Shown here one piece after another: positions 1-64,000 of a DNA stretch of 64,000 bases (its first letter is position 1; each line of letters starts with the position of its first letter). This stretch comes from a virus, in IMG/VR virus record IMGVR_UViG_3300021976_000006, positions 1 to 64,000 of that record; one strand, written 5' to 3'. The notes under the pieces are model-generated. The model was not told the DNA's origin, searched no databases, and saw only the letters and a list, made by a program, of their open reading frames with translations. The position numbers and the translations under genes are program-made.

Positions 1-1505
1 TACAATTCAAACATATAGAGAAGCTACCAGAGATAACTATGCCTACTAAAACTAGAAGATACTTAGTTGGAGATAGTATTGAAGGATGGGCTGATAGTAT
101 TAAAATATTATTAAAGTCATATTTTGGAAAGTCTAACGCTAGACCATTATTTGATTTTAGAGATATTAGACAAAAAGGTGCTAGATTAATTACATCTGGT
201 GGTAAAGCTCCAGGGCCTGAACCACTAAGAAGATGTTTATTTGAAATAGAACAAATTATATTAAGACATGCAAATGGTGATAAGTTGTCATCAATTGAAT
301 GTCATGATATTTTATGTCATATAGCAGATGCTGTATTGGCAGGAGGTATTCGTAGAGCAGCTATGATTAGCTTATTTTCATTCGATGATGAGGATATGCT
401 AACTTGTAAATCTGGTGCTTGGTGGGAACAAAACTCACAAAGAGGAAGAGCTAACAATTCAGCTGTTATTGTAAGAAATAGAATTAAAAAAGAAGATTTT
501 GATTTACTTTGGAAAAAGATAGAAGCATCAAATGCTGGTGAACCTGGAGTTTATTTTACTAATAATGCTGATTGGGGAACTAATCCATGTTGTGAAATAG
601 CTTTAAGACCTTATCAGTTTTGTAATCTATGTGAAGTTAATGTTTCTGATATTGAGTCTCAAGAAGATTTAAATAAAAGAGTATCAGTAGCTTCATTCTT
701 TGGTACTTTACAAGCAGGATTTACTGATTTTCATTATCTTCGTGATATATGGAAAAGAACAACAGAAAAAGATGCATTAGTTGGTGTTGGTATGACAGGT
801 ATAGCTTCAGGTAAAGTCTTAAATTTAGATTTAAAAGAAGCAGCTAAAGTAGCAAAACTAACTAATAAAACAACTTCTGAATCTATTGGTATAAATGCAG
901 CAGCAAGAGTAACAACTGTTAAACCAGCTGGTACTACTTCTTGTGTATTAGGTGCATCATCTGGTATACATGCTTGGCATAATGATTATTACTTAAGACG
1001 TCAACGTATAGGTAAAAATGAAGCTTTATGTCAATACTTTTTAAAGAATCATCCAGAATTAATTGAAGAAGATCAAATGAATTCTTCTCAATGTATTATT
1101 GCTATTCCTCAATCTGCTCCAGAAGGTTCTATTTTAAGAACTGAAAGTGCTATTGATTTACTTGAAAGAGTAAAGAAATTTAACTTAGAATGGGTTAGAG
1201 AAGGTCATAGATCTGGTGATAATACTAATAATGTATCTGCTACTATATCTCTTAAAAAAGAAGATTGGGTAGAAGTAGGTGAATGGATGTGGAAAAATAA
1301 AGAAATTTATAATGGATTATCTGTATTAAATTATGATGGAGGCTCTTATTTACAGGCACCTTTCGAGGATATATCAAAAGAAAAATATGAAGAATTAGTT
1401 AAACACTTAGGTGAAATTGATTTAACAAAAGTAATAGAAATTGAAGATGAAACAAAACAATCAGAAGAACTATCATGTTCTGGTTTAGGTTGTGAAATAA
1501 TATAA
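1..1505 (+). CDS. nrdJ: Adenosylcobalamin-dependent ribonucleotide reductase (class II), C-terminal part; cut by window edge
   Basis: The reading frame is open back to the first bases of the window, so the gene begins outside it; the ATG at 39 is internal. Class II reductases make deoxyribonucleotides using vitamin B12 and need no oxygen, which suits an anaerobic gut host. Counting from the Met at 39, NPCCEI (182-187) carries the active-site Cys-x-Glu pattern, and a FCNLCEV motif follows. TVKPAGTTS is the phosphate-binding stretch typical of the family. The extreme C-terminus has a CX4C pair (CSGLGC), the redox-shuttle cysteines also found in monomeric ribonucleoside-triphosphate reductase. 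The first redox cysteine of the family lies in the missing N-terminal part. It heads a nucleotide-metabolism run with dUTPase 260 bases downstream. Confidence 0.9.
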   Translation, partial: QFKHIEKLPEITMPTKTRRYLVGDSIEGWADSIKILLKSYFGKSNARPLFDFRDIRQKGARLITSGGKAPGPEPLRRCLFEIEQIILRHANGDKLSSIECHDILCHIADAVLAGGIRRAAMISLFSFDDEDMLTCKSGAWWEQNSQRGRANNSAVIVRNRIKKEDFDLLWKKIEASNAGEPGVYFTNNADWGTNPCCEIALRPYQFCNLCEVNVSDIESQEDLNKRVSVASFFGTLQAGFTDFHYLRDIWKRTTEKDALVGVGMTGIASGKVLNLDLKEAAKVAKLTNKTTSESIGINAAARVTTVKPAGTTSCVLGASSGIHAWHNDYYLRRQRIGKNEALCQYFLKNHPELIEEDQMNSSQCIIAIPQSAPEGSILRTESAIDLLERVKKFNLEWVREGHRSGDNTNNVSATISLKKEDWVEVGEWMWKNKEIYNGLSVLNYDGGSYLQAPFEDISKEKYEELVKHLGEIDLTKVIEIEDETKQSEELSCSGLGCEII

Positions 1506-1518
1506 TAAATTTATGTAG

Positions 1519-1761
1519 ATGATGTACTTTAGATTAAAATATGGTGTAAGTGGGATGGATAAAATCATTACAAAAGATCACTATGAGACATTGTCTTTTG
1601 GGGATCAATTTTACTATGAATTAGTATTTCCAATAAATTGTGGGGCTAATAAGGAAGAGAAATCCCGTGAAGAAATAGTATCCAGTGCTTATGAGGCCGC
1701 CTATGCTGAATACAGTGATACTGGTAGTTTAGATAATATGATGGGTGGATTTTATGATTAA
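1519..1761 (+). CDS. Hypothetical protein, 80 aa, acidic
   Basis: Unrecognised small acidic protein between the reductase and dUTPase genes. It contains one Cys in the stretch PINCGANKEE, an alanine/tyrosine-rich amphipathic helix (SSAYEAAYAEY) and a C-terminus rich in Met and Gly. Two adjacent ATGs open the frame. A Met at codon 13 (base 1555) after GTGGG is an equally good start, giving 68 aa. It ends two bases before the dUTPase ATG, so it is co-transcribed with it. Confidence 0.6.
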   Translation: MMYFRLKYGVSGMDKIITKDHYETLSFGDQFYYELVFPINCGANKEEKSREEIVSSAYEAAYAEYSDTGSLDNMMGGFYD

Positions 1762-1763
1762 AT

Positions 1764-2192
1764 ATGAAGATAAAAATAAAAAGATTAACAACAAAAGCAG
1801 TAATTCCTAAATATGCTAAAGATGGTGATGCAGGAATGGATTTAACAGCTACATCAAAATCAACAGTAAATGAAGAAGGTTTTGGTTATGTATCATATGG
1901 TACAGGATTAGCATTTGAAATTCCTAAAGGATTTGTAGGATTAATATTTCCTAGAAGTTCGTTATCAAATACAGGATTAATATTAAGTAACTCAGTTGGT
2001 GTAATTGATTCTGGTTATAGAGGAGAAGTATCAGCTAGATTTAAATATATTCCTGATACTAATGATTATGAAATAGGTGATAGAATAGCTCAAATGCTTA
2101 TTCTTCCTTATCCAGAAGTAGAATTTGAAGAAGTTGAAGATTTAACAGATACTGATCGCGGAATAGGTGGTCACGGTAGCTCAGGTAACTAG
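1764..2192 (+). CDS. dut: dUTP diphosphatase (dUTPase)
   Basis: Hydrolyses dUTP to dUMP and pyrophosphate, keeping uracil out of phage DNA and supplying dUMP for dTMP synthesis. All five motifs of the trimeric dUTPase family are visible: DGDAGMD (20-26), PRSS (63-66), GVIDSGYRGE (79-88, with the catalytic Asp), DRIAQ (106-110) and the flexible C-terminal arm RGIGGHGSSG (132-141). The length of 142 aa is normal for the family. It sits in the nucleotide-pool block with the ribonucleotide reductase. The stop is TAG, one of several showing that TAG is a real stop here. Confidence 0.97.
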   Translation: MKIKIKRLTTKAVIPKYAKDGDAGMDLTATSKSTVNEEGFGYVSYGTGLAFEIPKGFVGLIFPRSSLSNTGLILSNSVGVIDSGYRGEVSARFKYIPDTNDYEIGDRIAQMLILPYPEVEFEEVEDLTDTDRGIGGHGSSGN

Positions 2193-2198
2193 TATACT

Positions 2199-2429
2199 AT
2201 GCAAAAAGAAGAAAAATTAAAATTGGACGAGTTGGAAATTGCAATCCAACTTGTTCAATTAAACGATCCAGAATTAAAAAAAGCTACTTATAAAGACTTA
2301 GCTGGTGAAATTGAGAATCAATTTAACTGTAAAGTAGATTATGAGGACATATTTCTTCTATATGAACCAACAATTGAACAAGAAGAAGAGGATATAAGAA
2401 TCCATTATCAATCAATGTTTAATGTTTAA
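2199..2429 (+). CDS. Hypothetical protein, 76 aa, acidic
   Basis: Unrecognised acidic protein beginning six bases after dUTPase. The sequence is helical and rich in Glu and Leu (KLDELEIAIQLVQL, then an EEED run), with one Cys. Position and tight spacing suggest expression with the replication genes that follow. Nothing visible gives a function. Confidence 0.6.
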   Translation: MQKEEKLKLDELEIAIQLVQLNDPELKKATYKDLAGEIENQFNCKVDYEDIFLLYEPTIEQEEEDIRIHYQSMFNV

Positions 2430-2440
2430 AAAACAAAAAT

Positions 2441-2638
2441 ATGACTAAAAAAATTAAAGCATGTCCTGCTTGCCATGGTACAGGATTAAGACAAATGGTT
2501 CCATCAGCAGGACCTTGTAGAGTTTGCTCAGGAACTGGAGTTCCAGTTTATGATGAGAATTTTGGTGATGCTCTAGCATTTTTAGAGGAAGAGAATCACG
2601 ATTATGTAGATTTAGATGTAGATGACGAAGACGAATGA
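2441..2638 (+). CDS. Small zinc-ribbon protein with DnaJ-type CXXCXGXG repeats
   Basis: A 65-aa protein whose first half carries two knuckles, CPACHGTG and CRVCSGTG, about 12 residues apart. Each is the CXXCXGXG unit of the DnaJ cysteine-rich domain, so one zinc is probably bound by the four cysteines. The rest is acidic and ends DVDDEDE. There is no J-domain or substrate domain, so it is not a DnaJ; it may be an adaptor or protein-protein module. Its last codons overlap the next gene by 17 bases, which implies translational coupling. Confidence 0.7.
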   Translation: MTKKIKACPACHGTGLRQMVPSAGPCRVCSGTGVPVYDENFGDALAFLEEENHDYVDLDVDDEDE

Positions 2639-3203
2639 TGAAAATGTCATTTTTGAAGTCAATTTAAATTCACTACTGGAAGCAGGAATATCAATAAATC
2701 AATACTTTTTTCTACAATTATCTCATATTGGTAAAGTAGCCAATTATAGATTGTATCTAGAGCAATTTTCACAACCAATAAACAAAGAAGATATTAAATA
2801 TCTTATAGATAAAGGTTTATTAATTACTAAAGATAGAACAGAAAGATATACATTTGAAAATCTGGAACCAACTGATCTTTTTAAAAGATTATTTGATCCA
2901 GATATACCAAATGCAATAGAAGAGCTAATGGCTGTTTATCCAAAGAAAACACCTTTGGGTAGACGGCTACAAAGTGATGGTCATAAGTGGAAACCAGCTT
3001 ATCTTAAAATTATTAAAGGTAGGCCTGTATTACATGATTTAATTATCAAATGTATTAAGGCTGAAGAAGCTGTAAGGAGAAAAGCAGGACAATTAGAATA
3101 TTGGCCATTAATGACAACGTATATTAATAATAAACGTTGGGAAGACTATGAAGATGAGATAGATGATTTTAGTGAGGAAGATAAATTTTCAAAGGATATA
3201 TAA
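2622..3203 (+). CDS. Putative helicase loader / replisome organiser
   Basis: A 193-aa protein directly upstream of the DnaB-like helicase gene, stops and starts abutting. The N-terminal two-thirds looks like a small winged-helix fold (KEDIKYLIDKGLLIT). The C-terminal region has the pattern seen at the end of phage replisome organisers: YPKK, then PVLHDLIIKCI, then GQLEYWPLMTTYINNKRWEDY, the last part resembling the usual 'LPTWLNQKRWED' signature. Assignment as loader is inference from this pattern and from context; no DnaC-type ATPase motif is present. It could equally be a helicase-binding adaptor without ATPase activity. Confidence 0.55.
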   Translation: MTKTNDENVIFEVNLNSLLEAGISINQYFFLQLSHIGKVANYRLYLEQFSQPINKEDIKYLIDKGLLITKDRTERYTFENLEPTDLFKRLFDPDIPNAIEELMAVYPKKTPLGRRLQSDGHKWKPAYLKIIKGRPVLHDLIIKCIKAEEAVRRKAGQLEYWPLMTTYINNKRWEDYEDEIDDFSEEDKFSKDI

Positions 3204-4313
3204 ATGACAGAAAACAATTCTTTATTTCAACGTGCGTTGAGAAGAATAGAGGAGAATAGAAATAGAGATTACAATTGTTTGTCATTTGAAAGTCTCTTTC
3301 CTAAGTTCTCAGAATTTTTACCCGGTATAATGCAAAAAACCTATTATTTGATTACAGCTAATAGTAAAGCTGGTAAAACTCAAATAACAGATTATATGTT
3401 TTTATATCACCCATATAATTTTATTAAAAATAATCCAAATAGTAATATCAAGATTAAGATATTTTATTTCTCTTTAGAGATGGATTTAGAAAGTAAAATT
3501 ACAGCTGGAATAAGTAAACATATTTATGAGAATGATAAGTTGGTAGTACCTGTTAATCAGATATTATCAATGAATAGGAAAAACAGATTAACAGATGACG
3601 TATACCAGAAAATACTAAGTGCTGAAAAGTATTTTGAAGAGTTACAAGATTATCTTGTAATATCAGATGCACAACAAAATCCAACAGGTATTTATAAACA
3701 AATGTATAAATATGCTATGGATAATGGTAAAATAATTACCAAAACTATTAATATTAAAGATCCTGATACTGGGAATGAATCAACAAGAGAAATATTTGAT
3801 TATTATATACCTAATAATCCAGATGAGTATGTAATTATATTGACAGATCACTTAGCAGAATTAACAACTGAAAGTGGTAAAGATATTAAAGGTACTATGG
3901 AGAAACATAGTGATTATATGAGAATATTAAGAAATATGTTTGGTTATATTCCGGTAGATGTACAACAGCAAGCAGCTGCTCAAGAGAGTTTAGATAAGTT
4001 TAAAGCTAATAAGCTAGAACCTTCAATAGAAGGCTTAGGAGAGACTAAACTAACAGCAAGGAAAGCTAATGTTATATTAGGATTATTTAGTCCTGCAATT
4101 CATGAAATACCTAAATATAGAGGTTATAATATTGAGAAACTTCTTGATAATTATAGAAATCTGTCTATTATTAGACAAAGGAATGGTATATCAGGAGTAA
4201 ATGTAGGATTATATTTTAATGGGGCGTGTAATTATTTTAAAGAACTTCCACGAGGTGTGGATATGACAGATGCACATTATAGTGCTATCGAGAAATTAAA
4301 AGGAGAAGGATAA
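3204..4313 (+). CDS. Replicative DNA helicase, DnaB-like (RecA fold)
   Basis: A 369-aa RecA-fold ATPase that probably unwinds DNA at the phage fork. Walker A is ANSKAGKT (52-59). A hydrophobic strand ending in Asp, VIILTDH (210-216), is Walker B with the following histidine. FYFSLEMD near 88-94 matches the 'SLEM' segment that follows Walker A in DnaB and Sak4 relatives. It lacks the separate N-terminal domain of bacterial DnaB (usual length about 450 aa), as many phage versions do. It is preceded by a loader-like gene and followed without gap by a Sak4-like ATPase. Confidence 0.8.
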   Translation: MTENNSLFQRALRRIEENRNRDYNCLSFESLFPKFSEFLPGIMQKTYYLITANSKAGKTQITDYMFLYHPYNFIKNNPNSNIKIKIFYFSLEMDLESKITAGISKHIYENDKLVVPVNQILSMNRKNRLTDDVYQKILSAEKYFEELQDYLVISDAQQNPTGIYKQMYKYAMDNGKIITKTINIKDPDTGNESTREIFDYYIPNNPDEYVIILTDHLAELTTESGKDIKGTMEKHSDYMRILRNMFGYIPVDVQQQAAAQESLDKFKANKLEPSIEGLGETKLTARKANVILGLFSPAIHEIPKYRGYNIEKLLDNYRNLSIIRQRNGISGVNVGLYFNGACNYFKELPRGVDMTDAHYSAIEKLKGEG

Positions 4314-4952
4314 GTGAGTAGAGATTATTATAAAGTAGCATTAGTTGCACAATCAGGTAAAGGTAAAACATTTGCAGCAAGAAATTTAAATCGTGATAAA
4401 ACAGGTTTTATAAATGTTGAAAATAAACCATTACCTTTTAAAGGAGGATTTAAATATCATACTAGATGTACAGCTTACAATGAAGCATATAATGCTTTAA
4501 TTGAATATGCTAAAAATCCAGAAATAGATCTTATATTCTTTGATAGTTTTTCAGCTTATGTTGATTTACTATTGTTAGAATGTAGAAAGACTAAAAAAGG
4601 ATTTGATGTTTGGAATTTATATGCAGAAGAGATTGGAAAGTTACTTCATCTAATTAAAAGAATTCCAAAAGAAGTATATGTTACTGCCCATTACGAATTA
4701 TTGTCACCAGAAGGTGCTCAAGAAAGACGTATTAAGGTAAAAGGCAAGGAATATGAGGGATTAGTTGAAAAAGAATTTACTATGGTTCTCTATGCAGATA
4801 GAAAACTAAATGATAAAAAAGAAGTAGAAGCTTGGTTTGATTTAAACTTAGAAGGTTCTTCAGCTAAATGTCCACCAGATATGTTTACTGGTAACAGAAT
4901 TGATAATGATTGTGATCTAATTCAGAAAGCAATTGTTGAATTCACCAAATAA
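4314..4952 (+). CDS. Sak4-like RecA-fold ATPase (recombination/annealing)
   Basis: A 212-aa ATPase with Walker A AQSGKGKT (12-19) and Walker B IDLIFFDSFSAY (71-82), the arrangement of the short RecA-like Sak4/AAA_24 proteins that promote single-strand annealing with a phage SSB. The start is GTG, placed immediately after the helicase stop; an upstream AGGAGAAGG (4301-4309) is an unusually good Shine-Dalgarno-like stretch for this genome. SSB lies 250 bases downstream, the usual Sak4 partner. The role in recombination-dependent replication is inferred from the family. Confidence 0.75.
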   Translation: MSRDYYKVALVAQSGKGKTFAARNLNRDKTGFINVENKPLPFKGGFKYHTRCTAYNEAYNALIEYAKNPEIDLIFFDSFSAYVDLLLLECRKTKKGFDVWNLYAEEIGKLLHLIKRIPKEVYVTAHYELLSPEGAQERRIKVKGKEYEGLVEKEFTMVLYADRKLNDKKEVEAWFDLNLEGSSAKCPPDMFTGNRIDNDCDLIQKAIVEFTK

Positions 4953-5116
4953 TGAAAACGAAAGAAGAGATCTTTGATCAGCAAGCTTTATTAGGAATGT
5001 ACAGTTATAATCCTAAAGGATTTAGACTAAGATATTCTACTTTATTCATGGTTATTATGAATAGTATGGAAGCTTATATGAGACAAGAATTAAATAAATC
5101 GAAAACTGCAAAATAA
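4952..5116 (+). CDS. Hypothetical microprotein, 54 aa
   Basis: Starts with a TAATG overlap on the stop codon of the Sak4-like gene and encodes 54 residues (MKTKEEIFDQQ..., ending NKSKTAK). Sequence is mixed-charge with a Met-rich middle (FMVIMNSMEAYM) that could form an amphipathic helix. The stop/start overlap is the main argument that it is real. No function recognised. Confidence 0.6.
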   Translation: MKTKEEIFDQQALLGMYSYNPKGFRLRYSTLFMVIMNSMEAYMRQELNKSKTAK

Positions 5117-5117
5117 A

Positions 5118-5149
5118 TTTGTAATTTTCGGAAATAATTTGTAACTTTG
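5118..5149 (+). promoter_or_regulatory. Bacteroidota-type promoter upstream of SSB
   Basis: TTTG at 5118-5121 and TAACTTTG at 5142-5149, separated by exactly 20 bases, match the Bacteroidota housekeeping consensus (TTTG at -33, TANNTTTG at -7). It lies in the 86-base gap before SSB and leaves a leader of roughly 45 bases. It would let host RNA polymerase add SSB transcription to read-through from upstream. Confidence 0.8.
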
Positions 5150-5202
5150 TATTATTGCTATGTAATATAACAATTTAAATATAAAAAAGAAGAAAACAAT
5201 AT

Positions 5203-5724
5203 ATGAGTAATATTATTAATTTTAACAGTGTAGGAAACGGAAATAATTCAGATCGTAAAACAGTTCAACCAGGTGTTGATGTATTTACAATCGAAGAGGG
5301 TGAAGTTAAAACTAATACTAATGGTAAAGTATTTTTAGCATTAAAATTTGTAAATAAAGAAGGTAAGTATCTTAAGGAGCAATTTTATGCTACTACTCCA
5401 GGAACACTTGCACGTATTAAAGAACTTGCTACTAACTCTGGTGTAACTTTGGGAGAAGATACTCTAGAACAAGTTGTAGCTAAGCTTTTAGGTACTAAAG
5501 TAGGTCTAGTTGTTGGTGGTGAAAAAGAAAATGCAGAATTTGATGGTAAGTCACAAGTAGTAACTCGTGCTCGTCTTAAAAATGCTTATAATTTCTCTTT
5601 CAGAGTTAATGAACTTGAAAAATGGAAAGATTCTAAAATAATTATTGAAGACAAAACAATTCCTGATACAGCAACAGCAACAACATCTACTGTTACTGAT
5701 ACTTCAGATGATTTGCCATTCTAA
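5203..5724 (+). CDS. ssb: Single-stranded DNA-binding protein
   Basis: A 173-aa protein with a beta-rich body (residues about 20-140) and a low-complexity Thr/Ala/Asp tail ending DDLPF. That acidic tail with terminal Pro-Phe is the hallmark by which SSBs recruit other replication proteins. Context agrees: Sak4-like ATPase and helicase upstream, primase downstream. It has its own promoter and terminator, so it is likely made in excess of its neighbours. The OB fold itself is inferred, not directly visible. Confidence 0.8.
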   Translation: MSNIINFNSVGNGNNSDRKTVQPGVDVFTIEEGEVKTNTNGKVFLALKFVNKEGKYLKEQFYATTPGTLARIKELATNSGVTLGEDTLEQVVAKLLGTKVGLVVGGEKENAEFDGKSQVVTRARLKNAYNFSFRVNELEKWKDSKIIIEDKTIPDTATATTSTVTDTSDDLPF

Positions 5725-5736
5725 TATAATAAAACT

Positions 5737-5761
5737 TAGGAGGTGAAATGCCTCCTTTTTA
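5737..5761 (+). terminator. Rho-independent terminator after SSB
   Basis: AGGAGG (5738-5743) pairs with CCTCCT (5751-5756) around a 7-base loop, followed by a run of T. It closes the SSB transcription unit begun at the promoter at 5118. Confidence 0.8.
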
Positions 5762-5777
5762 ACCAAAATTAATATGG

Positions 5778-6767
5778 ATGGATAAAAAAATAGATTTTAA
5801 TAATCTAAATCTTAATAAAGATTTCATATTATCTAAAGTATCAGAAAAACAAATCTTTGATTTCTATATTAATAAACCTTATAAATTAGGTGAATTACTA
5901 AAATCAAATCTAAGAGGTGATGATGATACTAATAGTTTAAATGTCTTTATGAGAAACAATGAACTCAGGTACAAAGATTTTGGACATTCTTATGGTAATT
6001 GTTTTGAATATGTTAAAAACTTGTTCAAATGTGACTATAGGAAAGCTATGCAAATTATAGCTAATGATTTTAATATAGTTCCTGGAGCTGTTGATAAGAC
6101 CATAAAACCAGATCATAGTTTTGCTGAAGACTTTATGAGTTTTCAAAAAGTAATTGTACCAGTAAAAAGAGGATGGAAACTACTTGATAAACAATATTGG
6201 ACAGATAGATATTATATTCCTATAGATTTATTATTAGAGTATGAAATTAATGCTGCCAATTATATTTATCTAAAGAATAAACCAGATAATATGTTTATCT
6301 GGGGTCATCATTTAGATGACAACCCAATATATTATTATAAACTTGATAATGCTTATAAAGTATATAGACCATTTTCTGCTAAAAAAGGTAAATGGTTAAG
6401 TACTACTAAAGAGTTTGATATTCAAGGATTAAAACAATTACCAAAGAAAGGAGAATTATTAATAATTACTTCTTCAATGAAAGATGTTTTAGTATTAAAA
6501 GTATTGGGTTATGATGCGATTGCATTAGGTGGTGAGGGTAATAATATTCCAGATAAGATTTTGGACTATTTATATACTTACTACGACAATATTATTATTT
6601 TCTATGATAATGATGAACCAGGATTAAAATATGGTCAGAAAATGGCTGAAAATGTGTCTGGTGGGTATATACATATACCTTTAGAATACAAAGAGAAAGA
6701 CATCTCTGATTTTATTCATATTCATAGAATAGATAATACTATTGATTTAATGCGTAAATTAATATAA
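5778..6767 (+). CDS. DNA primase, TOPRIM type
   Basis: A 329-aa DnaG-related primase. Residues about 25-100 align in pattern with the CHC2 zinc domain (order: DDDTNSLNVF, RYKDFG, GNCFEYVKNLF, AMQIIANDF), but the four zinc ligands are gone; only two cysteines remain. The TOPRIM domain spans about 225-315, with IITSSMKDVLVL and YDNDEPG (the DxD pair at D277/D279). The Glu usual at the start of TOPRIM is Ser in the TSSMKD segment, a variation also seen in other phage TOPRIM proteins. There is no obvious helicase-binding extension. An ATG at 5774 is out of frame and reads only three codons, so 5778 is the start. Confidence 0.8.
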   Translation: MDKKIDFNNLNLNKDFILSKVSEKQIFDFYINKPYKLGELLKSNLRGDDDTNSLNVFMRNNELRYKDFGHSYGNCFEYVKNLFKCDYRKAMQIIANDFNIVPGAVDKTIKPDHSFAEDFMSFQKVIVPVKRGWKLLDKQYWTDRYYIPIDLLLEYEINAANYIYLKNKPDNMFIWGHHLDDNPIYYYKLDNAYKVYRPFSAKKGKWLSTTKEFDIQGLKQLPKKGELLIITSSMKDVLVLKVLGYDAIALGGEGNNIPDKILDYLYTYYDNIIIFYDNDEPGLKYGQKMAENVSGGYIHIPLEYKEKDISDFIHIHRIDNTIDLMRKLI

Positions 6768-6768
6768 A

Positions 6769-6975
6769 ATGAAAAAACAAGAACTACTGGATTGGTGGGT
6801 TAATTATGATAATTCTCAAGGAGTAAGATTTAAAGATATTCCTGAAGAATACAAAAAAAGCTTTAATGATTTTATGTTAGGTCAAACTATTATTCGTGAT
6901 GATAATAATGATGATGTAGCATATTCATGGGATGTAGGTCACTGGATTTATCTTAATACCAAAACAGAATATTAA
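6769..6975 (+). CDS. Hypothetical protein, 68 aa
   Basis: Small acidic, Trp- and Tyr-rich protein (LLDWWVNYD, later YSWDVGHWIYL) directly after the primase. It ends with its stop overlapping the next ATG (TAATG). Not recognised. Its place between primase and resolvase suggests a DNA-processing accessory. Confidence 0.6.
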   Translation: MKKQELLDWWVNYDNSQGVRFKDIPEEYKKSFNDFMLGQTIIRDDNNDDVAYSWDVGHWIYLNTKTEY

Positions 6976-7583
6976 TGAATGAAGAAATAGTTAAAGTAAC
7001 TATTCCTCTATTTAACGATCTTGTAAGGATAGCTGAAAAACGTTCAGTTTTACCTTTTAAGAAAGATAGCAAAAAGAAAATACCTAAAAAGTATCAGACA
7101 GATGAATATAGTTGGAACGGGAAAGGTTATTTGATACATACAAAAACTGGTGTAGTAGTAGCAGCAAATGCTATGTTAGCTGGTAAACCAAGAGATTGGA
7201 GAATTAATGGGCAAGATATATATAATCAAAAGGTTAAACAATCTGCTCGTAATGCAGTTATGGTTAAAATCCATGAGAAATTTAAAAGGCCTTTAAGAGG
7301 AATTGATCCTTTAACTTTAGATGCTTTTCCCCTAACTTTAAGAATTAATTTTTATGTAAAAGATTATACAAAAATTAAATTTGAAGGTAAAGGAAGAATG
7401 AAAAACATTGATAATGATAATCGATGGATCTATGAGAAAGCAATACAGGATACAATGGTTGAATTAGGAATTCTTCCAGATGATAATCCTAAGTATATAA
7501 ACGGGAATCACAAGAAAACATACTTTGTTGAAACAGATGAAGAATGTAGATTAGAAATAATATTGTTAAAAGATGATGAATAA
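6975..7583 (+). CDS. RusA-like Holliday junction resolvase
   Basis: A 202-aa protein whose C-terminal half carries the RusA signature: IDNDN (145-149) then a helix (YEKAIQDTMVELGI) and LPDDNPKYI (167-175). The Asp residues in these motifs bind the catalytic magnesium. The N-terminal 100 residues are a longer basic extension than in E. coli RusA (120 aa). The expected role is cutting branched replication or recombination intermediates before packaging, consistent with adjacent exonuclease and Sak4 genes. Confidence 0.8.
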   Translation: MNEEIVKVTIPLFNDLVRIAEKRSVLPFKKDSKKKIPKKYQTDEYSWNGKGYLIHTKTGVVVAANAMLAGKPRDWRINGQDIYNQKVKQSARNAVMVKIHEKFKRPLRGIDPLTLDAFPLTLRINFYVKDYTKIKFEGKGRMKNIDNDNRWIYEKAIQDTMVELGILPDDNPKYINGNHKKTYFVETDEECRLEIILLKDDE

Positions 7584-8322
7584 AGCAACTGTCATAGACG
7601 CTGATACTATTCTGTATCTTGCTACTTATTCAAAAGAAAAACAATTAGAAATAAATGATGTCTTTAAAAATTGTGATGCAATATTCAATGATATAATTAA
7701 AGCAACAGAAGCTAATTATTATACAGGATATTTAACTGATGGATCTTTTAGATATAAAATAGCAAAAAGTAAACCCTATAAGGGAAATAGAGTTGGTATA
7801 CCCAAACCTAAATACTTTAATTTAGCTACAGCTTATCTAAAAGATAAATATCAGTTTGAAACACTAAAAGATTATGAGGCTGATGACTTATGTATAATGG
7901 GTCAAAATGCTTTAAATCATACAAAAGAATATGATGTAACAATAGCATCACCAGATAAAGATTTAAGACAGGTACCGGGTAAATTTTATGATTATAAGAA
8001 AAAAGAGACTGAAGACATTAATTCAGAAAGTGCGTATAAAAATCTATGGAAACAAGTACTTACTGGTGATTCAGGAGATAATATCCAAGGTATACCGGGT
8101 ATAGGTGATAAGAAAGCAGAACATTTATTATTAGATAGAGATCATGAGAATTACTATACAATAGTATTAAATGCTTATACAGCTTATTATGGTGAATATC
8201 AAGGTATTTTAAAATTTACTGAGAATTATCAATTAGTTAAAATGTTGGATTTATATAATGGTCAATTATTTTATCCAACTTTAATTGCAGTACAAGAAGA
8301 AATAGATGAATGGTTAAAGTAG
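7573..8322 (+). CDS. 5'-3' exonuclease / flap endonuclease
   Basis: A 249-aa FEN/PIN-fold nuclease. Acidic metal ligands are visible at IDAD (8-11), EADD (102-105) and SPDKD (126-130). A helix-3-turn-helix DNA grip follows, TGDSGDNIQGIPGIGDKKA (164-182). It would remove RNA primers and flaps during phage replication. Two adjacent ATGs open the frame, overlapping the end of the resolvase gene by 11 bases. Confidence 0.9.
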   Translation: MMNKATVIDADTILYLATYSKEKQLEINDVFKNCDAIFNDIIKATEANYYTGYLTDGSFRYKIAKSKPYKGNRVGIPKPKYFNLATAYLKDKYQFETLKDYEADDLCIMGQNALNHTKEYDVTIASPDKDLRQVPGKFYDYKKKETEDINSESAYKNLWKQVLTGDSGDNIQGIPGIGDKKAEHLLLDRDHENYYTIVLNAYTAYYGEYQGILKFTENYQLVKMLDLYNGQLFYPTLIAVQEEIDEWLK

Positions 8323-8816
8323 AAGAGAATAGAGAGAGAGAAACTATAAAATCTAATAAAAGTCTACACTTTATATTACCAATGTTAGGATTAATGTATC
8401 ACAATTTAAGAGGTACAATATTAAATTCTTATATTGGAGATAGAGTAAATAGACCAGATCTTGATAACTATCATGTATTTATACTTGCTAGAGAAGAAGA
8501 TCGAAGATTACATCATATTAAAGAATATGTAGAACATTATAAACATGATCTTGGAATAATGTATGTATACAGAATACCAGAAGAATTTGAAGAGGATTAT
8601 TTAAAGTTTATACTTGGTAAATATTCAGAGTTTAGTGCTGAATATAAACAAAAGATAATTAAACTTTTACCAGCTCCTTATCAAATGAATACAGTATTCA
8701 AAGTAATAATGAAAACAGAGGAAGCGAGAAAGATTATTGAAGAAAAAGTAGGCCAAAGTATAGGTGATCAAGAGGTCTTTAGTATTCCTAATATGAATGA
8801 AGAAATCTTTGGTTAA
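8310..8816 (+). CDS. Hypothetical protein, 168 aa
   Basis: Overlaps the exonuclease end by 13 bases. Features include an N-terminal charged stretch, a hydrophobic segment FILPMLGLMYHNL, and the motif RPDLDNYHVFIL, then a mostly helical acidic C-terminus. Not recognised. The RPDLDNYH segment loosely recalls metal-binding motifs of resolvases, but I do not assign it. It is the last gene before a mobile GIY-YIG gene. Confidence 0.6.
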   Translation: MVKVEENRERETIKSNKSLHFILPMLGLMYHNLRGTILNSYIGDRVNRPDLDNYHVFILAREEDRRLHHIKEYVEHYKHDLGIMYVYRIPEEFEEDYLKFILGKYSEFSAEYKQKIIKLLPAPYQMNTVFKVIMKTEEARKIIEEKVGQSIGDQEVFSIPNMNEEIFG

Positions 8817-8821
8817 TTTTA

Positions 8822-8853
8822 TTAGGTATTATAAAAACTATTTAGTATATTTG
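8822..8853 (+). promoter_or_regulatory. Promoter directly abutting the GIY-YIG start
   Basis: TATATTTG at 8846-8853 is a full -7 match; 20 bases upstream is TTAG (8822-8825), a 3/4 match to the -33 element. Only three bases separate the -7 element from the ATG at 8857, so the transcript would start at or next to the start codon. Confidence 0.5.
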
Positions 8854-8856
8854 TAT

Positions 8857-9579
8857 ATGAAAAAAATACAATGTATATACAGTATACAAAATATACTAAA
8901 TAATAAGCAATATATAGGATCAACAGTTGATTATATTTCTAGAAAAAGAGTTCATTTAAGTGATTTAGTTTTAAATAAACATCATTCTATATTTTTACAA
9001 AGATCATGGAATAAATATGGTTCAGAAAATTTTAGATTTTTTATATTAGAAAATAATATTGAAAATCTAATAGAAAGAGAACAATATTGGATAGATTTAT
9101 TAAAACCTAAATATAATATGTGTAAGATTGCAGGAAGTCCTTTGGGTTTTAAACATACTAAAGAGTTTTGTGATAATGTTAGAATTAGAATGTTAGGTAC
9201 TAAAGCATCTAAAGAAAGTTTAGAAAAAAGAAGCAATACAATATCTGGAGAAGGACACTGGACTTTTGGAAAAGAAAATCCATTTTCTGATAATCATAAA
9301 AAGAATCTATCTATTTCTCGTAAATTACTTTATAAAAATGGATTTGTAAATCCTATGTTAGGTAGAAAACATACAGATGAATCTTTACTTAAAATAAAAA
9401 ATAGTAGAAAAACAAAATCTGTATTACAATATGATAAAGATATGAATTTTATAAAAAAATATAACAGTGCTAAAGAAGCAGCAGATGAATTAAATATATC
9501 ATATGTTCAATTATGTTCTGTTGCAAGAGGAAATGGAAAAGTGAAAACGGCAGGAGGCTGTATATGGATTTATGGATAA
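8857..9579 (+). CDS. GIY-YIG homing endonuclease with NUMOD repeats (free-standing)
   Basis: The frame extends upstream, but MKKIQCIYS at 8857 fits the family start: CIYSIQN (6-12) and KQYIGST (18-24) form the GIY-YIG motif, followed by the conserved Arg/His helix and ExYWI near residue 75. The C-terminal half has NUMOD3-like units (GFKHT..., NPMLGRKHTDES) and a terminal NUMOD1/HTH-like module (SAKEAADELNIS). 240 aa from this start. It lies between two phage genes and overlaps the next ATG by 8 bases. No split host gene is evident, so it is a free-standing mobile gene rather than intron-encoded. Confidence 0.88.
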   Translation: MKKIQCIYSIQNILNNKQYIGSTVDYISRKRVHLSDLVLNKHHSIFLQRSWNKYGSENFRFFILENNIENLIEREQYWIDLLKPKYNMCKIAGSPLGFKHTKEFCDNVRIRMLGTKASKESLEKRSNTISGEGHWTFGKENPFSDNHKKNLSISRKLLYKNGFVNPMLGRKHTDESLLKIKNSRKTKSVLQYDKDMNFIKKYNSAKEAADELNISYVQLCSVARGNGKVKTAGGCIWIYG

Positions 9580-9877
9580 AGGAATTAGACACAATGAAGG
9601 GAAACCTAAATGGCATCTAGTAGATTTTGATTCTTTAATACCTTTAGTAAGAGTATTAGAAAAAGGTGCTGAAGAATATGGAGAATTTAACTGGAAAAAA
9701 GGATTAGATAAAACAGAAATATCTGAAAGTCTAATTAGACATGCTATGAAATTAGCTAATGGAGTAAAAATTGACGATAGTTCAGGTTTTCCTCATTATG
9801 CGCATATTATGGCAAATGCAATGTTTTATAGTTATTTCGATGAATTAAGTGAAAAAGATAAAGTGAATGAGGGATAA
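9572..9877 (+). CDS. dATP/dGTP diphosphohydrolase-like protein (DUF5664 family)
   Basis: A 101-aa helical protein with the order of motifs typical of DUF5664: N-terminal GKPKWHLVDFDSL, then KGAEEYGEFNWKKGL, then IRHAMKL, and PHYAHIMANAMF. This is an all-alpha, MazG-like NTP pyrophosphatase relative, members of which hydrolyse dATP or dGTP in phages with altered nucleotide pools. Its role here is probably to adjust dNTP balance; no other base-modification genes are visible in this window. Confidence 0.75.
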   Translation: MDKGIRHNEGKPKWHLVDFDSLIPLVRVLEKGAEEYGEFNWKKGLDKTEISESLIRHAMKLANGVKIDDSSGFPHYAHIMANAMFYSYFDELSEKDKVNEG

Positions 9878-10874
9878 TAAATTGGAATTGATAGATGTAC
9901 TTAGGTTAAAGCCGGGTTATCTTAAAAAAGGAACAGGATGGCTTGCTGATAAGTTTGGTACATCCTTAGATGATGCTCGTGAAGCATTAACTCAAGTGAG
10001 AAATGAATCTCGTGGAATAATTGAGTTTAATGAACCTATTGTAGATGTTGAACAAACACTACAGCAGAAAGTTAATTCAAATATTAAAATTGTCAATAAG
10101 GATAAAGGTTTATACAAGCTTTTAATAATATCTGACATACATGGAGTATTTGTTGATCATAAAGCTTGGCAAATAGTTCTAGAAGTTATTAAGAATAATA
10201 ATTTTGATGAAATTGTATTAAATGGTGATATTTTAGATTTTCCATTTATATCAAAACATGATAAGAAGTTATTTTTAATTCCTGTATTACAGAATTATTC
10301 TGAAGTACTTGAGATTGAATTTACAAAAAAAGTTATTCTCAAACCTTTAAGAGAAGCTGCTCCAAATACTAAAATTGTATTTAGATTAGGTAATCATGAA
10401 GAAAGATTAACAGAAGGTAAATATACTGTAGCAGCTGAAAGGCTAGCTAAATTATTTAAACACTATAACTCATCAGAATTAGATCAAATGTTAGAATTAG
10501 ATTCTTTGGATATTGAATATGATCCATCAGAATGTAGAAATTACTTTGATAAATTTGATGTAGTACATGGGTTATCATTAGCTAAAACAGCACCTAGAAA
10601 TAATATTAATATGTATATGGGTTCTGGTACTAGTGGTCACTCACATAGGCTTAATTCAACTTATGTAAGGAATAAGAAACATCCATACATTTGGGTAGAA
10701 TCAGGCTGTTTAAGAACAGTAGACAATGTGGAGTATCTAAATACAGCAATGGTAGCTGATTGGATGCAAGGGTTTGTAACTGTTGTATTTGATAGTGAAA
10801 CTGAGTATTTTTATACTAAAACACATCCAATAGTAAATGGAAGTTGTGAATTTAACGGTATAGTATATAAATAA
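9867..10874 (+). CDS. Calcineurin-like metallophosphoesterase with N-terminal helical domain
   Basis: A 335-aa protein. Residues 1-50 look like a small helix-turn-helix type domain (GWLADKFGTSLDDAREAL). The phosphoesterase domain shows every metal motif: DIH (90-92), GDILD (120-124), GNHE (175-178), H234 and GHSH (257-260). Such phage enzymes may act on nucleotides, RNA ends or DNA intermediates; the substrate cannot be told from sequence. It overlaps the preceding gene by 11 bases. A second, shorter phosphoesterase lies 900 bases downstream. Confidence 0.85.
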   Translation: MRDNKLELIDVLRLKPGYLKKGTGWLADKFGTSLDDAREALTQVRNESRGIIEFNEPIVDVEQTLQQKVNSNIKIVNKDKGLYKLLIISDIHGVFVDHKAWQIVLEVIKNNNFDEIVLNGDILDFPFISKHDKKLFLIPVLQNYSEVLEIEFTKKVILKPLREAAPNTKIVFRLGNHEERLTEGKYTVAAERLAKLFKHYNSSELDQMLELDSLDIEYDPSECRNYFDKFDVVHGLSLAKTAPRNNINMYMGSGTSGHSHRLNSTYVRNKKHPYIWVESGCLRTVDNVEYLNTAMVADWMQGFVTVVFDSETEYFYTKTHPIVNGSCEFNGIVYK

Positions 10875-10875
10875 T

Positions 10876-11148
10876 ATGAAATTGACATACAGAGGGCTAA
10901 GTAATGCTCTAATAAATATATTTGGTGGTTTAAAAACCCCAGCAATTAAAAAAGAAAACGAAAAACGGAATATGAGAGTAGGGATGAGTGGATACAAAGG
11001 TGTATCAAAAGCAAGTAGAACAGATAAATTTGAAGCATATTTAACTGTAAAAAATAGTAATAGATCAATTAAGATGCATATAGGAACTTTTCCTACAATT
11101 AGTGCTGCTCATATTGCTCGTTTAAATTATATTGAGAATTTAAAATAA
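10876..11148 (+). CDS. AP2-domain-like DNA-binding protein
   Basis: A 90-aa basic protein. Residues about 39-88 follow the AP2 pattern: GYKGVS, then FEAYLTV, then IGTFPTISAAHIARL. In phages this domain is common next to HNH nucleases and also occurs alone as a small DNA-binding protein. There is no nuclease motif here. It starts two bases after the phosphoesterase stop. Confidence 0.7.
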   Translation: MKLTYRGLSNALINIFGGLKTPAIKKENEKRNMRVGMSGYKGVSKASRTDKFEAYLTVKNSNRSIKMHIGTFPTISAAHIARLNYIENLK

Positions 11149-11149
11149 T

Positions 11150-11254
11150 ATGAAACTTACTTTTAAATTAAGTAATAAATGTATTAGGTGTGGAGCTTCT
11201 ACATCTGATACATGGTGTGTTACCTGTATGAATTTAGTAGTAACAGGTAATTAA
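11150..11254 (+). CDS. Zinc-ribbon microprotein, 34 aa
   Basis: A 34-codon frame one base after the AP2-like gene. It encodes two CXXC pairs, CIRCG and CVTCM, nine residues apart: a complete zinc-ribbon in a minimal protein. The cysteine spacing and tight gene packing argue against chance. Function unknown; possibly a DNA- or protein-binding partner of the neighbouring AP2-like protein. Confidence 0.6.
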   Translation: MKLTFKLSNKCIRCGASTSDTWCVTCMNLVVTGN

Positions 11255-11285
11255 TATATGCTGAAAGAGGAATAAATAGGCAATT

Positions 11286-11322
11286 TGATATATAAGGTAC
11301 CCTTCAAAGTCCTTATATATCA
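11286..11322 (+). promoter_or_regulatory. Perfect 12-bp inverted repeat upstream of the exported hydrolase gene
   Basis: TGATATATAAGG (11286-11297) and its exact reverse complement (11311-11322) flank a 13-base loop, 17 bases before the ATG at 11340. No T-run follows, so it is not a standard terminator. It may be an operator or an mRNA structure controlling the lytic gene. Confidence 0.55.
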
Positions 11323-11339
11323 TCACTAAAACAATATTA

Positions 11340-11765
11340 ATGATAAAATTTCTGAAAATATTATTTGTAAGTTTATTTGTATTTAATACTGTAAATGCAC
11401 AAATAAGTACTAAAGAAGTTGAGAAACTATTAAAAAAGTACGAAATAAAAAATCCTAATATAGTTATGAGAATAGGTATATTAGAATCAGCTAGTTTTAC
11501 TTCTTCTAAAGCAATTAATCATCATAATATATTTGGATTTGAAACTGGAAAGACTCATTTTGAATCATATGATGAAGCTGTTTATGAATATAAAATTAGA
11601 GTAGAATCTAGATTAAAAGAAGGAGAAAACTATTATAAATTTTTAAAAAGAATAGGTTATGCTGAAGATAAAAAATATATCTGGAAGCTTAAAAATATAA
11701 AAATTAAAAAACAGGTTAAAGAAATACCAATATTTAGGTATTCTGAACCTTTTAAAATAAACTAA
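11340..11765 (+). CDS. Exported glucosaminidase-like (GH73-type) cell-wall hydrolase
   Basis: A 141-aa protein with a classical signal peptide (MIKFLKILFVSLFVFNTVNA, cleavage after A20). The mature part has the glucosaminidase pattern ILESASF (Glu49, probable catalytic acid), then NHHNIFGFETG and FESYDEAVYEY. The family cuts the glycan strand of peptidoglycan. Placement in the early, plus-strand module and export by the Sec route are unusual for an endolysin. It may act in wall remodelling or superinfection exclusion, or be a second lysis enzyme beside the M15 peptidase at 38838-39305. Confidence 0.7.
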   Translation: MIKFLKILFVSLFVFNTVNAQISTKEVEKLLKKYEIKNPNIVMRIGILESASFTSSKAINHHNIFGFETGKTHFESYDEAVYEYKIRVESRLKEGENYYKFLKRIGYAEDKKYIWKLKNIKIKKQVKEIPIFRYSEPFKIN

Positions 11766-12308
11766 ATGAATGTAAGACATATAGGTTGCTTACACCTAGG
11801 TCACCTTAATTTAGCTAGATATAGAGGATTTCAAGATGAGTGGGAGCATGATGATCATTTAATTAAATCTTGGAACTCTGTTGTAACTAACAATAAAGAT
11901 ATAGTATATATTCACGGTGATATAAGTATGGAAAAGTCTGATCATTATTATAAGTTAGATCAGTTAAATGGTATTAAACATGTTGTATTAGGAAATCATG
12001 ATAAAAAACAACATGTTAGAGAGTTATTAAATTATGTAGAAAGTGTATCTGGGATGATAGATTTTAAAGGTTATTGTTTAACTCATGCTCCTATACATCC
12101 AAGTGAATTATCTTTTTATAGAGCTAATATACATGCTCATATTCATCATAGAAATAAACTACAAGAAGTTCTTGTAATGGATAAATATGGTGATGAAGAT
12201 AAAAGTCATTATCCTACTTTACATAAATATTTTAATGTAGATGCTAAAATGATTGATTATAAACCAAAAAGTATAGAAGAATTGGAGAAAATATATGGAC
12301 AAGTTTAA
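11766..12308 (+). CDS. Second calcineurin-like metallophosphoesterase
   Basis: A 180-aa protein. HGDIS (50-54), GNHD (76-79), THAP (106-109) and IHAHIHH (122-128) are the phosphoesterase motifs. The first motif, normally DxH, reads CLH (8-10), so one metal ligand is replaced by Cys. Activity may be reduced or use a different metal set. It is short for the family, without the extra domain of the paralogue at 9867. Its end overlaps the next small gene. Confidence 0.8.
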   Translation: MNVRHIGCLHLGHLNLARYRGFQDEWEHDDHLIKSWNSVVTNNKDIVYIHGDISMEKSDHYYKLDQLNGIKHVVLGNHDKKQHVRELLNYVESVSGMIDFKGYCLTHAPIHPSELSFYRANIHAHIHHRNKLQEVLVMDKYGDEDKSHYPTLHKYFNVDAKMIDYKPKSIEELEKIYGQV

Positions 12309-12468
12309 AGATTATCATTTTCATTATAATGCTGATACACAAATGTGGGCTGCTTATAAGGAAAAAGATAAAGATAATTATCTTAGTAATGATAGATCCA
12401 AACAAAGTGGAATTTTATACGCTAAAGAAGTAGAAACATTAATAGACTTTATTAAAGATGCACAATAG
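12295..12468 (+). CDS. Hypothetical microprotein, 57 aa (last plus-strand gene of the module)
   Basis: Frame of 57 codons overlapping the phosphoesterase end by 14 bases and stopping with TAG just before the terminator. Sequence begins MDKFKDYHFHYNADTQMWAAYK and continues as a charged, likely helical tail ending LIDFIKDAQ. Its position right before the terminator and its coherent composition support a real gene. Function unknown. Confidence 0.6.
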   Translation: MDKFKDYHFHYNADTQMWAAYKEKDKDNYLSNDRSKQSGILYAKEVETLIDFIKDAQ

Positions 12469-12508
12469 AAAAAGGGGAGAGCTACTTAATTGTAACTTTC
12501 CCCTTTTC
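12469..12508. terminator. Bidirectional terminator at the convergent junction
   Basis: AAAAGGGGA (12470-12478) and TCCCCTTTT (12499-12507) form the base of a roughly 12-bp stem with one mismatch, with A-runs and T-runs on both sides. It therefore terminates both the plus-strand replication module and the minus-strand virion module, whose last gene ends at 12538. Confidence 0.8.
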
Positions 12509-12537
12509 ACTTTAAAACACCCTTCTAGAGTTCCTTT

Positions 12538-15500
12538 TTAATACTTATTAAGTTCCTCTATTGTCTTTTTACCATTTTGCTTAGCTCTCTCAATTTGTTT
12601 ATAATAAGGAACAACGTCTGTTATCTCTTTACCTAAACGATAAGAACCTTTTCTTGGACCAGATTTATATCTTAAATCAGGATCATCAAAATCATCAGCC
12701 ATTAATACCTTAAATGTTTCTCTAATAACATCCCATCCTTCAGTAAGTGTACTCCATAGAGCCCATCTTTGATAAGCTTCTACATAGAAAGCAGGTTGAT
12801 ACATTTGACCAGCTTCACTAGATAATCTTTTACTACTATCTATCATAGATTTAGTAAATATAGCTCCAAATCCACTTACGTTATCAAATTCTTTTTCAGA
12901 ATCCCACATAGATATATTCATATGTTCCCAGAAGTCTGGTATATAAAATTTATCTTTTTCATCATCGGGAGGTGGCATTAATATTTTAGATAAAGTAGCA
13001 AATGTCAAAAACATAATTCCTTCTGCTATAATTTTCTTAACTCCTATAATATCTTCATTAGTGAGAGTTTTCTTATTGAATACTAAACTTTTACCATTTT
13101 TAAATCTACTTTCAAAATATGATAACATATTATTAAATGTTTTAGCAATAGCTCTACTTCCCCCTCTATAAAAACCTTCATCAGTTTTACCAGTTCTATA
13201 ATTATAGCGTTTAGCCATAAATCTAGTTCTAATCATATAAGGCATCCATTTTTTAAATACTAATGCTGAATCAAATAATAAAGCTCCATCATAAACAGAT
13301 GCATTATCTTTTGAGTAGTTACCATGTATAGCATGGTTAATATCCAATATAGTATTTCTTGATTTTAATACTTCTTCTTTAGTATCAAAATTATCTTCAT
13401 TTTTATATACTAGTTCACCATTTTTAACATCAATCATGCTCCAATAAGAAGACCCTGCTGGAGTTTTTTTATTCAATAGATAAGCTATCATAGTAATTTT
13501 TTGAACAAAATCTTCACCAGCTTCCTGAAATATAAATGCATTACTAGTTACACTTTCTACTGCTTTACCAATTAGTGTAGGAGAACCTAAAGTTAATTTT
13601 CTTTTATCTTGCCATTCACCAATTTCCTCTAAAGGTTGTAAATATTCTGATAACAAAGCTAGTTTAGAACTTACTTTATCTCCAGTTAATTTATCAGTAC
13701 CTCTAGTTACAGTATTAGAAGTATAAATAGATATTGCTTTAAGTAGTTGTACTTTAGTAAAATATTTACCTCCAGAAGCCTCTATCATATCTCCCATTAA
13801 ACCAGCTAATACATTATTAATACCTGAAAAAGGATTAAAACCTAACTGCAATACCCTTGTATATTTAATTAATGATCTAACCATATCTGATATATAATAA
13901 GATTTTTTACCAACCTCATTACCTTCATTATCATATATTAATCCACCACCAATACGCCATTTAGGAGATTCCTCTGTACCTTTAATTTTACCATCAACAT
14001 ACATATTAATAGCGTCATACATTCTAGATTGACCACCTACTACTGTTCTCTTTTTAATACCAAAAATACCATTCTCTTTTTGAGATACATATTCTTTAGT
14101 TTCAACAACACTTTGAATCATTCTAACTTTAGGAAGTACTTCCATCATCTCAGAATAATCATTAACAAATGAAGTAAATTCAAATAATACGTGACCTAAA
14201 TCAAATGATTTAATATCTGCTCTAACTTCACCTATCATTCTAAGTTTCATCTCATCAGAAGATAGCTCAGATAAAGCAAATTTAGCTTTAGGATTACCGG
14301 CCTCATCATAAAATTCAGCTCTTCCTTGACCTATTAAAATCGTTTTTAAAGCAAGTAATGTAGACTTAAATATATTATCTTTTCTCATAGAGAAGAATTC
14401 CCAGAAACTATTTCTAATTAAAGATGGAATTTTCTCTTCATTTTTTAAATCAATATAATCAGGTAATTTAGAATAGTTATCTTTCATAGTTTCTTTAAAG
14501 AAATCATAAAAAGCTTTTAGTTCAGGTTGACTTTGAATATAATTATATTCACTATTAATATATCCACCTCCTGTAGGTTTAGTATAATAATTTTCAGCTA
14601 ACCACTTCTTTGCACGTTTTACTGTTTCTTCTTTATGACTTTTACCATAAGCTATTTTAAACTGTTCATTAACTTCAGAATAATATAACATAGTAAAAGG
14701 TTTAACTAAATCTAATCTACCTAAATGATTTTCAGCTACTAAAAAAGCATAAGCTTTTCTAATACTACCTTGACCTATTAAATTAGTTAATTTATTCCTC
14801 TTAGCCCAATTTTGAAGATTTTTCATATGATCAACAATTTGTTGACCAATATTTAAAGAAGCTAATCTAGCTTTTTCTTTACCATTCATAGTAATATTGT
14901 GAATAAGTTGAGCTTCTAATCTTGGATAATCACCAAATCCTTCAAATAATTTACCTAAATGTGTAATATCATCATTAGTTTCTAATATACTTTCTACATC
15001 TATTTTAATATTTTCACCTAAACCAGATGTATTTAAATATTGATCAGATATAGTTGAAATATATTTAGATATATTCTCTAATAATTGTGTAGTTAAACTA
15101 CTTGCACTTTCTTGTAATTTACTAATCTCATGAGTTTTAGTCACTAATCTAGTAAATAGATAATCCTCTGCTAGTTGTGATTGTCCTTGAGGAGTATCAA
15201 GATCGTAAGAATTTACTCTCTCAGCAATAGCTGATAACTCATCAGATGCTAAAGTAATATAATTAGCTTCATTAATTGTTATATCAGGAGTTATCTCTAA
15301 ATCACTTAATAGTTTAGATAACTCTAATTTTTGAGTTTCATAAGAAGTTAATTGACTAACAAGAGGTTGTATTTCATTCTCATAATTAGTAATAGCTGTT
15401 TTATATAATGGAGAATTCTTATATCCTTCATCATATTGACCATCTCTACTTCTAGTATAATCTTCAGATATAGATCTAACTTCTTTTTTATAGTCAACTT

Positions 15501-16509
15501 CTATTCTCTTTAATTCTTTATTAATATCAGTAATCTTTTTATTGATTTTACCAATATTAAATTTCATTTTCTTATGTACTTGTAACATAAATCTTTCAGT
15601 AGGTTTTATATTACCTAATTGATCTATTCTACCAGATGCATAAGTATTAATTTCTTCAATTACTCCTTCTCTACGTTTATCTAATGGTCTAAAATCACCT
15701 TCAACTATTCTAGGTGAACTTTGATTAATAAAATTAAACATTTGATCAGTAAGAATATCTATATCAGATTTAACTTCAATACCTAATAATTTTTTAAAAG
15801 TATTAATTAGTTTAATTAGTAAACTAGGTTGTTTAAATTGTAATTCATTTCTAAAATCTTTATTAGATAAAAATTCAGCTATAAATTCATATCTGTTAGT
15901 AAAACCATAAGCATCTCTAATTTTAGATCTCTCTAGAATTGAATAAATACTTTTAGTTTCTATATTAAATTGCTTTTCAGCTTCTGTAGTAGGTTCAGCT
16001 AATCCACTAACTGTATAAGCATGAACTAACTCATGAATAATATATTCATTCCAAGATTCTTTATAGAATTTATTAGATTTATTACTATTTAATACTATTA
16101 AACCAGTATTAGCATCATATCTAGCAGGATTATTATCTTCTAATTGAGCCGTTAATCTAAATTTAACAAAGTCAATTTTAGATATATTTTTTAATAGATT
16201 TTCTCCTACTTTTATTAATAAAGGATTGGTAGTATTTTTTAATACTCCTTCTATAACTTGTTCAGCTTTTTTACCATTATATAAATTAGAAAATTCTACC
16301 CTATCATAAAAAGTTTCATATGTTCTAAACTTATCTATAATTTCTTGTGCAGATGTATCATCTGAATATTTATTTTTTTTAGCTGCTACATAAAGTCTTT
16401 TAGCTTCATCTCTACTGCCTGTAACTGACAATAGGTCAGTAAACAGTTTACTGTCTACCAACCTACCATCTTTTAATTTAATCGTTGGAACTATTGCACA
16501 ACTCTTCAT
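12538..16509 (-). CDS. Giant virion/ejection-type protein with N-terminal zincin (HELVH)
   Basis: About 1323 aa if started at the Met whose codon begins at 16509, one base after the stop of the giant polymerase gene; a longer start at 16554 would overlap that gene and adds an unlikely hydrophobic leader. A zinc metallopeptidase motif HELVH lies near residue 159 and is preceded by a strand (WNEYIIHE). Residues about 320-420 are coiled-coil. The rest is helical, ending with a basic tail. It is the last gene of the minus-strand unit and is probably packaged with, and injected beside, the RNA polymerase, as the giant neighbours are in crAss-like phages. Not otherwise recognised. Confidence 0.7.
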   Translation of the reverse strand: MKSCAIVPTIKLKDGRLVDSKLFTDLLSVTGSRDEAKRLYVAAKKNKYSDDTSAQEIIDKFRTYETFYDRVEFSNLYNGKKAEQVIEGVLKNTTNPLLIKVGENLLKNISKIDFVKFRLTAQLEDNNPARYDANTGLIVLNSNKSNKFYKESWNEYIIHELVHAYTVSGLAEPTTEAEKQFNIETKSIYSILERSKIRDAYGFTNRYEFIAEFLSNKDFRNELQFKQPSLLIKLINTFKKLLGIEVKSDIDILTDQMFNFINQSSPRIVEGDFRPLDKRREGVIEEINTYASGRIDQLGNIKPTERFMLQVHKKMKFNIGKINKKITDINKELKRIEVDYKKEVRSISEDYTRSRDGQYDEGYKNSPLYKTAITNYENEIQPLVSQLTSYETQKLELSKLLSDLEITPDITINEANYITLASDELSAIAERVNSYDLDTPQGQSQLAEDYLFTRLVTKTHEISKLQESASSLTTQLLENISKYISTISDQYLNTSGLGENIKIDVESILETNDDITHLGKLFEGFGDYPRLEAQLIHNITMNGKEKARLASLNIGQQIVDHMKNLQNWAKRNKLTNLIGQGSIRKAYAFLVAENHLGRLDLVKPFTMLYYSEVNEQFKIAYGKSHKEETVKRAKKWLAENYYTKPTGGGYINSEYNYIQSQPELKAFYDFFKETMKDNYSKLPDYIDLKNEEKIPSLIRNSFWEFFSMRKDNIFKSTLLALKTILIGQGRAEFYDEAGNPKAKFALSELSSDEMKLRMIGEVRADIKSFDLGHVLFEFTSFVNDYSEMMEVLPKVRMIQSVVETKEYVSQKENGIFGIKKRTVVGGQSRMYDAINMYVDGKIKGTEESPKWRIGGGLIYDNEGNEVGKKSYYISDMVRSLIKYTRVLQLGFNPFSGINNVLAGLMGDMIEASGGKYFTKVQLLKAISIYTSNTVTRGTDKLTGDKVSSKLALLSEYLQPLEEIGEWQDKRKLTLGSPTLIGKAVESVTSNAFIFQEAGEDFVQKITMIAYLLNKKTPAGSSYWSMIDVKNGELVYKNEDNFDTKEEVLKSRNTILDINHAIHGNYSKDNASVYDGALLFDSALVFKKWMPYMIRTRFMAKRYNYRTGKTDEGFYRGGSRAIAKTFNNMLSYFESRFKNGKSLVFNKKTLTNEDIIGVKKIIAEGIMFLTFATLSKILMPPPDDEKDKFYIPDFWEHMNISMWDSEKEFDNVSGFGAIFTKSMIDSSKRLSSEAGQMYQPAFYVEAYQRWALWSTLTEGWDVIRETFKVLMADDFDDPDLRYKSGPRKGSYRLGKEITDVVPYYKQIERAKQNGKKTIEELNKY

Positions 16510-16510
16510 A

Positions 16511-19500
16511 TTAACATATTGGATTATCATCAGCATCACGATATTCTTCAACATCGTTATCTAAATCATTTAACATTTGTTCATCAGATATAGATTGATC
16601 TATACCATTTTGATATTCCTCAAAGATTGTAAAGTCATTATCATCAAAGTCTATATCACTTGGACCATCTGAATAAGTAACATCAAAATCTTGAAAAGGA
16701 TTTACAAAGGTACTATTATTTTCTGAATTATCCAAATTTAAACTAGTATCTTCAACTATTTCTTCCTCATTATCAAGATCAACATAATCGTTTTCAAGAA
16801 TTTCTTGAGCTGTATAATTATTAGGAGTAACCGTTTCTTTAGGAATAGCTTTCTTAATATTACTCATACTATCAATAAATTGATTATCAATAATACTTGA
16901 ATTTAATCCATTCTCTTTAATAGGTTTAACTATATCAGTTGTAACCTCAAAAGCAATTGGAAGAGAACCATTATCCATATAATATTTAACTACCTCTTCA
17001 GCTGTCATTGTTATTGGAACTCCTGAAGCGTCAAATCCTTTTATTGATTTTAATAATTTAGAAGTAACTACATCAACAAGCTCTAAACCTATTTCTTCTT
17101 GACTCTCAGTATGAGAAGCAATATCATAAGCTAATGATCCACCAACTTTATATAAGTCTATTAGATCTTCTTTAAGAGCATTCTTAGGAGTATTTTTAAT
17201 TAACTCTTTCATACTTTTTTGATAAGCATCTAAACTAGTGAAATCAATACCTTGAATATTCTTAAAAGCTGTAGTTCTAGATTTATCAGCATTTTCAATT
17301 TGACCAAATATAGCTCTACTATTTCTCTTCATTGTAGGTAATTTTTTAGCTAAACTTTCAATTCTAGCAAATGAAGTTAACATATCATGAACAGTAGTTA
17401 TTAAACCACCTTTTAATGAGCTATAATCAGAGTAATCATCATTTTTAAAATCATCATTAAGTAAATCTAAAGCTGTTGATACATCTTTAAATACCCATGA
17501 TGGAATTGTATTAATAAATGATTTATTCTTAAATTGTAATCCATCTTTAAAATATGAATAATAATATAACTTTCTAGCAAATTCTCTAGTTTGATTATTC
17601 ATAAATAACTCTTTGAAAGCATTATTTAAATTAGTATAGAAATCACCTTCAGCTTTAATCCTAGTAGGAAACTCAATTCTTACTATTGATGAACCTCTAG
17701 CAGGTTCTTTAAGAGTTAATAACTTAATTAATAAGTTATTTCTAAAATTAGGATCTTTCTTAAGATTATATAAATCTCTACCAACTGAATTATCACCAGA
17801 TTTATGTATCATATAACCAGCATTTTGATGTGCTATCATTAAGTTATCATATTTCTCTGGAAATACTTCTTCTAAATAAGTTTTATAAGATTTATCCATA
17901 AAATGAGGAATTAATTCTTTTAAACCTAAAGTAGTTAATCCATTCATAGTTCTAAATACATTAGTATTAAGTAAGAAGAACTCTTTAGAGGTATCTAATA
18001 CTTTCTTATATATAATTATATTCTGAATAGTATTTGGATCACTTAATAAAGCTAATCTAGCATCAAAAGGAGTAGCATTAATATCATCTCCAATTTTAAA
18101 TACTGGTATATTAATATCAGTAACAAATTTAGTATTACTTTCTGTTTTATGTTTAACAACTTTTTTATCAACTAATTTGTTAATTAATTGATCATAAGTA
18201 TCAATATCAGAAGTAATATAATCATTAATAAAATCTAATTGTAGATCCTTTAATACTTTCTCTAATCTAAAGTTCTGATCAAAAGTTGATTTCATACCTT
18301 TATTTAAACTAAGTAACTTAGATACATTAGATGTATATTTAGCTTGAGTTTGTAAAGCATTAAAATACTCTGATACTTCATTTAAATGTAATAAGTCAGT
18401 AGGTTCAAGATCATTTTCATTTAAACTATCTTGTAATACTTGAACACTTAAAGTTTTCTTATGAGTATCTTTATATCTCTGTATTTTATCAAATTGTTCA
18501 GGAGATAAATTAGAACTATTAGGATCAAATCCTGTATTAAGTTGAATCTCTTTATCTAATTTTCTTTGTAAATCATCTAACTTAATACCTAATCTTATAT
18601 CACCACTTACATAGTGTCTAATAGTAGGTTGATTCATAAAAAGAATTGCTTCTTCCATTGTATAACCTATTGATAGCATATAAGCAACTGTTGGTAATGT
18701 ATCAGTAGTTGCACCATTAAATGTTAAGTTTAATAGTTTAGCTAACTGTTCTTTAGCATTATCTGTCATTGCTGATAGTAGAGTTGATATATTATCATTC
18801 TTTCTATTAGTATCACTATTAATAGTATTAATACCACTAAATCCTGTAGCTTTTCTACCTGATATAGTAGGTAATATCATACCATTTAACAATTCTACAT
18901 TATAAGTAGATAATAAAGCATGAGTAACATTAGCAATAGCTACTGGAGCAATACCTGATTTACCTTCCATATTACTTCTATTAGCATTAAAACGTGCAAT
19001 AGGAGTATTAGGAGAAACAGTTAAATTCTGATCTAAACCTAATATTCTTTCTACATCTTTAGCTACATCTTTAATAGAGTCCATTGAAGCAGGAATAGTT
19101 GCTGCTCTACTTCTAACATAATCATTAGTTAGAAACTTAATTTGAGCTTTCAATAATCCGTTATTATTAACTCCTCTATTAATAGGTTTCTGTTCAATAA
19201 ACTCTGCTAATGTAGAAGGCATATTTAATGCTTTAAACACTGACATTGTTTCATCAACTGTTGCTTTAGTATATGAAAATCCTAAATCTTTAAATTTAGT
19301 TTTAAGTAATTTATTATTACTCATATTCCATTTTTTATATTCTCTATATTTTTCAATATCTGTTTTAGCAGTACCATATAATATAGGAGTACCATTTTCA
19401 TCAGTATAGAAATCAGCTCTATGTATAAACTCAGAGTCAATATCAAAATCCGCTCCAGATAAAAATACTATTTGTTTTGGAAATACACCAACTGAACCAT

Positions 19501-22500
19501 ATTCAACAGGTAAGAAACCAACAACTTTTAATGACATCATAGAGTGTTTATCCTGCGTAGGAATACGTACTCCAAACATCTTTAATACTTCTTGAAATCT
19601 TTCATCTGAAGGATCTTTACCTAATAATTCATTAGCAAAAGCTGGAAGTAAACATTCTGAGTAATAGTTACCATCAGCATCTAACTTCATATGTTCTAAT
19701 GAACGCATTTTACCAGTTTCTTTATCTTTAATAAATATACCAGTATCAGATACTAAAGATACTTTTAATCCAGGAACTTTCTGACTTAATACTCCTTTAC
19801 TAAAGTGAGCTAAGAATAGTTGTTCAGCTTTATTAACTATTGGACCTAAGTTCCAGTTAAACTGTCTTTCACCATTATGATCAGGTGTAAAGAAGTTAGA
19901 TAAAACTTCATCAGAACCAGAAGCTATAATTGTATCATAGAACTTCTTAGTTAGTGCTTTAGAATTAAACTCTCCAGATATAGGGTCTCTCATATAAGCA
20001 ATAGCTTCTCTAAATCCATCTAATCTATTGTCAGCAAGTAATTGTCTATAGTAATCTCTAAGTTGTCCTAGAGTCTTAATATCATCATTATATTGAAAGT
20101 CAATAGCTAAGTTATCATCTTGTTCACTATGTATTAATTGTATTAATTGAGTACCATGAATAATCTTAGATTTACCTGATGGAGTTTCTACTTGTAATCT
20201 TTTGAATTTATTTTCAAGATCCATAATAGATTTTGTAAAATCAAATTTACCATCTTCTGCAAATTCTGCTGGAGCTATAGTAGCCATTTTAGAAGCAGAT
20301 TCTGGTAAAGCTTGATCTACTCCTTGAATAATCATCGCTTTATATTTATTATAAAGATATTCAAATCCTTCTAAAGGTTTAGATGGAAAAGGAACATCAT
20401 TACCATTAATATCTTTAATAACACCCATTATAGTATTACCTTCTTTATCTTTAGCACCAACTAAATTAGGACTAAGTATTAATTCAGATAATTTAAAATA
20501 GAAATCACCATTATAAGCAACAGTTTTAGTGGAGTTAAGAGCAGAGTTATTCTTTTCTAGAATATTCTTCTCATTCCAAGTAATATGTTGACCATTCATA
20601 ATTTTATTATAAATATTAGCTACCTGAGTAGGGAATCTACCCCATCTTTGTAGTTGTAATATTTTATGATCTAAAGTTACGTATGATTGAGCATCTGCTA
20701 TATCAATTTTACCTAGATTCAAATCTTTAGTAAATACTTTAATAGCATCTTCAATTTCTTGAGTATTTAATACTCCTTCAGCTTCTAATTCAGTTCTCTT
20801 AACTTCTTGAAAAGCTTGAATATCAAATTCTGTAAGATTAGTAGTTTCAATAAACTTGGTAGGTTCTTTATAAACAGCTACTTTAGTAAATCCTTCTCCC
20901 ATATCTGGACCAGAACCTATAATACCTTTAGCACGTTTAAACCAATCTACTGTATTTTTAACTTTTTTAGCATAATTATCTAATAATAAGTTATTAATAC
21001 CTAAAGTATTAATATAAGCATTAAGATAAAAGTCAGTAATTAACTTATCAGCTTTATCAGCTTTAAGTTCTTCTTTGTCTTTTAAATAACCTTGTTTTAT
21101 TAATTCTATATTAGGTAATTTACTTATTACATCATTAGATTGTAAAGCTAATTTAAATGAAGCAATATCAGATTCTAATTTAAGTTTAATTAATTGCTTA
21201 ATTTTATCTTCTTCATATAATAAAGTAGCATAAATATCTTCAGCAGTTTTATTATTTGGATCATTAGTTATATCATCAATATATTGATCTAACTCATAAC
21301 CAGAAAACTCCATTAATTTGAAACCTCTAGCACCTTGTTTATCATTATAACCTTTCCAAACAGTAGTTTCAGGTTTACCAAATTGAGTTTTAACTTTATG
21401 AATTCTAATAGCTTCTTGAGCTAAATAATCAAATAATATATCAGTAGCTTTAGAATTTATAGTTTTAAAATCATTAACCGGTAAAAATACTCCATAACCA
21501 GTATTAGATGCTTCCATCTGATTAATATTAAATAAAGCTGCTTGACCAACTCTTTTAGCTTTACCAGTTTCATCAGCTCTATTAAGACTCTTTCTATTAG
21601 ATAAGAACATTAACATATCTGATAATAAATACTGTTGAGCATTGAATTTACCAAATGTAACTCCTTCACCTTCTTCTACTTTATTAACATCACCTTCAAT
21701 AGTTGTTTGACGATAACCATCAATCATAGAAGGAGTTAATCCTTTCATAATTAAATCTACATTTTCATCAGCTAATAGGTGATTTAATTGTTTATTCTCT
21801 AATGGATTAATAAAGTCATCCTTTTTAGTTTTCTCTTGTTCAAGAACTCTTTGTCTTTCAACAGGATCAACTAACCATCTAAGTTTAACTAAACCAAATG
21901 AAGGTCTAATAATTGAGTATACATTTTTACCATCAGCATTTTGAAAACTATTTTCACCTACTGTAGGGTCAAATAAAGCGTTCTGCTCAGCTATAGATTT
22001 AATCCTAGTAGCAGCACCTCTTTCCCTTCCTTTATCATCCTTGCTAGTTAAAAATGGATTATATCCAGATTTAAACTCTGAAACAATAAATGGAATATTA
22101 CCAGCATCATATAAACCTTCAACTCCTAAGAATGAATCAACAAAATCTCTTCCTTCTTGATCCAGAGAATCATAAGGAGCTTTCTTTAATAAAGAGTAAG
22201 TTATATAAGCATTTGATAATTTAATAGATACTTTAGAAAAAGCATTTTTAATCTCATTAGACCTTAACTTAGCTTCATTAAATGTATCAACATTAATATT
22301 CTCACTTCTATTAATAAAATCTACTGTACTATTAATAGCTTTTTTAAGATTTTCATCAAAAGCCGTTTCCTCAATAGTAATTGAATAATTTTGCAACCAT
22401 TCATTAAATTGTACATCTTTAGCAGAGGCATTATTAGATTCTATTAATCTAGATTGTTCATTAGAATGAAGTATAGTATACCATGCTACTTTCTCATTAT

Positions 22501-25500
22501 TAAATGCAGTAACAAACTTTCTCCAAAGATCATAATTCTTAGTTATATCTTGAGTATTTATACCACCTTCAAGAGTTAATCCTAAATCATTTAATAATTG
22601 ATTAAATACAGCATTAATATCAGTATCAAATTCAGCTAAAGCTTTAAATCTAGGAAGTACACTTACTTCTTCAATACCGCCTAATGCTCTAACTAAACCT
22701 CTATAAACTTTCTTAAAGTCTACAGCTTCTTCTATATCCTGACCATATTCATCATTAGTTTTAACAGTAACTAAAGATATATACTCTCTTAATACTTTAC
22801 TAAATGAAGTCTCACCACCAATAGTCCAAACATCTTTATCAAATACTTCTCCTATATCATCAATATTCTCTTGATCTTCTTCTATAGTTCTAGCTTCATC
22901 AATATCAAATATTTGAGATTTAGCTCTAACATCTTTCTTAAGAGCAGCAATATTAGTTGGTAATGTAAATACATTTCTTTTTAATTCTAAGTTTCTAGAC
23001 ATAGCATCAATAAAGATGTCATCATTCATTAATCCTTTATCCTCTAAATATTGAGCATAATAAGGATTTTCATCTATACTATAGAATTTAGCTTTTTCAG
23101 CTATTAATATATCCAAGATAGCATTATCTGATAATCCTGGATGTAATTTATTTATTTTTGATTGTAATAATTTATTAGTTAAACTTGCTACAATACCTTG
23201 ACCTTCTAATTGAGTAGTAGTAATTGTATTACTAGTAGCATCTGTACCTTTAGTAAATATACTAAATACTCTTTCTTGATTTGCATAACTAGAAAATATA
23301 TTAGATTGTATAGTAGCATTTTTAAATTTACCTCTATTAATATTATAGAATAGAGATTGTAGTTCATCCATTTTACCAGTAATAAATCTAAACCATTCAG
23401 TTATTTTATTCCATATTGAATTTAATCCTGATTTATTAGTATTAGCTGAGTTAGCATATGTTTTAAAATCATTAGCCATTTTCTCTTCTAACCATAAATC
23501 AGCTAATTGATTATCTATATAATTAGAATACACAGATGAACTAGCTTTTAAATTAGATATATCAGCTGAAGTAGCTTTACCATATTTTTGAGCAGCTATA
23601 TTATAAGCAGATTGTATCTGTTTATCAGATATTAACATTCTAAATACAGCGTGAAAAGCTTCATGATATTGTGTACCAGCTTCAGCAGTAGTATTAAGAT
23701 ATATAATATTATCAGAGAATGCACCAAAAGTGGTACCATTATTTTTAATATTACCTAATAGTCTATTTAGATCTTCTACAGATATAGTAGATGGTAAATT
23801 ATCATTAATCCATTGTATAGCTTGGGGATAATCCATAATTTCTTCAGATGTTCCTATAGAGAATACAGGATCACCAGTAGCAGGTTTATGTCTATTAATT
23901 ATCTCTCTTATTTTAACTTCTCTTCCTCTTTTTTGTAATTTATTTAAATCATTATAATTTTCTAATAAAGGTTGAACTTCATTAGATATTTGCTGTTTTA
24001 ATTGATTTGATAGTTCATTATAAGAAGGATCAAATTTAGATAAATCTTCTATTGGAACAATAATAGTTTCTTCTTCAATAGACGTTTCTTCTGGATATTC
24101 AATATCATCTTCTATTAAATTTATAGTAGGATCAATATCCATCTCACTAACTATATAATCAGCAAAAGGATTGTCAGAATCAATTATATTACCTTGAGAT
24201 TCAGTAACTTGTTCAGTAGTTGGATTATTAACTACAAAATCATTTAATTTAGCATCATCAATTTTAAAAGTAATCTGATTCTGTAAAGCAGGATTTACTA
24301 TAACACTAGGAACAACATTAATAGATAATCTAGAAACAGCATCTTTTGCAGATATTGCATCAGCTACTGTAGTTCTAAGATTGGTTCTATTTAATCCTAA
24401 TTGATCTATTAAATCAGATATAGTTCCATAAGTACTAGCATCTAAAGCTACACGTTTACCTTTTTGGCCTTTAATTTTTAAAGCTAAAGTATAACCTTTA
24501 TTTGTAGCATTAGGAGTAGTAATCTGTAATTGAGCATAAAGAATAGATACAAATATATTATCACTTAAATATCTATTTATTTTTGATACTTCTTCTTTCA
24601 TAGTATCAGGATCAGTAATAGCTTTTAATTTAGTTACTGAATCAAATAAATATTTATATAACTGATTTTGTTTTTGTTCACTAAGTACTTGATTTTGAGC
24701 ACCTACCCAGTAATATTTACCATTATTAGCTTGAACTAATACTACATATCTATCTTCAAGTTCTTTAGGAATAGAAGGAACATTTTCATCTTCTCTCATA
24801 TCTCTAGTACCTTCAGTTATCTCTAACTGTCTTACTTGATCATATATATATGGTTTACCATTATTAGCAGGTAATTTAGCAGCAAGAAAATCCTTAATTA
24901 ATGTTCTAGGAGTTTCAGGATCAAACGTAAAATCTCCATTCCAATTTAAGTTAAAACCTAAAGTGGTTAAATCTTGAGGATTTAATCTTCCTCTTTCTTT
25001 AAGCAATGCATTTATTTTAGCATTCCTTGCTACAGTTTTATTATATCCTTCTGAAGTTAAATTAAAATTAACACTATCAGTTTGTTCAACACCATCTATT
25101 TGATTGATATTACCTAGTTTTTTACCTTGATATTCTAATGATACAATCATTGAAGGTATTAAATAAGATGTAGTAGAGTTAAATTGACTAACTTTCTGTC
25201 CAGCTACATAACCTAAGTCCGCTGGATTTTGAGCTACTAATTCTACATTAGCTAATATTTGACTTATTGGAGTATTATGAAATATATCTCTAACTTCAGC
25301 ATCAGTATAATACTGAGGATTAGTTTCCATAAATCTCAATCTCTGAAGTCTATCAAAGAAACTAACATTGGTAACTAATTGAATATTATCATTGGCTTTA
25401 GCTTCTTTAGTTTCTTGTTCTAAATTAGCAGCTTCTTGAACTTTAGTTTTCTCTTCTTCTCTAATAGCTAGTAATCTCTGAGAAACTTGCGCATGTAAAT

Positions 25501-28351
25501 CTCTTAAAGCATCTATATTAATACCATTAGAATTAAAACCTGGAACTACTTGCTCCATATCTTTTTTAAGAGCAGATAAAGCAGGTTCAGATATATCACT
25601 AGATAATGATTGTACAGCTTTAACTTTATTAGCAGTTTGAGCTAAATAATCATCATAATCTTTTTGTACTTGAGAACCTTGTAAATCCAATTGTTGTAAA
25701 TCAAAATTAAGATCATCTAATCTTTGAGTTAAAGAATCAATTGTTTGTTGATCTAAATCAGCAGGATTCTCTAAAGCTTGAGTTACATTATTAATTTCAC
25801 CTTGTAAGTATTCTTTAGTAAACACAGGAGATTGTGTATCATCTTCTTGTGTAATTGTATTATTTTCGTTTTGTATTTCAGGAACAGCTTCTACAGGAGT
25901 AGTAGTATTAACTTCAGCATCTTCAGCTGCCTGAATAGCTTCCTCTTGAGCAATTCCTTCTCTTAATTTTGATTGATACTCTGTTGAGGTAATATTGTTA
26001 TATTCAGATATTAAATCTTGAATAGCACTATTATTTCTAGATTTACTACTTTCCCAAACACTTAATGCTAATTTCTCTCTATTAAGTCTTTCTCTGACCT
26101 CTTTAGGAGATTCAATAGTAATGTTCTCAGGGCTTTGTAATTGTTCTTCTAAGCTCTCTATTCTGGTACTAGCATTATTAATTAATCTATCTACTTCTTT
26201 AGTATCTTCATTAATCACAAATCTATTAAATTTATTATTAATAATATCACCTTGATTTAAATAATTTTCTTCATAAGCTTGTACTGTACCATCTTCTTTT
26301 GGATTATAGTTTTCAGTTAAATAATCATTATAGAATTTAATATTCAATTGATTATTTCTAATATCTTTACTTATTTCTTTTGCTCTAGTAGCTTTTTCTT
26401 CAGAACTTAAATCTGGATTAGATTGTATTTCAGATAATTTTTTACTAAGATCTTCATTTTTCTTATTAAGATCAAATGTATTATTTATAATACCTAAAGC
26501 TTCTGATTTAACTTGTTGAGATTTATTAGTATCAGGTAAAGTGTTAAGAGTATCAAATAAACCAGTATTTTGTTTATAGATATTATCTAATTGATTTATT
26601 CTTTCTAAATAGAAGTCTAACTGTTGATCAGATATAACTTTCCCATTATGAAGAGTTTTAGTTATAGCTTCTACTTCATTCCTTTTACCATCTGCAATAG
26701 CAGGTATAATACTGTCATCTGAATAGTGTTTTTTACCACGAATTTTATCTAATCCTACTTTACTAATATCACCACCAGCACCTAATATAGCCCCAAATAA
26801 AGCAGCTTCTAAACCTTCTTTAATAGTGTCTTTAGAGAAGAATTTAGTTCCAAACTTACCTTCTCCCTCTTTTTCACTACTACCTATAGATAAATCATAT
26901 AGATTTTCAACACCTCTTTGTGAAAATGTTTGAAATAATTCTTCTAAACCCTCCTCAGCTGCTGATCCTAAATATTTATTCTCAAATAAATCATTCATGA
27001 ATTTACCAGCATTACCAGATAAACCTTTTTTAAAGTTATTAAATACTTTACTAATAGCTGCTTCTGATACATCACCACCTAGTTCATTAAGTACAGATCT
27101 AGCTAATACTTTATCTCCACCTCCACCTAACCAGTTAACTAATCTGTTAGTACCAACTGCTGATTCTATTAAACCATTAATAGCACCAGTTAATAAACCA
27201 ACACTACCTGCTTTAGCTTCAGATAAACCTGAATTTAAAGCTGATTCATAAGCTTCATTATAATTTAATATAGCACCAGCACCAAAGTTAACAAGTGTAT
27301 CAAACTTAGCAGTTTGTGAGGCAGCAGGAGCAATAGCAGAACCTAATAGTCTACCAGCAGTACCCATAATAGCCATTTGAGCTAAAGATGCAGCACCTTG
27401 TCCTATACCACCGCCTAACCATTCAGCTGTACCTCCAACTCCAGGTTTAGTTTGATCTATAGTTACATTAGTATTAAATCTTTTACCAAATTCTGTTGAG
27501 TTTTCAGCATATTCTTTTGCTAAATCACCAGTTCCAGGTAAAGCAGCATAAACATTAGAAACACCCCTATTAAAGTTAACTAAGTTTTTTGCTAAACCTG
27601 AATATGTATTTGCTAAACCAGCACCTACTTCTCTAAAGAAACCTTTTTGAAAAGGTACTGCTCCATAAGCATTTAATACTGATTTACCAGTTTTAACTAT
27701 TTTATCATAATTCTCTATTTTAGTTTTAGCTAAAATATCATTTCCTTCTGCATCTTTATCAAGATAGAAGAAGTATTGACTATTAGGATTAAAGTTTAAT
27801 TTAAGTTTTCTGTCTCCTAATACATTTTGTTCAATACCAAGACCATATTTTATATTATCTAAAACATCATCTTTTTCCATTAAAGGTAAATTCTCATCTA
27901 ATGATTCTAGATTACCAAAATCATCGTTTCTTACAACACCATTTAATAGAGCTTTATCAAATCTTTTATTTTGATTATAAGCACCCAATACTTCATCTTT
28001 AATTTGATCAGTAGATTTAGCTGTAGATTCAGCAAGTAATTTATCATCTTGTTTAGAAAATGGATCTAATACTGTATTAAGAGCACTAGTTGCACTATTA
28101 AGAATACTATTCCAGTATTCAGAAACTCTAGCTTGTTTATTAATATCTTCTTCTTTTAAACCAGCATCAACTAAATCTTGATCCTTTTTAGCTTTTTGAT
28201 TTCTAACTTCTTGTTCAAAATCAAATGCTTCTACAGGATTAACTGAAGAAAATTGTTGACTATTCAAATTTCTAGAAGCTTCATTAGAGGCTATACTAGA
28301 TTTACCTGAACTTAGTTTATTTAATAGACTATCTAATTCTTTATCTGGCAT
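16511..28351 (-). CDS. Giant virion RNA polymerase polypeptide (crAss-like), fused to ejection-type and zincin regions
   Basis: A single 3946-aa frame. In order: a polar N-terminus; a Gly/Ala-rich hydrophobic stretch (about 305-345 and 380-400), like membrane-inserting internal virion proteins; an AAEEGLEEL segment; long coiled-coil and Gln/Asn-rich regions (about 560-950); a zincin motif HEAFH at 1563-1567; and the polymerase core with the metal-binding DFDID at 2968-2972 within FLSGADFDIDSEF. This DxDxD is the catalytic triad of the double-psi beta-barrel RNA polymerases; the crAss-like phage phi14:2 enzyme gp66 is the studied relative. It is expected to be packaged, enter the cell and transcribe early genes. 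The zincin might process the polypeptide. The C-terminus is very acidic. The frame is unbroken, with no intein or stop. Confidence 0.88.
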   Translation of the reverse strand: MPDKELDSLLNKLSSGKSSIASNEASRNLNSQQFSSVNPVEAFDFEQEVRNQKAKKDQDLVDAGLKEEDINKQARVSEYWNSILNSATSALNTVLDPFSKQDDKLLAESTAKSTDQIKDEVLGAYNQNKRFDKALLNGVVRNDDFGNLESLDENLPLMEKDDVLDNIKYGLGIEQNVLGDRKLKLNFNPNSQYFFYLDKDAEGNDILAKTKIENYDKIVKTGKSVLNAYGAVPFQKGFFREVGAGLANTYSGLAKNLVNFNRGVSNVYAALPGTGDLAKEYAENSTEFGKRFNTNVTIDQTKPGVGGTAEWLGGGIGQGAASLAQMAIMGTAGRLLGSAIAPAASQTAKFDTLVNFGAGAILNYNEAYESALNSGLSEAKAGSVGLLTGAINGLIESAVGTNRLVNWLGGGGDKVLARSVLNELGGDVSEAAISKVFNNFKKGLSGNAGKFMNDLFENKYLGSAAEEGLEELFQTFSQRGVENLYDLSIGSSEKEGEGKFGTKFFSKDTIKEGLEAALFGAILGAGGDISKVGLDKIRGKKHYSDDSIIPAIADGKRNEVEAITKTLHNGKVISDQQLDFYLERINQLDNIYKQNTGLFDTLNTLPDTNKSQQVKSEALGIINNTFDLNKKNEDLSKKLSEIQSNPDLSSEEKATRAKEISKDIRNNQLNIKFYNDYLTENYNPKEDGTVQAYEENYLNQGDIINNKFNRFVINEDTKEVDRLINNASTRIESLEEQLQSPENITIESPKEVRERLNREKLALSVWESSKSRNNSAIQDLISEYNNITSTEYQSKLREGIAQEEAIQAAEDAEVNTTTPVEAVPEIQNENNTITQEDDTQSPVFTKEYLQGEINNVTQALENPADLDQQTIDSLTQRLDDLNFDLQQLDLQGSQVQKDYDDYLAQTANKVKAVQSLSSDISEPALSALKKDMEQVVPGFNSNGINIDALRDLHAQVSQRLLAIREEEKTKVQEAANLEQETKEAKANDNIQLVTNVSFFDRLQRLRFMETNPQYYTDAEVRDIFHNTPISQILANVELVAQNPADLGYVAGQKVSQFNSTTSYLIPSMIVSLEYQGKKLGNINQIDGVEQTDSVNFNLTSEGYNKTVARNAKINALLKERGRLNPQDLTTLGFNLNWNGDFTFDPETPRTLIKDFLAAKLPANNGKPYIYDQVRQLEITEGTRDMREDENVPSIPKELEDRYVVLVQANNGKYYWVGAQNQVLSEQKQNQLYKYLFDSVTKLKAITDPDTMKEEVSKINRYLSDNIFVSILYAQLQITTPNATNKGYTLALKIKGQKGKRVALDASTYGTISDLIDQLGLNRTNLRTTVADAISAKDAVSRLSINVVPSVIVNPALQNQITFKIDDAKLNDFVVNNPTTEQVTESQGNIIDSDNPFADYIVSEMDIDPTINLIEDDIEYPEETSIEEETIIVPIEDLSKFDPSYNELSNQLKQQISNEVQPLLENYNDLNKLQKRGREVKIREIINRHKPATGDPVFSIGTSEEIMDYPQAIQWINDNLPSTISVEDLNRLLGNIKNNGTTFGAFSDNIIYLNTTAEAGTQYHEAFHAVFRMLISDKQIQSAYNIAAQKYGKATSADISNLKASSSVYSNYIDNQLADLWLEEKMANDFKTYANSANTNKSGLNSIWNKITEWFRFITGKMDELQSLFYNINRGKFKNATIQSNIFSSYANQERVFSIFTKGTDATSNTITTTQLEGQGIVASLTNKLLQSKINKLHPGLSDNAILDILIAEKAKFYSIDENPYYAQYLEDKGLMNDDIFIDAMSRNLELKRNVFTLPTNIAALKKDVRAKSQIFDIDEARTIEEDQENIDDIGEVFDKDVWTIGGETSFSKVLREYISLVTVKTNDEYGQDIEEAVDFKKVYRGLVRALGGIEEVSVLPRFKALAEFDTDINAVFNQLLNDLGLTLEGGINTQDITKNYDLWRKFVTAFNNEKVAWYTILHSNEQSRLIESNNASAKDVQFNEWLQNYSITIEETAFDENLKKAINSTVDFINRSENINVDTFNEAKLRSNEIKNAFSKVSIKLSNAYITYSLLKKAPYDSLDQEGRDFVDSFLGVEGLYDAGNIPFIVSEFKSGYNPFLTSKDDKGRERGAATRIKSIAEQNALFDPTVGENSFQNADGKNVYSIIRPSFGLVKLRWLVDPVERQRVLEQEKTKKDDFINPLENKQLNHLLADENVDLIMKGLTPSMIDGYRQTTIEGDVNKVEEGEGVTFGKFNAQQYLLSDMLMFLSNRKSLNRADETGKAKRVGQAALFNINQMEASNTGYGVFLPVNDFKTINSKATDILFDYLAQEAIRIHKVKTQFGKPETTVWKGYNDKQGARGFKLMEFSGYELDQYIDDITNDPNNKTAEDIYATLLYEEDKIKQLIKLKLESDIASFKLALQSNDVISKLPNIELIKQGYLKDKEELKADKADKLITDFYLNAYINTLGINNLLLDNYAKKVKNTVDWFKRAKGIIGSGPDMGEGFTKVAVYKEPTKFIETTNLTEFDIQAFQEVKRTELEAEGVLNTQEIEDAIKVFTKDLNLGKIDIADAQSYVTLDHKILQLQRWGRFPTQVANIYNKIMNGQHITWNEKNILEKNNSALNSTKTVAYNGDFYFKLSELILSPNLVGAKDKEGNTIMGVIKDINGNDVPFPSKPLEGFEYLYNKYKAMIIQGVDQALPESASKMATIAPAEFAEDGKFDFTKSIMDLENKFKRLQVETPSGKSKIIHGTQLIQLIHSEQDDNLAIDFQYNDDIKTLGQLRDYYRQLLADNRLDGFREAIAYMRDPISGEFNSKALTKKFYDTIIASGSDEVLSNFFTPDHNGERQFNWNLGPIVNKAEQLFLAHFSKGVLSQKVPGLKVSLVSDTGIFIKDKETGKMRSLEHMKLDADGNYYSECLLPAFANELLGKDPSDERFQEVLKMFGVRIPTQDKHSMMSLKVVGFLPVEYGSVGVFPKQIVFLSGADFDIDSEFIHRADFYTDENGTPILYGTAKTDIEKYREYKKWNMSNNKLLKTKFKDLGFSYTKATVDETMSVFKALNMPSTLAEFIEQKPINRGVNNNGLLKAQIKFLTNDYVRSRAATIPASMDSIKDVAKDVERILGLDQNLTVSPNTPIARFNANRSNMEGKSGIAPVAIANVTHALLSTYNVELLNGMILPTISGRKATGFSGINTINSDTNRKNDNISTLLSAMTDNAKEQLAKLLNLTFNGATTDTLPTVAYMLSIGYTMEEAILFMNQPTIRHYVSGDIRLGIKLDDLQRKLDKEIQLNTGFDPNSSNLSPEQFDKIQRYKDTHKKTLSVQVLQDSLNENDLEPTDLLHLNEVSEYFNALQTQAKYTSNVSKLLSLNKGMKSTFDQNFRLEKVLKDLQLDFINDYITSDIDTYDQLINKLVDKKVVKHKTESNTKFVTDINIPVFKIGDDINATPFDARLALLSDPNTIQNIIIYKKVLDTSKEFFLLNTNVFRTMNGLTTLGLKELIPHFMDKSYKTYLEEVFPEKYDNLMIAHQNAGYMIHKSGDNSVGRDLYNLKKDPNFRNNLLIKLLTLKEPARGSSIVRIEFPTRIKAEGDFYTNLNNAFKELFMNNQTREFARKLYYYSYFKDGLQFKNKSFINTIPSWVFKDVSTALDLLNDDFKNDDYSDYSSLKGGLITTVHDMLTSFARIESLAKKLPTMKRNSRAIFGQIENADKSRTTAFKNIQGIDFTSLDAYQKSMKELIKNTPKNALKEDLIDLYKVGGSLAYDIASHTESQEEIGLELVDVVTSKLLKSIKGFDASGVPITMTAEEVVKYYMDNGSLPIAFEVTTDIVKPIKENGLNSSIIDNQFIDSMSNIKKAIPKETVTPNNYTAQEILENDYVDLDNEEEIVEDTSLNLDNSENNSTFVNPFQDFDVTYSDGPSDIDFDDNDFTIFEEYQNGIDQSISDEQMLNDLDNDVEEYRDADDNPIC

Positions 28352-28352
28352 C

Positions 28353-29996
28353 TTATTCGTTTGTTATGTTTTTTGCTTTACCTTGATTTTCAAAATAAGG
28401 TAATATTTCATTATCATAAATAGATTTTCTTGAATCATATGATTGTATTAACTCAAGTAGTGCTCTTTGTTTTTCAGTAGCTTTACCACTATTAAAATCT
28501 CTTTCAGCTTGTTTAACTGTTTCTAATTCTTCAGGACTAGAAGTTAAGTTAGTTTTAATAAAGTTAAGATCTAATTTTGCTTTACCTTCACTATTAAATA
28601 CATTACCATGTTGAGTTCTACCTAAACCTTCGTAATAAGCATTTGAATAACCCATTTCTCGTAAAGCTTCTTTAGGAGCTGCTGTTTTTAAGAATGATTT
28701 TAATTCTGGCTTATCTTTAGTACCAGCATTATAGTTATATTCAGCAACTGTTCTTTCTTCTACTTCATAAGGTATTCCATTTTTATAACCAAATGGTTTA
28801 CCATTAATATATTCTATTCTAGGTTTAGCAGTATTAACACCTTGTTTATTAGCATCAGTAACTAATAGCTGACCTGTTTTCTTATTAACCCAAGCATTTT
28901 TATACCCAACTAATGTACCATCTGATACATCTACTGTTTTTGATACTGGAGTTATTTTACCTTCACTAATATCATATATTTTACCACTTATCTTTTGATT
29001 TTTAACTGGTTGATTCTCAGTACCATATTGAGAAGTACCTGAACCAAATACTGCTTGTTTTTTACCTTCTTCACCAATAGTACTTATTGTACCAACTCTA
29101 TTATTAAATTCATTAAATGATGGAGCATTAGTAAAACTTTCTTTACCAGCAGCAACTACTTTTTGTCTAGCTGTTTCTGCTTTATATCTTTCAACACCTA
29201 ATTGATCTTGATCTCTTTTTTGTTGGTAAGCAAACTGACGTTCACTTAAACCATAATTTAAGAGTGCTGTATTAGTTTTTTCTTCTCTACCATACTGATT
29301 TACCAATCCAGATATATTACTCTGTACAGCTCTTTGAGCTTGTTCAGGAGATAAACCTTGTTGTTGATAAGCTCTCATTAATCTTTCCTGTCCAGCAGTA
29401 TCAGATGAAATAGCTTTTCTCCAGTTAGCTAAATTTCTAGAGTTTGTAGTTTTATTACCTATATCTTCCATAGAACCATGAGCTATAGCACCTGCTTTAG
29501 TCCAATCTTCTAATGTATTAACAGCTTCAACTCCTGGAATATTAGCAGTAAGATTACCTCTAGTATCAAGACCATTAAACTCTGGTTGAATAAATAATTT
29601 ACCTTCTGCTTTCATCTTAGCAGCAATTTGTTGATTCTGTCTAAGTTGTTCATTACCTTGTTTAATAGTAGCTAAACGAGGATCAGTAGCAAATTGTGTA
29701 TTTAATCTACGTATATCTCTTATAAACTCAGGATTAGAAGTATTACCTTGATATTTATCAAGTAAAGTACTAGCTTGAGCTTTAAAGTCATTTGTGAATT
29801 TATCTCTAAACTGAGCATAAGCTGGACTTAATGCTTCCATAGAAGCTAATCCTGCTTGTGTTTGTAATTGTTGCTGTTCAGCTTGATCACCTCTTTGCTG
29901 TATTGCTTGTCCAGCTTTTAACATCTCATCGAATGGCAGCGGAATATACTGTTCCAATGTTTGTTGAACTGGTTGGGAATATCTACTAATTGCCAT
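28353..29996 (-). CDS. Putative ejected cargo protein, Gln-rich, 547 aa
   Basis: Helical, Gln- and Ala-rich protein: the N-terminus FDEMLKAGQAIQQRGDQAEQ and many QQ pairs suggest an extended helical bundle. There are no cysteines or recognised catalytic motifs. It sits one base upstream of the giant polymerase gene and directly after another Gln-rich cargo-like gene. In crAss-like virions the genes in this place encode proteins stored in the tail barrel or head and released at infection. That role is inferred from position and composition. Confidence 0.6.
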   Translation of the reverse strand: MAISRYSQPVQQTLEQYIPLPFDEMLKAGQAIQQRGDQAEQQQLQTQAGLASMEALSPAYAQFRDKFTNDFKAQASTLLDKYQGNTSNPEFIRDIRRLNTQFATDPRLATIKQGNEQLRQNQQIAAKMKAEGKLFIQPEFNGLDTRGNLTANIPGVEAVNTLEDWTKAGAIAHGSMEDIGNKTTNSRNLANWRKAISSDTAGQERLMRAYQQQGLSPEQAQRAVQSNISGLVNQYGREEKTNTALLNYGLSERQFAYQQKRDQDQLGVERYKAETARQKVVAAGKESFTNAPSFNEFNNRVGTISTIGEEGKKQAVFGSGTSQYGTENQPVKNQKISGKIYDISEGKITPVSKTVDVSDGTLVGYKNAWVNKKTGQLLVTDANKQGVNTAKPRIEYINGKPFGYKNGIPYEVEERTVAEYNYNAGTKDKPELKSFLKTAAPKEALREMGYSNAYYEGLGRTQHGNVFNSEGKAKLDLNFIKTNLTSSPEELETVKQAERDFNSGKATEKQRALLELIQSYDSRKSIYDNEILPYFENQGKAKNITNE

Positions 29997-29998
29997 TT

Positions 29999-31597
29999 TT
30001 ATCTATTAAATGTGTTTTCATAAAATCTTAAGTTAGGAAACATTTCATATAACATTCTTTGTCTAAGAGCATCATTAGTTTTTTGTTGACCTATCATTTG
30101 TTGATTCTGATATGTTTGTTGTAGTTGTCCTAAACCTGTAGTTAATAGGTTTTGTTGAGCACCTTTATTTTGTAAGTTATTATTATAAATACCTAAATTA
30201 ATTTGTTGTGCTCTTGCTTGTTCTTCTACAGATTGTTGACCTAAGTTATTATATATACTACCTCTTTGTTGTCTAATTTGATTATTTGCTTGTTCTTGTT
30301 GCATATAAACATCTGCTAATTGATTTTGTGTATTAGCAAATACATTATTTTTATTAGCTCTAGCAATAGGATCACTAGAAGTAGTATTATTAATTTGTCT
30401 AAATTGAGCAGATTGATTTCTATCAATACGTCTTGCTAAAGGATTTAAACTAATTTCTTCTGGCATATTATTTAAAACCTGATTTGTATAAGGATTTAAT
30501 AATGGTTGTACATTTTGTTGTTGTTCTACTTTACCAAACATTCCTCTACCAATATTAATTAATGAAGGAGCATATTGAGCTATTGAATTAAGAACACTAC
30601 CTATTCCTGGAGTATTACTTCCTCCACCATTTTGTCCTAACTGAGGAGTATAAGCAGTTGTACTAGGAGCCATACCAGTTTGACCTATTTGACCAAATGG
30701 TCTTGTTGGAGGTTTAGCTCCAAATGCTGTTCCTGGAGATTGTATTCCGGTATTAGCAGATGGTGAAGATATTGGTAATAATCCTCTAGATTGTTGTAAT
30801 AACATTCCTGGATTAAAACCAGTCGCTGGATTTTGTGCTGATAAATAAGGAGGTTTAGTAGGATCAACAAATGAACCCAAAGCCATTTTATCAGTTGGTT
30901 TTTTACTATTCTTATAGTTTTTGATATTTTGTAAAATAGTGTTTTGAGTTATTTTATCATTATTATCTAAAGCTTGTTGATAATCTTTACTCTCTTTACT
31001 AGTTATAATAAATGTTCCTGATTCTGCTGTAACAAAATTATTCTTAGTATCTTTACCTTTAGAGTGAGGTTCATATAAACCACCAGTTTCAGGATTAATA
31101 CCAGTATATTTTCTTAATACTTTACCAGTAGCAGGATCAATTTGTAATTCACCTTTTTCTATATTAATAACTTCATTAGGTAACACTTCACCACCATCAG
31201 CAAATACTAAATTACCATAAGGATTACTATTAACAGTATCAAATTGTGATTCAATAGTTGTATTATAATTAGTTTTAGTAGCTTGTAGCTCAGCTGCTTT
31301 ACGGGCTTTTTCAGCTCTTTGTTTCTTATTAGATCCAAATATACCAGCTATACCACCAATTAAACCACCTCCAATAGCACCTATAGCAGTTCCAATACCT
31401 GGAATTACTGATCCTATAGAAGCTCCTAAACCAGCACCACTACCTGCTCCTGATAAAAAACCACCAGCATCAGTATCCTGACCTACAGCAGCACCTAGGA
31501 GATTTCCTCCTAAGCCTGCTATATTACCTACAACGTTTGGATCAACGTTGCCGCCCCATGCATATTTAGTATAATTTATTTTTTTATTTTTCTTCAT
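29999..31597 (-). CDS. Putative ejected cargo protein with glycine-zipper membrane segment, 532 aa
   Basis: Residues about 25-90 are a long Gly-rich hydrophobic stretch (GAGLGASIGSVIPGIGTAIG and on) like glycine-zipper segments that insert into membranes. Then come a globular part (LPNEVINIEKGELQIDPATG) and a Pro/Gln/Asn-rich C-terminal half. This is the composition of phage proteins that cross or pore the cell envelope during DNA ejection. It follows the muzzle-like gene and precedes the Gln-rich cargo gene. A good host-type promoter lies just upstream, inside the preceding gene. Confidence 0.65.
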   Translation of the reverse strand: MKKNKKINYTKYAWGGNVDPNVVGNIAGLGGNLLGAAVGQDTDAGGFLSGAGSGAGLGASIGSVIPGIGTAIGAIGGGLIGGIAGIFGSNKKQRAEKARKAAELQATKTNYNTTIESQFDTVNSNPYGNLVFADGGEVLPNEVINIEKGELQIDPATGKVLRKYTGINPETGGLYEPHSKGKDTKNNFVTAESGTFIITSKESKDYQQALDNNDKITQNTILQNIKNYKNSKKPTDKMALGSFVDPTKPPYLSAQNPATGFNPGMLLQQSRGLLPISSPSANTGIQSPGTAFGAKPPTRPFGQIGQTGMAPSTTAYTPQLGQNGGGSNTPGIGSVLNSIAQYAPSLINIGRGMFGKVEQQQNVQPLLNPYTNQVLNNMPEEISLNPLARRIDRNQSAQFRQINNTTSSDPIARANKNNVFANTQNQLADVYMQQEQANNQIRQQRGSIYNNLGQQSVEEQARAQQINLGIYNNNLQNKGAQQNLLTTGLGQLQQTYQNQQMIGQQKTNDALRQRMLYEMFPNLRFYENTFNR

Positions 31598-31601
31598 TAT
31601 A

Positions 31602-34600
31602 TTATCTTTGAGATAATTTGTAAATTGAGTTTACAAAGTTAACAATAATTTTGGACATTACCAAACTTTTATAGCTAAATCTTACAATTAAATACTTATC
31701 TCTTAATTTAGCTAACTTATACCATGGTTTGTTATAATCAATTGCTAATGGATTAACTACTTTATCCACATAATAATTATTTTTTATATCATTCCAACTT
31801 TTAGAAAATAAAGGTTTAATTGATTGTTCTTTACTTCTGTCAAAAAACTTATTAATATTCCAATCTTTTTCTTTTCTAGTAAGATTAGTACCATTTAAAG
31901 TTATAACATCTGTACACTGTTGATCATTATATAATAATACAGTATCAAAGAAATCATTAAGTCTTTGTTCACCTAAAAATGATTCAGCATTAATATTTAA
32001 TGAATCTGTTACTTTAGTATATAAAGGATTCTCATTAAATACAGTTTCTATAATAAACTCAGTATCATAACCTTCCCCATTAGATTTTAATAAATCATTA
32101 TCATAATTATATGTTAAGAAATCTGTATTATGAGAAATATACAATCTTGGTATATAACCATGATAACTTATCCATTTCTTAGAAATAGGATCATAAGATA
32201 CTGTAAAAGATTTATTCTCAAATACATCAGGATTATTATAATCTAGTTTAACACCATTTCTATAAATATACCCATTAACAAATGTTAAAGTACCAGTAGT
32301 ATCAATAAGTTCAAAGTCTTTCTTAGTAACTATTAATCTTTTTAATTCAGGATCAAAAGTAGCAATAATACCTATATCATTAATAGGATTATCAAAACCA
32401 TTCTCTAACTCTAATTGAGGAAATTGTTTATAAATATCTAATTTAAAATATTCATTTAATCCTAGTATATTAATATCTTCTAATTGCTCATTAAATAAGA
32501 AACATTTATTCTTATGTCTGTCTACAAATAAGTATCCATATGGACTCTCTACAAGACTAAATTTAGAAGTAGTTCCACCATATCCACCATCAATAGATAT
32601 TAGCTCTGTAGGCTCTATACTAAGGAATTCACCAGTACCTACAACTATATTATCAGCATTTTCAGATTTAATAGTCTGATTAGATGCAAATACATCATAT
32701 AGACTATCTCTAGTAATAGTATATAGTTTATCTTGTCTAGTAAAGAATATAGTAATAGGTCCTCTATTAAGAGGTAAATCTCTATAATTATTAGCTCTTG
32801 ATATTCTATAGTTATCTATTTTATCTTCTAAACTCTGTTTGTCAGAATATATAATTCTAGTCGAGTATCTTATACCATCATTTAATAATCCAAAATCAGC
32901 TAGCTCTGTAGAATTAGCAAAATAGTATTTTATATAATGATTATTATAAGGAATTTCTATCTTATAAAACTCTTTACGTAAATTAGCTGTAGTATAACTT
33001 TCAAAAGTACTGTCTATTAAATAAGATTTAGGAAAGTATTTCTCATCAAGAGTAGAACCTTCTCTACGCATTCTAATATTAATATCAGTTTCACACATAA
33101 ATGAACCAAATGTGGTAGCTCCCCATTCAAATACTTGTACTACTCCTCCTGGAGCAGAATCTTTAATATTAATAGCATTAATTGTTGAACTAATAGGAAT
33201 AGCTTCTCCCCAAGTTTTCTTATAATGATGCATATCAATATATGTATCACCATTTCTACAGAATACTTCCATAATACCAAATGAGAAATTTCTTGCAGCT
33301 CCTATTTCTACATATTCTAAATCTTGTACTTGACCATATAAACTGTCGTTATTATTTATAACAGATATATAATAAGCAGTGTCATAACAAGATTTATCTT
33401 GCCATCTTGGATCAACACCATCTGCAAATTTTAATCCATCCATAGTTATAGTAGCAGAATTAGATCCTGCTGGATAATCTAAGTCAGAATAGTAATCTGC
33501 TAATAATGTAGGATCGCCAATAGGTTTTATATCTAATGTTGATAATACAGGTAATTGTAATAAAGCAGTATCTTGACTTTGCCTAAAGTTTAAAGCAATA
33601 CCTTCACTAGTTCCTACGAAGTTATTATCAATATATATAATTTTATCTATATCTCTACTATAAATTTCATCTTTAGGAACAGCTCTTTTTAAGTACGGTA
33701 TAGCAGAGTTCATTATCTTTTGCTTTCTACCAGATTCATCAGATGCTGTATTATTATAATAATAAATATAATGTGCATGAGTAGGATCAGCAGCTCTTTT
33801 ATAACCTATATAATTTATAAATCCTTTATCTAATCCACAAACTTTTAATTTATATCCTGATATATTAGCTTGTTTAAATTTAAAAGCTACTTCAGGAGAA
33901 ATAAATTCAAATTGTCTAGCACCAGATTGAGTTCCACCACTAGCTTGTTGAGTCTGTTCTATAGGACTAAATGAATCATTTTGATCAGTACCTTGTAATA
34001 GACCTTTAGCTAATATATTTTTATTAGACTCATTTCTAGGAGTCATAAATATTTTAATCTTTTTAATTAGATCTCCATATTCAGCAGGTATAACTATATT
34101 TTCAAAAGATAGTTGAATACACCATTTAGTTAATTGATAATCAGTAGCTGTATTAATAGCGTTTTCATCACCTCCAACTATTGTAGTATATAAAGGATGT
34201 AATATATCAGAAGGCATCTTATGATGTCTTATATAAGATTTACCATTAGAATCTTGTTCTCCATTAATAGGATAACCAAATCCATCAGGATACACTTCAT
34301 TACTTCTCCAATAAGATAAATATCCTGTATCAGTAGCAGTATTTCGATCTCTCCACCAAGTGTTACCATCAGGAGATATACCGGTATCCCATCCACCACC
34401 AGGAACATATACTCTTCCATACTCTCCTAGTTTTGTACCTAAACCTGGAATTACATCGGGTAATCTTCCTGGAATATGAAATACTTCAGTTTCTGTACCA
34501 TCTTTTAATTCAAACCCTACTCCAAATGAATATACAGCATCTCTCATAAATGATCTATTGTCATCTATAAGATTGTTATTTCCTAAATTAACTAAATATG

Positions 34601-35807
34601 ATGGACTAATAGAATGTTTTCTAGGAGCATCATAAGGAACATCAAATGAATGTGGTGTATCAAAATCTATATCTACAGCAGCATTAATTATAGTATCATC
34701 TTCAAATACTACATTATCAGCTACATTATATTGTACTGTAATATTATTAGCTAATGCTTGATAATTAATCTGAGAAGCTGCTAATTTAACATTACCTCTA
34801 ATAAGTCTATTATCTTTCTGAGTAATAGCTTCTGAAGCATAATATTTAATAGTACCCACTATAACTTCATTTAGAGATATAGAATCATCTATCTCTCCTT
34901 CATTACCTGTATATATATAAGTATCTCTTGTAATAGGAATATTTTTTACTATTTTAATAGTATAAGTACCATCAATTAATGGTTTTATAATTAATAAATT
35001 ATAGCTAGTAAAATTAGGATCTAATGTACTATTAATTCCAAATTCTCTAAAATCTACTAGTATAGATTTGTTAGTAGGAGTTGGTATAACATCACCATCT
35101 ACTAATCCAAAATCTTTATTAGTGTAAGAATCTATAGGTCGACCATCAAAAAAATCATAATAATTCTCTGTAGCTATAGACATAGGTCTAGATATAGTTA
35201 ATACAGATGTAGTAAATGTGTCTCCTAGATTATAACTTACTCCTATATAATATTGACCACTAGTAATATTACCTCCATTATTTTGTACAATAGGAGATAT
35301 AATAGGTCTAAGAGCTGTATCTCCAAGAGATAATAATGCTATATCTAATCCTGTAGAATCTATATCTATATTAAGTAATCTATCATCATTTAATCCATCT
35401 ACCCAATAGATAATACGTTGTTGCTTATAATTAATTCTATAAGTACCTTTAATCTCATAATTATCTTGAAAATTTAATAGTAAAGAATCATATAATACAG
35501 TAGTTATATTTTTAGGAGGATTAATATAAATGATCTTATTATAAGCTGTTTCTTCTTCTAAGTTTTTAATAAAAAGAACATACTCTTCTGTACCTAACCA
35601 TATATAGCCAAGTATAGTAGTGTTTGTTTCTCCATTTGGTTTATAGTATAAACTAAAAGACTTCTCGTTGGTGCGAGAAGTTCTATCAGTTACTATATTA
35701 TTAATTATAGTATTAAAAGCAAAAGAATATGAGTTTTTAGGTTGTTTAGTAGGATTATCTACTCTAACAAGTCCATTCTCAAATGTATTTACAGTTTTAT
35801 TAGACAT
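31602..35807 (-). CDS. Large tail protein, muzzle/stabilisation-like (P22 gp10-like position)
   Basis: A 1401-aa beta-rich protein. Repeated short strands with aromatic residues (GYIWLGTEEYVLFIKNL near the N-terminus, RIIYWVDGLNDDRLL near 120) are the pattern of the tail stabilisation or 'muzzle' proteins that close the tail of crAss-like podoviruses. The C-terminal 200 residues are more charged. It begins 8 bases inside the preceding ring-like gene. The assignment rests on length, beta-propeller-like repeats and gene order; no direct structural motif proves it. Confidence 0.7.
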   Translation of the reverse strand: MSNKTVNTFENGLVRVDNPTKQPKNSYSFAFNTIINNIVTDRTSRTNEKSFSLYYKPNGETNTTILGYIWLGTEEYVLFIKNLEEETAYNKIIYINPPKNITTVLYDSLLLNFQDNYEIKGTYRINYKQQRIIYWVDGLNDDRLLNIDIDSTGLDIALLSLGDTALRPIISPIVQNNGGNITSGQYYIGVSYNLGDTFTTSVLTISRPMSIATENYYDFFDGRPIDSYTNKDFGLVDGDVIPTPTNKSILVDFREFGINSTLDPNFTSYNLLIIKPLIDGTYTIKIVKNIPITRDTYIYTGNEGEIDDSISLNEVIVGTIKYYASEAITQKDNRLIRGNVKLAASQINYQALANNITVQYNVADNVVFEDDTIINAAVDIDFDTPHSFDVPYDAPRKHSISPSYLVNLGNNNLIDDNRSFMRDAVYSFGVGFELKDGTETEVFHIPGRLPDVIPGLGTKLGEYGRVYVPGGGWDTGISPDGNTWWRDRNTATDTGYLSYWRSNEVYPDGFGYPINGEQDSNGKSYIRHHKMPSDILHPLYTTIVGGDENAINTATDYQLTKWCIQLSFENIVIPAEYGDLIKKIKIFMTPRNESNKNILAKGLLQGTDQNDSFSPIEQTQQASGGTQSGARQFEFISPEVAFKFKQANISGYKLKVCGLDKGFINYIGYKRAADPTHAHYIYYYNNTASDESGRKQKIMNSAIPYLKRAVPKDEIYSRDIDKIIYIDNNFVGTSEGIALNFRQSQDTALLQLPVLSTLDIKPIGDPTLLADYYSDLDYPAGSNSATITMDGLKFADGVDPRWQDKSCYDTAYYISVINNNDSLYGQVQDLEYVEIGAARNFSFGIMEVFCRNGDTYIDMHHYKKTWGEAIPISSTINAINIKDSAPGGVVQVFEWGATTFGSFMCETDINIRMRREGSTLDEKYFPKSYLIDSTFESYTTANLRKEFYKIEIPYNNHYIKYYFANSTELADFGLLNDGIRYSTRIIYSDKQSLEDKIDNYRISRANNYRDLPLNRGPITIFFTRQDKLYTITRDSLYDVFASNQTIKSENADNIVVGTGEFLSIEPTELISIDGGYGGTTSKFSLVESPYGYLFVDRHKNKCFLFNEQLEDINILGLNEYFKLDIYKQFPQLELENGFDNPINDIGIIATFDPELKRLIVTKKDFELIDTTGTLTFVNGYIYRNGVKLDYNNPDVFENKSFTVSYDPISKKWISYHGYIPRLYISHNTDFLTYNYDNDLLKSNGEGYDTEFIIETVFNENPLYTKVTDSLNINAESFLGEQRLNDFFDTVLLYNDQQCTDVITLNGTNLTRKEKDWNINKFFDRSKEQSIKPLFSKSWNDIKNNYYVDKVVNPLAIDYNKPWYKLAKLRDKYLIVRFSYKSLVMSKIIVNFVNSIYKLSQR
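31634..31665 (-). promoter_or_regulatory. Internal promoter in the 3' end of the muzzle-like gene
   Basis: Read on the minus strand: TTTG (31665-31662), 20 bases, TAACTTTG (31641-31634), a perfect match to the Bacteroidota consensus. It lies in the last codons of the 1401-aa gene and leaves a leader of about 30 bases before the cargo gene ATG at 31597. It would uncouple cargo and RNA polymerase expression from the tail genes. Confidence 0.7.
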
Positions 35808-36540
35808 TATTTAAATCGTTATAAAATTTAGTAAATTGAAACATATCTGGTTTAAGTCTATGAAAACTTCTCTTTAATGCTTCAAGTGTTTGTAGATCAG
35901 GCATCATAGCTTCTGCTCCAGCTTGGTTACAATAGTATTGCCATTTAACATAAGCATCATCATAAAATCTAGGATCTATTTCTTTATTAAGAGCTTTAGC
36001 ATATAAGTATTTATAAGTTATATACCAATATAAAGCTTCTTTAAATGACTGATGATCTGGTACTAAAGGATAACCATCTTCATCTGATGGATAAGCGGTA
36101 TATCTAATATTTAGAGTACCTTCTTTAAAAGAAGTTCTAAACCATGATCCTTCTATCCAGAATTCAGCATCTGGTCCTAACATATTACCTTTGACAAGTA
36201 ATACATTGTTTATTTTCTCTTGATTATAAGAGTAAGGAGTATAGTATCTTCCTGATGGTGTTCTATCCTTTGGTCCATATAAATTACTCGAATAGAGCAT
36301 ATTAAAACCATTATATTCAACAGCATCTAGACCTATATAATCACAAGGAAGTTCTCCTTTATAGTTCTTAATACATATACAAGCTGATTTATGAATATAT
36401 TGAGGATAAACGTGTATAAAATCTAAAGCCTCGCTCATCCATTCTATAAAATCAGTAAATGCTTCTTCTTCTTTTAATTGAAGATCTCTATAGACTTTAG
36501 CAATAATAGTCTTACAACTAATTTGTTTTCCGTTTAACAT
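35800..36540 (-). CDS. Tail ring/adaptor-like structural protein, 246 aa
   Basis: Mixed alpha/beta protein with an N-terminal helical part (EEEAFTDFIEWMSEALDFI), a strand-rich middle (LPCDYIGLDAVEY, GSWFRTSFKEGTLNIRYTAY) and a helical C-terminus. The 'IP/LPCDY-xx-L' followed by a substrate-like strand pattern is common in head-tail adaptor and tail-terminator proteins of podoviruses. It is the fourth-last gene before the cargo block and overlaps the muzzle-like gene. Virion ring component is inferred from gene order. Confidence 0.55.
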   Translation of the reverse strand: MLNGKQISCKTIIAKVYRDLQLKEEEAFTDFIEWMSEALDFIHVYPQYIHKSACICIKNYKGELPCDYIGLDAVEYNGFNMLYSSNLYGPKDRTPSGRYYTPYSYNQEKINNVLLVKGNMLGPDAEFWIEGSWFRTSFKEGTLNIRYTAYPSDEDGYPLVPDHQSFKEALYWYITYKYLYAKALNKEIDPRFYDDAYVKWQYYCNQAGAEAMMPDLQTLEALKRSFHRLKPDMFQFTKFYNDLNNV

Positions 36541-37014
36541 TTATTCAAAGTATTTATTTACTTGATTAATTCCATTTTCTTTAATTAACTTAGCTAGATT
36601 TCTTTTATTATCTCTAGTAGGAATGAAGGAATAAGCAGCTTTATTTTTAATAATAGTAGCAACTCTTTTATTCCAATAGTATCTTACATAATAATTATTT
36701 GAATGCTCGTTAAGATGTTTATTTTTGTATTGTTCTTCTGATTTATTAAATAAACCAAAATCTGGTTTTAGATTTCTTAAATCTACTTTTCTTTTTTTGA
36801 TTCTAATAGTTCCTAATCTATATGGCATATCTAAGAATAAACCATCCAATACTTGATTAGATAATTCTTTATTAAATTCTTCACATATAGTTCTGAATGT
36901 TTTATAATCTATATTATATTTAGATGTTTCTGATACATCTTTAATATAATATTCATAAATGTGTTTTAATGTTAAAACGTTTTGTATAATATTTTTACCT
37001 CTTAAGTCTGACAT
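36541..37014 (-). CDS. Putative tail ring protein, 157 aa, basic
   Basis: A basic protein with a helical N-terminus (LTLKHIYEYYIKDVS) and a compact middle DMPYRLGTIRIKKRKVDL. The phrase 'MPYRLGTIRIKK' resembles the MPxxLG...I..... motif found in small proteins of podoviral necks. It ends one base before the next gene. No enzymatic motif. Assigned as structural by its place between two ring-like genes. Confidence 0.5.
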   Translation of the reverse strand: MSDLRGKNIIQNVLTLKHIYEYYIKDVSETSKYNIDYKTFRTICEEFNKELSNQVLDGLFLDMPYRLGTIRIKKRKVDLRNLKPDFGLFNKSEEQYKNKHLNEHSNNYYVRYYWNKRVATIIKNKAAYSFIPTRDNKRNLAKLIKENGINQVNKYFE

Positions 37015-37016
37015 AG

Positions 37017-37688
37017 TTATTGTTCTGATGAAGCATCATTAGTATTTTTCTCTGCAATTTGTAAAAATAGATCTAGTTCTTTACTTTTTATTAAAGTATT
37101 AAGATCAGAAATCATTTTACCTGATATTGGATATTTATCCACATCTGGATTATAACAAGATGATCCATCTACTTTAGTAAATATAGTAGCTTCTTTAGGA
37201 TTACTAAATACACCTTCTATATTAATATACTTAAGTAGTGGGTTATTACAGCCTGTAATAAAAACATAACCATTGCTATAGTAAGCCAAGGGTTCTTTAG
37301 ATGCATACTTATTATATTGATTCCATCTAACATTTGCTTTAGTTTTATATGGGTATCCTGATTGTTTATCTAATCCACCTATATAAGTAAATAGATCCAT
37401 TTGATCTAATTCAATAGGTTGAGGAATAGTTTTTACTGTTCTAAATATATTATTACCAACAACTATAGTTCCAGGAGCAGCAGTATCTACTGCTTGTACT
37501 TCTACTTGTCCTAAATCTTGTTTAATATTAGAACTAATAGATCTACCTTTTTGTAATTGTTGTACAATTAACTTTTCTCGAATATAATTAATCATAAACT
37601 GTATTTGACGATCACTTATATTAAGATCATCAGGACGAGCTATTTTTATTAAATTCCTTATATTATATGTTAATTCTTGAATTGTCAT
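37017..37688 (-). CDS. Putative tail ring/adaptor protein, 223 aa
   Basis: First gene of the operon driven by the promoter at 37706-37737. The N-terminus has a typical connector-complex helix pair (ISDRQIQFMINYIREKLIVQQL), followed by a beta-rich part with WNQYNKY and YYSNGYVFIT. Similar layouts occur in the small proteins that bind the portal in podoviruses. No catalytic residues seen. Function as ring component is inference from order and fold pattern. Confidence 0.55.
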   Translation of the reverse strand: MTIQELTYNIRNLIKIARPDDLNISDRQIQFMINYIREKLIVQQLQKGRSISSNIKQDLGQVEVQAVDTAAPGTIVVGNNIFRTVKTIPQPIELDQMDLFTYIGGLDKQSGYPYKTKANVRWNQYNKYASKEPLAYYSNGYVFITGCNNPLLKYINIEGVFSNPKEATIFTKVDGSSCYNPDVDKYPISGKMISDLNTLIKSKELDLFLQIAEKNTNDASSEQ

Positions 37689-37705
37689 TTGTTATATAAT
37701 TTATA

Positions 37706-37737
37706 CAAAAATACATATTATTTTTCAATAATACAAA
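37706..37737 (-). promoter_or_regulatory. Promoter of the ring/muzzle operon
   Basis: Minus strand: TTTG (37737-37734), 20-base spacer, TATTTTTG (37713-37706), a full consensus match. It sits in the 50-base gap between the spanin gene stop and the ATG at 37688, leaving a leader of about 12-17 bases. It restarts transcription after the lysis cassette. Confidence 0.85.
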
Positions 37738-37738
37738 T

Positions 37739-38308
37739 TTATATAGCTCTTTTAAAATATTTTTTACTAATATAGTAAAATACTCCTAGTACTCCAGTAG
37801 CAGATAGTATATACCATAGTATATTAACTGGTTCTTTCTGTTTGACAGAGTTCTTAGCTACAATAGCTTTCTTACCAGTTGAATCTTGTTTAGAATCTTT
37901 TGTTGTTTTAATATTATTTTTAATAGTGGTTTCTTTATCTAATTTAAAATTAATACCTTGAGATTTAACTTCTACTTCAGTTTTTAAAGAACCTCTTAAA
38001 CTATCATAAGTTTGTCTAATATTAACAAAGTCATTATTAATTAAAGTTAAATTTTTAATATCACTAAGATTTTTAACAGGAATACTAGATTTATCTTTTT
38101 TGGGTTTTGTATATATAGTACTATCTGCTTTCTCTTTAATAGTAGTTACAGAGCTGTCACTAGAGACAACCTTTTCTTCTTTATGAGTAGTTGACTCAGA
38201 TTGTTCTTTATACTTGTTAGAACTCTTAAAAACCTTATTAAATACACCACAACTCGATAGAGTTGTAGCTATTAATAATATTGGTATAAACTTACTTAGC
38301 TTTATCAT
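37739..38308 (-). CDS. Unimolecular spanin (outer-membrane lipoprotein with C-terminal TM)
   Basis: A 189-aa protein with a lipoprotein signal: hydrophobic stretch then LSSC with Cys20 as the lipidated residue. It has a long polar, Lys/Ser/Thr-rich, coiled-coil-capable middle and one hydrophobic segment near 163-180 (LWYILSATGVLGVFYYI) followed by basic KKYFKR. Lipid anchor at one end and inner-membrane helix at the other is the definition of a u-spanin, which fuses inner and outer membranes in the last step of lysis of Gram-negative hosts. It is the last gene of the cassette that holds the M15 endolysin. It overlaps the preceding small secreted gene by 17 bases. Confidence 0.75.
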   Translation of the reverse strand: MIKLSKFIPILLIATTLSSCGVFNKVFKSSNKYKEQSESTTHKEEKVVSSDSSVTTIKEKADSTIYTKPKKDKSSIPVKNLSDIKNLTLINNDFVNIRQTYDSLRGSLKTEVEVKSQGINFKLDKETTIKNNIKTTKDSKQDSTGKKAIVAKNSVKQKEPVNILWYILSATGVLGVFYYISKKYFKRAI

Positions 38309-38498
38309 TATTTTTACTTTTTAATTCTGAAAATATACTATCCAGTTTTTCTACACGATCAGCTATAGGATCTATATTTATTGAGTCTTCTGTTACAACT
38401 ACATGAATTTTTCTTTCAGGAATACCCTCAGCTTTATTACTGAGAGTTGTTCCTGATAAAACTATGGTCATAAATATTAATATACATGCATATTTCAT
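38292..38498 (-). CDS. Small secreted or membrane-anchored protein in lysis cassette, 68 aa
   Basis: N-terminal hydrophobic leader (YACILIFMTIVLSGTTLS) followed by a short polar part with a predicted coiled coil near the end (DRVEKLDSIFSELKSK). Its start is adjacent to the stop of the 101-aa membrane protein and its end overlaps the spanin gene. It could be a secreted lysis regulator, or an anti-holin if the leader is not cleaved. No specific family recognised. Confidence 0.6.
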   Translation of the reverse strand: MKYACILIFMTIVLSGTTLSNKAEGIPERKIHVVVTEDSINIDPIADRVEKLDSIFSELKSKNNDKAK

Positions 38499-38803
38499 TA
38501 TTTTTTGTCCTTTTTAATATCTTTAATAGTTTGACTTGCATTATTTATTAATGTATCTAATCTAGGTAACTGATTATTAACCCTATTTTGAGTTTCTTCC
38601 ATCTTTTCTACTAATTTATCTTGAGAGGCTTTTATTTCAGAAATCATTGCTTTATTTAACTCTCTTTCAGTATTTCTACCATCTATAAATAAATATCCGG
38701 TAGTAAAAGTAGTCACTATACACCACATTACTAATGTTTGTTTACCTACGAGATCAGCTAACTTCGTTAAAGCAGTTACTTTCTCTTCTACATTTTCTAG
38801 CAT
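38498..38803 (-). CDS. Holin-like or spanin-like membrane protein, 101 aa
   Basis: One transmembrane helix near residues 24-41 (LVMWCIVTTFTTGYLFI), a short N-terminus and a long C-terminal coiled coil (ERELNKAMISEIKASQDKL onward) with basic end. Size and place directly after the endolysin gene suggest a single-span holin; the periplasmic-type coiled coil also fits an inner-membrane spanin. Since a u-spanin is encoded downstream, holin is the more economical reading, but not proven. Confidence 0.55.
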   Translation of the reverse strand: MLENVEEKVTALTKLADLVGKQTLVMWCIVTTFTTGYLFIDGRNTERELNKAMISEIKASQDKLVEKMEETQNRVNNQLPRLDTLINNASQTIKDIKKDKK

Positions 38804-38837
38804 TCATAATTATATTTTTTGGGTTTAAAAATATTTG

Positions 38838-39305
38838 TTATATTAAGACATAACCATCTTTATCTACTTTACCTGCATTATATAATGCTAATAATTGTTT
38901 AACTGTATATCCAAAACTCATTTCAAAATGAGGATAATCTTTTATACTATTAAAATCTCCACCCCATTTAAATCCATATTTCTTAAATACTTCTACTACC
39001 TTTAACCAATTCTTATCTACTTTCCAATCTATTTTACCATTAATTTGATTAGCAAAATCAATTGCCATTGCATAATTATGATATGAAGATCCGCCTTTAG
39101 CATTAGTTACTATTGATCCAGGTTTGGTTCTACCTTGAGCATATAAAGCATCTGATCTTTCAAATGATCTTAATGTTTCAGTAATAAATGGGTGAACACC
39201 AATAGGCGTTACTTTTACTGCTTCTCTATAAGCTGCTATTGCTTTATCTCTTAACTTAGGATGTAACTTTTGAAGTCTTCCTATTGATATTAAATCTTCT
39301 GCCAT
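38838..39305 (-). CDS. Endolysin: M15-family L-alanyl-D-glutamate-type peptidase
   Basis: A 155-aa peptidase. The VanY/M15C signature is clear: LRSFERSDALYAQGRTKPG (45-63), the SxHxxxxAxD motif SYHNYAMAID (His76 and Asp83 as zinc ligands), and WGGDF...DYPHFE (His126 as third ligand). It cuts peptide stems of peptidoglycan at the end of infection. No signal peptide, so it depends on a holin, consistent with the membrane protein gene 34 bases downstream. Confidence 0.92.
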   Translation of the reverse strand: MAEDLISIGRLQKLHPKLRDKAIAAYREAVKVTPIGVHPFITETLRSFERSDALYAQGRTKPGSIVTNAKGGSSYHNYAMAIDFANQINGKIDWKVDKNWLKVVEVFKKYGFKWGGDFNSIKDYPHFEMSFGYTVKQLLALYNAGKVDKDGYVLI

Positions 39306-39316
39306 TTTTATAATTT

Positions 39317-41761
39317 TTAAACTGCTAATGTAAATGTTTTCTTAGACCAAACTGCTGTAGCCTCTCTCCGGTATTCTTCAAGTAACGCTCTAAAAGATAT
39401 GACTGTACCTATTGGATAAGATGCTACTGGATAATTAGTATTCAGATATGCTAATGTAACAGTTGGAGGACCAAACTCTATAGGAACAAACTTCATTGGA
39501 TTGTAATCAGATGTAATGATAGGAATCCAGCCGGTATTATCTGCATTAGTAGCCTTAAACCAGAATGATGAAGAACCTGTACTAACTTTTCTTTGGTATG
39601 TAGATCCCTGTAATGCTGTTATAACTCCGTTAGGATCTGCGGCTGTACCAGCAAAATTAAACCCAACTTTAGCCCCACTTACAAATACAGGCGGATCATT
39701 GGTTATTGCTAAAGCAGTACCAGTTACTAATCCTGTTGATGAGTTTAGCCAAATAGTATTTGTCAAAGGATAGATACGTTCTATGAAATATTGAACACCT
39801 ACAGCCGTTGCGACAAGGACGTAATCACCAACATTTAAGTCAACAACACTTGACATACCTGTTATGATTCTGCTTCCAGTAGTAACATTTCCTGTTACAG
39901 CTATTGCATGCGCAGTACCCGCCCTAGAACAGTTATAGATTAAATCATCTCCTGATGATGGCAGTCTAGAAAACAATAACTGACCCACATCATATGTTCC
40001 AGATGTTGGGGGTAATGTTGATACTCTTTTTAGACCGTCAGAATATATCTTATTAGAATACGCACTGCTACTTTTAGCTTCGTTCTCTAATGAAAGTACC
40101 TGAAACGATTTTAATCTGGTAAAACCAGATGGACTTCCTATCAATAACAAAATACTCTTAACCTCTGGTTTAACAGAGAAGTAAACCGGAACTATACTAG
40201 GGGTAGGAGTGCCTGTTAAATAACAACCGCCATAATTTGTTGAATAGGCAAACGTTTGAACACCTTGATTATATTCTACAGAAGTATCTAACATACTAGT
40301 TGTACTTGAAGTTATCTCTTCTCCAAAATCATCAAAAAACTTGACTCCGATTTGTCCAGCACTTCCTGATAATCCACTTCTTATGACAGCAAATTTATGT
40401 CCTGTATCAGTAGTTAGTCTGACAGCAAAAGCATTTCTTTTAAGTTCAACATATTGACCATTGCCTTTATTTAGAAGTACAGCATCTACATCACCGACAA
40501 TAGGACTGATAGGTGCTGCAACTCCTGTAGTAAAATCAGCAAATAACATCCCACTACAAGTGATTTGATTGTTAGCATACCTAACAGATTTCTCACCTAA
40601 ATTACCAGAATCGTAAATGGTTCTACCAAATTGAGCTTCTGCATATAGATTCTGGGAGCTTATATATCTATTCTGTTTAGTCTCACTATTATCTTGTAAA
40701 GCATTAGCCTCTCTTGCTCTTTGCCTGTCAAAAGTATAAGCTACTTCAATAACGTTATTTCTTGAGTCATTATTTATAATAAATGCAGGACCCGGCGGAC
40801 TCGTATTAACCATGGATGAATTACCTTCATTTCTACAGTTTAATATCTTAGAGTCAAAGGCCCTATCCATCACAACGGCCTGAGAGAATCCAGGAGCAGA
40901 TGTTTGCCAACTTAGTTCAAACGAGGGGCTATAGTAGATATTATCATCTCCATACATCCTTACGCCAACCCGAGTCTGTCCAGGTAAATACCCTGTAGTA
41001 GTGGTAAATCTTCCTCCGTAGAATTTATTCTCATTACACCATCCTATATTTTCACCGTCACTTATAGTATCTTGATATACTCCATACTTATTTGAGTTGA
41101 TAAACTGTAAATATACCTTGTTATAGGCAAATCCAGCCTTATCCCCCATACAAACAAGCCCTTTGTAAAACCCATCTATTTTCTCAATATAGACATCACA
41201 AGTATCTAGGTTTGTAAGTCTTATGCCTTCATATGCTGTATTATCCCATGATGTTAAAGTTCTTGTAGCTCTTATATTGAGTTTCAAAACGTTATTCCTG
41301 CTTGCCACATCAGGAGTTCCATACGATAATGCAGTTCTATCCTGAGTCCCAGCATAGAACAACTGACCCTTCATTTCAACATTAATGTTATCTTTAATAT
41401 TAAGCGTATCTGTTATTCTAAAGATATAACCAGTAGGGAATAGTAAAGTTGACACCCTTGAATTGGGATTACTACCTAATAAATAAGCGACATCAGAAGC
41501 TCTTTGTAATGCAGCAGTATCATCTGCAATGTTATCTCCAACTGCACCAAATAATCGTACATCAATAGTATCAGAATAATTTAATTTAAAATATTCTATT
41601 CCTAATTTTCTATATATAGGAGTAGTTAATCCAATAAATGCATCATCTATAGGAGTAACATTATCAGGTTGTAATGTAACTTTAGTATAAGTAGAAACTT
41701 CTTTTGTCTTACTATTAATTATATTTGTTAGAGTATCACCTACTCTTATATATTCTGCCAT
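39317..41761 (-). CDS. Tailspike with pectate-lyase-like beta-helix, 814 aa
   Basis: Residues about 1-65 form an anchor related to that of the next tailspike; then DVRLFGAVGDNIADDTAALQRA (near 66-87) is the standard opening of a phage pectate-lyase-fold depolymerase. The long beta-helix follows, and a C-terminal tip domain (YQRKVSTGSSSFWFKA and on) may trimerise or bind host surface. Expected role: recognise and possibly cleave capsular or other surface glycans. By eye the gene is less AT-rich than its neighbours, a sign of recent exchange. Confidence 0.8.
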   Translation of the reverse strand: MAEYIRVGDTLTNIINSKTKEVSTYTKVTLQPDNVTPIDDAFIGLTTPIYRKLGIEYFKLNYSDTIDVRLFGAVGDNIADDTAALQRASDVAYLLGSNPNSRVSTLLFPTGYIFRITDTLNIKDNINVEMKGQLFYAGTQDRTALSYGTPDVASRNNVLKLNIRATRTLTSWDNTAYEGIRLTNLDTCDVYIEKIDGFYKGLVCMGDKAGFAYNKVYLQFINSNKYGVYQDTISDGENIGWCNENKFYGGRFTTTTGYLPGQTRVGVRMYGDDNIYYSPSFELSWQTSAPGFSQAVVMDRAFDSKILNCRNEGNSSMVNTSPPGPAFIINNDSRNNVIEVAYTFDRQRAREANALQDNSETKQNRYISSQNLYAEAQFGRTIYDSGNLGEKSVRYANNQITCSGMLFADFTTGVAAPISPIVGDVDAVLLNKGNGQYVELKRNAFAVRLTTDTGHKFAVIRSGLSGSAGQIGVKFFDDFGEEITSSTTSMLDTSVEYNQGVQTFAYSTNYGGCYLTGTPTPSIVPVYFSVKPEVKSILLLIGSPSGFTRLKSFQVLSLENEAKSSSAYSNKIYSDGLKRVSTLPPTSGTYDVGQLLFSRLPSSGDDLIYNCSRAGTAHAIAVTGNVTTGSRIITGMSSVVDLNVGDYVLVATAVGVQYFIERIYPLTNTIWLNSSTGLVTGTALAITNDPPVFVSGAKVGFNFAGTAADPNGVITALQGSTYQRKVSTGSSSFWFKATNADNTGWIPIITSDYNPMKFVPIEFGPPTVTLAYLNTNYPVASYPIGTVISFRALLEEYRREATAVWSKKTFTLAV

Positions 41762-41772
41762 TTCTTATTTAT

Positions 41773-44001
41773 TTAAACTGTTGTTCCTGTTGCGTCTTTC
41801 CAAGCAGCACCCCACCACCAAATTGGTTTTTGAAGTGTGGTATCAGCATACTGTCTCCCTATGTCTGATGCTCCGTATGTTGGTCTTTGTGCGGTTGTCC
41901 CACTTACAATCATAGCGACCCTATCGTAACTTTGCCAAACACCAGAAGCATCTTGTACTTGTAACCACAAACTCCTTTTACTCACATCCCCAGCAGCGGC
42001 AGACATAAATAATTTAAATGAACCTCCTGTTGTCGCTTCTGCATTTGATCTATAATAAACACCACCACCAGAAGCAGCAGGGAAGTTAGTTGCACCTACA
42101 CCGGCTATAAAAGGCACTGATTTCGCTCCTGCACTTAAAGTTGTTCCAGGAACATTCGTGTTGCTATCTGTAATAGATATGTAAGCACCCCATATTTTCT
42201 CCCAACCTGTATTACCAATGAAAGCTCTTTTAATATATAAGCCATTACCGGATGTGGCATCATCTGTCCTCAACCACAATGATCCGGGAGTAGCTGTTAC
42301 AACGCTTTCTGGATCACCTGTACCACTTAATATTTTAGTATTACCATTTAGTGTAAATCCTGTTGTATTTAATGTAGCAGCATTTACATCACCTATAGAT
42401 ATTATATTACCAGTTTTATGATCAAATGTTATTGTAGCAACAGCAGTATTATCTGCTTTATATAATGTTGTTTTATATAATCCACTTGTATTAGTATTTC
42501 TACCAATAGATACTCCTCCTTCAGCAGTAGATATTGTAGGAGAATTTATAGATAGTATTGAAGTACTATTACCAGTTGCTGGATCATGTGTTACATCGAT
42601 AGGAATAACAGATATGTTATTCTCTTTAATCCCTCTATTTTGAGCAGCAGCACCTGAGTTTGTATAAGTTCTATTATTTAAATATGGGTTTGTCCTTGCT
42701 ACTATAATATCATTTTTAGCAGAATAACTACCTAAAGTATTTATAGGTCTATTCATTGACACTATTTTAGCTAGAGGATTAACTGTATTTGGAGTAAAGA
42801 AATTACCATCAAAATTAATATGTATCATTGCTGGAGTAAAAGCATTATATACAACATATGTATTATTTACTCCTGTAGGATCATAACTAGAGGTAATTTG
42901 ATTTTCTACAAATGTATTACCAGATATATTTATAACTAAACCAGCATCTACTGAAGGTATAGCTTCTATAATATGTACTTGTTCTGTAGTATATATAAAA
43001 TTCTCTTTAAGATTGAGAATACAATTTTGAGGAATATCCCCAGAATTACCTAGATTTCTAAATCTAATAAAGGCTTTAGTACCTGCTAAATCTTTACAAT
43101 TAAATTCTAAATATCCTCCTGTTATATTTAAGACTTTACATCTACCAATATACATCATATAAGATCCATTTAATTCAAAGTAGCAATTTCTAAAATTGAT
43201 AACTTCTCCTAATGATCCTGCATTGAATCCTATTCCTATATTTAGAGAGAATTGACAAGCATTAAATAATGCTCCATTTGCTAAAGTTTCCCCTACACAT
43301 AAAAATCCATTACTTGCTGCTCTTGAGAACATACATGATTCAAATACAGCATAATAAAAAGCGCCTGTTATTACTATATTATTTCTAAATGAAGTAACAG
43401 ATACATTTTCCATTCTACCACATACAAATTGATCGATAGTAATACCATCTATATCAGTTCTTAAAGTGGCATTATTAAGATAAATATTATGAAATGTAGA
43501 ATCAGCTTGTCCTGCTGGACATTGTATAGCTGTTGTATATACTATATCTTCCCCAACCCAATTAATTTTAACTAAACCATCAGCTTTACCAAAAGTAGAT
43601 CCTCTACGAGATAATCTTCCTTGACCTTGAAATTTAATTTGTTTATTACTTGTTATATTTAAAGTTTTAGATATATTATAAGTTCCTTGTGGAAATACTA
43701 AGGTTTTATTATTAATAGTATCAATGGCTTTTTGAATAGCATCTGTATCATCAGTAATACCATCTCCTTTAACACCAAACCATTTTACATTAATATCTAA
43801 ATCAAATATTCTTTTAAATACTTCAGTGCCATGTTCTACAGTTATCATCTGTCTGTAGATATATCCATCTAAAGTAATTCCTACTGGATTGGGAACTTTT
43901 ATAAGTTCTATTAACTCACCAGTAATAGAATCCAGTACATTAGATAATACTATATCTCCATTATTTTTAACTGTTCTAATAAATTGCTTTATTTCTGCCA
44001 T
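41773..44001 (-). CDS. Second tailspike with pectate-lyase-like beta-helix, 742 aa
   Basis: Paralogue in layout of the 814-aa spike: an N-terminal anchor, then VKWFGVKGDGITDDTDAIQKA (near 75-95) and FPQGTYNISKTL, the classic phage tailspike start. A beta-helix follows to about residue 440. The C-terminal 190 residues (after about 560) contain GSLWLRTDDATSGNGLYIK-type tip motifs and end in a Trp-rich stretch. That C-terminal part (41773 to about 42330) is visibly richer in G+C than the AT-rich rest, suggesting domain swapping. Likely host-surface glycan binding or cleavage. Confidence 0.8.
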   Translation of the reverse strand: MAEIKQFIRTVKNNGDIVLSNVLDSITGELIELIKVPNPVGITLDGYIYRQMITVEHGTEVFKRIFDLDINVKWFGVKGDGITDDTDAIQKAIDTINNKTLVFPQGTYNISKTLNITSNKQIKFQGQGRLSRRGSTFGKADGLVKINWVGEDIVYTTAIQCPAGQADSTFHNIYLNNATLRTDIDGITIDQFVCGRMENVSVTSFRNNIVITGAFYYAVFESCMFSRAASNGFLCVGETLANGALFNACQFSLNIGIGFNAGSLGEVINFRNCYFELNGSYMMYIGRCKVLNITGGYLEFNCKDLAGTKAFIRFRNLGNSGDIPQNCILNLKENFIYTTEQVHIIEAIPSVDAGLVINISGNTFVENQITSSYDPTGVNNTYVVYNAFTPAMIHINFDGNFFTPNTVNPLAKIVSMNRPINTLGSYSAKNDIIVARTNPYLNNRTYTNSGAAAQNRGIKENNISVIPIDVTHDPATGNSTSILSINSPTISTAEGGVSIGRNTNTSGLYKTTLYKADNTAVATITFDHKTGNIISIGDVNAATLNTTGFTLNGNTKILSGTGDPESVVTATPGSLWLRTDDATSGNGLYIKRAFIGNTGWEKIWGAYISITDSNTNVPGTTLSAGAKSVPFIAGVGATNFPAASGGGVYYRSNAEATTGGSFKLFMSAAAGDVSKRSLWLQVQDASGVWQSYDRVAMIVSGTTAQRPTYGASDIGRQYADTTLQKPIWWWGAAWKDATGTTV

Positions 44002-44003
44002 TC

Positions 44004-44177
44004 TTATATTGTAAATATATCATCAGATTCTTCAGGTACAAAAGAATCACCTTGTTCTCCTTGAGGACCTGGAACTGAATTAGTTATTGAAGTAGATAAG
44101 TTATTAACTATATTAGGAGCTATTAAGCTTCCACAAGTACAGTTACAACTTCCACATTTATTACATTTGTTAAACAT
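44004..44177 (-). CDS. Cys-rich collagen-like microprotein A, 57 aa
   Basis: A 57-codon frame directly before the second tailspike. The N-terminus packs five cysteines in eleven residues (CNKCGSCNCTC, 5-15). A linker is followed by short Gly-x-y collagen-type triplets (GPQGEQGD, near 37-44) and an acidic end ESDDIFTI. The same three-part plan occurs in the adjacent 53-aa protein, so both are real and related. A metal or disulfide knot joined to a collagen-like stretch suggests a small virion adaptor, perhaps trimeric. No known family recognised. Confidence 0.65.
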   Translation of the reverse strand: MFNKCNKCGSCNCTCGSLIAPNIVNNLSTSITNSVPGPQGEQGDSFVPEESDDIFTI

Positions 44178-44200
44178 TATTATTTTATTTAAAATTATAA

Positions 44201-44362
44201 CTATGCGTCGAACAAATCGTCGCTGAAAATAGGTGTAGGAACTTCTCCTGCTGGACCTGCTGGTCCTTCTTCACCCGGCATTGAAACTATATATTGCCTA
44301 GTTAAATTAATCTCCGCATTATAGTCACAACTACAATTATCTATATTACATTTTACACACAT
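44201..44362 (-). CDS. Cys-rich collagen-like microprotein B, 53 aa (paralogue of A)
   Basis: Starts with a TAATG overlap on the stop of the 86-aa gene. Layout mirrors its neighbour: four N-terminal cysteines (C2, C5, C10, C12 in MCVKCNIDNCSC), a short linker, Gly-x-y triplets GEEGPAGPAGE (30-40), and an acidic end FSDDLFDA. The shared ending DD(I/L)F and shared CxC elements indicate duplication. Co-transcribed with tailspike genes. Function unknown. Confidence 0.65.
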   Translation of the reverse strand: MCVKCNIDNCSCDYNAEINLTRQYIVSMPGEEGPAGPAGEVPTPIFSDDLFDA

Positions 44363-44622
44363 TATGATAGTTTATTAACTTGTTTAAAAATTGCTTGTAT
44401 AGCATTACTATTTAAATAATTAGTATATTGTAAGCTATTAAATTTATCTTGTTCCCAAGAACTTAAAGTCTTAGCATATAATAATAGTTCTTTGACTTTT
44501 AACTTACAACTATCCATACCAGATATTCTAGCTGTATAGTATTGTAAGATTTTATCATAAACTATTTTATCAGACTTAATCTTTAAATTATTGAATTCAT
44601 CTAGAGTTAGAGTATTAGCCAT
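44362..44622 (-). CDS. Hypothetical helical protein, 86 aa
   Basis: All-helical small protein (LDEFNNLKIKSDKIVYDKILQYY ... SLQYTNYLNSNAIQAIFKQ) with one cysteine. It begins one base after the stop of the 266-aa structural gene and its own stop overlaps the next start. It probably assembles with the neighbouring virion proteins, but no family is recognised. Confidence 0.6.
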   Translation of the reverse strand: MANTLTLDEFNNLKIKSDKIVYDKILQYYTARISGMDSCKLKVKELLLYAKTLSSWEQDKFNSLQYTNYLNSNAIQAIFKQVNKLS

Positions 44623-45423
44623 TTAGCATCCACAATTATAGTTACATGCTCTCTGAGCACTTACGATTAGTTCATTAGCCTTTACAAAGTCTCCATTATC
44701 AAATGCATACTGAGAAGCCCATTTAAGTAACTCTATTTCGAATAAAGTATTTACTACATCATTATTATCACAATCACAACTAGTAGCTAATTTACCTACT
44801 TTATTATATAAACAAGTTGTAGTAGATACATCAGTTATAAATTTAACATTAGCTTTATAAGATGGATAAAATAAATTAGTAGTATCTTGTAATTCTTCTA
44901 CTAAGTATAAAATAGTACCACCATTAGTATCTTTAGTTTTATCTATATCATAAGTCTTCTCATTAACTAATACACTATCGTATTGTAGATAAGTAGCTAA
45001 TCCAGTACCTGTAATAAAAGGATTACCAGTAGCAGCTATTACTCCTGTTTTAGCAGTAGTAAGTACACTATACATATTAAGATCAAATACTCCATCTTCA
45101 AATGGAATAAATATAGTTGTTTGTCCTAGACTAATAGAAGTAATTTCTATTTCAGTACCAGAAGTAATTTGATTAATTGTAGGAGTAATAAAGTATTCTG
45201 GATGTAGTATATCTGCTACTCTAACATAAGTTTGTTTAAATATATCAGTAGTACTATATTGACTTATTGAAAATATAATTTTATTTATATCTCCTACAGC
45301 AGTATTAGGAAAACCATATCCAGTGGGATTTGATACTGAATAAATTCCTGTAGTATCTTTAACTCTGATAATACCACCAGTTTTATCTATATCTACAAAA
45401 GAGACTTTTGTTTGTAATGCCAT
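44623..45423 (-). CDS. Virion-associated beta-rich protein with Cys-rich C-terminus, 266 aa
   Basis: First gene after the promoter at 45442-45473. The body (1-200) is beta-rich (RVKDTTGIYSVSNPTGYG, TEIEITSISLGQTTIFIPF). The last 60 residues are helical and contain a CDC pair and the terminal CNYNCGC. Cysteine clustering at the very C-terminus is repeated at the N-termini of the two microproteins encoded just downstream, so the three may share a metal site or disulfide network. Its place before the tailspikes suggests a tail or spike attachment protein. Confidence 0.55.
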   Translation of the reverse strand: MALQTKVSFVDIDKTGGIIRVKDTTGIYSVSNPTGYGFPNTAVGDINKIIFSISQYSTTDIFKQTYVRVADILHPEYFITPTINQITSGTEIEITSISLGQTTIFIPFEDGVFDLNMYSVLTTAKTGVIAATGNPFITGTGLATYLQYDSVLVNEKTYDIDKTKDTNGGTILYLVEELQDTTNLFYPSYKANVKFITDVSTTTCLYNKVGKLATSCDCDNNDVVNTLFEIELLKWASQYAFDNGDFVKANELIVSAQRACNYNCGC

Positions 45424-45441
45424 TATTTTTATTGTTATTTA

Positions 45442-45473
45442 CAAAGTTACTAATAATTAATTATATTTCCAAA
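45442..45473 (-). promoter_or_regulatory. Promoter of the Cys-rich/tailspike/lysis operon
   Basis: Minus strand: TTTG (45473-45470), 20 bases, TAACTTTG (45449-45442), a perfect consensus match, 18 bases before the ATG at 45423. The -7 element is identical to those of SSB and the cargo genes. Confidence 0.85.
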
Positions 45474-45479
45474 TATATT

Positions 45480-46484
45480 TTACGTTATGTTGAGTGTAGC
45501 TCCAGCATTTGTCGTAACTATTGACTTAACACTGTCTACTGGTAATATATAAGAAGAATATGTGTAAGGAGGACGATATAAAGAATTAGTATTACCTGCC
45601 ATAAAAATATCACCACAACTAACTAATTTAGTTGAACTCCATCCTGAGTTTTCTCCTGGAATAGGAGCTTCAGGAGTAGGATCAAAGTTATCTCTATATG
45701 GATTAAATACATTTTCCATAGAATTATTTTCTAATCGCATTCTACACCCACAATGACAAGCTATTGCATAACCGCCACTAGGTGCTTGAATATCCTGCAT
45801 AAAGTTATTAAATAAATGAACTTCTCCCCATAAAGTAGATGGGCCACGTTCCCATGTATCGTGATACCAATTACCATACAAAGTAGTTTTCAGATTAGCA
45901 CTGTCATCAATAACTGCACTAAATCCTATAAGATTTGGGATTGGGTTGTGGTGCATCCTATTCCATGAACAGGTTACATAGCTTGCTCTATTCCCAATAT
46001 CTAATAGTCCATCATAGAAATCATACCCACTATCCAAATCTGAATATAAGTTGCAATGATCTACCCATACATGATGAGCATCTTCTTTAATTATGATATT
46101 GGATAACCCCTGTATCTTACCAATGGTCATATTACGAATGATTACATTACTGTAGCCATACACCATCAAAGCAGCACCTTCCAGCACTGAACCAGTTACA
46201 CCTAATATAGTCTTGTTAGATTTAATATTGATGTATTCTGCACCATTACCATAAGCAATACCTCCTACCGGATCATATTTTATAATAATATGAAATGTTT
46301 CTGCAGCTTCACAAGCAGCTTTAAAATCTGCAAAATTAGTTGCTGTATACTCCTGAGTATCTGGATGATCTGCTCCACCAGTAGTAGTTCCATTTTCCAT
46401 AGCATAGCCAAATATGTTAAACATAGGAGAAGGAGCTGTTGAGCTCCCACTACTTGCTATACTACCATATAATCCCCTTATCAT
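45480..46484 (-). CDS. PL1-family pectate lyase (stand-alone, probable virion depolymerase)
   Basis: A 334-aa parallel beta-helix enzyme of the true pectate lyase family, not just a spike fold. Motifs: VWVDHCNL (139-146), YDGLLDIGN (157-165) with calcium-binding acid residues, VTCSWNRMHHN (170-180) and WERGPSTLWGEVHLFNN (211-227). Arg213 aligns with the catalytic Arg of PelC-type lyases; the second Arg usually found a few residues later is Leu. It has no signal peptide. It would cleave uronate-containing polysaccharide, either plant pectin-like capsule or host glycan. Acquired from a bacterium is possible. Confidence 0.85.
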   Translation of the reverse strand: MIRGLYGSIASSGSSTAPSPMFNIFGYAMENGTTTGGADHPDTQEYTATNFADFKAACEAAETFHIIIKYDPVGGIAYGNGAEYINIKSNKTILGVTGSVLEGAALMVYGYSNVIIRNMTIGKIQGLSNIIIKEDAHHVWVDHCNLYSDLDSGYDFYDGLLDIGNRASYVTCSWNRMHHNPIPNLIGFSAVIDDSANLKTTLYGNWYHDTWERGPSTLWGEVHLFNNFMQDIQAPSGGYAIACHCGCRMRLENNSMENVFNPYRDNFDPTPEAPIPGENSGWSSTKLVSCGDIFMAGNTNSLYRPPYTYSSYILPVDSVKSIVTTNAGATLNIT

Positions 46485-46488
46485 TATC

Positions 46489-47289
46489 TTAGACTGCTAA
46501 ATCACCCGATACTAACCAAACATCAGTTCCTGTTTTAATTAAAGTAGCAGTTGAAAATTGTACATTAGTTTTTAATTTACCTCCAGCTGAATTTAGTGTT
46601 ACTCCTCCAATTGGAGTTATTGTTACTTGACCAGCACCTAATTGGCTAACCATTATATTAGCTCCTATTGGAAAAGCTACTGTTGCATTAAGTGGTATTG
46701 TTAAAGTATTAGCACCAGCAACATTCATATTTATTAATTTCGTATTATCAGCTAATACTAATGTATAATTAGCTACCGGAGTATTAATAACTATGTTAAT
46801 ATCACTCTTACCATTTAACTGAGTTTGTATAGAACTAGTAACACCATCAACATAACTTAATTCTGTATTAGTTATTGTACCAATAGAAGTTGTTGCAGGT
46901 AATACTACAGTTCCTGTAAAGGTTGGTGAAGCAGAGTTTGCTTTTAAGCCTATTGCGGTGGCTTGTGCTGTACTAACTGGTTTAGCTGCATCAGATGTAT
47001 TATTAACAGATCCTAGTCCAACCATAGCAGCAGTAATACCAGTAACTGTACCAGTAAATGCTGGATTAGCTAATGGAGCTTTTAAATCCAATGCTGCTTG
47101 TATCTCTGGAGTAATACCTCCACTACCACCACCAATTGCTGGTAGACTATTAAAGGGAGTTTTACCATCAGCTATTTTAATTTTGGAAGTATCATTATAA
47201 AAGGTTATAACTGTATCTTTAGGAAATATTGTATTACCCGATACTGCTGATGCTTCTACTACTTCAATTACATTATATTTTTTTGCCAT
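46489..47289 (-). CDS. Fiber protein with KAPLANPxFTGTV repeats, 266 aa
   Basis: The N-terminal 50 residues (NVIEVVEASAVSGNTIFPKDT, KIADGKTPFNSLP) resemble the adaptor domain common at the base of phage fibers. Two copies of the fiber repeat follow: LKAPLANPAFTGTV (near 69-82) and LKANSASPTFTGTV, with linkers containing GLGSVNNTSDAAKPVSTAQ. The C-terminus is a short beta-rich tip. Such repeats form trimeric shafts; in crAss-like phages similar proteins occur as head or tail fibers. Which one this is cannot be told from sequence. Confidence 0.8.
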   Translation of the reverse strand: MAKKYNVIEVVEASAVSGNTIFPKDTVITFYNDTSKIKIADGKTPFNSLPAIGGGSGGITPEIQAALDLKAPLANPAFTGTVTGITAAMVGLGSVNNTSDAAKPVSTAQATAIGLKANSASPTFTGTVVLPATTSIGTITNTELSYVDGVTSSIQTQLNGKSDINIVINTPVANYTLVLADNTKLINMNVAGANTLTIPLNATVAFPIGANIMVSQLGAGQVTITPIGGVTLNSAGGKLKTNVQFSTATLIKTGTDVWLVSGDLAV

Positions 47290-47300
47290 TTATTTAAACT

Positions 47301-47346
47301 AAAAAAGGAGTAATCAATAATCTATTGACTATTAATCACTCCCTTT
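47301..47346 (-). terminator. Rho-independent terminator after the 316-aa structural gene
   Basis: On the minus strand GGGAGTGATTAATA pairs with TATTGATTACTCC (about 13 bp with two wobbles), followed by six T (A-run 47301-47306 on the plus strand). It ends the transcript that carries the 316-aa gene. Confidence 0.8.
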
Positions 47347-47367
47347 AATTAAAGATTAATTATTTAA

Positions 47368-48318
47368 TTATCCTTCTACTGTAAGTGCTTCAGCTGGCTC
47401 AGATGCAATATATGGAGTAAGGATAGCTTCAAAAGCTGTGCCTGCACCTGCAGTAATTGCAATATAAGTTGTCCTTGGAGCTGCTTTTTCTCCCTCTACT
47501 ACTGAATTAGTATCATGAATATGATCTTCTTCAATTACATAAGTATCGTAATTTGTACCAGCTACAGACAAATATTGACCTGATGGTGCTGGGAATGAAG
47601 TCCAGTTAGTTTTACCAACATAACCTTGACCACGTTGTTCTAATGTACGTACTTGTGAGAAATTACCATTTCCAAATCCTGGAGCAGTAGTATAAACTAT
47701 TGTACCTGAAGCTGCTGGAAAAGCAATTGGATAAACTGTATTATCAAGAGATGTTGAAAATACATCAAAGAAGTATTGAGCAGGATACTCACCAATATAA
47801 TTGGCTGTACCAGCTACTGATTTTGCTGTCAAAATCAAAGTAGTTGTACCAGTTGCAGTTACAGTTGAAGCAGGATCAGCATTAATCTGTGTCCTAAATT
47901 TATCTCCTAAAGTAGTTGCTGTTTCACCGGTTACTGCTATTACAGAATAAGTACGTTTGTTTTGACGAGCCTGAAGAATTTCTTTATCAGATTTATCAAT
48001 TACAGAAACTGTGTACTCAATTCCTACAACAGGAGCGGCTAAAGTTACTGTTACTACTTGTTCAACTCTCGCTGCATAAACTTGCTTTTCATAGCTTCTA
48101 ACATCCTTCAATGAGATTAAATCAGAAAAGACTCTTGTTCCATCAGGGGCACCTACTACAATACGAAATTTATCACCAGCGGCAATAGTATCTGCAGGAG
48201 CATAAGGAGTTCCGTCTTTCTTAACTATAATCCATTGACCTGCTGTTAAAGCTGCAACTGTTGCAGCGGCTGCACCACCAGTGGTTACTAAGACTTTATA
48301 AACTCTGTTTGTTACCAT
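47368..48318 (-). CDS. Abundant structural protein (head or tail), 316 aa
   Basis: Beta-rich, Ala/Thr/Val-rich protein without cysteine, the composition of major virion proteins (AAAATVAALTAGQWIIVKKDG; VVTVTLAAPVVGIEYTVSV). A strong terminator directly after the gene also suggests high expression. By crAss-like gene order, it is a head-associated or tail-tube-like component downstream of MCP. Not assigned more closely. Confidence 0.6.
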   Translation of the reverse strand: MVTNRVYKVLVTTGGAAAATVAALTAGQWIIVKKDGTPYAPADTIAAGDKFRIVVGAPDGTRVFSDLISLKDVRSYEKQVYAARVEQVVTVTLAAPVVGIEYTVSVIDKSDKEILQARQNKRTYSVIAVTGETATTLGDKFRTQINADPASTVTATGTTTLILTAKSVAGTANYIGEYPAQYFFDVFSTSLDNTVYPIAFPAASGTIVYTTAPGFGNGNFSQVRTLEQRGQGYVGKTNWTSFPAPSGQYLSVAGTNYDTYVIEEDHIHDTNSVVEGEKAAPRTTYIAITAGAGTAFEAILTPYIASEPAEALTVEG

Positions 48319-48335
48319 TATTTTATTTTATTTAT

Positions 48336-49010
48336 TTAATTTTTATTTAATTCATTTAAATTTGTCTGATACCTTGGAGACTCAAAGTTTTCAAGTACCA
48401 TTGAAACTGCCATATTTAGTATATCACTATGAACATGAGAACTTAATTCACAATCTACATCTGTAGTTGGTATTATATATTCTGTTCCTAATCTAATACT
48501 AACAGGTACTTTAATATAAGTAATTGTTACATTTGATAATGTATAGTTTCCTTTAGTTTCATATACAATATTTTTACCTTGTATATAGTATAGTGGCTCA
48601 TCAGCTGAAGGTGTCCAAAAAGGATCTTTCAACATTTGATTAATAAACTCATGTGTAGTTTGTATACCACCAACAATATGAGTTCCACAAGTATCTCCAC
48701 CTGTTGTAGTACATGAATGTCTTACTAAATGTAGATAATCTGCTGGTAAAGCTAAAGTATATCCAGTAGCTGTAGGAGTAGGACTTAAGCTAGCAGTTTT
48801 AACTATCCAGCTTAAATCATCTATTCTTTGTTGGTCTTGTTCAAAACCAAGTTGTCTCTTATCATTTGGATAAGCTCTATCTTCAATAAATTGATCTTGA
48901 GCTTTATTTAACCAATAGTCTTTTTGTTCAGCTAATATATAAGGAAATTCAAAGTCTTTAGTTTTATCAACTTCTATATCAAAGTTATTATGAAAATCCC
49001 TTGCTGTCAT
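48336..49010 (-). CDS. Head-tail connector/ring-like protein, 224 aa
   Basis: Layout matches podoviral adaptor proteins: an N-terminal helix bundle (EQKDYWLNKAQDQFIED), a long beta segment containing the pattern YTLALPADYLHLVRHSC, two or three strands, then a C-terminal helix (DILNMAVSMVLENFESPRY). The phrase 'LPADYLHLV' is characteristic of such connectors. Its start overlaps the stop of the preceding gene. Confidence 0.6.
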   Translation of the reverse strand: MTARDFHNNFDIEVDKTKDFEFPYILAEQKDYWLNKAQDQFIEDRAYPNDKRQLGFEQDQQRIDDLSWIVKTASLSPTPTATGYTLALPADYLHLVRHSCTTTGGDTCGTHIVGGIQTTHEFINQMLKDPFWTPSADEPLYYIQGKNIVYETKGNYTLSNVTITYIKVPVSIRLGTEYIIPTTDVDCELSSHVHSDILNMAVSMVLENFESPRYQTNLNELNKN

Positions 49011-49795
49011 TATTTACCTTTTTTCTTATCAGAACTATTTAATTGAGCCATTAAATCTACTTTGAGACTTTGTCTTGATGGGTCATCAATATAAGTCAAT
49101 GCTGATTCCTCATCATGACCTATGAAGTCATCTCCATAGTAATATGAACTCTTATTTTTTCTAAGGATAGTTGCTTGTACCAATTCTTTTAATAGAATTT
49201 TACTATCACGTTTTTTATCTTTAGCTTGTGCTACAAACTTAGCAGGATCTTTTTCTAATTGTTCATATAGTTTAGCTTCTATTACAGAAGGTGAAACACT
49301 ATCAAGATTAGTAAATCCTGGGTAAAGTTTTAAAATATCTTTTTTATTTTCAGCAGATAGAGATCCATATAGTGTATACGCTTCAATTTTAACTGATGCT
49401 TTACTATTTGCAACTTCTGCTTCTTTATTTTCATCAATAATGTAGTAGTCTTTAATACCAAAATCAGAATCTGTAATAGACCTTGCTATCCTTTTATGAC
49501 CACCTATTAAAAACAGATATTGAAGTTCTTGTTTTGCAGTTGAGATATCAAGCTCTTGCTCTTTATCTGACATAACAATAGCAAATTCATGCCAGTATTG
49601 TGATGTATTACTTAAATCAACTTGTAATTTTTTACCTAGTCTAACTTCATCTTCTTCACTAAGACCTGTATATAGAACTCCTCTTTCATCATAATAAGAA
49701 GTAATATAATCTTTAGTATTTTTATATCTAACGAAACCATTAAATGCGTTAGTACCTGTTTTCTCTATTAGTTTAATCTTTACTATTTTACTCAT
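49010..49795 (-). CDS. Structural or assembly protein near MCP, 261 aa
   Basis: Charged, mostly helical in the second half (AKFVAQAKDKKRDSKILLKEL), ending in a Lys-rich tail; the first 90 residues are strand-rich (IVKIKLIEKTGTNAFNGFVRY). Conserved-looking place directly after MCP. It could be an auxiliary capsid or vertex protein. No enzymatic motif. Confidence 0.5.
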   Translation of the reverse strand: MSKIVKIKLIEKTGTNAFNGFVRYKNTKDYITSYYDERGVLYTGLSEEDEVRLGKKLQVDLSNTSQYWHEFAIVMSDKEQELDISTAKQELQYLFLIGGHKRIARSITDSDFGIKDYYIIDENKEAEVANSKASVKIEAYTLYGSLSAENKKDILKLYPGFTNLDSVSPSVIEAKLYEQLEKDPAKFVAQAKDKKRDSKILLKELVQATILRKNKSSYYYGDDFIGHDEESALTYIDDPSRQSLKVDLMAQLNSSDKKKGK

Positions 49796-49800
49796 AAAAT

Positions 49801-49833
49801 TTTTTGAAATAAGGGTAGCTTAATTGCTACCCT
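49801..49833 (-). terminator. Terminator-like hairpin after MCP
   Basis: A 7-bp GC-rich stem, GGGTAGC (minus strand 49832-49826) with GCTACCC (49819-49813), and a 6-base loop. The following T-run is weak (TTATTTC), so it may be partial, letting some transcription continue into the 261-aa gene 18 bases away. That would give MCP more mRNA than downstream genes. Confidence 0.6.
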
Positions 49834-49848
49834 CACTAAATTATTTAA

Positions 49849-51282
49849 TTACGCCGCAAGGATCAATTCTCCGCAGCTCATTGGATTTTGAAGCATGATA
49901 CCAGTTTCAGCCAAAGCATGTACTGCATATCCATCAAATGTACTAGATCCCAATCTTGATGCTGAAGTTGAGTGACCAGCAGGTGATGTTGAACCACCAG
50001 TGTACCACATTACAGCTTCACGATCTTTCTTAGCAACTTTCATGATGTTAGATTCACCGTTATACATTCCATAATCAATAAAGGTTGCTCTATATGATTC
50101 TACTGGACGACCAGTAAGTGGATTTAATTTACGATTATGAATTGGATCATCATACAAAGGTTGATGTACTACTGTCATTTCAATTCCATTAATACCTTTA
50201 TAAGTTAAGAACTGACCGCCTAATGTAAGGTTTTGTCCTGAACCAGTAATAAATGTTGAATCTACCAATGTCCATCCTTTAATTGATTCTTTCATTGCTC
50301 TATCAAAAGCATCCATGAAACCCCAACCAGCCATAGCGATGAATTTAGCATCACCATCACCTTTAACATTATATGTTAAATCGATCATAAATTCACGAAT
50401 AACATTCTCTGTCAATTGAGTATAGTACCTTTTGTTAGAAGGTGAAATTTGCTGACGCAAACCTGCACCAATATAAACTGGACGACCAGTTTCTCCTTTT
50501 AGACTTACTGAACCATTTGGATTAGCATTATACACTGAGTACAATTGTGATCTATCCAATTCACGATACCATTGTGCAAGGAAAGTCCATTCCTGAACAT
50601 CAGCCCATAAGAAAGAAGATTTACCTGAAGCAGGATCTTTCATTACAATAGCCATAACATCTGTTTGAGCTGAACCAGTGATCTCACGTGTTTTACGTTG
50701 AGTAGTCAAATGATTCCTCATTTCAAATGGACTACCATAAGTAGTAATACCTGATCTGCTAGATCCTTCTTCAAATGCTGAGTAATCTTTCGAGAACTCT
50801 TTACCAGCCGCAATTAGAGCAGGTGGAATAAAAGCAGCTGAATCTGGATTAAGAAGCCTTAAGGTGTAAATAAATCCTTCTCCATCTTGAATTGCATCTC
50901 CCTCTACGATAACAGGATACTCTCTGTCATCTGGAATAAGCACCTCACCGGAAACAAATTCTTTTTCTGCTAGTACTACTCTAAAAGTTTGATTATACAA
51001 ACCTGGAGTAGATCCACCATCACCTAGATTCCTTAATACTTTAATTGGTCTTTCTAAATCACCAATAAGTCTCCAACCATATTCTCTGTTGTTAAGTATT
51101 CTAGTTCTACCAAGACCACCAGTAAACAAAGACAATGGGTTCTTGTATTTCCAACCAAACACAAATGATAGTGTGTTATTAACCATTTCTGGTTCAGTTA
51201 GGAATGCAGTAGCCAAGTTATTGGTATCTGTAAGTCCTGCAAACTTTTTACCTTGATAAAGTTGTAAATTGTTTACGTTCAT
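49849..51282 (-). CDS. Major capsid protein (HK97-fold, crAss-like)
   Basis: A 477-aa protein with the features of crAss-like MCPs: a long N-terminal arm (KFAGLTDTNNLATAFLTEPEM), ELDRSQLYSVYNANPNGSVSLKGETGRPVYIGAGL in the middle as an insertion-type region, and a C-terminal half rich in strand and turn (AKFIAMAGWGFMDAFDRAM). It lies between the scaffold-like gene and the connector genes, in canonical order after portal and terminase. Less AT-rich codons than neighbours suggest selection for high expression. Confidence 0.88.
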   Translation of the reverse strand: MNVNNLQLYQGKKFAGLTDTNNLATAFLTEPEMVNNTLSFVFGWKYKNPLSLFTGGLGRTRILNNREYGWRLIGDLERPIKVLRNLGDGGSTPGLYNQTFRVVLAEKEFVSGEVLIPDDREYPVIVEGDAIQDGEGFIYTLRLLNPDSAAFIPPALIAAGKEFSKDYSAFEEGSSRSGITTYGSPFEMRNHLTTQRKTREITGSAQTDVMAIVMKDPASGKSSFLWADVQEWTFLAQWYRELDRSQLYSVYNANPNGSVSLKGETGRPVYIGAGLRQQISPSNKRYYTQLTENVIREFMIDLTYNVKGDGDAKFIAMAGWGFMDAFDRAMKESIKGWTLVDSTFITGSGQNLTLGGQFLTYKGINGIEMTVVHQPLYDDPIHNRKLNPLTGRPVESYRATFIDYGMYNGESNIMKVAKKDREAVMWYTGGSTSPAGHSTSASRLGSSTFDGYAVHALAETGIMLQNPMSCGELILAA

Positions 51283-51316
51283 TATTTATTATTTAATTTT
51301 TAATTTATTTATTTGT

Positions 51317-52384
51317 TTATTTACGTTTTGGAATAAATGATTTAAATGCATCAAAATTACTCTCTTCTTTTGGATCACTTGAACTTTTACCACCTTTAAC
51401 AGTTGTTTCATTATTCTTTAATGTCCAATTCAGTTTTTTAGTTAATGCTGTAGCTCCTGCTTTTTTAGCTGAACTAAAATCATATTTTTTATACTTAAGA
51501 TAAGCTAACTCTAATTGTATTTTAACTGGATCTGCTTGATATTCTCTTTCATAATCTGTTAAACCATCTTTGCCTCTTACTAATAGATATTTCCTAAAAG
51601 CATCTTTCTCTGCTTTAGTAACATCTAATCCTGCTAGACTTTCTGAACTATCAATTGTATTACTAACTGTATGAATATATTGATTATACTGTTCTTTTTG
51701 TGCTTCTGCTTGAAGCTCTTGATTCTTTAATAGAATCTCAGTTTGTTTCTCAAAAGCTTTTTCTAATTGCTTAGCAGCAATCTTAGATTGTTTATCAAGT
51801 ATCAAACCATCTTTATAATCAGTTACGGTTTCTTTAATTTCTTCAGCAGTATAATTTTGAAGTTTTAGATACTCAGTTAATACTCTTTCTTGATCTGCTT
51901 CAGAATCTAAATCTAATGTATTTAAATCTAGTGGTTTCTGAAGAGTTTCAAGATATTTATTAATATCACCACCTTTCTCTAGATAATCTAAGAATTGTCT
52001 TCCTTGTTCAGGAATTGATTCTTTGTATTGATTAATACCTGTTTCAATTGTTTTCTTAACTGATTCATATACTACATCAACATTATCTGGAATATCTTCT
52101 TTATCCTCAAAAGTTACTAAACCTTCATCACTTAAATGTGATAGAAAAGCTTTATAAGAAAATGCTGGAATCTCATCATCTGATTCTTCCTCTTCTGACT
52201 CTTCTTGATTTTCTTTCTCTTCTTCTTTTTCCTCTACTGGTGGTACAAAAGTATCATCTGTCTCTATACCATCTAAAGTATTGATAGTTTCAATTCCATC
52301 ATCAGTTCCATCATTAATAATTTGAGATTCTTGTTCTTCAAATCCATCTAGGAAACTACTTGTTTCGTTTATTGTTTCTAACAT
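51317..52384 (-). CDS. Putative capsid scaffolding protein, acidic coiled coil, 355 aa
   Basis: Strongly acidic N-terminus (long EEKEEEKENQEESEEEES run near 50-70), helical coiled-coil middle (IAAKQLEKAFEKQTEILLKNQ) and basic C-terminus ending FKSFIPKRK. Acidic-helical body with basic C-terminal MCP-binding tail, immediately upstream of MCP, is the standard form of phage scaffolds. It is the first gene after a host-type promoter and would start translation four bases from the -7 element. Confidence 0.7.
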   Translation of the reverse strand: MLETINETSSFLDGFEEQESQIINDGTDDGIETINTLDGIETDDTFVPPVEEKEEEKENQEESEEEESDDEIPAFSYKAFLSHLSDEGLVTFEDKEDIPDNVDVVYESVKKTIETGINQYKESIPEQGRQFLDYLEKGGDINKYLETLQKPLDLNTLDLDSEADQERVLTEYLKLQNYTAEEIKETVTDYKDGLILDKQSKIAAKQLEKAFEKQTEILLKNQELQAEAQKEQYNQYIHTVSNTIDSSESLAGLDVTKAEKDAFRKYLLVRGKDGLTDYEREYQADPVKIQLELAYLKYKKYDFSSAKKAGATALTKKLNWTLKNNETTVKGGKSSSDPKEESNFDAFKSFIPKRK

Positions 52385-52388
52385 AGTG

Positions 52389-52420
52389 CAAAATTACTAT
52401 TTATTTTTTAATATAAAAAA
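52389..52420 (-). promoter_or_regulatory. Near-leaderless promoter of the scaffold-MCP unit
   Basis: Minus strand: TTTT (52420-52417, 3/4 match), 20 bases, TAATTTTG (52396-52389). Only four bases (CACT) lie between the -7 element and the ATG at 52384, so the transcript should begin at or next to the start codon. The 79-base gap 52385-52463 holds nothing else visible. Confidence 0.65.
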
Positions 52421-52463
52421 TTTTATTACTCTTTTTATTTATTTGTTAATATTTCTATAGCTT

Positions 52464-54833
52464 TTATGAAGATTTAGGTTTTGACCTAGCTTTAATTTTA
52501 TCTGCTGCTATCTTTTTTTCAGCTATTTCTTTATCATTTTTCATTTTCTCACGCTCAACTTGAAGTTTTCTATTTTCAAGATCCATTTTATCTGAGTGTT
52601 CAGCTGCCGCTTGATCTAATTTATCATATTCTACAATATCTGGAATACCATTATTATCAGTATCTTCAGTAGCACTATTATTAACACCACCAAAGGTTTT
52701 AATATATGTGATCTCTTTATTAATATCACCTTTAATAACTTCACGATTATCCAAACGATCTTGTAGATCAGATTGCATTTTAGCTTGAGCTTCCAACATC
52801 TGTTGTTGTAGAGCTTGTGCTTGTTGTCCTTCTTCTTGTCTTTGTGCATCTGCTCTTGCTTCAGCTCTTTTAACAGTATTTTTAATATCTGCCACTGAAT
52901 CAGAATCAAATATAGCTACTAACTCTGTAAGTGATATAATACCTGAAGCTACTGCTTGTTGAGCAATCATCTTAAGATCTTCTAGAACTTTAACTTCTTT
53001 AGAAGTATTAGTAACAAAGACACCATAATCAGCATTTCTAAAATCATCACTGATTTCTAAAAATACTCTTGTCATATCATCACCAATATAATTTATCTTT
53101 TTACCTTCTGGTAATGCTACTTTAGCACATTCTATAAGTTGAGTAAGTACGTGCTTCTTAACTTCATTATGTACATAGAATAAAGGCTCTGTAATATGAG
53201 AAGATTGTACTACTGACCTTTCTACTCCACCAACTGTTTCAGATGAACTAATAGCTCCCTGACGTTGTTTAGATACACCTATCAATGAATCACATTGATC
53301 TTCTATCTTATTTAATATCATTAGATACTGACCTACTGATTGAGATAAACTCATATCAACAGCTGTAAATTGATTAAATTGGGAAGTCTGTCCTTGGAAT
53401 TTACCTTTACCTTCTTCAAATGAATTAATAAAAGCAATACCCATACTATCAAAATAGTACATCCATTTCTCAAGATCAATACCTTGTGATCGTGGTATCT
53501 GAGCTAAATCCATTACCATTTTTTTACCTTTGGCTTTAGCTATCTCAAACTCCATACGATACATTATAATGTTATATAGATACTGATGATGTTTAACTAG
53601 ATCAACTAATGATGTAGCTTCTGAATTTCTTCCATTATATACAGTACCAACATATCCAAGTTTACATTGTGAAGGATTATCGATACTTCTGTATTGTACA
53701 GATTTAGGTCTAATCCTAACATAGATGTCTCCACCTATTTTAGTACCTTCCCATACTTCATTAATCCATACCCAGTTAACTGTTTCACCTCTATCTTCTT
53801 GAACCTTATATGTTTCATCTACAATAGTTTCTTGTTCTTCTAAGTTATCATCATAATAACATAAGAATCCAATCTTACGTAGAGATTTCCATTCAACTCT
53901 AATTACAGGAATATAATTAGCCATTGAACTTTGATTCTGATTAGATGGTGCTGTATAAGTAATATCGATTTTACCATCAGAAGGATCTAATCCTAAATTA
54001 GTAGATCTGAAACTATTAGTTTCTATTTGATCTACTTCTCCTGGTGTTAAGTCATCGTAATAACTATCAATAACCTCAGAGCATGTACAGTACTTAGTAT
54101 GTGCAGCCCATTGACCGTCTTGTATATAATCTAAATCTGGATTTTTATCATATCTAAAATCTAATGGATTTACTACTTCAACTATTGGAGACGATGATTC
54201 TATACCAACATAATAGTATTCTTTAGCTGATATACATAAGTCTTTAAATCCTTTATTAAATTTATATAATAGGTTTTGTTCAGGTATCAAGTACTTAGCA
54301 ATCTTATTAGCTACTGACTCTCTTACATCAGCATCAGAGTAAGTCATATACTTCTCAATTTCTTCAGGAGTCATAGCTTGCTCAGGATTCTCAATATTTA
54401 CACCTTGTTGCATTAAATCACCAACTAACTCTGATTCTAAATACTGTAATAAAAGTTCTTTACGCTTTTCTTGTATTTGAGATACAGCTTCTGAATTAAC
54501 AGCCGCTACTCTAAAGTTAAATGGTCTTTTAATTTCTTCACCTTCTAATAGTTTAATCTTAGAAGTTATAATATTATAGTTATTTAAACGGGCAGGAAAC
54601 TCATCTGCAAATCCATATGGATTAGTAACATAAGCAAAGTCCTTCTTATCTATAATATTGTTATACAAATCATAGTTAATTCTATCTTTAGCAAATAGAG
54701 CTGTATTAGTAACTCCTGCCATTCTGATAACATTTTCTACATTCTGTATTCCCCAGTCTTTATTTTTCTTTGATCTAGCGATCTTCTGTCTAGGTGATAA
54801 ATTATCACTGGGTATTAAAACTGAATTCGTCAT
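52464..54833 (-). CDS. Portal protein
   Basis: A 789-aa protein between terminase and scaffold. Portal-type features: an N-terminal wing with strands (YDLYNNIIDKKDFAYVTNPYG), a conserved core VRIRPKSVQYRSIDN, a long helical stem region with SVGQYLMILNKIEDQCDSLIGVSKQRQG, and a Gln-rich coiled-coil C-terminus (AQRQEEGQQAQALQQQM). Length near 800 aa is usual for crAss-like portals. It forms the DNA-entry ring to which TerL docks. Confidence 0.85.
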   Translation of the reverse strand: MTNSVLIPSDNLSPRQKIARSKKNKDWGIQNVENVIRMAGVTNTALFAKDRINYDLYNNIIDKKDFAYVTNPYGFADEFPARLNNYNIITSKIKLLEGEEIKRPFNFRVAAVNSEAVSQIQEKRKELLLQYLESELVGDLMQQGVNIENPEQAMTPEEIEKYMTYSDADVRESVANKIAKYLIPEQNLLYKFNKGFKDLCISAKEYYYVGIESSSPIVEVVNPLDFRYDKNPDLDYIQDGQWAAHTKYCTCSEVIDSYYDDLTPGEVDQIETNSFRSTNLGLDPSDGKIDITYTAPSNQNQSSMANYIPVIRVEWKSLRKIGFLCYYDDNLEEQETIVDETYKVQEDRGETVNWVWINEVWEGTKIGGDIYVRIRPKSVQYRSIDNPSQCKLGYVGTVYNGRNSEATSLVDLVKHHQYLYNIIMYRMEFEIAKAKGKKMVMDLAQIPRSQGIDLEKWMYYFDSMGIAFINSFEEGKGKFQGQTSQFNQFTAVDMSLSQSVGQYLMILNKIEDQCDSLIGVSKQRQGAISSSETVGGVERSVVQSSHITEPLFYVHNEVKKHVLTQLIECAKVALPEGKKINYIGDDMTRVFLEISDDFRNADYGVFVTNTSKEVKVLEDLKMIAQQAVASGIISLTELVAIFDSDSVADIKNTVKRAEARADAQRQEEGQQAQALQQQMLEAQAKMQSDLQDRLDNREVIKGDINKEITYIKTFGGVNNSATEDTDNNGIPDIVEYDKLDQAAAEHSDKMDLENRKLQVEREKMKNDKEIAEKKIAADKIKARSKPKSS

Positions 54834-54857
54834 TTGTAATTAATTATTTTGTGAAAT

Positions 54858-57029
54858 CTAAACAAATAGTTTCTTTGTAAAGAATTTATCCATTGATGAT
54901 TCTTCTTGTGCTTCTTCAACTGTTATATTATGCATCTCTACAGCTTGTAGTATACATAAGGCAAATGATATAAATCTATCAAAGTTACCTTCATCATTGT
55001 AAGCTATCAACTCTGTTAATAAAGGAATTGATAATATCTTAGTAAGTTGTAGAATACCTGGCTCTATTTCTTCTTTAAGCCAATCTCTCATCTTAATTTC
55101 TAAATCATCTTTAATCTGTTTACTCATATGAATACCATAACCACGTTCTACCTTACTAGAAGGAGATATTGATTTAATAATATTAGGTTGAGTATGCAAT
55201 AAATGTAAACAATTTCTTGTTTGAAAATATTGTTTTAATCCTGTATTTTGATTTTCATATAATGCTCTACATTGATACCATTCTAATAATCTCCTACATT
55301 GTTCATAGAAGTCATTAGCAAAATCAGGTCTACCAGTATATTCTGCAACTGGTAAATTATATGTTTGTCCTGAGTGTACAAATCTTTTGTATATGAAGAT
55401 AGAACCATATGAAACAGAGTTCTCTGCTTTATCTTGATCATAAGGGTCAATCCCTGCAATATATTGTCCATAACCAATAGTCTCTGTAGGTTCTTCCCAC
55501 ACAACTACTGCTCCTTTAGGATCTACTGATTTATTAGTAGGATATGTAGCAGGTATTAAATCTTCACCTTTAAAGTAAGCTTTACCATCTGATGAACTTC
55601 TATACATCCATCCTGGAGTACCAAGTGATTTCTTTCTCTCTGTTGACTCTAAACTAGCAAGATGCTCCTTTAGTTCTGCTACAGGAAATAAGTTACCTGT
55701 AAGTACTAAGAATGCTTCTGATGGAAGAACAGGTCTATTCTGTAACTCTGAATATAAAGGCTGTTTAGATTTACCATTAGCTAATTTCTCTCTTTCTTTT
55801 ACTAGATATTCCTTAGCAGCTTGTTCATTAGTAATTCCCTCTTCATCTTTGTACTGATTGAGTGTCTTCCACGCAGGTACAAAATAACCAATTTTTCCTT
55901 TATTCTCAAATTCATCATCAAAAACTAAACAGTCATATGCTTCAGGGTCATAGAATACTTTTTTAACAGCTTCTGTTGTACCACCTTCCATATCACCACC
56001 TGTACCAAACATCCATATAGTACCAAATTTCTCAGCACCATTTGCAGTACATTCTTTTAAAGCACCTAGAGCTGCCTCTAAGTTACCCATAAATCCTATC
56101 TCTTCTAAAGCAGTAAAACCAGGCCTTGTACCATTGGCTGCTAATGGATTATCTTTAAAAGATCTATGATAAATCATAGACTTACTTCCTTTTTTAATCC
56201 AAGTATCTCCTACTTTAGTTTCATACTCAGCAACAATAGTTTTACCTGATTGCCAAGTACCTGAGTATTTCTTTAACATTGGTGCTGGATAATATCTATC
56301 ACCCATCTCTACACCACCTGTAAGGTTCTCAAAACCTAATATAACTTTCTTAATTAAACCAGAGCTGTATTTAGTATCAATAGCACCAATAAGTGTTTCT
56401 GATTTTGGTTTAGCTCTTAAGTCATCATACCAAAATACTCCATCATGCAAAAAGTTCCAACCTATTAAGTTAGAACCAAAGAATGATTTACCTCCACCCC
56501 TAGATTCTATATCTACTACATTTCTAGCTTGGTTTTCCATAAGTGGTCTACCTAGATTACCTTCATGTATCTTCTGGAGATATTCTCTAGCTTCTACATA
56601 TTGTATCTCTTTAAACCTTCTACTGTTCTCTCTGATAAGTTCATAATCTGATTCAGTAGGACTTATAATCCTTTTGTTCTCAAACTCATCATAGAACATT
56701 GCAGAGTCTTTTAATTCTCTGTCACATGTATGGTAGTTATCATGTTCAAAGCCAGAGAATCCTCTAGCTTCTAAAAATAATCTACCTTTTTCCCATTCAA
56801 GATCTCTTAAGAAAGGATGGTCAATAACCTTCTGTTTAGAGTTCTTTCCTTTATTTAATTCAATCTTCCAATGGTTTATATATTGGTAAACTGGACCAGG
56901 CATATATTTACCCCCAACCCAGTATCCCTCTATACATCTTCGTCTTTCTTCTTTCCAGAAAGATCTATATTCCATAGATAAAGGATTTAATCTCTCTATC
57001 TGTGTTTTAAATAATGCGTTATTAATCAT
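54858..57029 (-). CDS. terL: Large terminase subunit (TerL)
   Basis: A 723-aa packaging motor. The ATPase has Walker A SRGGGKSF (176-183) and a Walker B-like stretch FTALEEIGF (305-313). The RNase H-like nuclease begins at YIAGIDPYDQD (523-533), where the Asp residues bind metal; a later VERGYGIHMSKQIKDDLE region is typical of the nuclease C-terminal side. It cuts and pumps concatemeric DNA into the prohead. It overlaps the upstream 85-aa gene by 8 bases. Confidence 0.95.
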   Translation of the reverse strand: MINNALFKTQIERLNPLSMEYRSFWKEERRRCIEGYWVGGKYMPGPVYQYINHWKIELNKGKNSKQKVIDHPFLRDLEWEKGRLFLEARGFSGFEHDNYHTCDRELKDSAMFYDEFENKRIISPTESDYELIRENSRRFKEIQYVEAREYLQKIHEGNLGRPLMENQARNVVDIESRGGGKSFFGSNLIGWNFLHDGVFWYDDLRAKPKSETLIGAIDTKYSSGLIKKVILGFENLTGGVEMGDRYYPAPMLKKYSGTWQSGKTIVAEYETKVGDTWIKKGSKSMIYHRSFKDNPLAANGTRPGFTALEEIGFMGNLEAALGALKECTANGAEKFGTIWMFGTGGDMEGGTTEAVKKVFYDPEAYDCLVFDDEFENKGKIGYFVPAWKTLNQYKDEEGITNEQAAKEYLVKEREKLANGKSKQPLYSELQNRPVLPSEAFLVLTGNLFPVAELKEHLASLESTERKKSLGTPGWMYRSSSDGKAYFKGEDLIPATYPTNKSVDPKGAVVVWEEPTETIGYGQYIAGIDPYDQDKAENSVSYGSIFIYKRFVHSGQTYNLPVAEYTGRPDFANDFYEQCRRLLEWYQCRALYENQNTGLKQYFQTRNCLHLLHTQPNIIKSISPSSKVERGYGIHMSKQIKDDLEIKMRDWLKEEIEPGILQLTKILSIPLLTELIAYNDEGNFDRFISFALCILQAVEMHNITVEEAQEESSMDKFFTKKLFV

Positions 57030-57279
57030 AGTTTATATTCTTTCCAAAGTCTTCAATGTCTACAACTTTTCCTGCTTTACTCATTATTGCTTGTAAATGC
57101 TGTTCTATATATTCAGAACAAAAAGTTTCAATCATTGCTAACCCTAGATTAGCATCATCTAATCTATTCTTTAATAGTTTTAAATCAGCTTCTTTTGTAT
57201 ATATTTCATTCTTTAATAATCTAATTTGTGTATTTAAACTATCTCTAAATCGAACTATATCTTCATGTGTATATTCCAT
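57022..57279 (-). CDS. Small coiled-coil protein upstream of TerL, 85 aa
   Basis: Heptad-rich helices dominate (FRDSLNTQIRLLKNEIYTKEADLKLLKNRLDDANLGLAMI). Position directly before TerL and its coiled coil make it one candidate for a packaging partner, but it is shorter than usual TerS proteins and has no visible DNA-binding motif. The stop overlaps the TerL start by 8 bases. Confidence 0.6.
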   Translation of the reverse strand: MEYTHEDIVRFRDSLNTQIRLLKNEIYTKEADLKLLKNRLDDANLGLAMIETFCSEYIEQHLQAIMSKAGKVVDIEDFGKNINYD

Positions 57280-57282
57280 ATA

Positions 57283-57807
57283 TTATATTTCTTCACTATC
57301 AGCTAATGAAGGTTGAGCATTACTCTTAGTAGTACCTTGTCCTTCTTGTTTATCCATAGCAGCTTGTAGTTTATCAAAGGTAGCAAGTAGAGCTGAAGTA
57401 TTAGCAGCCATCTTATCTAACTTATCATAATTATCTATATCATAATCCATCTTTCTAAGGAAGTTAGTTCTCTTCTCTATAGTTTCTACCCATTGTCTAT
57501 AATGACGCCTAAAAGCAGTATCTGATATAGACTCCCATCTAGTTATTGCACCAGATATCTTTATCTTATTATTCTTATAAAAGTCTTTATCTTTCAAATA
57601 ATCTTTACCAAGAAGTTCTGTTTTATCTTTCTCAGGCATATTAAAGAATTTAGAACCAGTATCAAAAGCTAATACTATAAACCACATCACATCTGATGAA
57701 TTGGTATAGTCTTTCTGTAATTTCTTAAACTCTTCTACTTTCTTTAAATCTGGATATAGTTTCCAGAAGTTAAATTCTGGATCTATTGTATGTAGTATTT
57801 TACTCAT
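57283..57807 (-). CDS. Conserved-type protein near TerL, candidate small terminase, 174 aa
   Basis: Helical protein: an N-terminal part FWKLYPDLKKVEEFKKL, a central aromatic stretch SDVMWFIVLAFDTGSKFF, a C-terminal long helix (FLRKMDYDIDNYDKLDKMA ... ATFDKLQAAMDKQ) and an acidic tail. Small terminases have no dependable sequence signature and are typically helical, oligomeric and encoded upstream of TerL. This is the best-placed candidate, but the assignment is inference. Confidence 0.5.
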   Translation of the reverse strand: MSKILHTIDPEFNFWKLYPDLKKVEEFKKLQKDYTNSSDVMWFIVLAFDTGSKFFNMPEKDKTELLGKDYLKDKDFYKNNKIKISGAITRWESISDTAFRRHYRQWVETIEKRTNFLRKMDYDIDNYDKLDKMAANTSALLATFDKLQAAMDKQEGQGTTKSNAQPSLADSEEI

Positions 57808-58039
57808 CCTTTTTAATCATTGAATATTTATCAAAGAATAATCTTATTAATAATCCCATATCTTCTGGGTTACCAGTATATTTATTATCTTTATTATATA
57901 TTAGAGAAGGTCCAATTTTAGTATAAGCTGTTTCTTCTTTGATAGGATTCATGTAAACTATTTTTAATTCAGCTTCATCTGGTAATTCTTCTATAACTTC
58001 TCTTAAATGACCTATTGTCATATATTTGTATTTACTCAT
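57800..58039 (-). CDS. Hypothetical protein, 79 aa
   Basis: Begins MSKYKYMTIGHLREVIEELPDEAELKI, a pattern recalling a small widespread phage family in which 'L...I..LPDDA.V.I' precedes two strands. A DUF6225-like fold is possible but not claimed. It overlaps the next gene downstream by 8 bases. Confidence 0.55.
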   Translation of the reverse strand: MSKYKYMTIGHLREVIEELPDEAELKIVYMNPIKEETAYTKIGPSLIYNKDNKYTGNPEDMGLLIRLFFDKYSMIKKDE

Positions 58040-58040
58040 A

Positions 58041-58370
58041 TTAATAAAATTTGAATCCTACTGATTTGTTAATTGTATTATTAGTATTAAAGACAATAGG
58101 ATCAATATCTCTATACCTACCTAATACTACAATAGGATCTCTATTTCTAACACCAATCTCAGTTCTTTGTCTTCTGACATTACCTTTACTATTAAATACT
58201 TCTCTGACGTATGCAATATCATATTTCCATACTTTCTCTTTAGTTTTAACAGCTCTTTTAACTAAGTGGTATTCATCATTATCTCCTTTGTCATATACAT
58301 CACTAACTGAATAAAATTCTATGTAGTCTGTATTTTTATATTTGGAGAAATCATACTCTTTGTTTATCAT
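58041..58370 (-). CDS. Hypothetical protein, 109 aa, basic beta-rich
   Basis: Strand-rich and basic (KRAVKTKEKVWKYDIAYVREV; NVRRQRTEIGVRNRDPIVVLGRYRD). No motif recognised. Its start overlaps the end of the HU/IHF-like gene by 20 bases, so they are translated together. Confidence 0.55.
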   Translation of the reverse strand: MINKEYDFSKYKNTDYIEFYSVSDVYDKGDNDEYHLVKRAVKTKEKVWKYDIAYVREVFNSKGNVRRQRTEIGVRNRDPIVVLGRYRDIDPIVFNTNNTINKSVGFKFY

Positions 58371-58551
58371 CTAATCTCTTAATAGCATTAGGTTTAACGG
58401 CAAACTTTCCCCAGTAGTGTAGATGAACAGATTGAAATTCACCTGCTTGCATAGTTTCAGCTACAAACTTAAACTCTGTTCTAACAGCTTTTTCTACAAT
58501 CTCTTCATCTATACCTAATCTACCAGCGATTATCTTTATAATATTATTCAT
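58351..58551 (-). CDS. HU/IHF-like small DNA-binding protein, 66 aa
   Basis: The order of elements fits a shortened HU/IHF subunit: N-terminal helices IAGRLGIDEEIVEKAVRTEF, then FVAETMQAGEF, then the strand pair SVHLHYWGKFAVKP matching the 'V.L.GFGKF.V..R' part of HU. The long DNA-wrapping arm is missing or very short. IHF/HU-like proteins are known in crAss-like phages. It could bend DNA for packaging or regulation. Confidence 0.65.
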   Translation of the reverse strand: MNNIIKIIAGRLGIDEEIVEKAVRTEFKFVAETMQAGEFQSVHLHYWGKFAVKPNAIKRLDDKQRV

Positions 58552-58951
58552 CTATTTTATCTATAGTATTAATATCAGTAGATACTTCCATTACTCTAGA
58601 TGTATTTCTCTTAGTGGTTTCTTCTACATTAATATCTTCAATAGGTTGACCATCAGTTACATATTCATAAATATCTCTTTTACATTTAACTAGAAAGTCT
58701 TTTAACTCACTAAAACCAGTATCTCCTAAATGTGTAACAGGATAAGTAATTCTTTCTCCTGAATCAACTTGTTTAAAAGATTTCCAAAGAATCTTATTAT
58801 TAATTCTTTTAGTATATTCATTATATCCTATATAAAGAAAATCTGTTTCATTAATTGGATATATCAGGGTATCATATTTTTTATCATACATAGATGATCT
58901 TTTACTAGGTTTAAAACCTAAAGAGATCATTTGCTGAGTAGTAAGAGCCAT
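58544..58951 (-). CDS. Hypothetical protein, 135 aa
   Basis: N-terminal part MALTTQQMISLGFKPSKRSSMYDKKY, a strand-rich middle and a polar Thr/Asp-rich tail (VEETTKRNTSRVMEVSTDIN). Overlaps the HU/IHF-like gene by 8 bases. No recognised family. Likely co-expressed with packaging genes. Confidence 0.55.
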   Translation of the reverse strand: MALTTQQMISLGFKPSKRSSMYDKKYDTLIYPINETDFLYIGYNEYTKRINNKILWKSFKQVDSGERITYPVTHLGDTGFSELKDFLVKCKRDIYEYVTDGQPIEDINVEETTKRNTSRVMEVSTDINTIDKIDE

Positions 58952-58952
58952 A

Positions 58953-59138
58953 TTATTCTTGTATTAAGTTAATGCTTAAGTAAAATCTATTATCTTTTGA
59001 TACTGTTACTGTACTCTCATACTTATTAGCAATACCTTTCTCTTCTATATATTGTTCTATTCTATCTTCAATAATATGTTGACGTTCTATCAACTCTTCC
59101 ATGGAATCATAAGAGGTTCCAATTGTATCTATAATCAT
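58953..59138 (-). CDS. Hypothetical protein, 61 aa
   Basis: Small acidic protein with a helix MEELIERQHIIEDRIEQYIEEK followed by two strands (ESTVTVSKDNRFYLSINLI). It begins two bases after the HTH gene stop. No function recognised. Confidence 0.55.
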   Translation of the reverse strand: MIIDTIGTSYDSMEELIERQHIIEDRIEQYIEEKGIANKYESTVTVSKDNRFYLSINLIQE

Positions 59139-59140
59139 AT

Positions 59141-59515
59141 TTATAATTCTATTTTGAAACTAACTATATATGTACTATCAGTATCAGGTACATATACTCT
59201 AGGATGTACAATTTGAATATTATCTATCTTAGTTACGTAGTTTTTATCTCTAAGAGATTTCATAATGTTATTCAAATTGAAAGAAGAAATACCTAATGTG
59301 GTTCTAATCTCTTCTCTTGATAATGAACTAAATATCATCTTAGATAGTTTATTATCTGCATAACCTTCTTTAGTATATTTAGATTGTAGTTTACATAACT
59401 CTGTAAGTACATCTAGTTCTCTATTAGTTAGATTCATATGACCATTTAAGGTCTTTAAATAAACTTTGTAGAAATCTTTTAATTCTACTTTCCTTCTTAA
59501 TATTTTTTCATTCAT
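59141..59515 (-). CDS. Winged helix-turn-helix protein, possible regulator, 124 aa
   Basis: Residues about 28-100 read as a winged HTH: LTNRELDVLTELCKL, SREEIRTTLGISSFNLNNIMKSL, then RDKNYVTKIDNIQIV as the wing. The C-terminal part is strand-rich. Similar proteins are encoded near the packaging genes of crAss-like phages. It could regulate late transcription. It follows the structured RNA and tRNA locus on the same transcript. Confidence 0.7.
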   Translation of the reverse strand: MNEKILRRKVELKDFYKVYLKTLNGHMNLTNRELDVLTELCKLQSKYTKEGYADNKLSKMIFSSLSREEIRTTLGISSFNLNNIMKSLRDKNYVTKIDNIQIVHPRVYVPDTDSTYIVSFKIEL

Positions 59516-59521
59516 AATTTA

Positions 59522-59537
59522 ATATTTTAAAACTAAT
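59522..59537. repeat. 16-bp direct repeat, copy 1 (flanks tRNA locus)
   Basis: ATATTTTAAAACTAAT, identical to the copy at 59756-59771. The two bound a segment of about 218 bases that holds the tRNA and four hairpins. Copy 1 also supplies the left arm of a 9-bp hairpin (ACTAATTGT at 59532-59540 with ACAATTAGT at 59549-59557). Confidence 0.75.
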
Positions 59538-59557
59538 TGTTTAAAGGTACAATTAGT

Positions 59558-59680
59558 AAAACCGGATGACCCCTAGCAGGATCATAGAGAAGACTAACTC
59601 TACTGATGTGATTACATCCCTTCTGTCTTTTTTAGGTGGGTTGAGTAGACTAACTCAACAAAATTTAAAGTCCTTTTAGG
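59558..59680 (-). ncRNA. Structured non-coding stretch with four tandem hairpins
   Basis: No frame is open here. In plus coordinates there are stems at 59566-59585 (ATGACCC with GGATCAT), 59585-59602 (TAGAG with CTCTA), 59605-59618 (GATGT with ACATC) and 59640-59659 (GTTGAGT with ACTCAAC). The second and fourth share 13 of 14 bases (GAGNAGACTAACTC at 59587-59600 and 59643-59656). It lies between the tRNA and the HTH gene on the minus-strand transcript. It could be a small RNA, a leader structure of the HTH gene or degenerate tRNA remains; no acceptor stem can be built. Confidence 0.5.
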
Positions 59681-59753
59681 TAGCGGGTAGTGGATCTGCA
59701 CCACTGATCTCCGGGTAATGAGCCCAGCGAGATAACTACTTCTCTAACCCGCA
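59681..59753 (-). tRNA. tRNA with CAT anticodon; initiator (fMet)-like
   Basis: Folds as a 73-nt cloverleaf on the minus strand: acceptor TGCGGGT with ACCCGCT, D-stem GAGA/TCTC, anticodon stem CTGGG/CCCGG with loop CTCATTA (CAT), 5-nt variable loop, T-stem AGTGG/CCACT. Three initiator hallmarks are present: mismatched 1-72 pair (T-T), A11-T24 in the D-stem, and GGG/CCC at 29-31/39-41. Oddities: T at 37, T-loop TGCAGAT (G at 55 and 58), and no GG in the D-loop. Only CC of the CCA end is encoded. Confidence 0.8.
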
Positions 59754-59755
59754 CT

Positions 59756-59771
59756 ATATTTTAAAACTAAT
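59756..59771. repeat. 16-bp direct repeat, copy 2
   Basis: Identical to 59522-59537; begins three bases beyond the 5' end of the tRNA. Its distal part is the left arm of the hairpin at 59762-59818. Confidence 0.75.
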
Positions 59772-59818
59772 ACCTCATTTGTGGCTACTCACTTGTTAGG
59801 GCTCGAGTATTAGTTTTA
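59762..59818 (-). other. Long hairpin, perfect 12-bp stem, upstream of the tRNA
   Basis: TAAAACTAATAC (59762-59773) pairs exactly with GTATTAGTTTTA (59807-59818) around a 33-base loop. It lies between the 62-aa gene and the tRNA on the minus strand. It may stop ribosomes or transcription, or mark an RNA-processing site; only four T follow, so it is not a typical terminator. Confidence 0.6.
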
Positions 59819-59822
59819 TATT

Positions 59823-60011
59823 TTAAAGTATATTAATTAATTCAGCTAATTTAACTTCAGCTTGATCTCTTAGTTTACCTTGAAGAATACCTTGTTGTAA
59901 AGGTTGTATTTGTACTTTCTCTCCAATAACTTCAGTAGACTTAAACTGTGGTACCATTACCATTGTACCTAAAGCTTTAATTAATATTTCTATCTTGTGT
60001 CCTGTTTCCAT
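59823..60011 (-). CDS. Hypothetical protein, 62 aa
   Basis: First gene after the promoter at 60031-60062. Mixed sequence with a hydrophobic start (IEILIKALGTMVMVP), a Gln-rich middle (VQIQPLQQGILQG) and a helical end. Composition is not AT-shadow-like, which supports a real gene. Function unknown. Confidence 0.55.
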   Translation of the reverse strand: METGHKIEILIKALGTMVMVPQFKSTEVIGEKVQIQPLQQGILQGKLRDQAEVKLAELINIL

Positions 60012-60030
60012 AACTTAATTTATTATCCTA

Positions 60031-60062
60031 CAAAGATAAGTAAAAAAAATGAGAAAAACAAG
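60031..60062 (-). promoter_or_regulatory. Promoter of the terminase-side operon, nested in a terminator
   Basis: Minus strand: CTTG (60062-60059, 3/4 match), 20 bases, TATCTTTG (60038-60031), 19 bases before the ATG at 60011. The -33 element lies in the loop of the terminator hairpin at 60042-60070 and its T-run fills part of the spacer. Confidence 0.7.
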
Positions 60063-60070
60063 TTTTCTCA
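60042..60070 (-). terminator. Rho-independent terminator overlapping the next promoter
   Basis: Minus strand: TGAGAAAA (60070-60063), 5-base loop, TTTTCTCA (60057-60050), then eight T (60049-60042). A textbook terminator ending the operon that finishes with the nuclease gene at 60086. Confidence 0.85.
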
Positions 60071-60085
60071 CAATTATTTTTTTTA

Positions 60086-60442
60086 TTATTTTAATTTATA
60101 TTGTTTTATTAACTTCTGTAATTCAATATCAAGATGATAATAATGTTTAGAGTTAAACCTAACTATTTTAATACCATTGTTTCTACAGAAGATATTTTTG
60201 ATATTATCATTAGTTTTATTCCTATGATATAACTTACCATCATATTCTAATATTAAATTAGACTGAGGAAAGAAGAAATCATATCTATAATATCCTCCTT
60301 TAGGTGATGTAAAGCCTTTAAAGCTTACTTCTCTTTCGTACTTGATGTTATTCTTATTAAGAAAGTAAATGATTAAATCTTCAGCTTTAGAAGGTTCTAC
60401 ATTAGTAGTAAAGTATTGTAATTTAGACTTCTTTATCTTCAT
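60086..60442 (-). CDS. PD-(D/E)XK-type nuclease (DUF559/Vsr-like), 118 aa
   Basis: Small nuclease. The core is YERE then RYDFFFPQSNLILEYDGKLYH: Asp55, Glu66, Asp68 and His73 match the D...ExD...H pattern of DUF559 and Vsr-like endonucleases. Helices before and after fit the fold. It may nick or degrade host DNA, or act as a free-standing homing nuclease. It is the last gene before the terminator at 60042-60070 and overlaps the preceding microgene by 20 bases. Confidence 0.75.
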   Translation of the reverse strand: MKIKKSKLQYFTTNVEPSKAEDLIIYFLNKNNIKYEREVSFKGFTSPKGGYYRYDFFFPQSNLILEYDGKLYHRNKTNDNIKNIFCRNNGIKIVRFNSKHYYHLDIELQKLIKQYKLK

Positions 60443-60581
60443 ACTTTTCTATAACTTCATTTAACTTAGTAACATCTTTATTATCAACAGCATCTTTAAT
60501 ACTTAACCAGAACTCTAATTGAAGAGTTGCTTCTTCCCACATTAAACTCCATTGTTCTGATGATATTTGATTGTCTTCCAT
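60423..60581 (-). CDS. Hypothetical acidic microprotein, 52 aa
   Basis: Encodes an acidic, Trp-rich helical peptide (SEQWSLMWEEATLQLEFWLS ... VIEKYEDKEV). It overlaps the nuclease gene by 20 bases and starts just after the stop of the next microgene. Dense overlap and coherent helix pattern support it. Function unknown. Confidence 0.5.
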   Translation of the reverse strand: MEDNQISSEQWSLMWEEATLQLEFWLSIKDAVDNKDVTKLNEVIEKYEDKEV

Positions 60582-60582
60582 A

Positions 60583-60681
60583 TTATTTATAATTTTGATA
60601 ACTTAACTCTTTAACCCAGTTTGTATTATCAAGATAATAAAGTTTACCATCAATATTAATTACAATTGTATTATTCTCCAT
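60583..60681 (-). CDS. Hypothetical microprotein, 32 aa
   Basis: A 32-codon frame (MENNTIVINIDGKLYYLDNT then WVKELSYQNYK) that overlaps the 55-aa gene by 11 bases and stops one base before the next ATG. The sequence resembles a single beta-hairpin. Support is only the tight packing, so confidence is low. Confidence 0.4.
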   Translation of the reverse strand: MENNTIVINIDGKLYYLDNTNWVKELSYQNYK

Positions 60682-60838
60682 CTTCTTTAACTTCCATATT
60701 AATATTCTTAGCTTTTAAAGCTTTTCTGAATTCTCTAAGGAATTCTTCACCAGCAGGTAGATTACTATAGTCTTCAAAGTTCTTAACTAGTTCTCGTAGC
60801 TTAATAGTCTTTCTTAGTGCACTTTTATTTTTTATCAT
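60671..60838 (-). CDS. Hypothetical charged microprotein, 55 aa
   Basis: Basic helical N-terminus (MIKNKSALRKTIKLRELVKNF) and acidic end (VKEDGE), with LPAGEEFLREFRKALKAKNI between. Starts two bases after the 44-aa gene stop. No function recognised. Confidence 0.5.
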   Translation of the reverse strand: MIKNKSALRKTIKLRELVKNFEDYSNLPAGEEFLREFRKALKAKNINMEVKEDGE

Positions 60839-60839
60839 A

Positions 60840-60974
60840 TTAATTATTTTGTTCCCAGTCTGTAAACTTTACTGTTTTATATTTGCTTGCCCATGTACCT
60901 TTCTTTCTTTTAGAAACTTGTACTGTACCAAATTGTTTTCTTATACCTAATTTTTTAAAATACTTTTTTGCCAT
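60840..60974 (-). CDS. Hypothetical basic microprotein, 44 aa
   Basis: Very basic (MAKKYFKKLGIRKQFGTVQV then SKRKKGTWASKYKTVKFTDW). Charge suggests nucleic-acid binding. It heads a run of four overlapping microgenes ahead of the nuclease. No family recognised. Confidence 0.5.
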   Translation of the reverse strand: MAKKYFKKLGIRKQFGTVQVSKRKKGTWASKYKTVKFTDWEQNN

Positions 60975-61008
60975 AGTTTTATGAATATAAAATAGTTTAT
61001 AATTTTAT

Positions 61009-61200
61009 TCATTTATTAATTAACATGTCCTTAGGACATAGAGAGGTTTCCTGCAAGAATCTCTTCTTACATTCTCCTTGGCTTACATATTGATTGAAGT
61101 CGTCATACCTCTCAAAACCCGTTAATACTGGAGAGTGCTTATACCCATCTTTTATCCAGTCAACAATCACTATTGTAAGTTGCTTAAACTCATGATACAA
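61009..61200 (-). CDS. Hypothetical protein, up to 63 aa, non-ATG start, or an RNA gene
   Basis: An open frame with no ATG start: it would begin with TTG at 61200 or GTG at about 61167. The product (DWIKDGYKHSPVLTGFERYD ... QGECKKRFLQETSLCPKDM) has protein-like composition and two cysteines. However, a promoter-like element abuts it, the first ATG (61193) reads only seven codons in another frame, and several hairpins can form, including ATGTCC/GGACAT near its end. It may therefore be a non-coding RNA. Confidence 0.4.
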   Translation of the reverse strand: MYHEFKQLTIVIVDWIKDGYKHSPVLTGFERYDDFNQYVSQGECKKRFLQETSLCPKDMLINK

Positions 61201-61229
61201 AGGTAAGTAAAATAATTGATAAATCCTAA
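61198..61229 (-). promoter_or_regulatory. Promoter-like element upstream of the 61009-61200 locus
   Basis: Minus strand: TTAG (61229-61226, 3/4 match), 20 bases, TACCTTTG (61205-61198). Four bases on is an ATG (61193) that opens a 7-codon frame only. Same layout as the other abutting promoters. Confidence 0.5.
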
Positions 61230-61241
61230 TAATATTGGATA

Positions 61242-61601
61242 TTATTTTACTTTATCTACAAATTTTTGTATCTCATTCATCATCCAAGTTAATAAATAAG
61301 CATGAGCTTCATCATTATCATTATCTGCTGGTATACCAACATGTTCCATTATATAATTAGTACAATGTAAACATTCATGTGCCCATATTCCCCAACTATT
61401 AATATTCTCAGGTCTCATAAATATATAAACACATCTATGATCTTTATAATAACCATTAAAGGCTAATGCTTTACAATCTAAATCTCTATCTGTAAAACTT
61501 AATTTAAGTTCTTTACCACTTTCATTAAAATCATCAGTAATAACTACTACTAATCTCTTTGGATAAAGAGGTATTTTCTTTATTAATTTATTCATGGACA
61601 T
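61242..61601 (-). CDS. Small zincin metallopeptidase-like protein, 119 aa
   Basis: Zinc motif AHECLHCTNYIM: His75, Glu76 and His79, with a likely third ligand in DEAHAYLLTW (Glu98). This arrangement, HExxH followed about 20 residues on by DEAxAY, occurs in small phage and bacterial metallopeptidase families. Cysteines near the site (C78, C80) may also bind zinc. It lacks a signal peptide and would act in the cytoplasm, possibly on a host regulator or phage polypeptide. Overlaps the GIY-YIG gene by 14 bases. Confidence 0.7.
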   Translation of the reverse strand: MSMNKLIKKIPLYPKRLVVVITDDFNESGKELKLSFTDRDLDCKALAFNGYYKDHRCVYIFMRPENINSWGIWAHECLHCTNYIMEHVGIPADNDNDEAHAYLLTWMMNEIQKFVDKVK

Positions 61602-62163
61602 ATTTATAACCTTTTATGTGATTTACTTTAATTTCTTTTCCTTTAACTCTTTTAAAACCATTAATAGCATTCCTTAATCTTTCTGCTCTAAAACCTTCTT
61701 CTTCACAACAAATTCTAGAAGACTCATATTTAGCAACTATTTCATTTGTTTTTATATCAATTTTTAATATTGGTTTACATCTATATTTCTCAGGATTCTC
61801 TCTAATTCTTTTATTTATAGTTTCTTTATTAGATGAACCAGTAATATTTCCACCACCTCCAGATCCTATACAATCTTCAACATTTGTTAAACCACATATA
61901 TTTTTATATTTATTATAATAAAATTGTTCCCAATATTTCCATTCTTCAATAGGAACTTCATCTAATATAATTAATACTGGTTTTTGTCCTTTTGTTATTA
62001 AAGATCTTATCCAGTTATTTTTATGTGTTTTATATTGATCTTCATAATCATATTTAGAAATATGAATTGAATATCTATGTTTTGGATTATTAGCTTTACC
62101 TATATATCTAATATTTGAAATGTTATCAGGTTCTGATAGAGCATATATAAATGTTGTTTTCAT
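61588..62163 (-). CDS. GIY-YIG homing endonuclease, second copy, 191 aa
   Basis: The frame is open upstream to 62271, but the ATG at 62163 gives the expected N-terminus MKTTFIYALSEP, followed by RYIGKAN: the GIY-YIG motif with Ala-Leu in the middle. A conserved ExxW region (WKYWEQFYYNKYK) follows. The C-terminal 60 residues form a NUMOD1-like module (KIDIKTNEIVAKYESSRICCEEEGF). It is not closely similar to the copy at 8857. A perfect promoter abuts the start. Confidence 0.85.
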   Translation of the reverse strand: MKTTFIYALSEPDNISNIRYIGKANNPKHRYSIHISKYDYEDQYKTHKNNWIRSLITKGQKPVLIILDEVPIEEWKYWEQFYYNKYKNICGLTNVEDCIGSGGGGNITGSSNKETINKRIRENPEKYRCKPILKIDIKTNEIVAKYESSRICCEEEGFRAERLRNAINGFKRVKGKEIKVNHIKGYKYVHE

Positions 62164-62167
62164 AATA

Positions 62168-62199
62168 CAAAGATACAAATAATATTTTATAAAAACAAA
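62168..62199 (-). promoter_or_regulatory. Near-leaderless promoter of the second GIY-YIG gene
   Basis: Minus strand: TTTG (62199-62196), 20 bases, TATCTTTG (62175-62168), a perfect consensus match. Four bases separate it from the ATG at 62163. Confidence 0.8.
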
Positions 62200-62337
62200 T
62201 GTAGGGGGTACTTTTTTTAAAAATTTTAAAAAATATATGTGTTTAATGTCACCAGGAAGCCTGACAAACACTCCCCCTACATAATTTCACATTGGTACAC
62301 GGGGTACTAATTCCTTTACACATTAAACAAAACTGCT
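62199..62337. promoter_or_regulatory. Divergent control region with inverted repeats
   Basis: Non-coding gap between leftward and rightward genes. It holds a 10-bp inverted repeat, ATGTAGGGGG (62199-62208) and CCCCCTACAT (62273-62282). Inside it is a shorter palindrome, TGTCA...TGACA, at 62247-62266. There is also a GTAC-ACGGG-GTAC element near 62297-62310. No TTTG/TANNTTTG promoter is visible for the rightward gene at 62338, so that gene may use another polymerase, such as the phage enzyme. G-runs are otherwise rare in this genome. Confidence 0.6.
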
Positions 62338-62580
62338 ATGTATTCATTAAAAGTATTACACGTATCAAAATCAGCTAAATCAGCATTAGTAGAAGTAACT
62401 AAAGAGTTTGGTTTCTTAACATCTACTGTAGCTAGAGGCTTTATCAGGTTGAATAAAGAAACAACAGTTGGTGCTACTATGGAACTACCTGCTACTACTA
62501 AGGTATCAGAAAGAGTTCACACAGATACTAACAAAGACACTGGTGAAACAGCATCATTCACTTGGGTTGTACTAGATTAA
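62338..62580 (+). CDS. Small protein of the right-hand early block, 80 aa
   Basis: First rightward gene. The sequence is strand-rich and Thr-rich (YSLKVLHVSKSAKSALVEVT, TMELPATTKVSERVHTD, ASFTWVVLD), without Cys. It has its own terminator, so it forms a single-gene unit that may be strongly expressed early. No family recognised. Confidence 0.7.
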   Translation: MYSLKVLHVSKSAKSALVEVTKEFGFLTSTVARGFIRLNKETTVGATMELPATTKVSERVHTDTNKDTGETASFTWVVLD

Positions 62581-62590
62581 CACACAAATT

Positions 62591-62611
62591 GGCTCTTCAT
62601 TGAGCCTTTTT
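62591..62611 (+). terminator. Rho-independent terminator
   Basis: GGCTC (62591-62595), 6-base loop, GAGCC (62602-62606), then five T. Closes the 80-aa gene. Confidence 0.9.
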
Positions 62612-62639
62612 GCTTATTTATCCACTTTAATACTTTACT

Positions 62640-62813
62640 ATGAAAGCTCAAAACATTATTGGCACTATTGGTGCTACAGAAAACACTCCAACAGTTGGTT
62701 CAGTTGATAAATCTATTCTTAAAAGAATGAAGAAATCAGCAGTTAAACCTATTGGTAGGACAGTTGGTTCATTTGGTTCATTAAGATTTATGAGTCATGT
62801 TCAAACTAAATAA
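62640..62813 (+). CDS. Hypothetical basic protein, 57 aa
   Basis: Gly/Ser/Thr-rich and basic (KAQNIIGTIGATENTPTVGS; ILKRMKKSAVKPIGRTVGS). A repeated TVGS element occurs at residues 18-21 and 41-44. It follows the terminator and has no consensus host promoter. Function unknown. Confidence 0.55.
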   Translation: MKAQNIIGTIGATENTPTVGSVDKSILKRMKKSAVKPIGRTVGSFGSLRFMSHVQTK

Positions 62814-62889
62814 AAGAACTAAAAAACGTATCAAAAGAGATAAACAGGAAGCTTTAGAGCTATTCTTATTCCTTGATACTTACTGCTAA
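62797..62889 (+). CDS. Hypothetical basic microprotein, 30 aa
   Basis: Overlaps the end of the 57-aa gene by 17 bases. Basic N-terminus (KLNKRTKKRIKRDKQ) and hydrophobic end (ELFLFLDTYC). A further 18-codon frame begins with a TAATG overlap at 62889. Support is only the overlap arrangement. Confidence 0.35.
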   Translation: MFKLNKRTKKRIKRDKQEALELFLFLDTYC

Positions 62890-62920
62890 TGCAGACAATA
62901 CTCCTAAGCATGAGTTATAA

Positions 62921-63178
62921 ACTGCTTATTTACTTTATTAAGTAATTAAAGATATTAATCGAACATACGAAGTATGTGAAGATATTACATAGCAGTAATT
63001 AGACAACTAGTAGTAATGTAAATCTCATAGTTACCATAGGGTCGAGTAGTATTTACTATTAGTTGTTCTTAATACACTATTAAAACATGCAATTATAGTT
63101 GTAAAAGAGAGGTTTTTGTGTTTATCTTATTAGTTAGCTGATACACATTGCACATTAACTCTCTCTTTATTAAAAACC
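62921..63178 (+). ncRNA. Structured non-coding region in the 328-base gap 62890-63217
   Basis: No gene is visible between the microORFs and 63218 apart from an 18-codon frame. Three structural blocks can be read. First, a 76-nt unit closed by ACTGCT (62921-62926) and AGCAGT (62991-62996) with inner hairpins TACTT/AAGTA and ACATAC/GTATGT. Second, a 14-bp stem with one G-T wobble, 63003-63016 with 63053-63066. Third, two interleaved helices, 63104-63111 with 63161-63168 and 63111-63117 with 63172-63178, a possible pseudoknot. It may be a regulatory RNA or an origin-type structure. Confidence 0.45.
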
Positions 63179-63217
63179 CAATTAACCTAATCATTAAAAC
63201 CAATTAATATAGCTATT

Positions 63218-63361
63218 ATGAACATTTCACTTGGAATACTACTAGTTATATTAGTAGTTTCAGCTATTGTAATATTAAACCTTTTAGTAGGTTTACACAA
63301 TAAAATACTAGATATTACAACTAAATTAGAGCAAATTGATAATAAACTTGATGAATTATGA
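63218..63361 (+). CDS. Small membrane protein, 47 aa
   Basis: One long hydrophobic helix (LGILLVILVVSAIVILNLLV) then a coiled-coil-like tail (ILDITTKLEQIDNKLDEL). The stop overlaps the next start as ATGA. Likely an inner-membrane protein made early, possibly affecting host envelope or superinfection. Confidence 0.6.
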   Translation: MNISLGILLVILVVSAIVILNLLVGLHNKILDITTKLEQIDNKLDEL

Positions 63362-63453
63362 ATAGTATACCATCATCTCCATTTAATAAAAATGAATGGA
63401 CATTATTAGGAATAGCATTAATAGCATTCATTATACTATTATATAATCTATGA
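63358..63453 (+). CDS. Small membrane protein, 31 aa
   Basis: Coupled to the preceding gene by a 4-base ATGA overlap. Polar N-terminus (NSIPSSPFNKNEW) and a single hydrophobic helix (TLLGIALIAFIILLYNL). Coupled also to the next frame. Confidence 0.5.
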   Translation: MNSIPSSPFNKNEWTLLGIALIAFIILLYNL

Positions 63454-63527
63454 TAACTAAACTAAAAACATACGGTATAAAAGCATTTCAATTATACTAT
63501 AAATACTCCTATTTATTTAACAGATAA
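63450..63527 (+). CDS. Hypothetical microprotein, 25 aa
   Basis: Third frame of an ATGA-linked chain. Basic, Tyr-rich peptide (MITKLKTYGIKAFQLYYKYS). Too short to judge alone; the coupling is the evidence. Confidence 0.35.
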   Translation: MITKLKTYGIKAFQLYYKYSYLFNR

Positions 63528-63539
63528 ATCTAAACAACT

Positions 63540-63749
63540 ATGAAATTATTATTAATAGCCAATTGTATTTACTTACCATTTAATTTACCAAACAGTAAAT
63601 ATGTATCTGGAAGTATATCAGGAAATATATTCTTAAATGAAATATATACTATTGAAGAAATAAAAGAGAAGCATAAAGATAGTAATTATCCATTAATAGA
63701 ATGTGATGATTTACATGATTTATGTAAGAAATGGGGAACTAAACTTTAA
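63540..63749 (+). CDS. Hypothetical protein, 69 aa
   Basis: Starts 12 bases after the microgene chain. A hydrophobic start (MKLLLIANCIYLPFNLPNSK) followed by a mixed part with IYTIEEIKEKH and ECDDLHDLCKKWG. The first segment could be a signal-like leader but lacks a clear cleavage site. Not recognised. Confidence 0.55.
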   Translation: MKLLLIANCIYLPFNLPNSKYVSGSISGNIFLNEIYTIEEIKEKHKDSNYPLIECDDLHDLCKKWGTKL

Positions 63750-63758
63750 ACTATAACT

Positions 63759-63935
63759 ATGAAAAAGATATTAATATTACTAACAATAGTAATAATGAGT
63801 TCCTGTACTAAGAGTATAGTAGAAGCTCCAGAACAACCTAAAACAGAACAAGTAAAAGATATTATAAGAGCTGAAACTCTAATGGTATCACCTGATTTTG
63901 TTAAAGGTACAGATAACAAACAACTAATTAAATAG
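63759..63935 (+). CDS. Small lipoprotein, 58 aa
   Basis: Clear lipoprotein signal: KKILILLTIVIMSSC with Cys16 as the lipid site, then a short polar, Glu/Lys-rich tail (TKSIVEAPEQPKTEQ ... NKQLIK). Phage lipoproteins of this size can block superinfection at the envelope. Placed in the presumed early block. Confidence 0.7.
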   Translation: MKKILILLTIVIMSSCTKSIVEAPEQPKTEQVKDIIRAETLMVSPDFVKGTDNKQLIK

Positions 63936-63938
63936 ATC

Positions 63939-64000
63939 ATGAGTATATTAATATTTACAATAATACTAATAGCAGCAATAGCTATGTTAGCATTTGGTAC
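63939..64000 (+). CDS. Small membrane protein, 5' part; cut by window edge
   Basis: Starts three bases after the lipoprotein stop and runs out of the window. The visible 20 residues are one hydrophobic helix (SILIFTIILIAAIAMLAFG). Fits the series of small membrane proteins to its left. Confidence 0.5.
   Translation, partial: MSILIFTIILIAAIAMLAFG

Follow-up and report, generated by a model that had tools for sequence, protein, structure and literature searches.

A crassvirus gp47-zincin-polymerase fusion protein and a terminal-cysteine pattern suggesting that the crassvirus transcription cargo is delivered as one covalent string

The vRNAPs of crassviruses homologous to the protein studied here are packaged in the virion and transcribe early genes (PMC10172136, PMC10136315), and in crAss001 gp47, gp49 and gp50 were detected in virions by mass spectrometry (PMC10172136); the masses given there are 262.5 kDa for gp47, 154.5 kDa for gp49 and 276.9 kDa for gp50. 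Several hundred kDa of polymerase must pass crassvirus tail constrictions of less than 50 Å. Bayfield et al. proposed partial unfolding for this passage, without a mechanism that would preserve order and continuity. Giant multidomain proteins encoded in this gene block have been described by Yutin et al. (PMC7886860), and fusion is already on record in the p-crAssphage GenBank entry, in which gp45 is annotated as a zincin fusion of an RNAP-associated protein and gp44 as a fusion involving the polymerase. N4-like vRNAPs contain no cysteine, which has been attributed to passage through the tail and periplasm (PMC3715699, PMC3915230).

We analyzed a window of 64,000 nucleotides (positions 1 to 64,000 of IMG/VR record IMGVR_UViG_3300021976_000006, which is 94,231 bases long). 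Judged by its genes, the source genome is a crassvirus (Crassvirales): PHROGs matches identified the portal (3e-151), major capsid protein (5e-121) and terminase large subunit (3e-106). The portal is closest to those of uncultured crassviruses, cr7_1 and cr4_1 among them, and the terminase is closest to that of phi14:2. The genes of the block studied here are as follows.

31602..35807, minus strand: crassvirus muzzle protein (Pfam crAss_MUZ, E 8.7e-28)
29999..31597, minus strand: P0005, Gly/Ala-rich cargo protein, gp45/C1-like, without cysteine (probability 85 against gp45 residues 126-287)
28353..29996, minus strand: P0004, cargo protein at the gp46/C2 position, without cysteine (weak gp46 similarity)
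16511..28351, minus strand: P1, 3946 aa, equivalent by profile comparison to crAss001 gp47 plus the catalytic vRNAP subunit (gp50/phi14:2 g066)
12538..16509, minus strand: P2, gp49/g065-type RNAP-associated protein (homology to gp49)

The order muzzle, C1-like, C2-like, P1, P2 is that of named crassviruses, and this transcription block is syntenic with those of crAss001, the Suoliviridae and Flavobacterium phage Fpv1. The match of P0005 to gp45/C1 includes the region of the predicted transmembrane helix of C1 (PMC10172136). P0004 matched gp46 weakly (probability 35) and its cr55_1 homologue better (probability 83). For P2, the open reading frame list gave a start at 16554. We take 16509 (MKSCAIVP) as the likely start, because both the gp49 homology and the cysteine tag begin at the second Met; the corrected start lies one base past the P1 stop codon.

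A sequence-only reading of this DNA had described 16511-28351 as one unbroken frame. This was confirmed: P1 is a single open frame of 3946 aa under translation table 11, and it lies on the minus strand, which that reading had left unstated. HEAFH was found at residue 1563, as claimed, and is the only HExxH in P1 (0.016 expected from composition, 1 observed); DFDID likewise was found at residue 2968 (0.006 exact matches expected from composition). The long coiled coils that had been noted correspond, in a crude test, to four heptad-rich stretches at about residues 697-990. The phi14:2 enzyme is indeed shorter (g066, 2180 aa, against 3946 aa for P1), since in phi14:2 the counterpart of gp47 (g067) has a gene of its own.

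Profile comparison, composition, motif inspection and structure modeling divided P1 into the following parts.

25784..28162, minus strand: residues 64-856, similar to residues 83-832 of crAss001 gp47, an RNAP-associated virion cargo protein (hhalign probability 99.6, E 4.6e-24)
27152..27451, minus strand: Gly/Ala-rich block, residues 301-400, 38% Gly plus Ala (composition)
23309..23839, minus strand: zincin A, a zincin-like metallopeptidase domain, residues 1505-1681, similar to the gp47 C terminus (profile, model)
22868..23284, minus strand: variable, low-confidence linker between the zincin and the polymerase module, residues 1690-1828 (model, alignment)
18281..21220, minus strand: two-barrel RNA polymerase core of the phi14:2 gp66 type, residues 2378-3357 (profile and fold)
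19436..19450, minus strand: DFDID catalytic motif, residues 2968-2972 (motif)

Further profile comparisons aligned residues 1505-1681 of P1 to residues 2096-2295 of gp47 and residues 1829-3665 to residues 274-2203 of gp50. When the polymerase profile was compared with PDB sequences, only phi14:2 gp66 (6vr4) matched (E 7e-104). The polymerase core was modeled with a pLDDT of 85.8 and a pTM of 0.84, and a Foldseek search with the model returned 6vr4 (E 3.3e-29, probability 1.0). P1 thus carries the DxDxD motif in a gp66-like two-barrel fold. Together, the profile mapping and the 6vr4 fold match identify P1 as gp47 plus the catalytic vRNAP in one chain. The proposal that one chain combines a zincin-like protease with a polymerase of the phi14:2 type therefore held, and the zincin is placed where the gp47 part meets the polymerase. 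This fusion as such is not new and is the same as that in the Suoliviridae giants. By analogy with the homologous systems, P1 is rather likely to be a virion-packaged transcription protein. A search of PDB with the P1 sequence gave no match, and the sole match in Pfam and PHROGs was DUF4830 at residues 2329-2384 (window 21200-21367), which scored 24.6 bits against a cutoff of 23.5 and was treated as probably due to chance because it lies inside the region matched to gp50. Met1784, in the linker, is common to three close relatives and is a possible internal translation start.

The sequence-only reading had also assigned the N-terminal part of P1, with its Gly/Ala-rich hydrophobic segment, to crossing of the envelope. 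The Gly/Ala enrichment is real, and, in favor of such a role, it falls within a part conserved with the Suoliviridae. The segment did not qualify as a classical transmembrane segment by hydropathy: the highest 19-residue Kyte-Doolittle mean across the whole of P1 is 1.28, so the sequence does not indicate a membrane-spanning role. In addition, the homologue, gp47, has been described as cargo associated with the RNAP, and adjoining genes separately encode ejection proteins that are C1-like and, weakly, C2-like. We consider a channel role for this part very unlikely.

The conservation of the zincin was followed across relatives. A search of viral contigs with whole P1 found no match, and relatives were found by aligning short conserved blocks against viral contigs; the locus set comprised IMG/VR contigs selected for their resemblance to polymerases or zincins of crassviruses. 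The following features of the zincins are referred to below.

23651..23665, minus strand: HEAFH active-site motif, residues 1563-1567 (invariant in 98/98)
23483..23488, minus strand: invariant pair E1622-E1623 (98/98)
16021..16035, minus strand: zincin B in P2, HELVH, related to zincin A

H1563, E1564, H1567, E1622 and E1623 did not vary in 98 of 98 sequences, with identity down to about 20%, and E1623 was invariant too in a separate alignment of eight rows. The domain thus shows the zincin pattern of HExxH and a downstream Glu under strict conservation, with E1623 as the candidate third zinc ligand, and this conservation suggests that zincin A is probably an active protease. The model of the domain (pLDDT 80.5, core above 90) contains the elements H71-81, E87-90, E104-109, E112-115, H123-135 and H176-201, that is, a helix, three strands, the HExxH helix and the Glu helix, in agreement with a zincin fold at residue 1563. 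Searched against PDB, this fold gave no match below E 5 and no significant solved zincin; against BFVD it matched mainly crassvirus proteins, together with large polyvalent proteins at borderline significance. No curated Pfam peptidase model matched the domain in the window, and among the 25 Pfam families most matched by the 98 members the sole peptidase was Peptidase_M41 (two members, E 0.087). Zincin A and zincin B are related (hhalign probability 95.8, E 7.8e-9). Zincin B also occurs in phi14:2 g065 and in the cr55_1 and cr4_1 counterparts of P2. The zincin tree was a quick tree. One 4646-aa chain (L124, frame 2882-16819) has HELLH, HEFAH and HEAFH, all ahead of the polymerase motif; a Pfam search with this chain found no domain.

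Five arrangements of these modules were observed. In 100 distinct loci, gp47, zincin and polymerase form one frame. In crAss001 and 14 further loci, gp47 and zincin form a separate protein and the polymerase is on the opposite strand. In up to 16 loci (all of those inspected fit), gp47 is separate and the zincin lies close to the N terminus of the polymerase protein. Twelve distinct chains are fused giants without HExxH. In the fifth arrangement a B-type zincin follows the polymerase, as in gp33 of Fpv1 (L172:34368-47573), a cultured phage; this fused protein of 4401 aa has the motif KGLDYDID and carries zincin B at its C-terminal end. Examples of the HExxH-less fused giants, which have a polymerase and are 3876 to 5641 aa long, are those of L229, L238, L243, L251, L282 and L295. 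One split genome (L177) has no HExxH in any of its three proteins; since some split genomes lack the motif, the zincin is common but not universal.

These arrangements bear on the suggestion of the sequence-only reading that the zincin severs the chain it belongs to, separating the gp47 part from the polymerase, on maturation or entry. The position of the zincin at the junction, followed by a variable, low-confidence linker, fits that suggestion, as does its retention in 100 of the 122 distinct fused chains whose 5' parts are complete enough, and autoprocessing has been proposed by Iyer et al. (2017) for the zincins of polyvalent proteins (PMC5512222). Against it, the zincin is intact where zincin and polymerase are separate proteins encoded on opposite strands, 12 distinct fused giants contain no HExxH anywhere in frame, and the catalytic residues persist in proteins that join the zincin to the polymerase and not to gp47. 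A self-cleaving polyprotein would have the protease if and only if the polymerase is fused, and this is not what was observed. The zincin and the fusion are uncoupled, and the domain therefore cannot owe its conservation to cutting of the zincin-polymerase junction. The variable linker yielded no cleavage motif that is conserved, N4 vRNAP, which also has a zincin, is packaged unprocessed (PMC5512222), and the terminal-cysteine rule described below suggests selection for joined modules. Self-cleavage on maturation or entry thus appears unlikely.

The zincin instead may be an injected effector that rides on the string of modules and cuts a host target in transcription, defense or the envelope. 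This proposal, to which we give less than even weight while ranking it above self-cleavage, is compatible with the string model set out below. It is in keeping with the retention of the zincin regardless of whether gp47, the polymerase or both are its fusion partners, with the related zincin B in gp49-type proteins or after the polymerase (some genomes have both zincins), and with the borderline polyvalent neighbors in BFVD. It leaves the constant place beside the polymerase without explanation. Cleavage by the zincin after entry, including of P1 itself, is possible.

Inspection of P1 and P2 revealed cysteines at the ends that face each other.

16514..16516, minus strand: C-terminal Cys3946, the last residue of P1 (sequence)
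16498..16500, minus strand: sole cysteine of P2, fourth residue from the corrected start and predicted partner of Cys3946

P1 contains two cysteines in 3946 residues, Cys3946 and one internal, at residue 2900. The same was seen elsewhere: crAss001 gp47 has one cysteine in 2341 residues, at 2339, and in the same phage gp50 has Cys5 and Cys2404 and gp49 has Cys5; the single cysteine of phi14:2 g067 is its last residue; gp49-type proteins usually have one, at positions 3 to 5; and polymerases have one near each end. Counted in stop-to-stop frames under table 11, among which recoded genomes may be lost, a C-terminal cysteine was present in 15/15 gp47-zincin proteins, 120/123 fused gp47-polymerase proteins and 97/104 free polymerases, and an N-terminal cysteine in 178/180 gp49-like proteins and 66/71 free polymerases. 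The outer ends are nearly devoid of cysteine (gp47 N terminus, 1/18; gp49 C terminus, 0/164). At 304 gene junctions, both cysteines were present in 227, neither in 65 and only one in 12 (Fisher P of about 1e-51); when clusters were thinned to less than 35% identity, the figures were 99, 46 and 10 (P of about 6e-28). Several of the 12 one-sided junctions trace to errors of start site, distance or neighbor, which suggests that most one-sided cases are such errors, though a small number seem genuine. As an internal control, the reading frames just upstream of fused gp47-polymerase genes gave 61 junctions with neither cysteine, 11 with both and none one-sided (72 junctions); in the 11, gp47 itself seems to be broken.

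The pattern follows the position of the break. Nine all-in-one frames of about 4,700 to 5,600 residues, two of them near-identical, were found, and eight have no cysteine; the exception (L308) has one, at its last residue. That frame is broken inside gp49, and the pair is present there (LLTC, then MAANC), as it is at a break inside the polymerase (L131; VHCK, then MSINC). The rule also is kept in the 14 loci in which gp47 and the polymerase are on opposite strands, so gene adjacency is unnecessary. All 12 of 12 reference genomes, including that of the window, fit. Overall, cysteines occur at both ends of a break and are missing from fused junctions and outer ends, with few one-sided exceptions. 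Several internal cysteines are present in the chains of the Intestiviridae; these and Cys2900 of P1 mean that the cysteine-free rule is not absolute. In control proteins, a set that still held unlabeled gp47-like reading frames, a C-terminal cysteine was found in 64/243; after removal of the frames just upstream of string members it was found in 19/143, in proteins far richer in cysteine.

Two simpler origins of the pattern were considered. An origin of the terminal cysteine in overlaps between start and stop codons was rejected, because the cysteine lies 0 to 8 residues before the stop and the rule is kept with gp47 on the opposite strand. That the N-terminal cysteine is a general packaging tag was weakened by its absence from the gp47 N terminus and from the C1- and C2-like proteins. 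A literature search found no paper on terminal cysteines in crAss-like phages, the phi14:2 structure paper lying outside the search; our comparison of about 200 relatives shows, at the level of sequence, a terminal-cysteine rule that was previously unreported.

Several further observations were made on these termini. Fpv1 gp33 has one cysteine, at 4400, and the next protein begins MAC. In p-crAssphage, gp47 (L004:5060-7633), at the C1 position and outside the RNAP string, has its only cysteine at 856 of 857. The N-terminal cysteine often is the first residue of a mini-motif shared by different string proteins, CPN...W..L....G...A...W....G.(I/V)P (for example, at L288:5642, L313:5258, L251:13171 and L131:14214). 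In L131:4463-19256 and L141:4751-18189 the polymerase seemingly is in two reading frames, split upstream of DFDID in a manner recalling beta/beta'; at this break L131 has the cysteine pair and L141 the upstream cysteine only.

We propose that P1 would be one link of a string, gp47 - zincin - polymerase - (zincin B) - gp49. The string would be packed in the head and would thread its way into the host before the DNA. Its continuity would be kept in every lineage: modules in the same gene are linked by a peptide bond, and where genes are separate the cysteine at the C-terminal end of the upstream protein would be joined to that at the N-terminal end of the downstream protein, most likely by an interchain disulfide. 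In the window, Cys3946 of P1 would be joined to Cys4 of P2. The paucity of other cysteines would allow only the right ends to pair and the chain to pass unfolded. The zincin is probably active; its conserved substrate would not be the zincin-polymerase junction, and its action more likely follows entry and is directed at the string or at host proteins. For this explanation as a whole, a packaged gp47-vRNAP link in a string joined by peptide bonds or disulfides, we judge the balance to be modestly favorable. The wider generalization, that the transcription cargo of crassviruses invariably arrives as a single, covalently unbroken string of about 5,000 to 6,500 residues in which fusion and the terminal-cysteine disulfide are interchangeable, could equally well prove right or wrong. 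We hold in the same even balance its corollary that a break anywhere (inside gp47, beside the zincin, inside the polymerase, or before or inside gp49) would bring new cysteines at the C-terminal and N-terminal ends that it creates.

The homologies, folds, conserved catalytic residues and co-occurring terminal cysteines are observations, and it is from the co-occurrence that we infer the interchain disulfide. The cytoplasm, where virions are assembled, is reducing, so the bond would need to form late. It may form in the virion or in the oxidizing periplasm and be reduced once in the cytoplasm of the host. Other interchain disulfides are present in the crAss001 tail (PMC10172136), and oxidized thiols in such virions therefore have precedent. 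A point against the string is the p-crAssphage gp47, whose C-terminal cysteine has no known partner. The terminal cysteines alternatively may bind a common third partner, such as a metal centre, the portal or C1 protein, or the DNA-packaging core. Each tagged chain could then dock separately, which would be in keeping with the co-occurrence that was observed. This is difficult to square with the near absence of cysteine from the outer ends, with the loss of both cysteines together on fusion (no one-sided case among the 72 control junctions) and with the cysteine-free C1- and C2-like proteins of the window, and we regard it as improbable.

If the string model is true, the frequent and seemingly harmless fusion and fission of these genes is explained, and the cargo is a natural case of a giant protein that is split and rejoined by terminal thiols. 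The terminal-cysteine rule offers a concrete answer to the passage problem, end-to-end threading, that can be tested cheaply in crAss001 and phi14:2. The question raised by the sequence-only reading is reversed: selection seems to keep the parts joined, not cut.

Comparison with known systems places P1 among several giant injected proteins. In Thermus phage P23-45 a two-barrel RNAP also is fused to a giant ejected protein, but it lies at the N terminus of the tape measure, and the portion of that report available describes neither a protease nor terminal cysteines (PMC10770324). Polyvalent proteins (Iyer et al. 2017) likewise have a zincin inside giant injected multidomain chains, and the predicted secondary structure of the P1 zincin fits the core described for their zincin-like MPTase, although no Pfam MPTase model matched P1 and the fold of the domain did not significantly match any solved zincin. 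N4 vRNAP (Schitoviridae) is a giant, packaged and injected polymerase with a zincin (PMC5512222). Unlike P1, it has a T7-type polymerase followed by the zincin in one chain and has no terminal-cysteine pattern; the P1 core shows no T7-like single-subunit domain and, among PDB sequences, matches only 6vr4. Cysteine is avoided in both N4-like phages and crassviruses, but in crassviruses a cysteine is found at each internal end.

Within the crassviruses, phi14:2 gp66 (PDB 6vr4) is a homologous two-barrel polymerase with DFDID. It differs from P1 in being a separate protein of 2180 aa; g067 has no HExxH, and the zincin is in g065 instead. crAss001 resembles the window in its gp47, gp50 and gp49 modules, in the zincin at the gp47 C-terminal end and in a cysteine at every internal chain end, but its modules are in three genes, with gp47 on the strand opposite to gp50 and gp49. 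The giants of the Suoliviridae (delta crassvirus), for example cr55_1 QOR58155 (4551 aa), cr4_1 gp26 and cr113_1 gp38, have, like P1, a gp47 part, an HEAFH/HEAWH zincin and a DFDxD polymerase in identical order. P1 is about 400 to 600 aa shorter and 22 to 33% identical to them in matched stretches, and the cr4_1 and cr113_1 frames, unlike that of P1, contain recoded stop codons. As in the window, the giant of the Suoliviridae carries a C-terminal cysteine and the second protein an N-terminal one.
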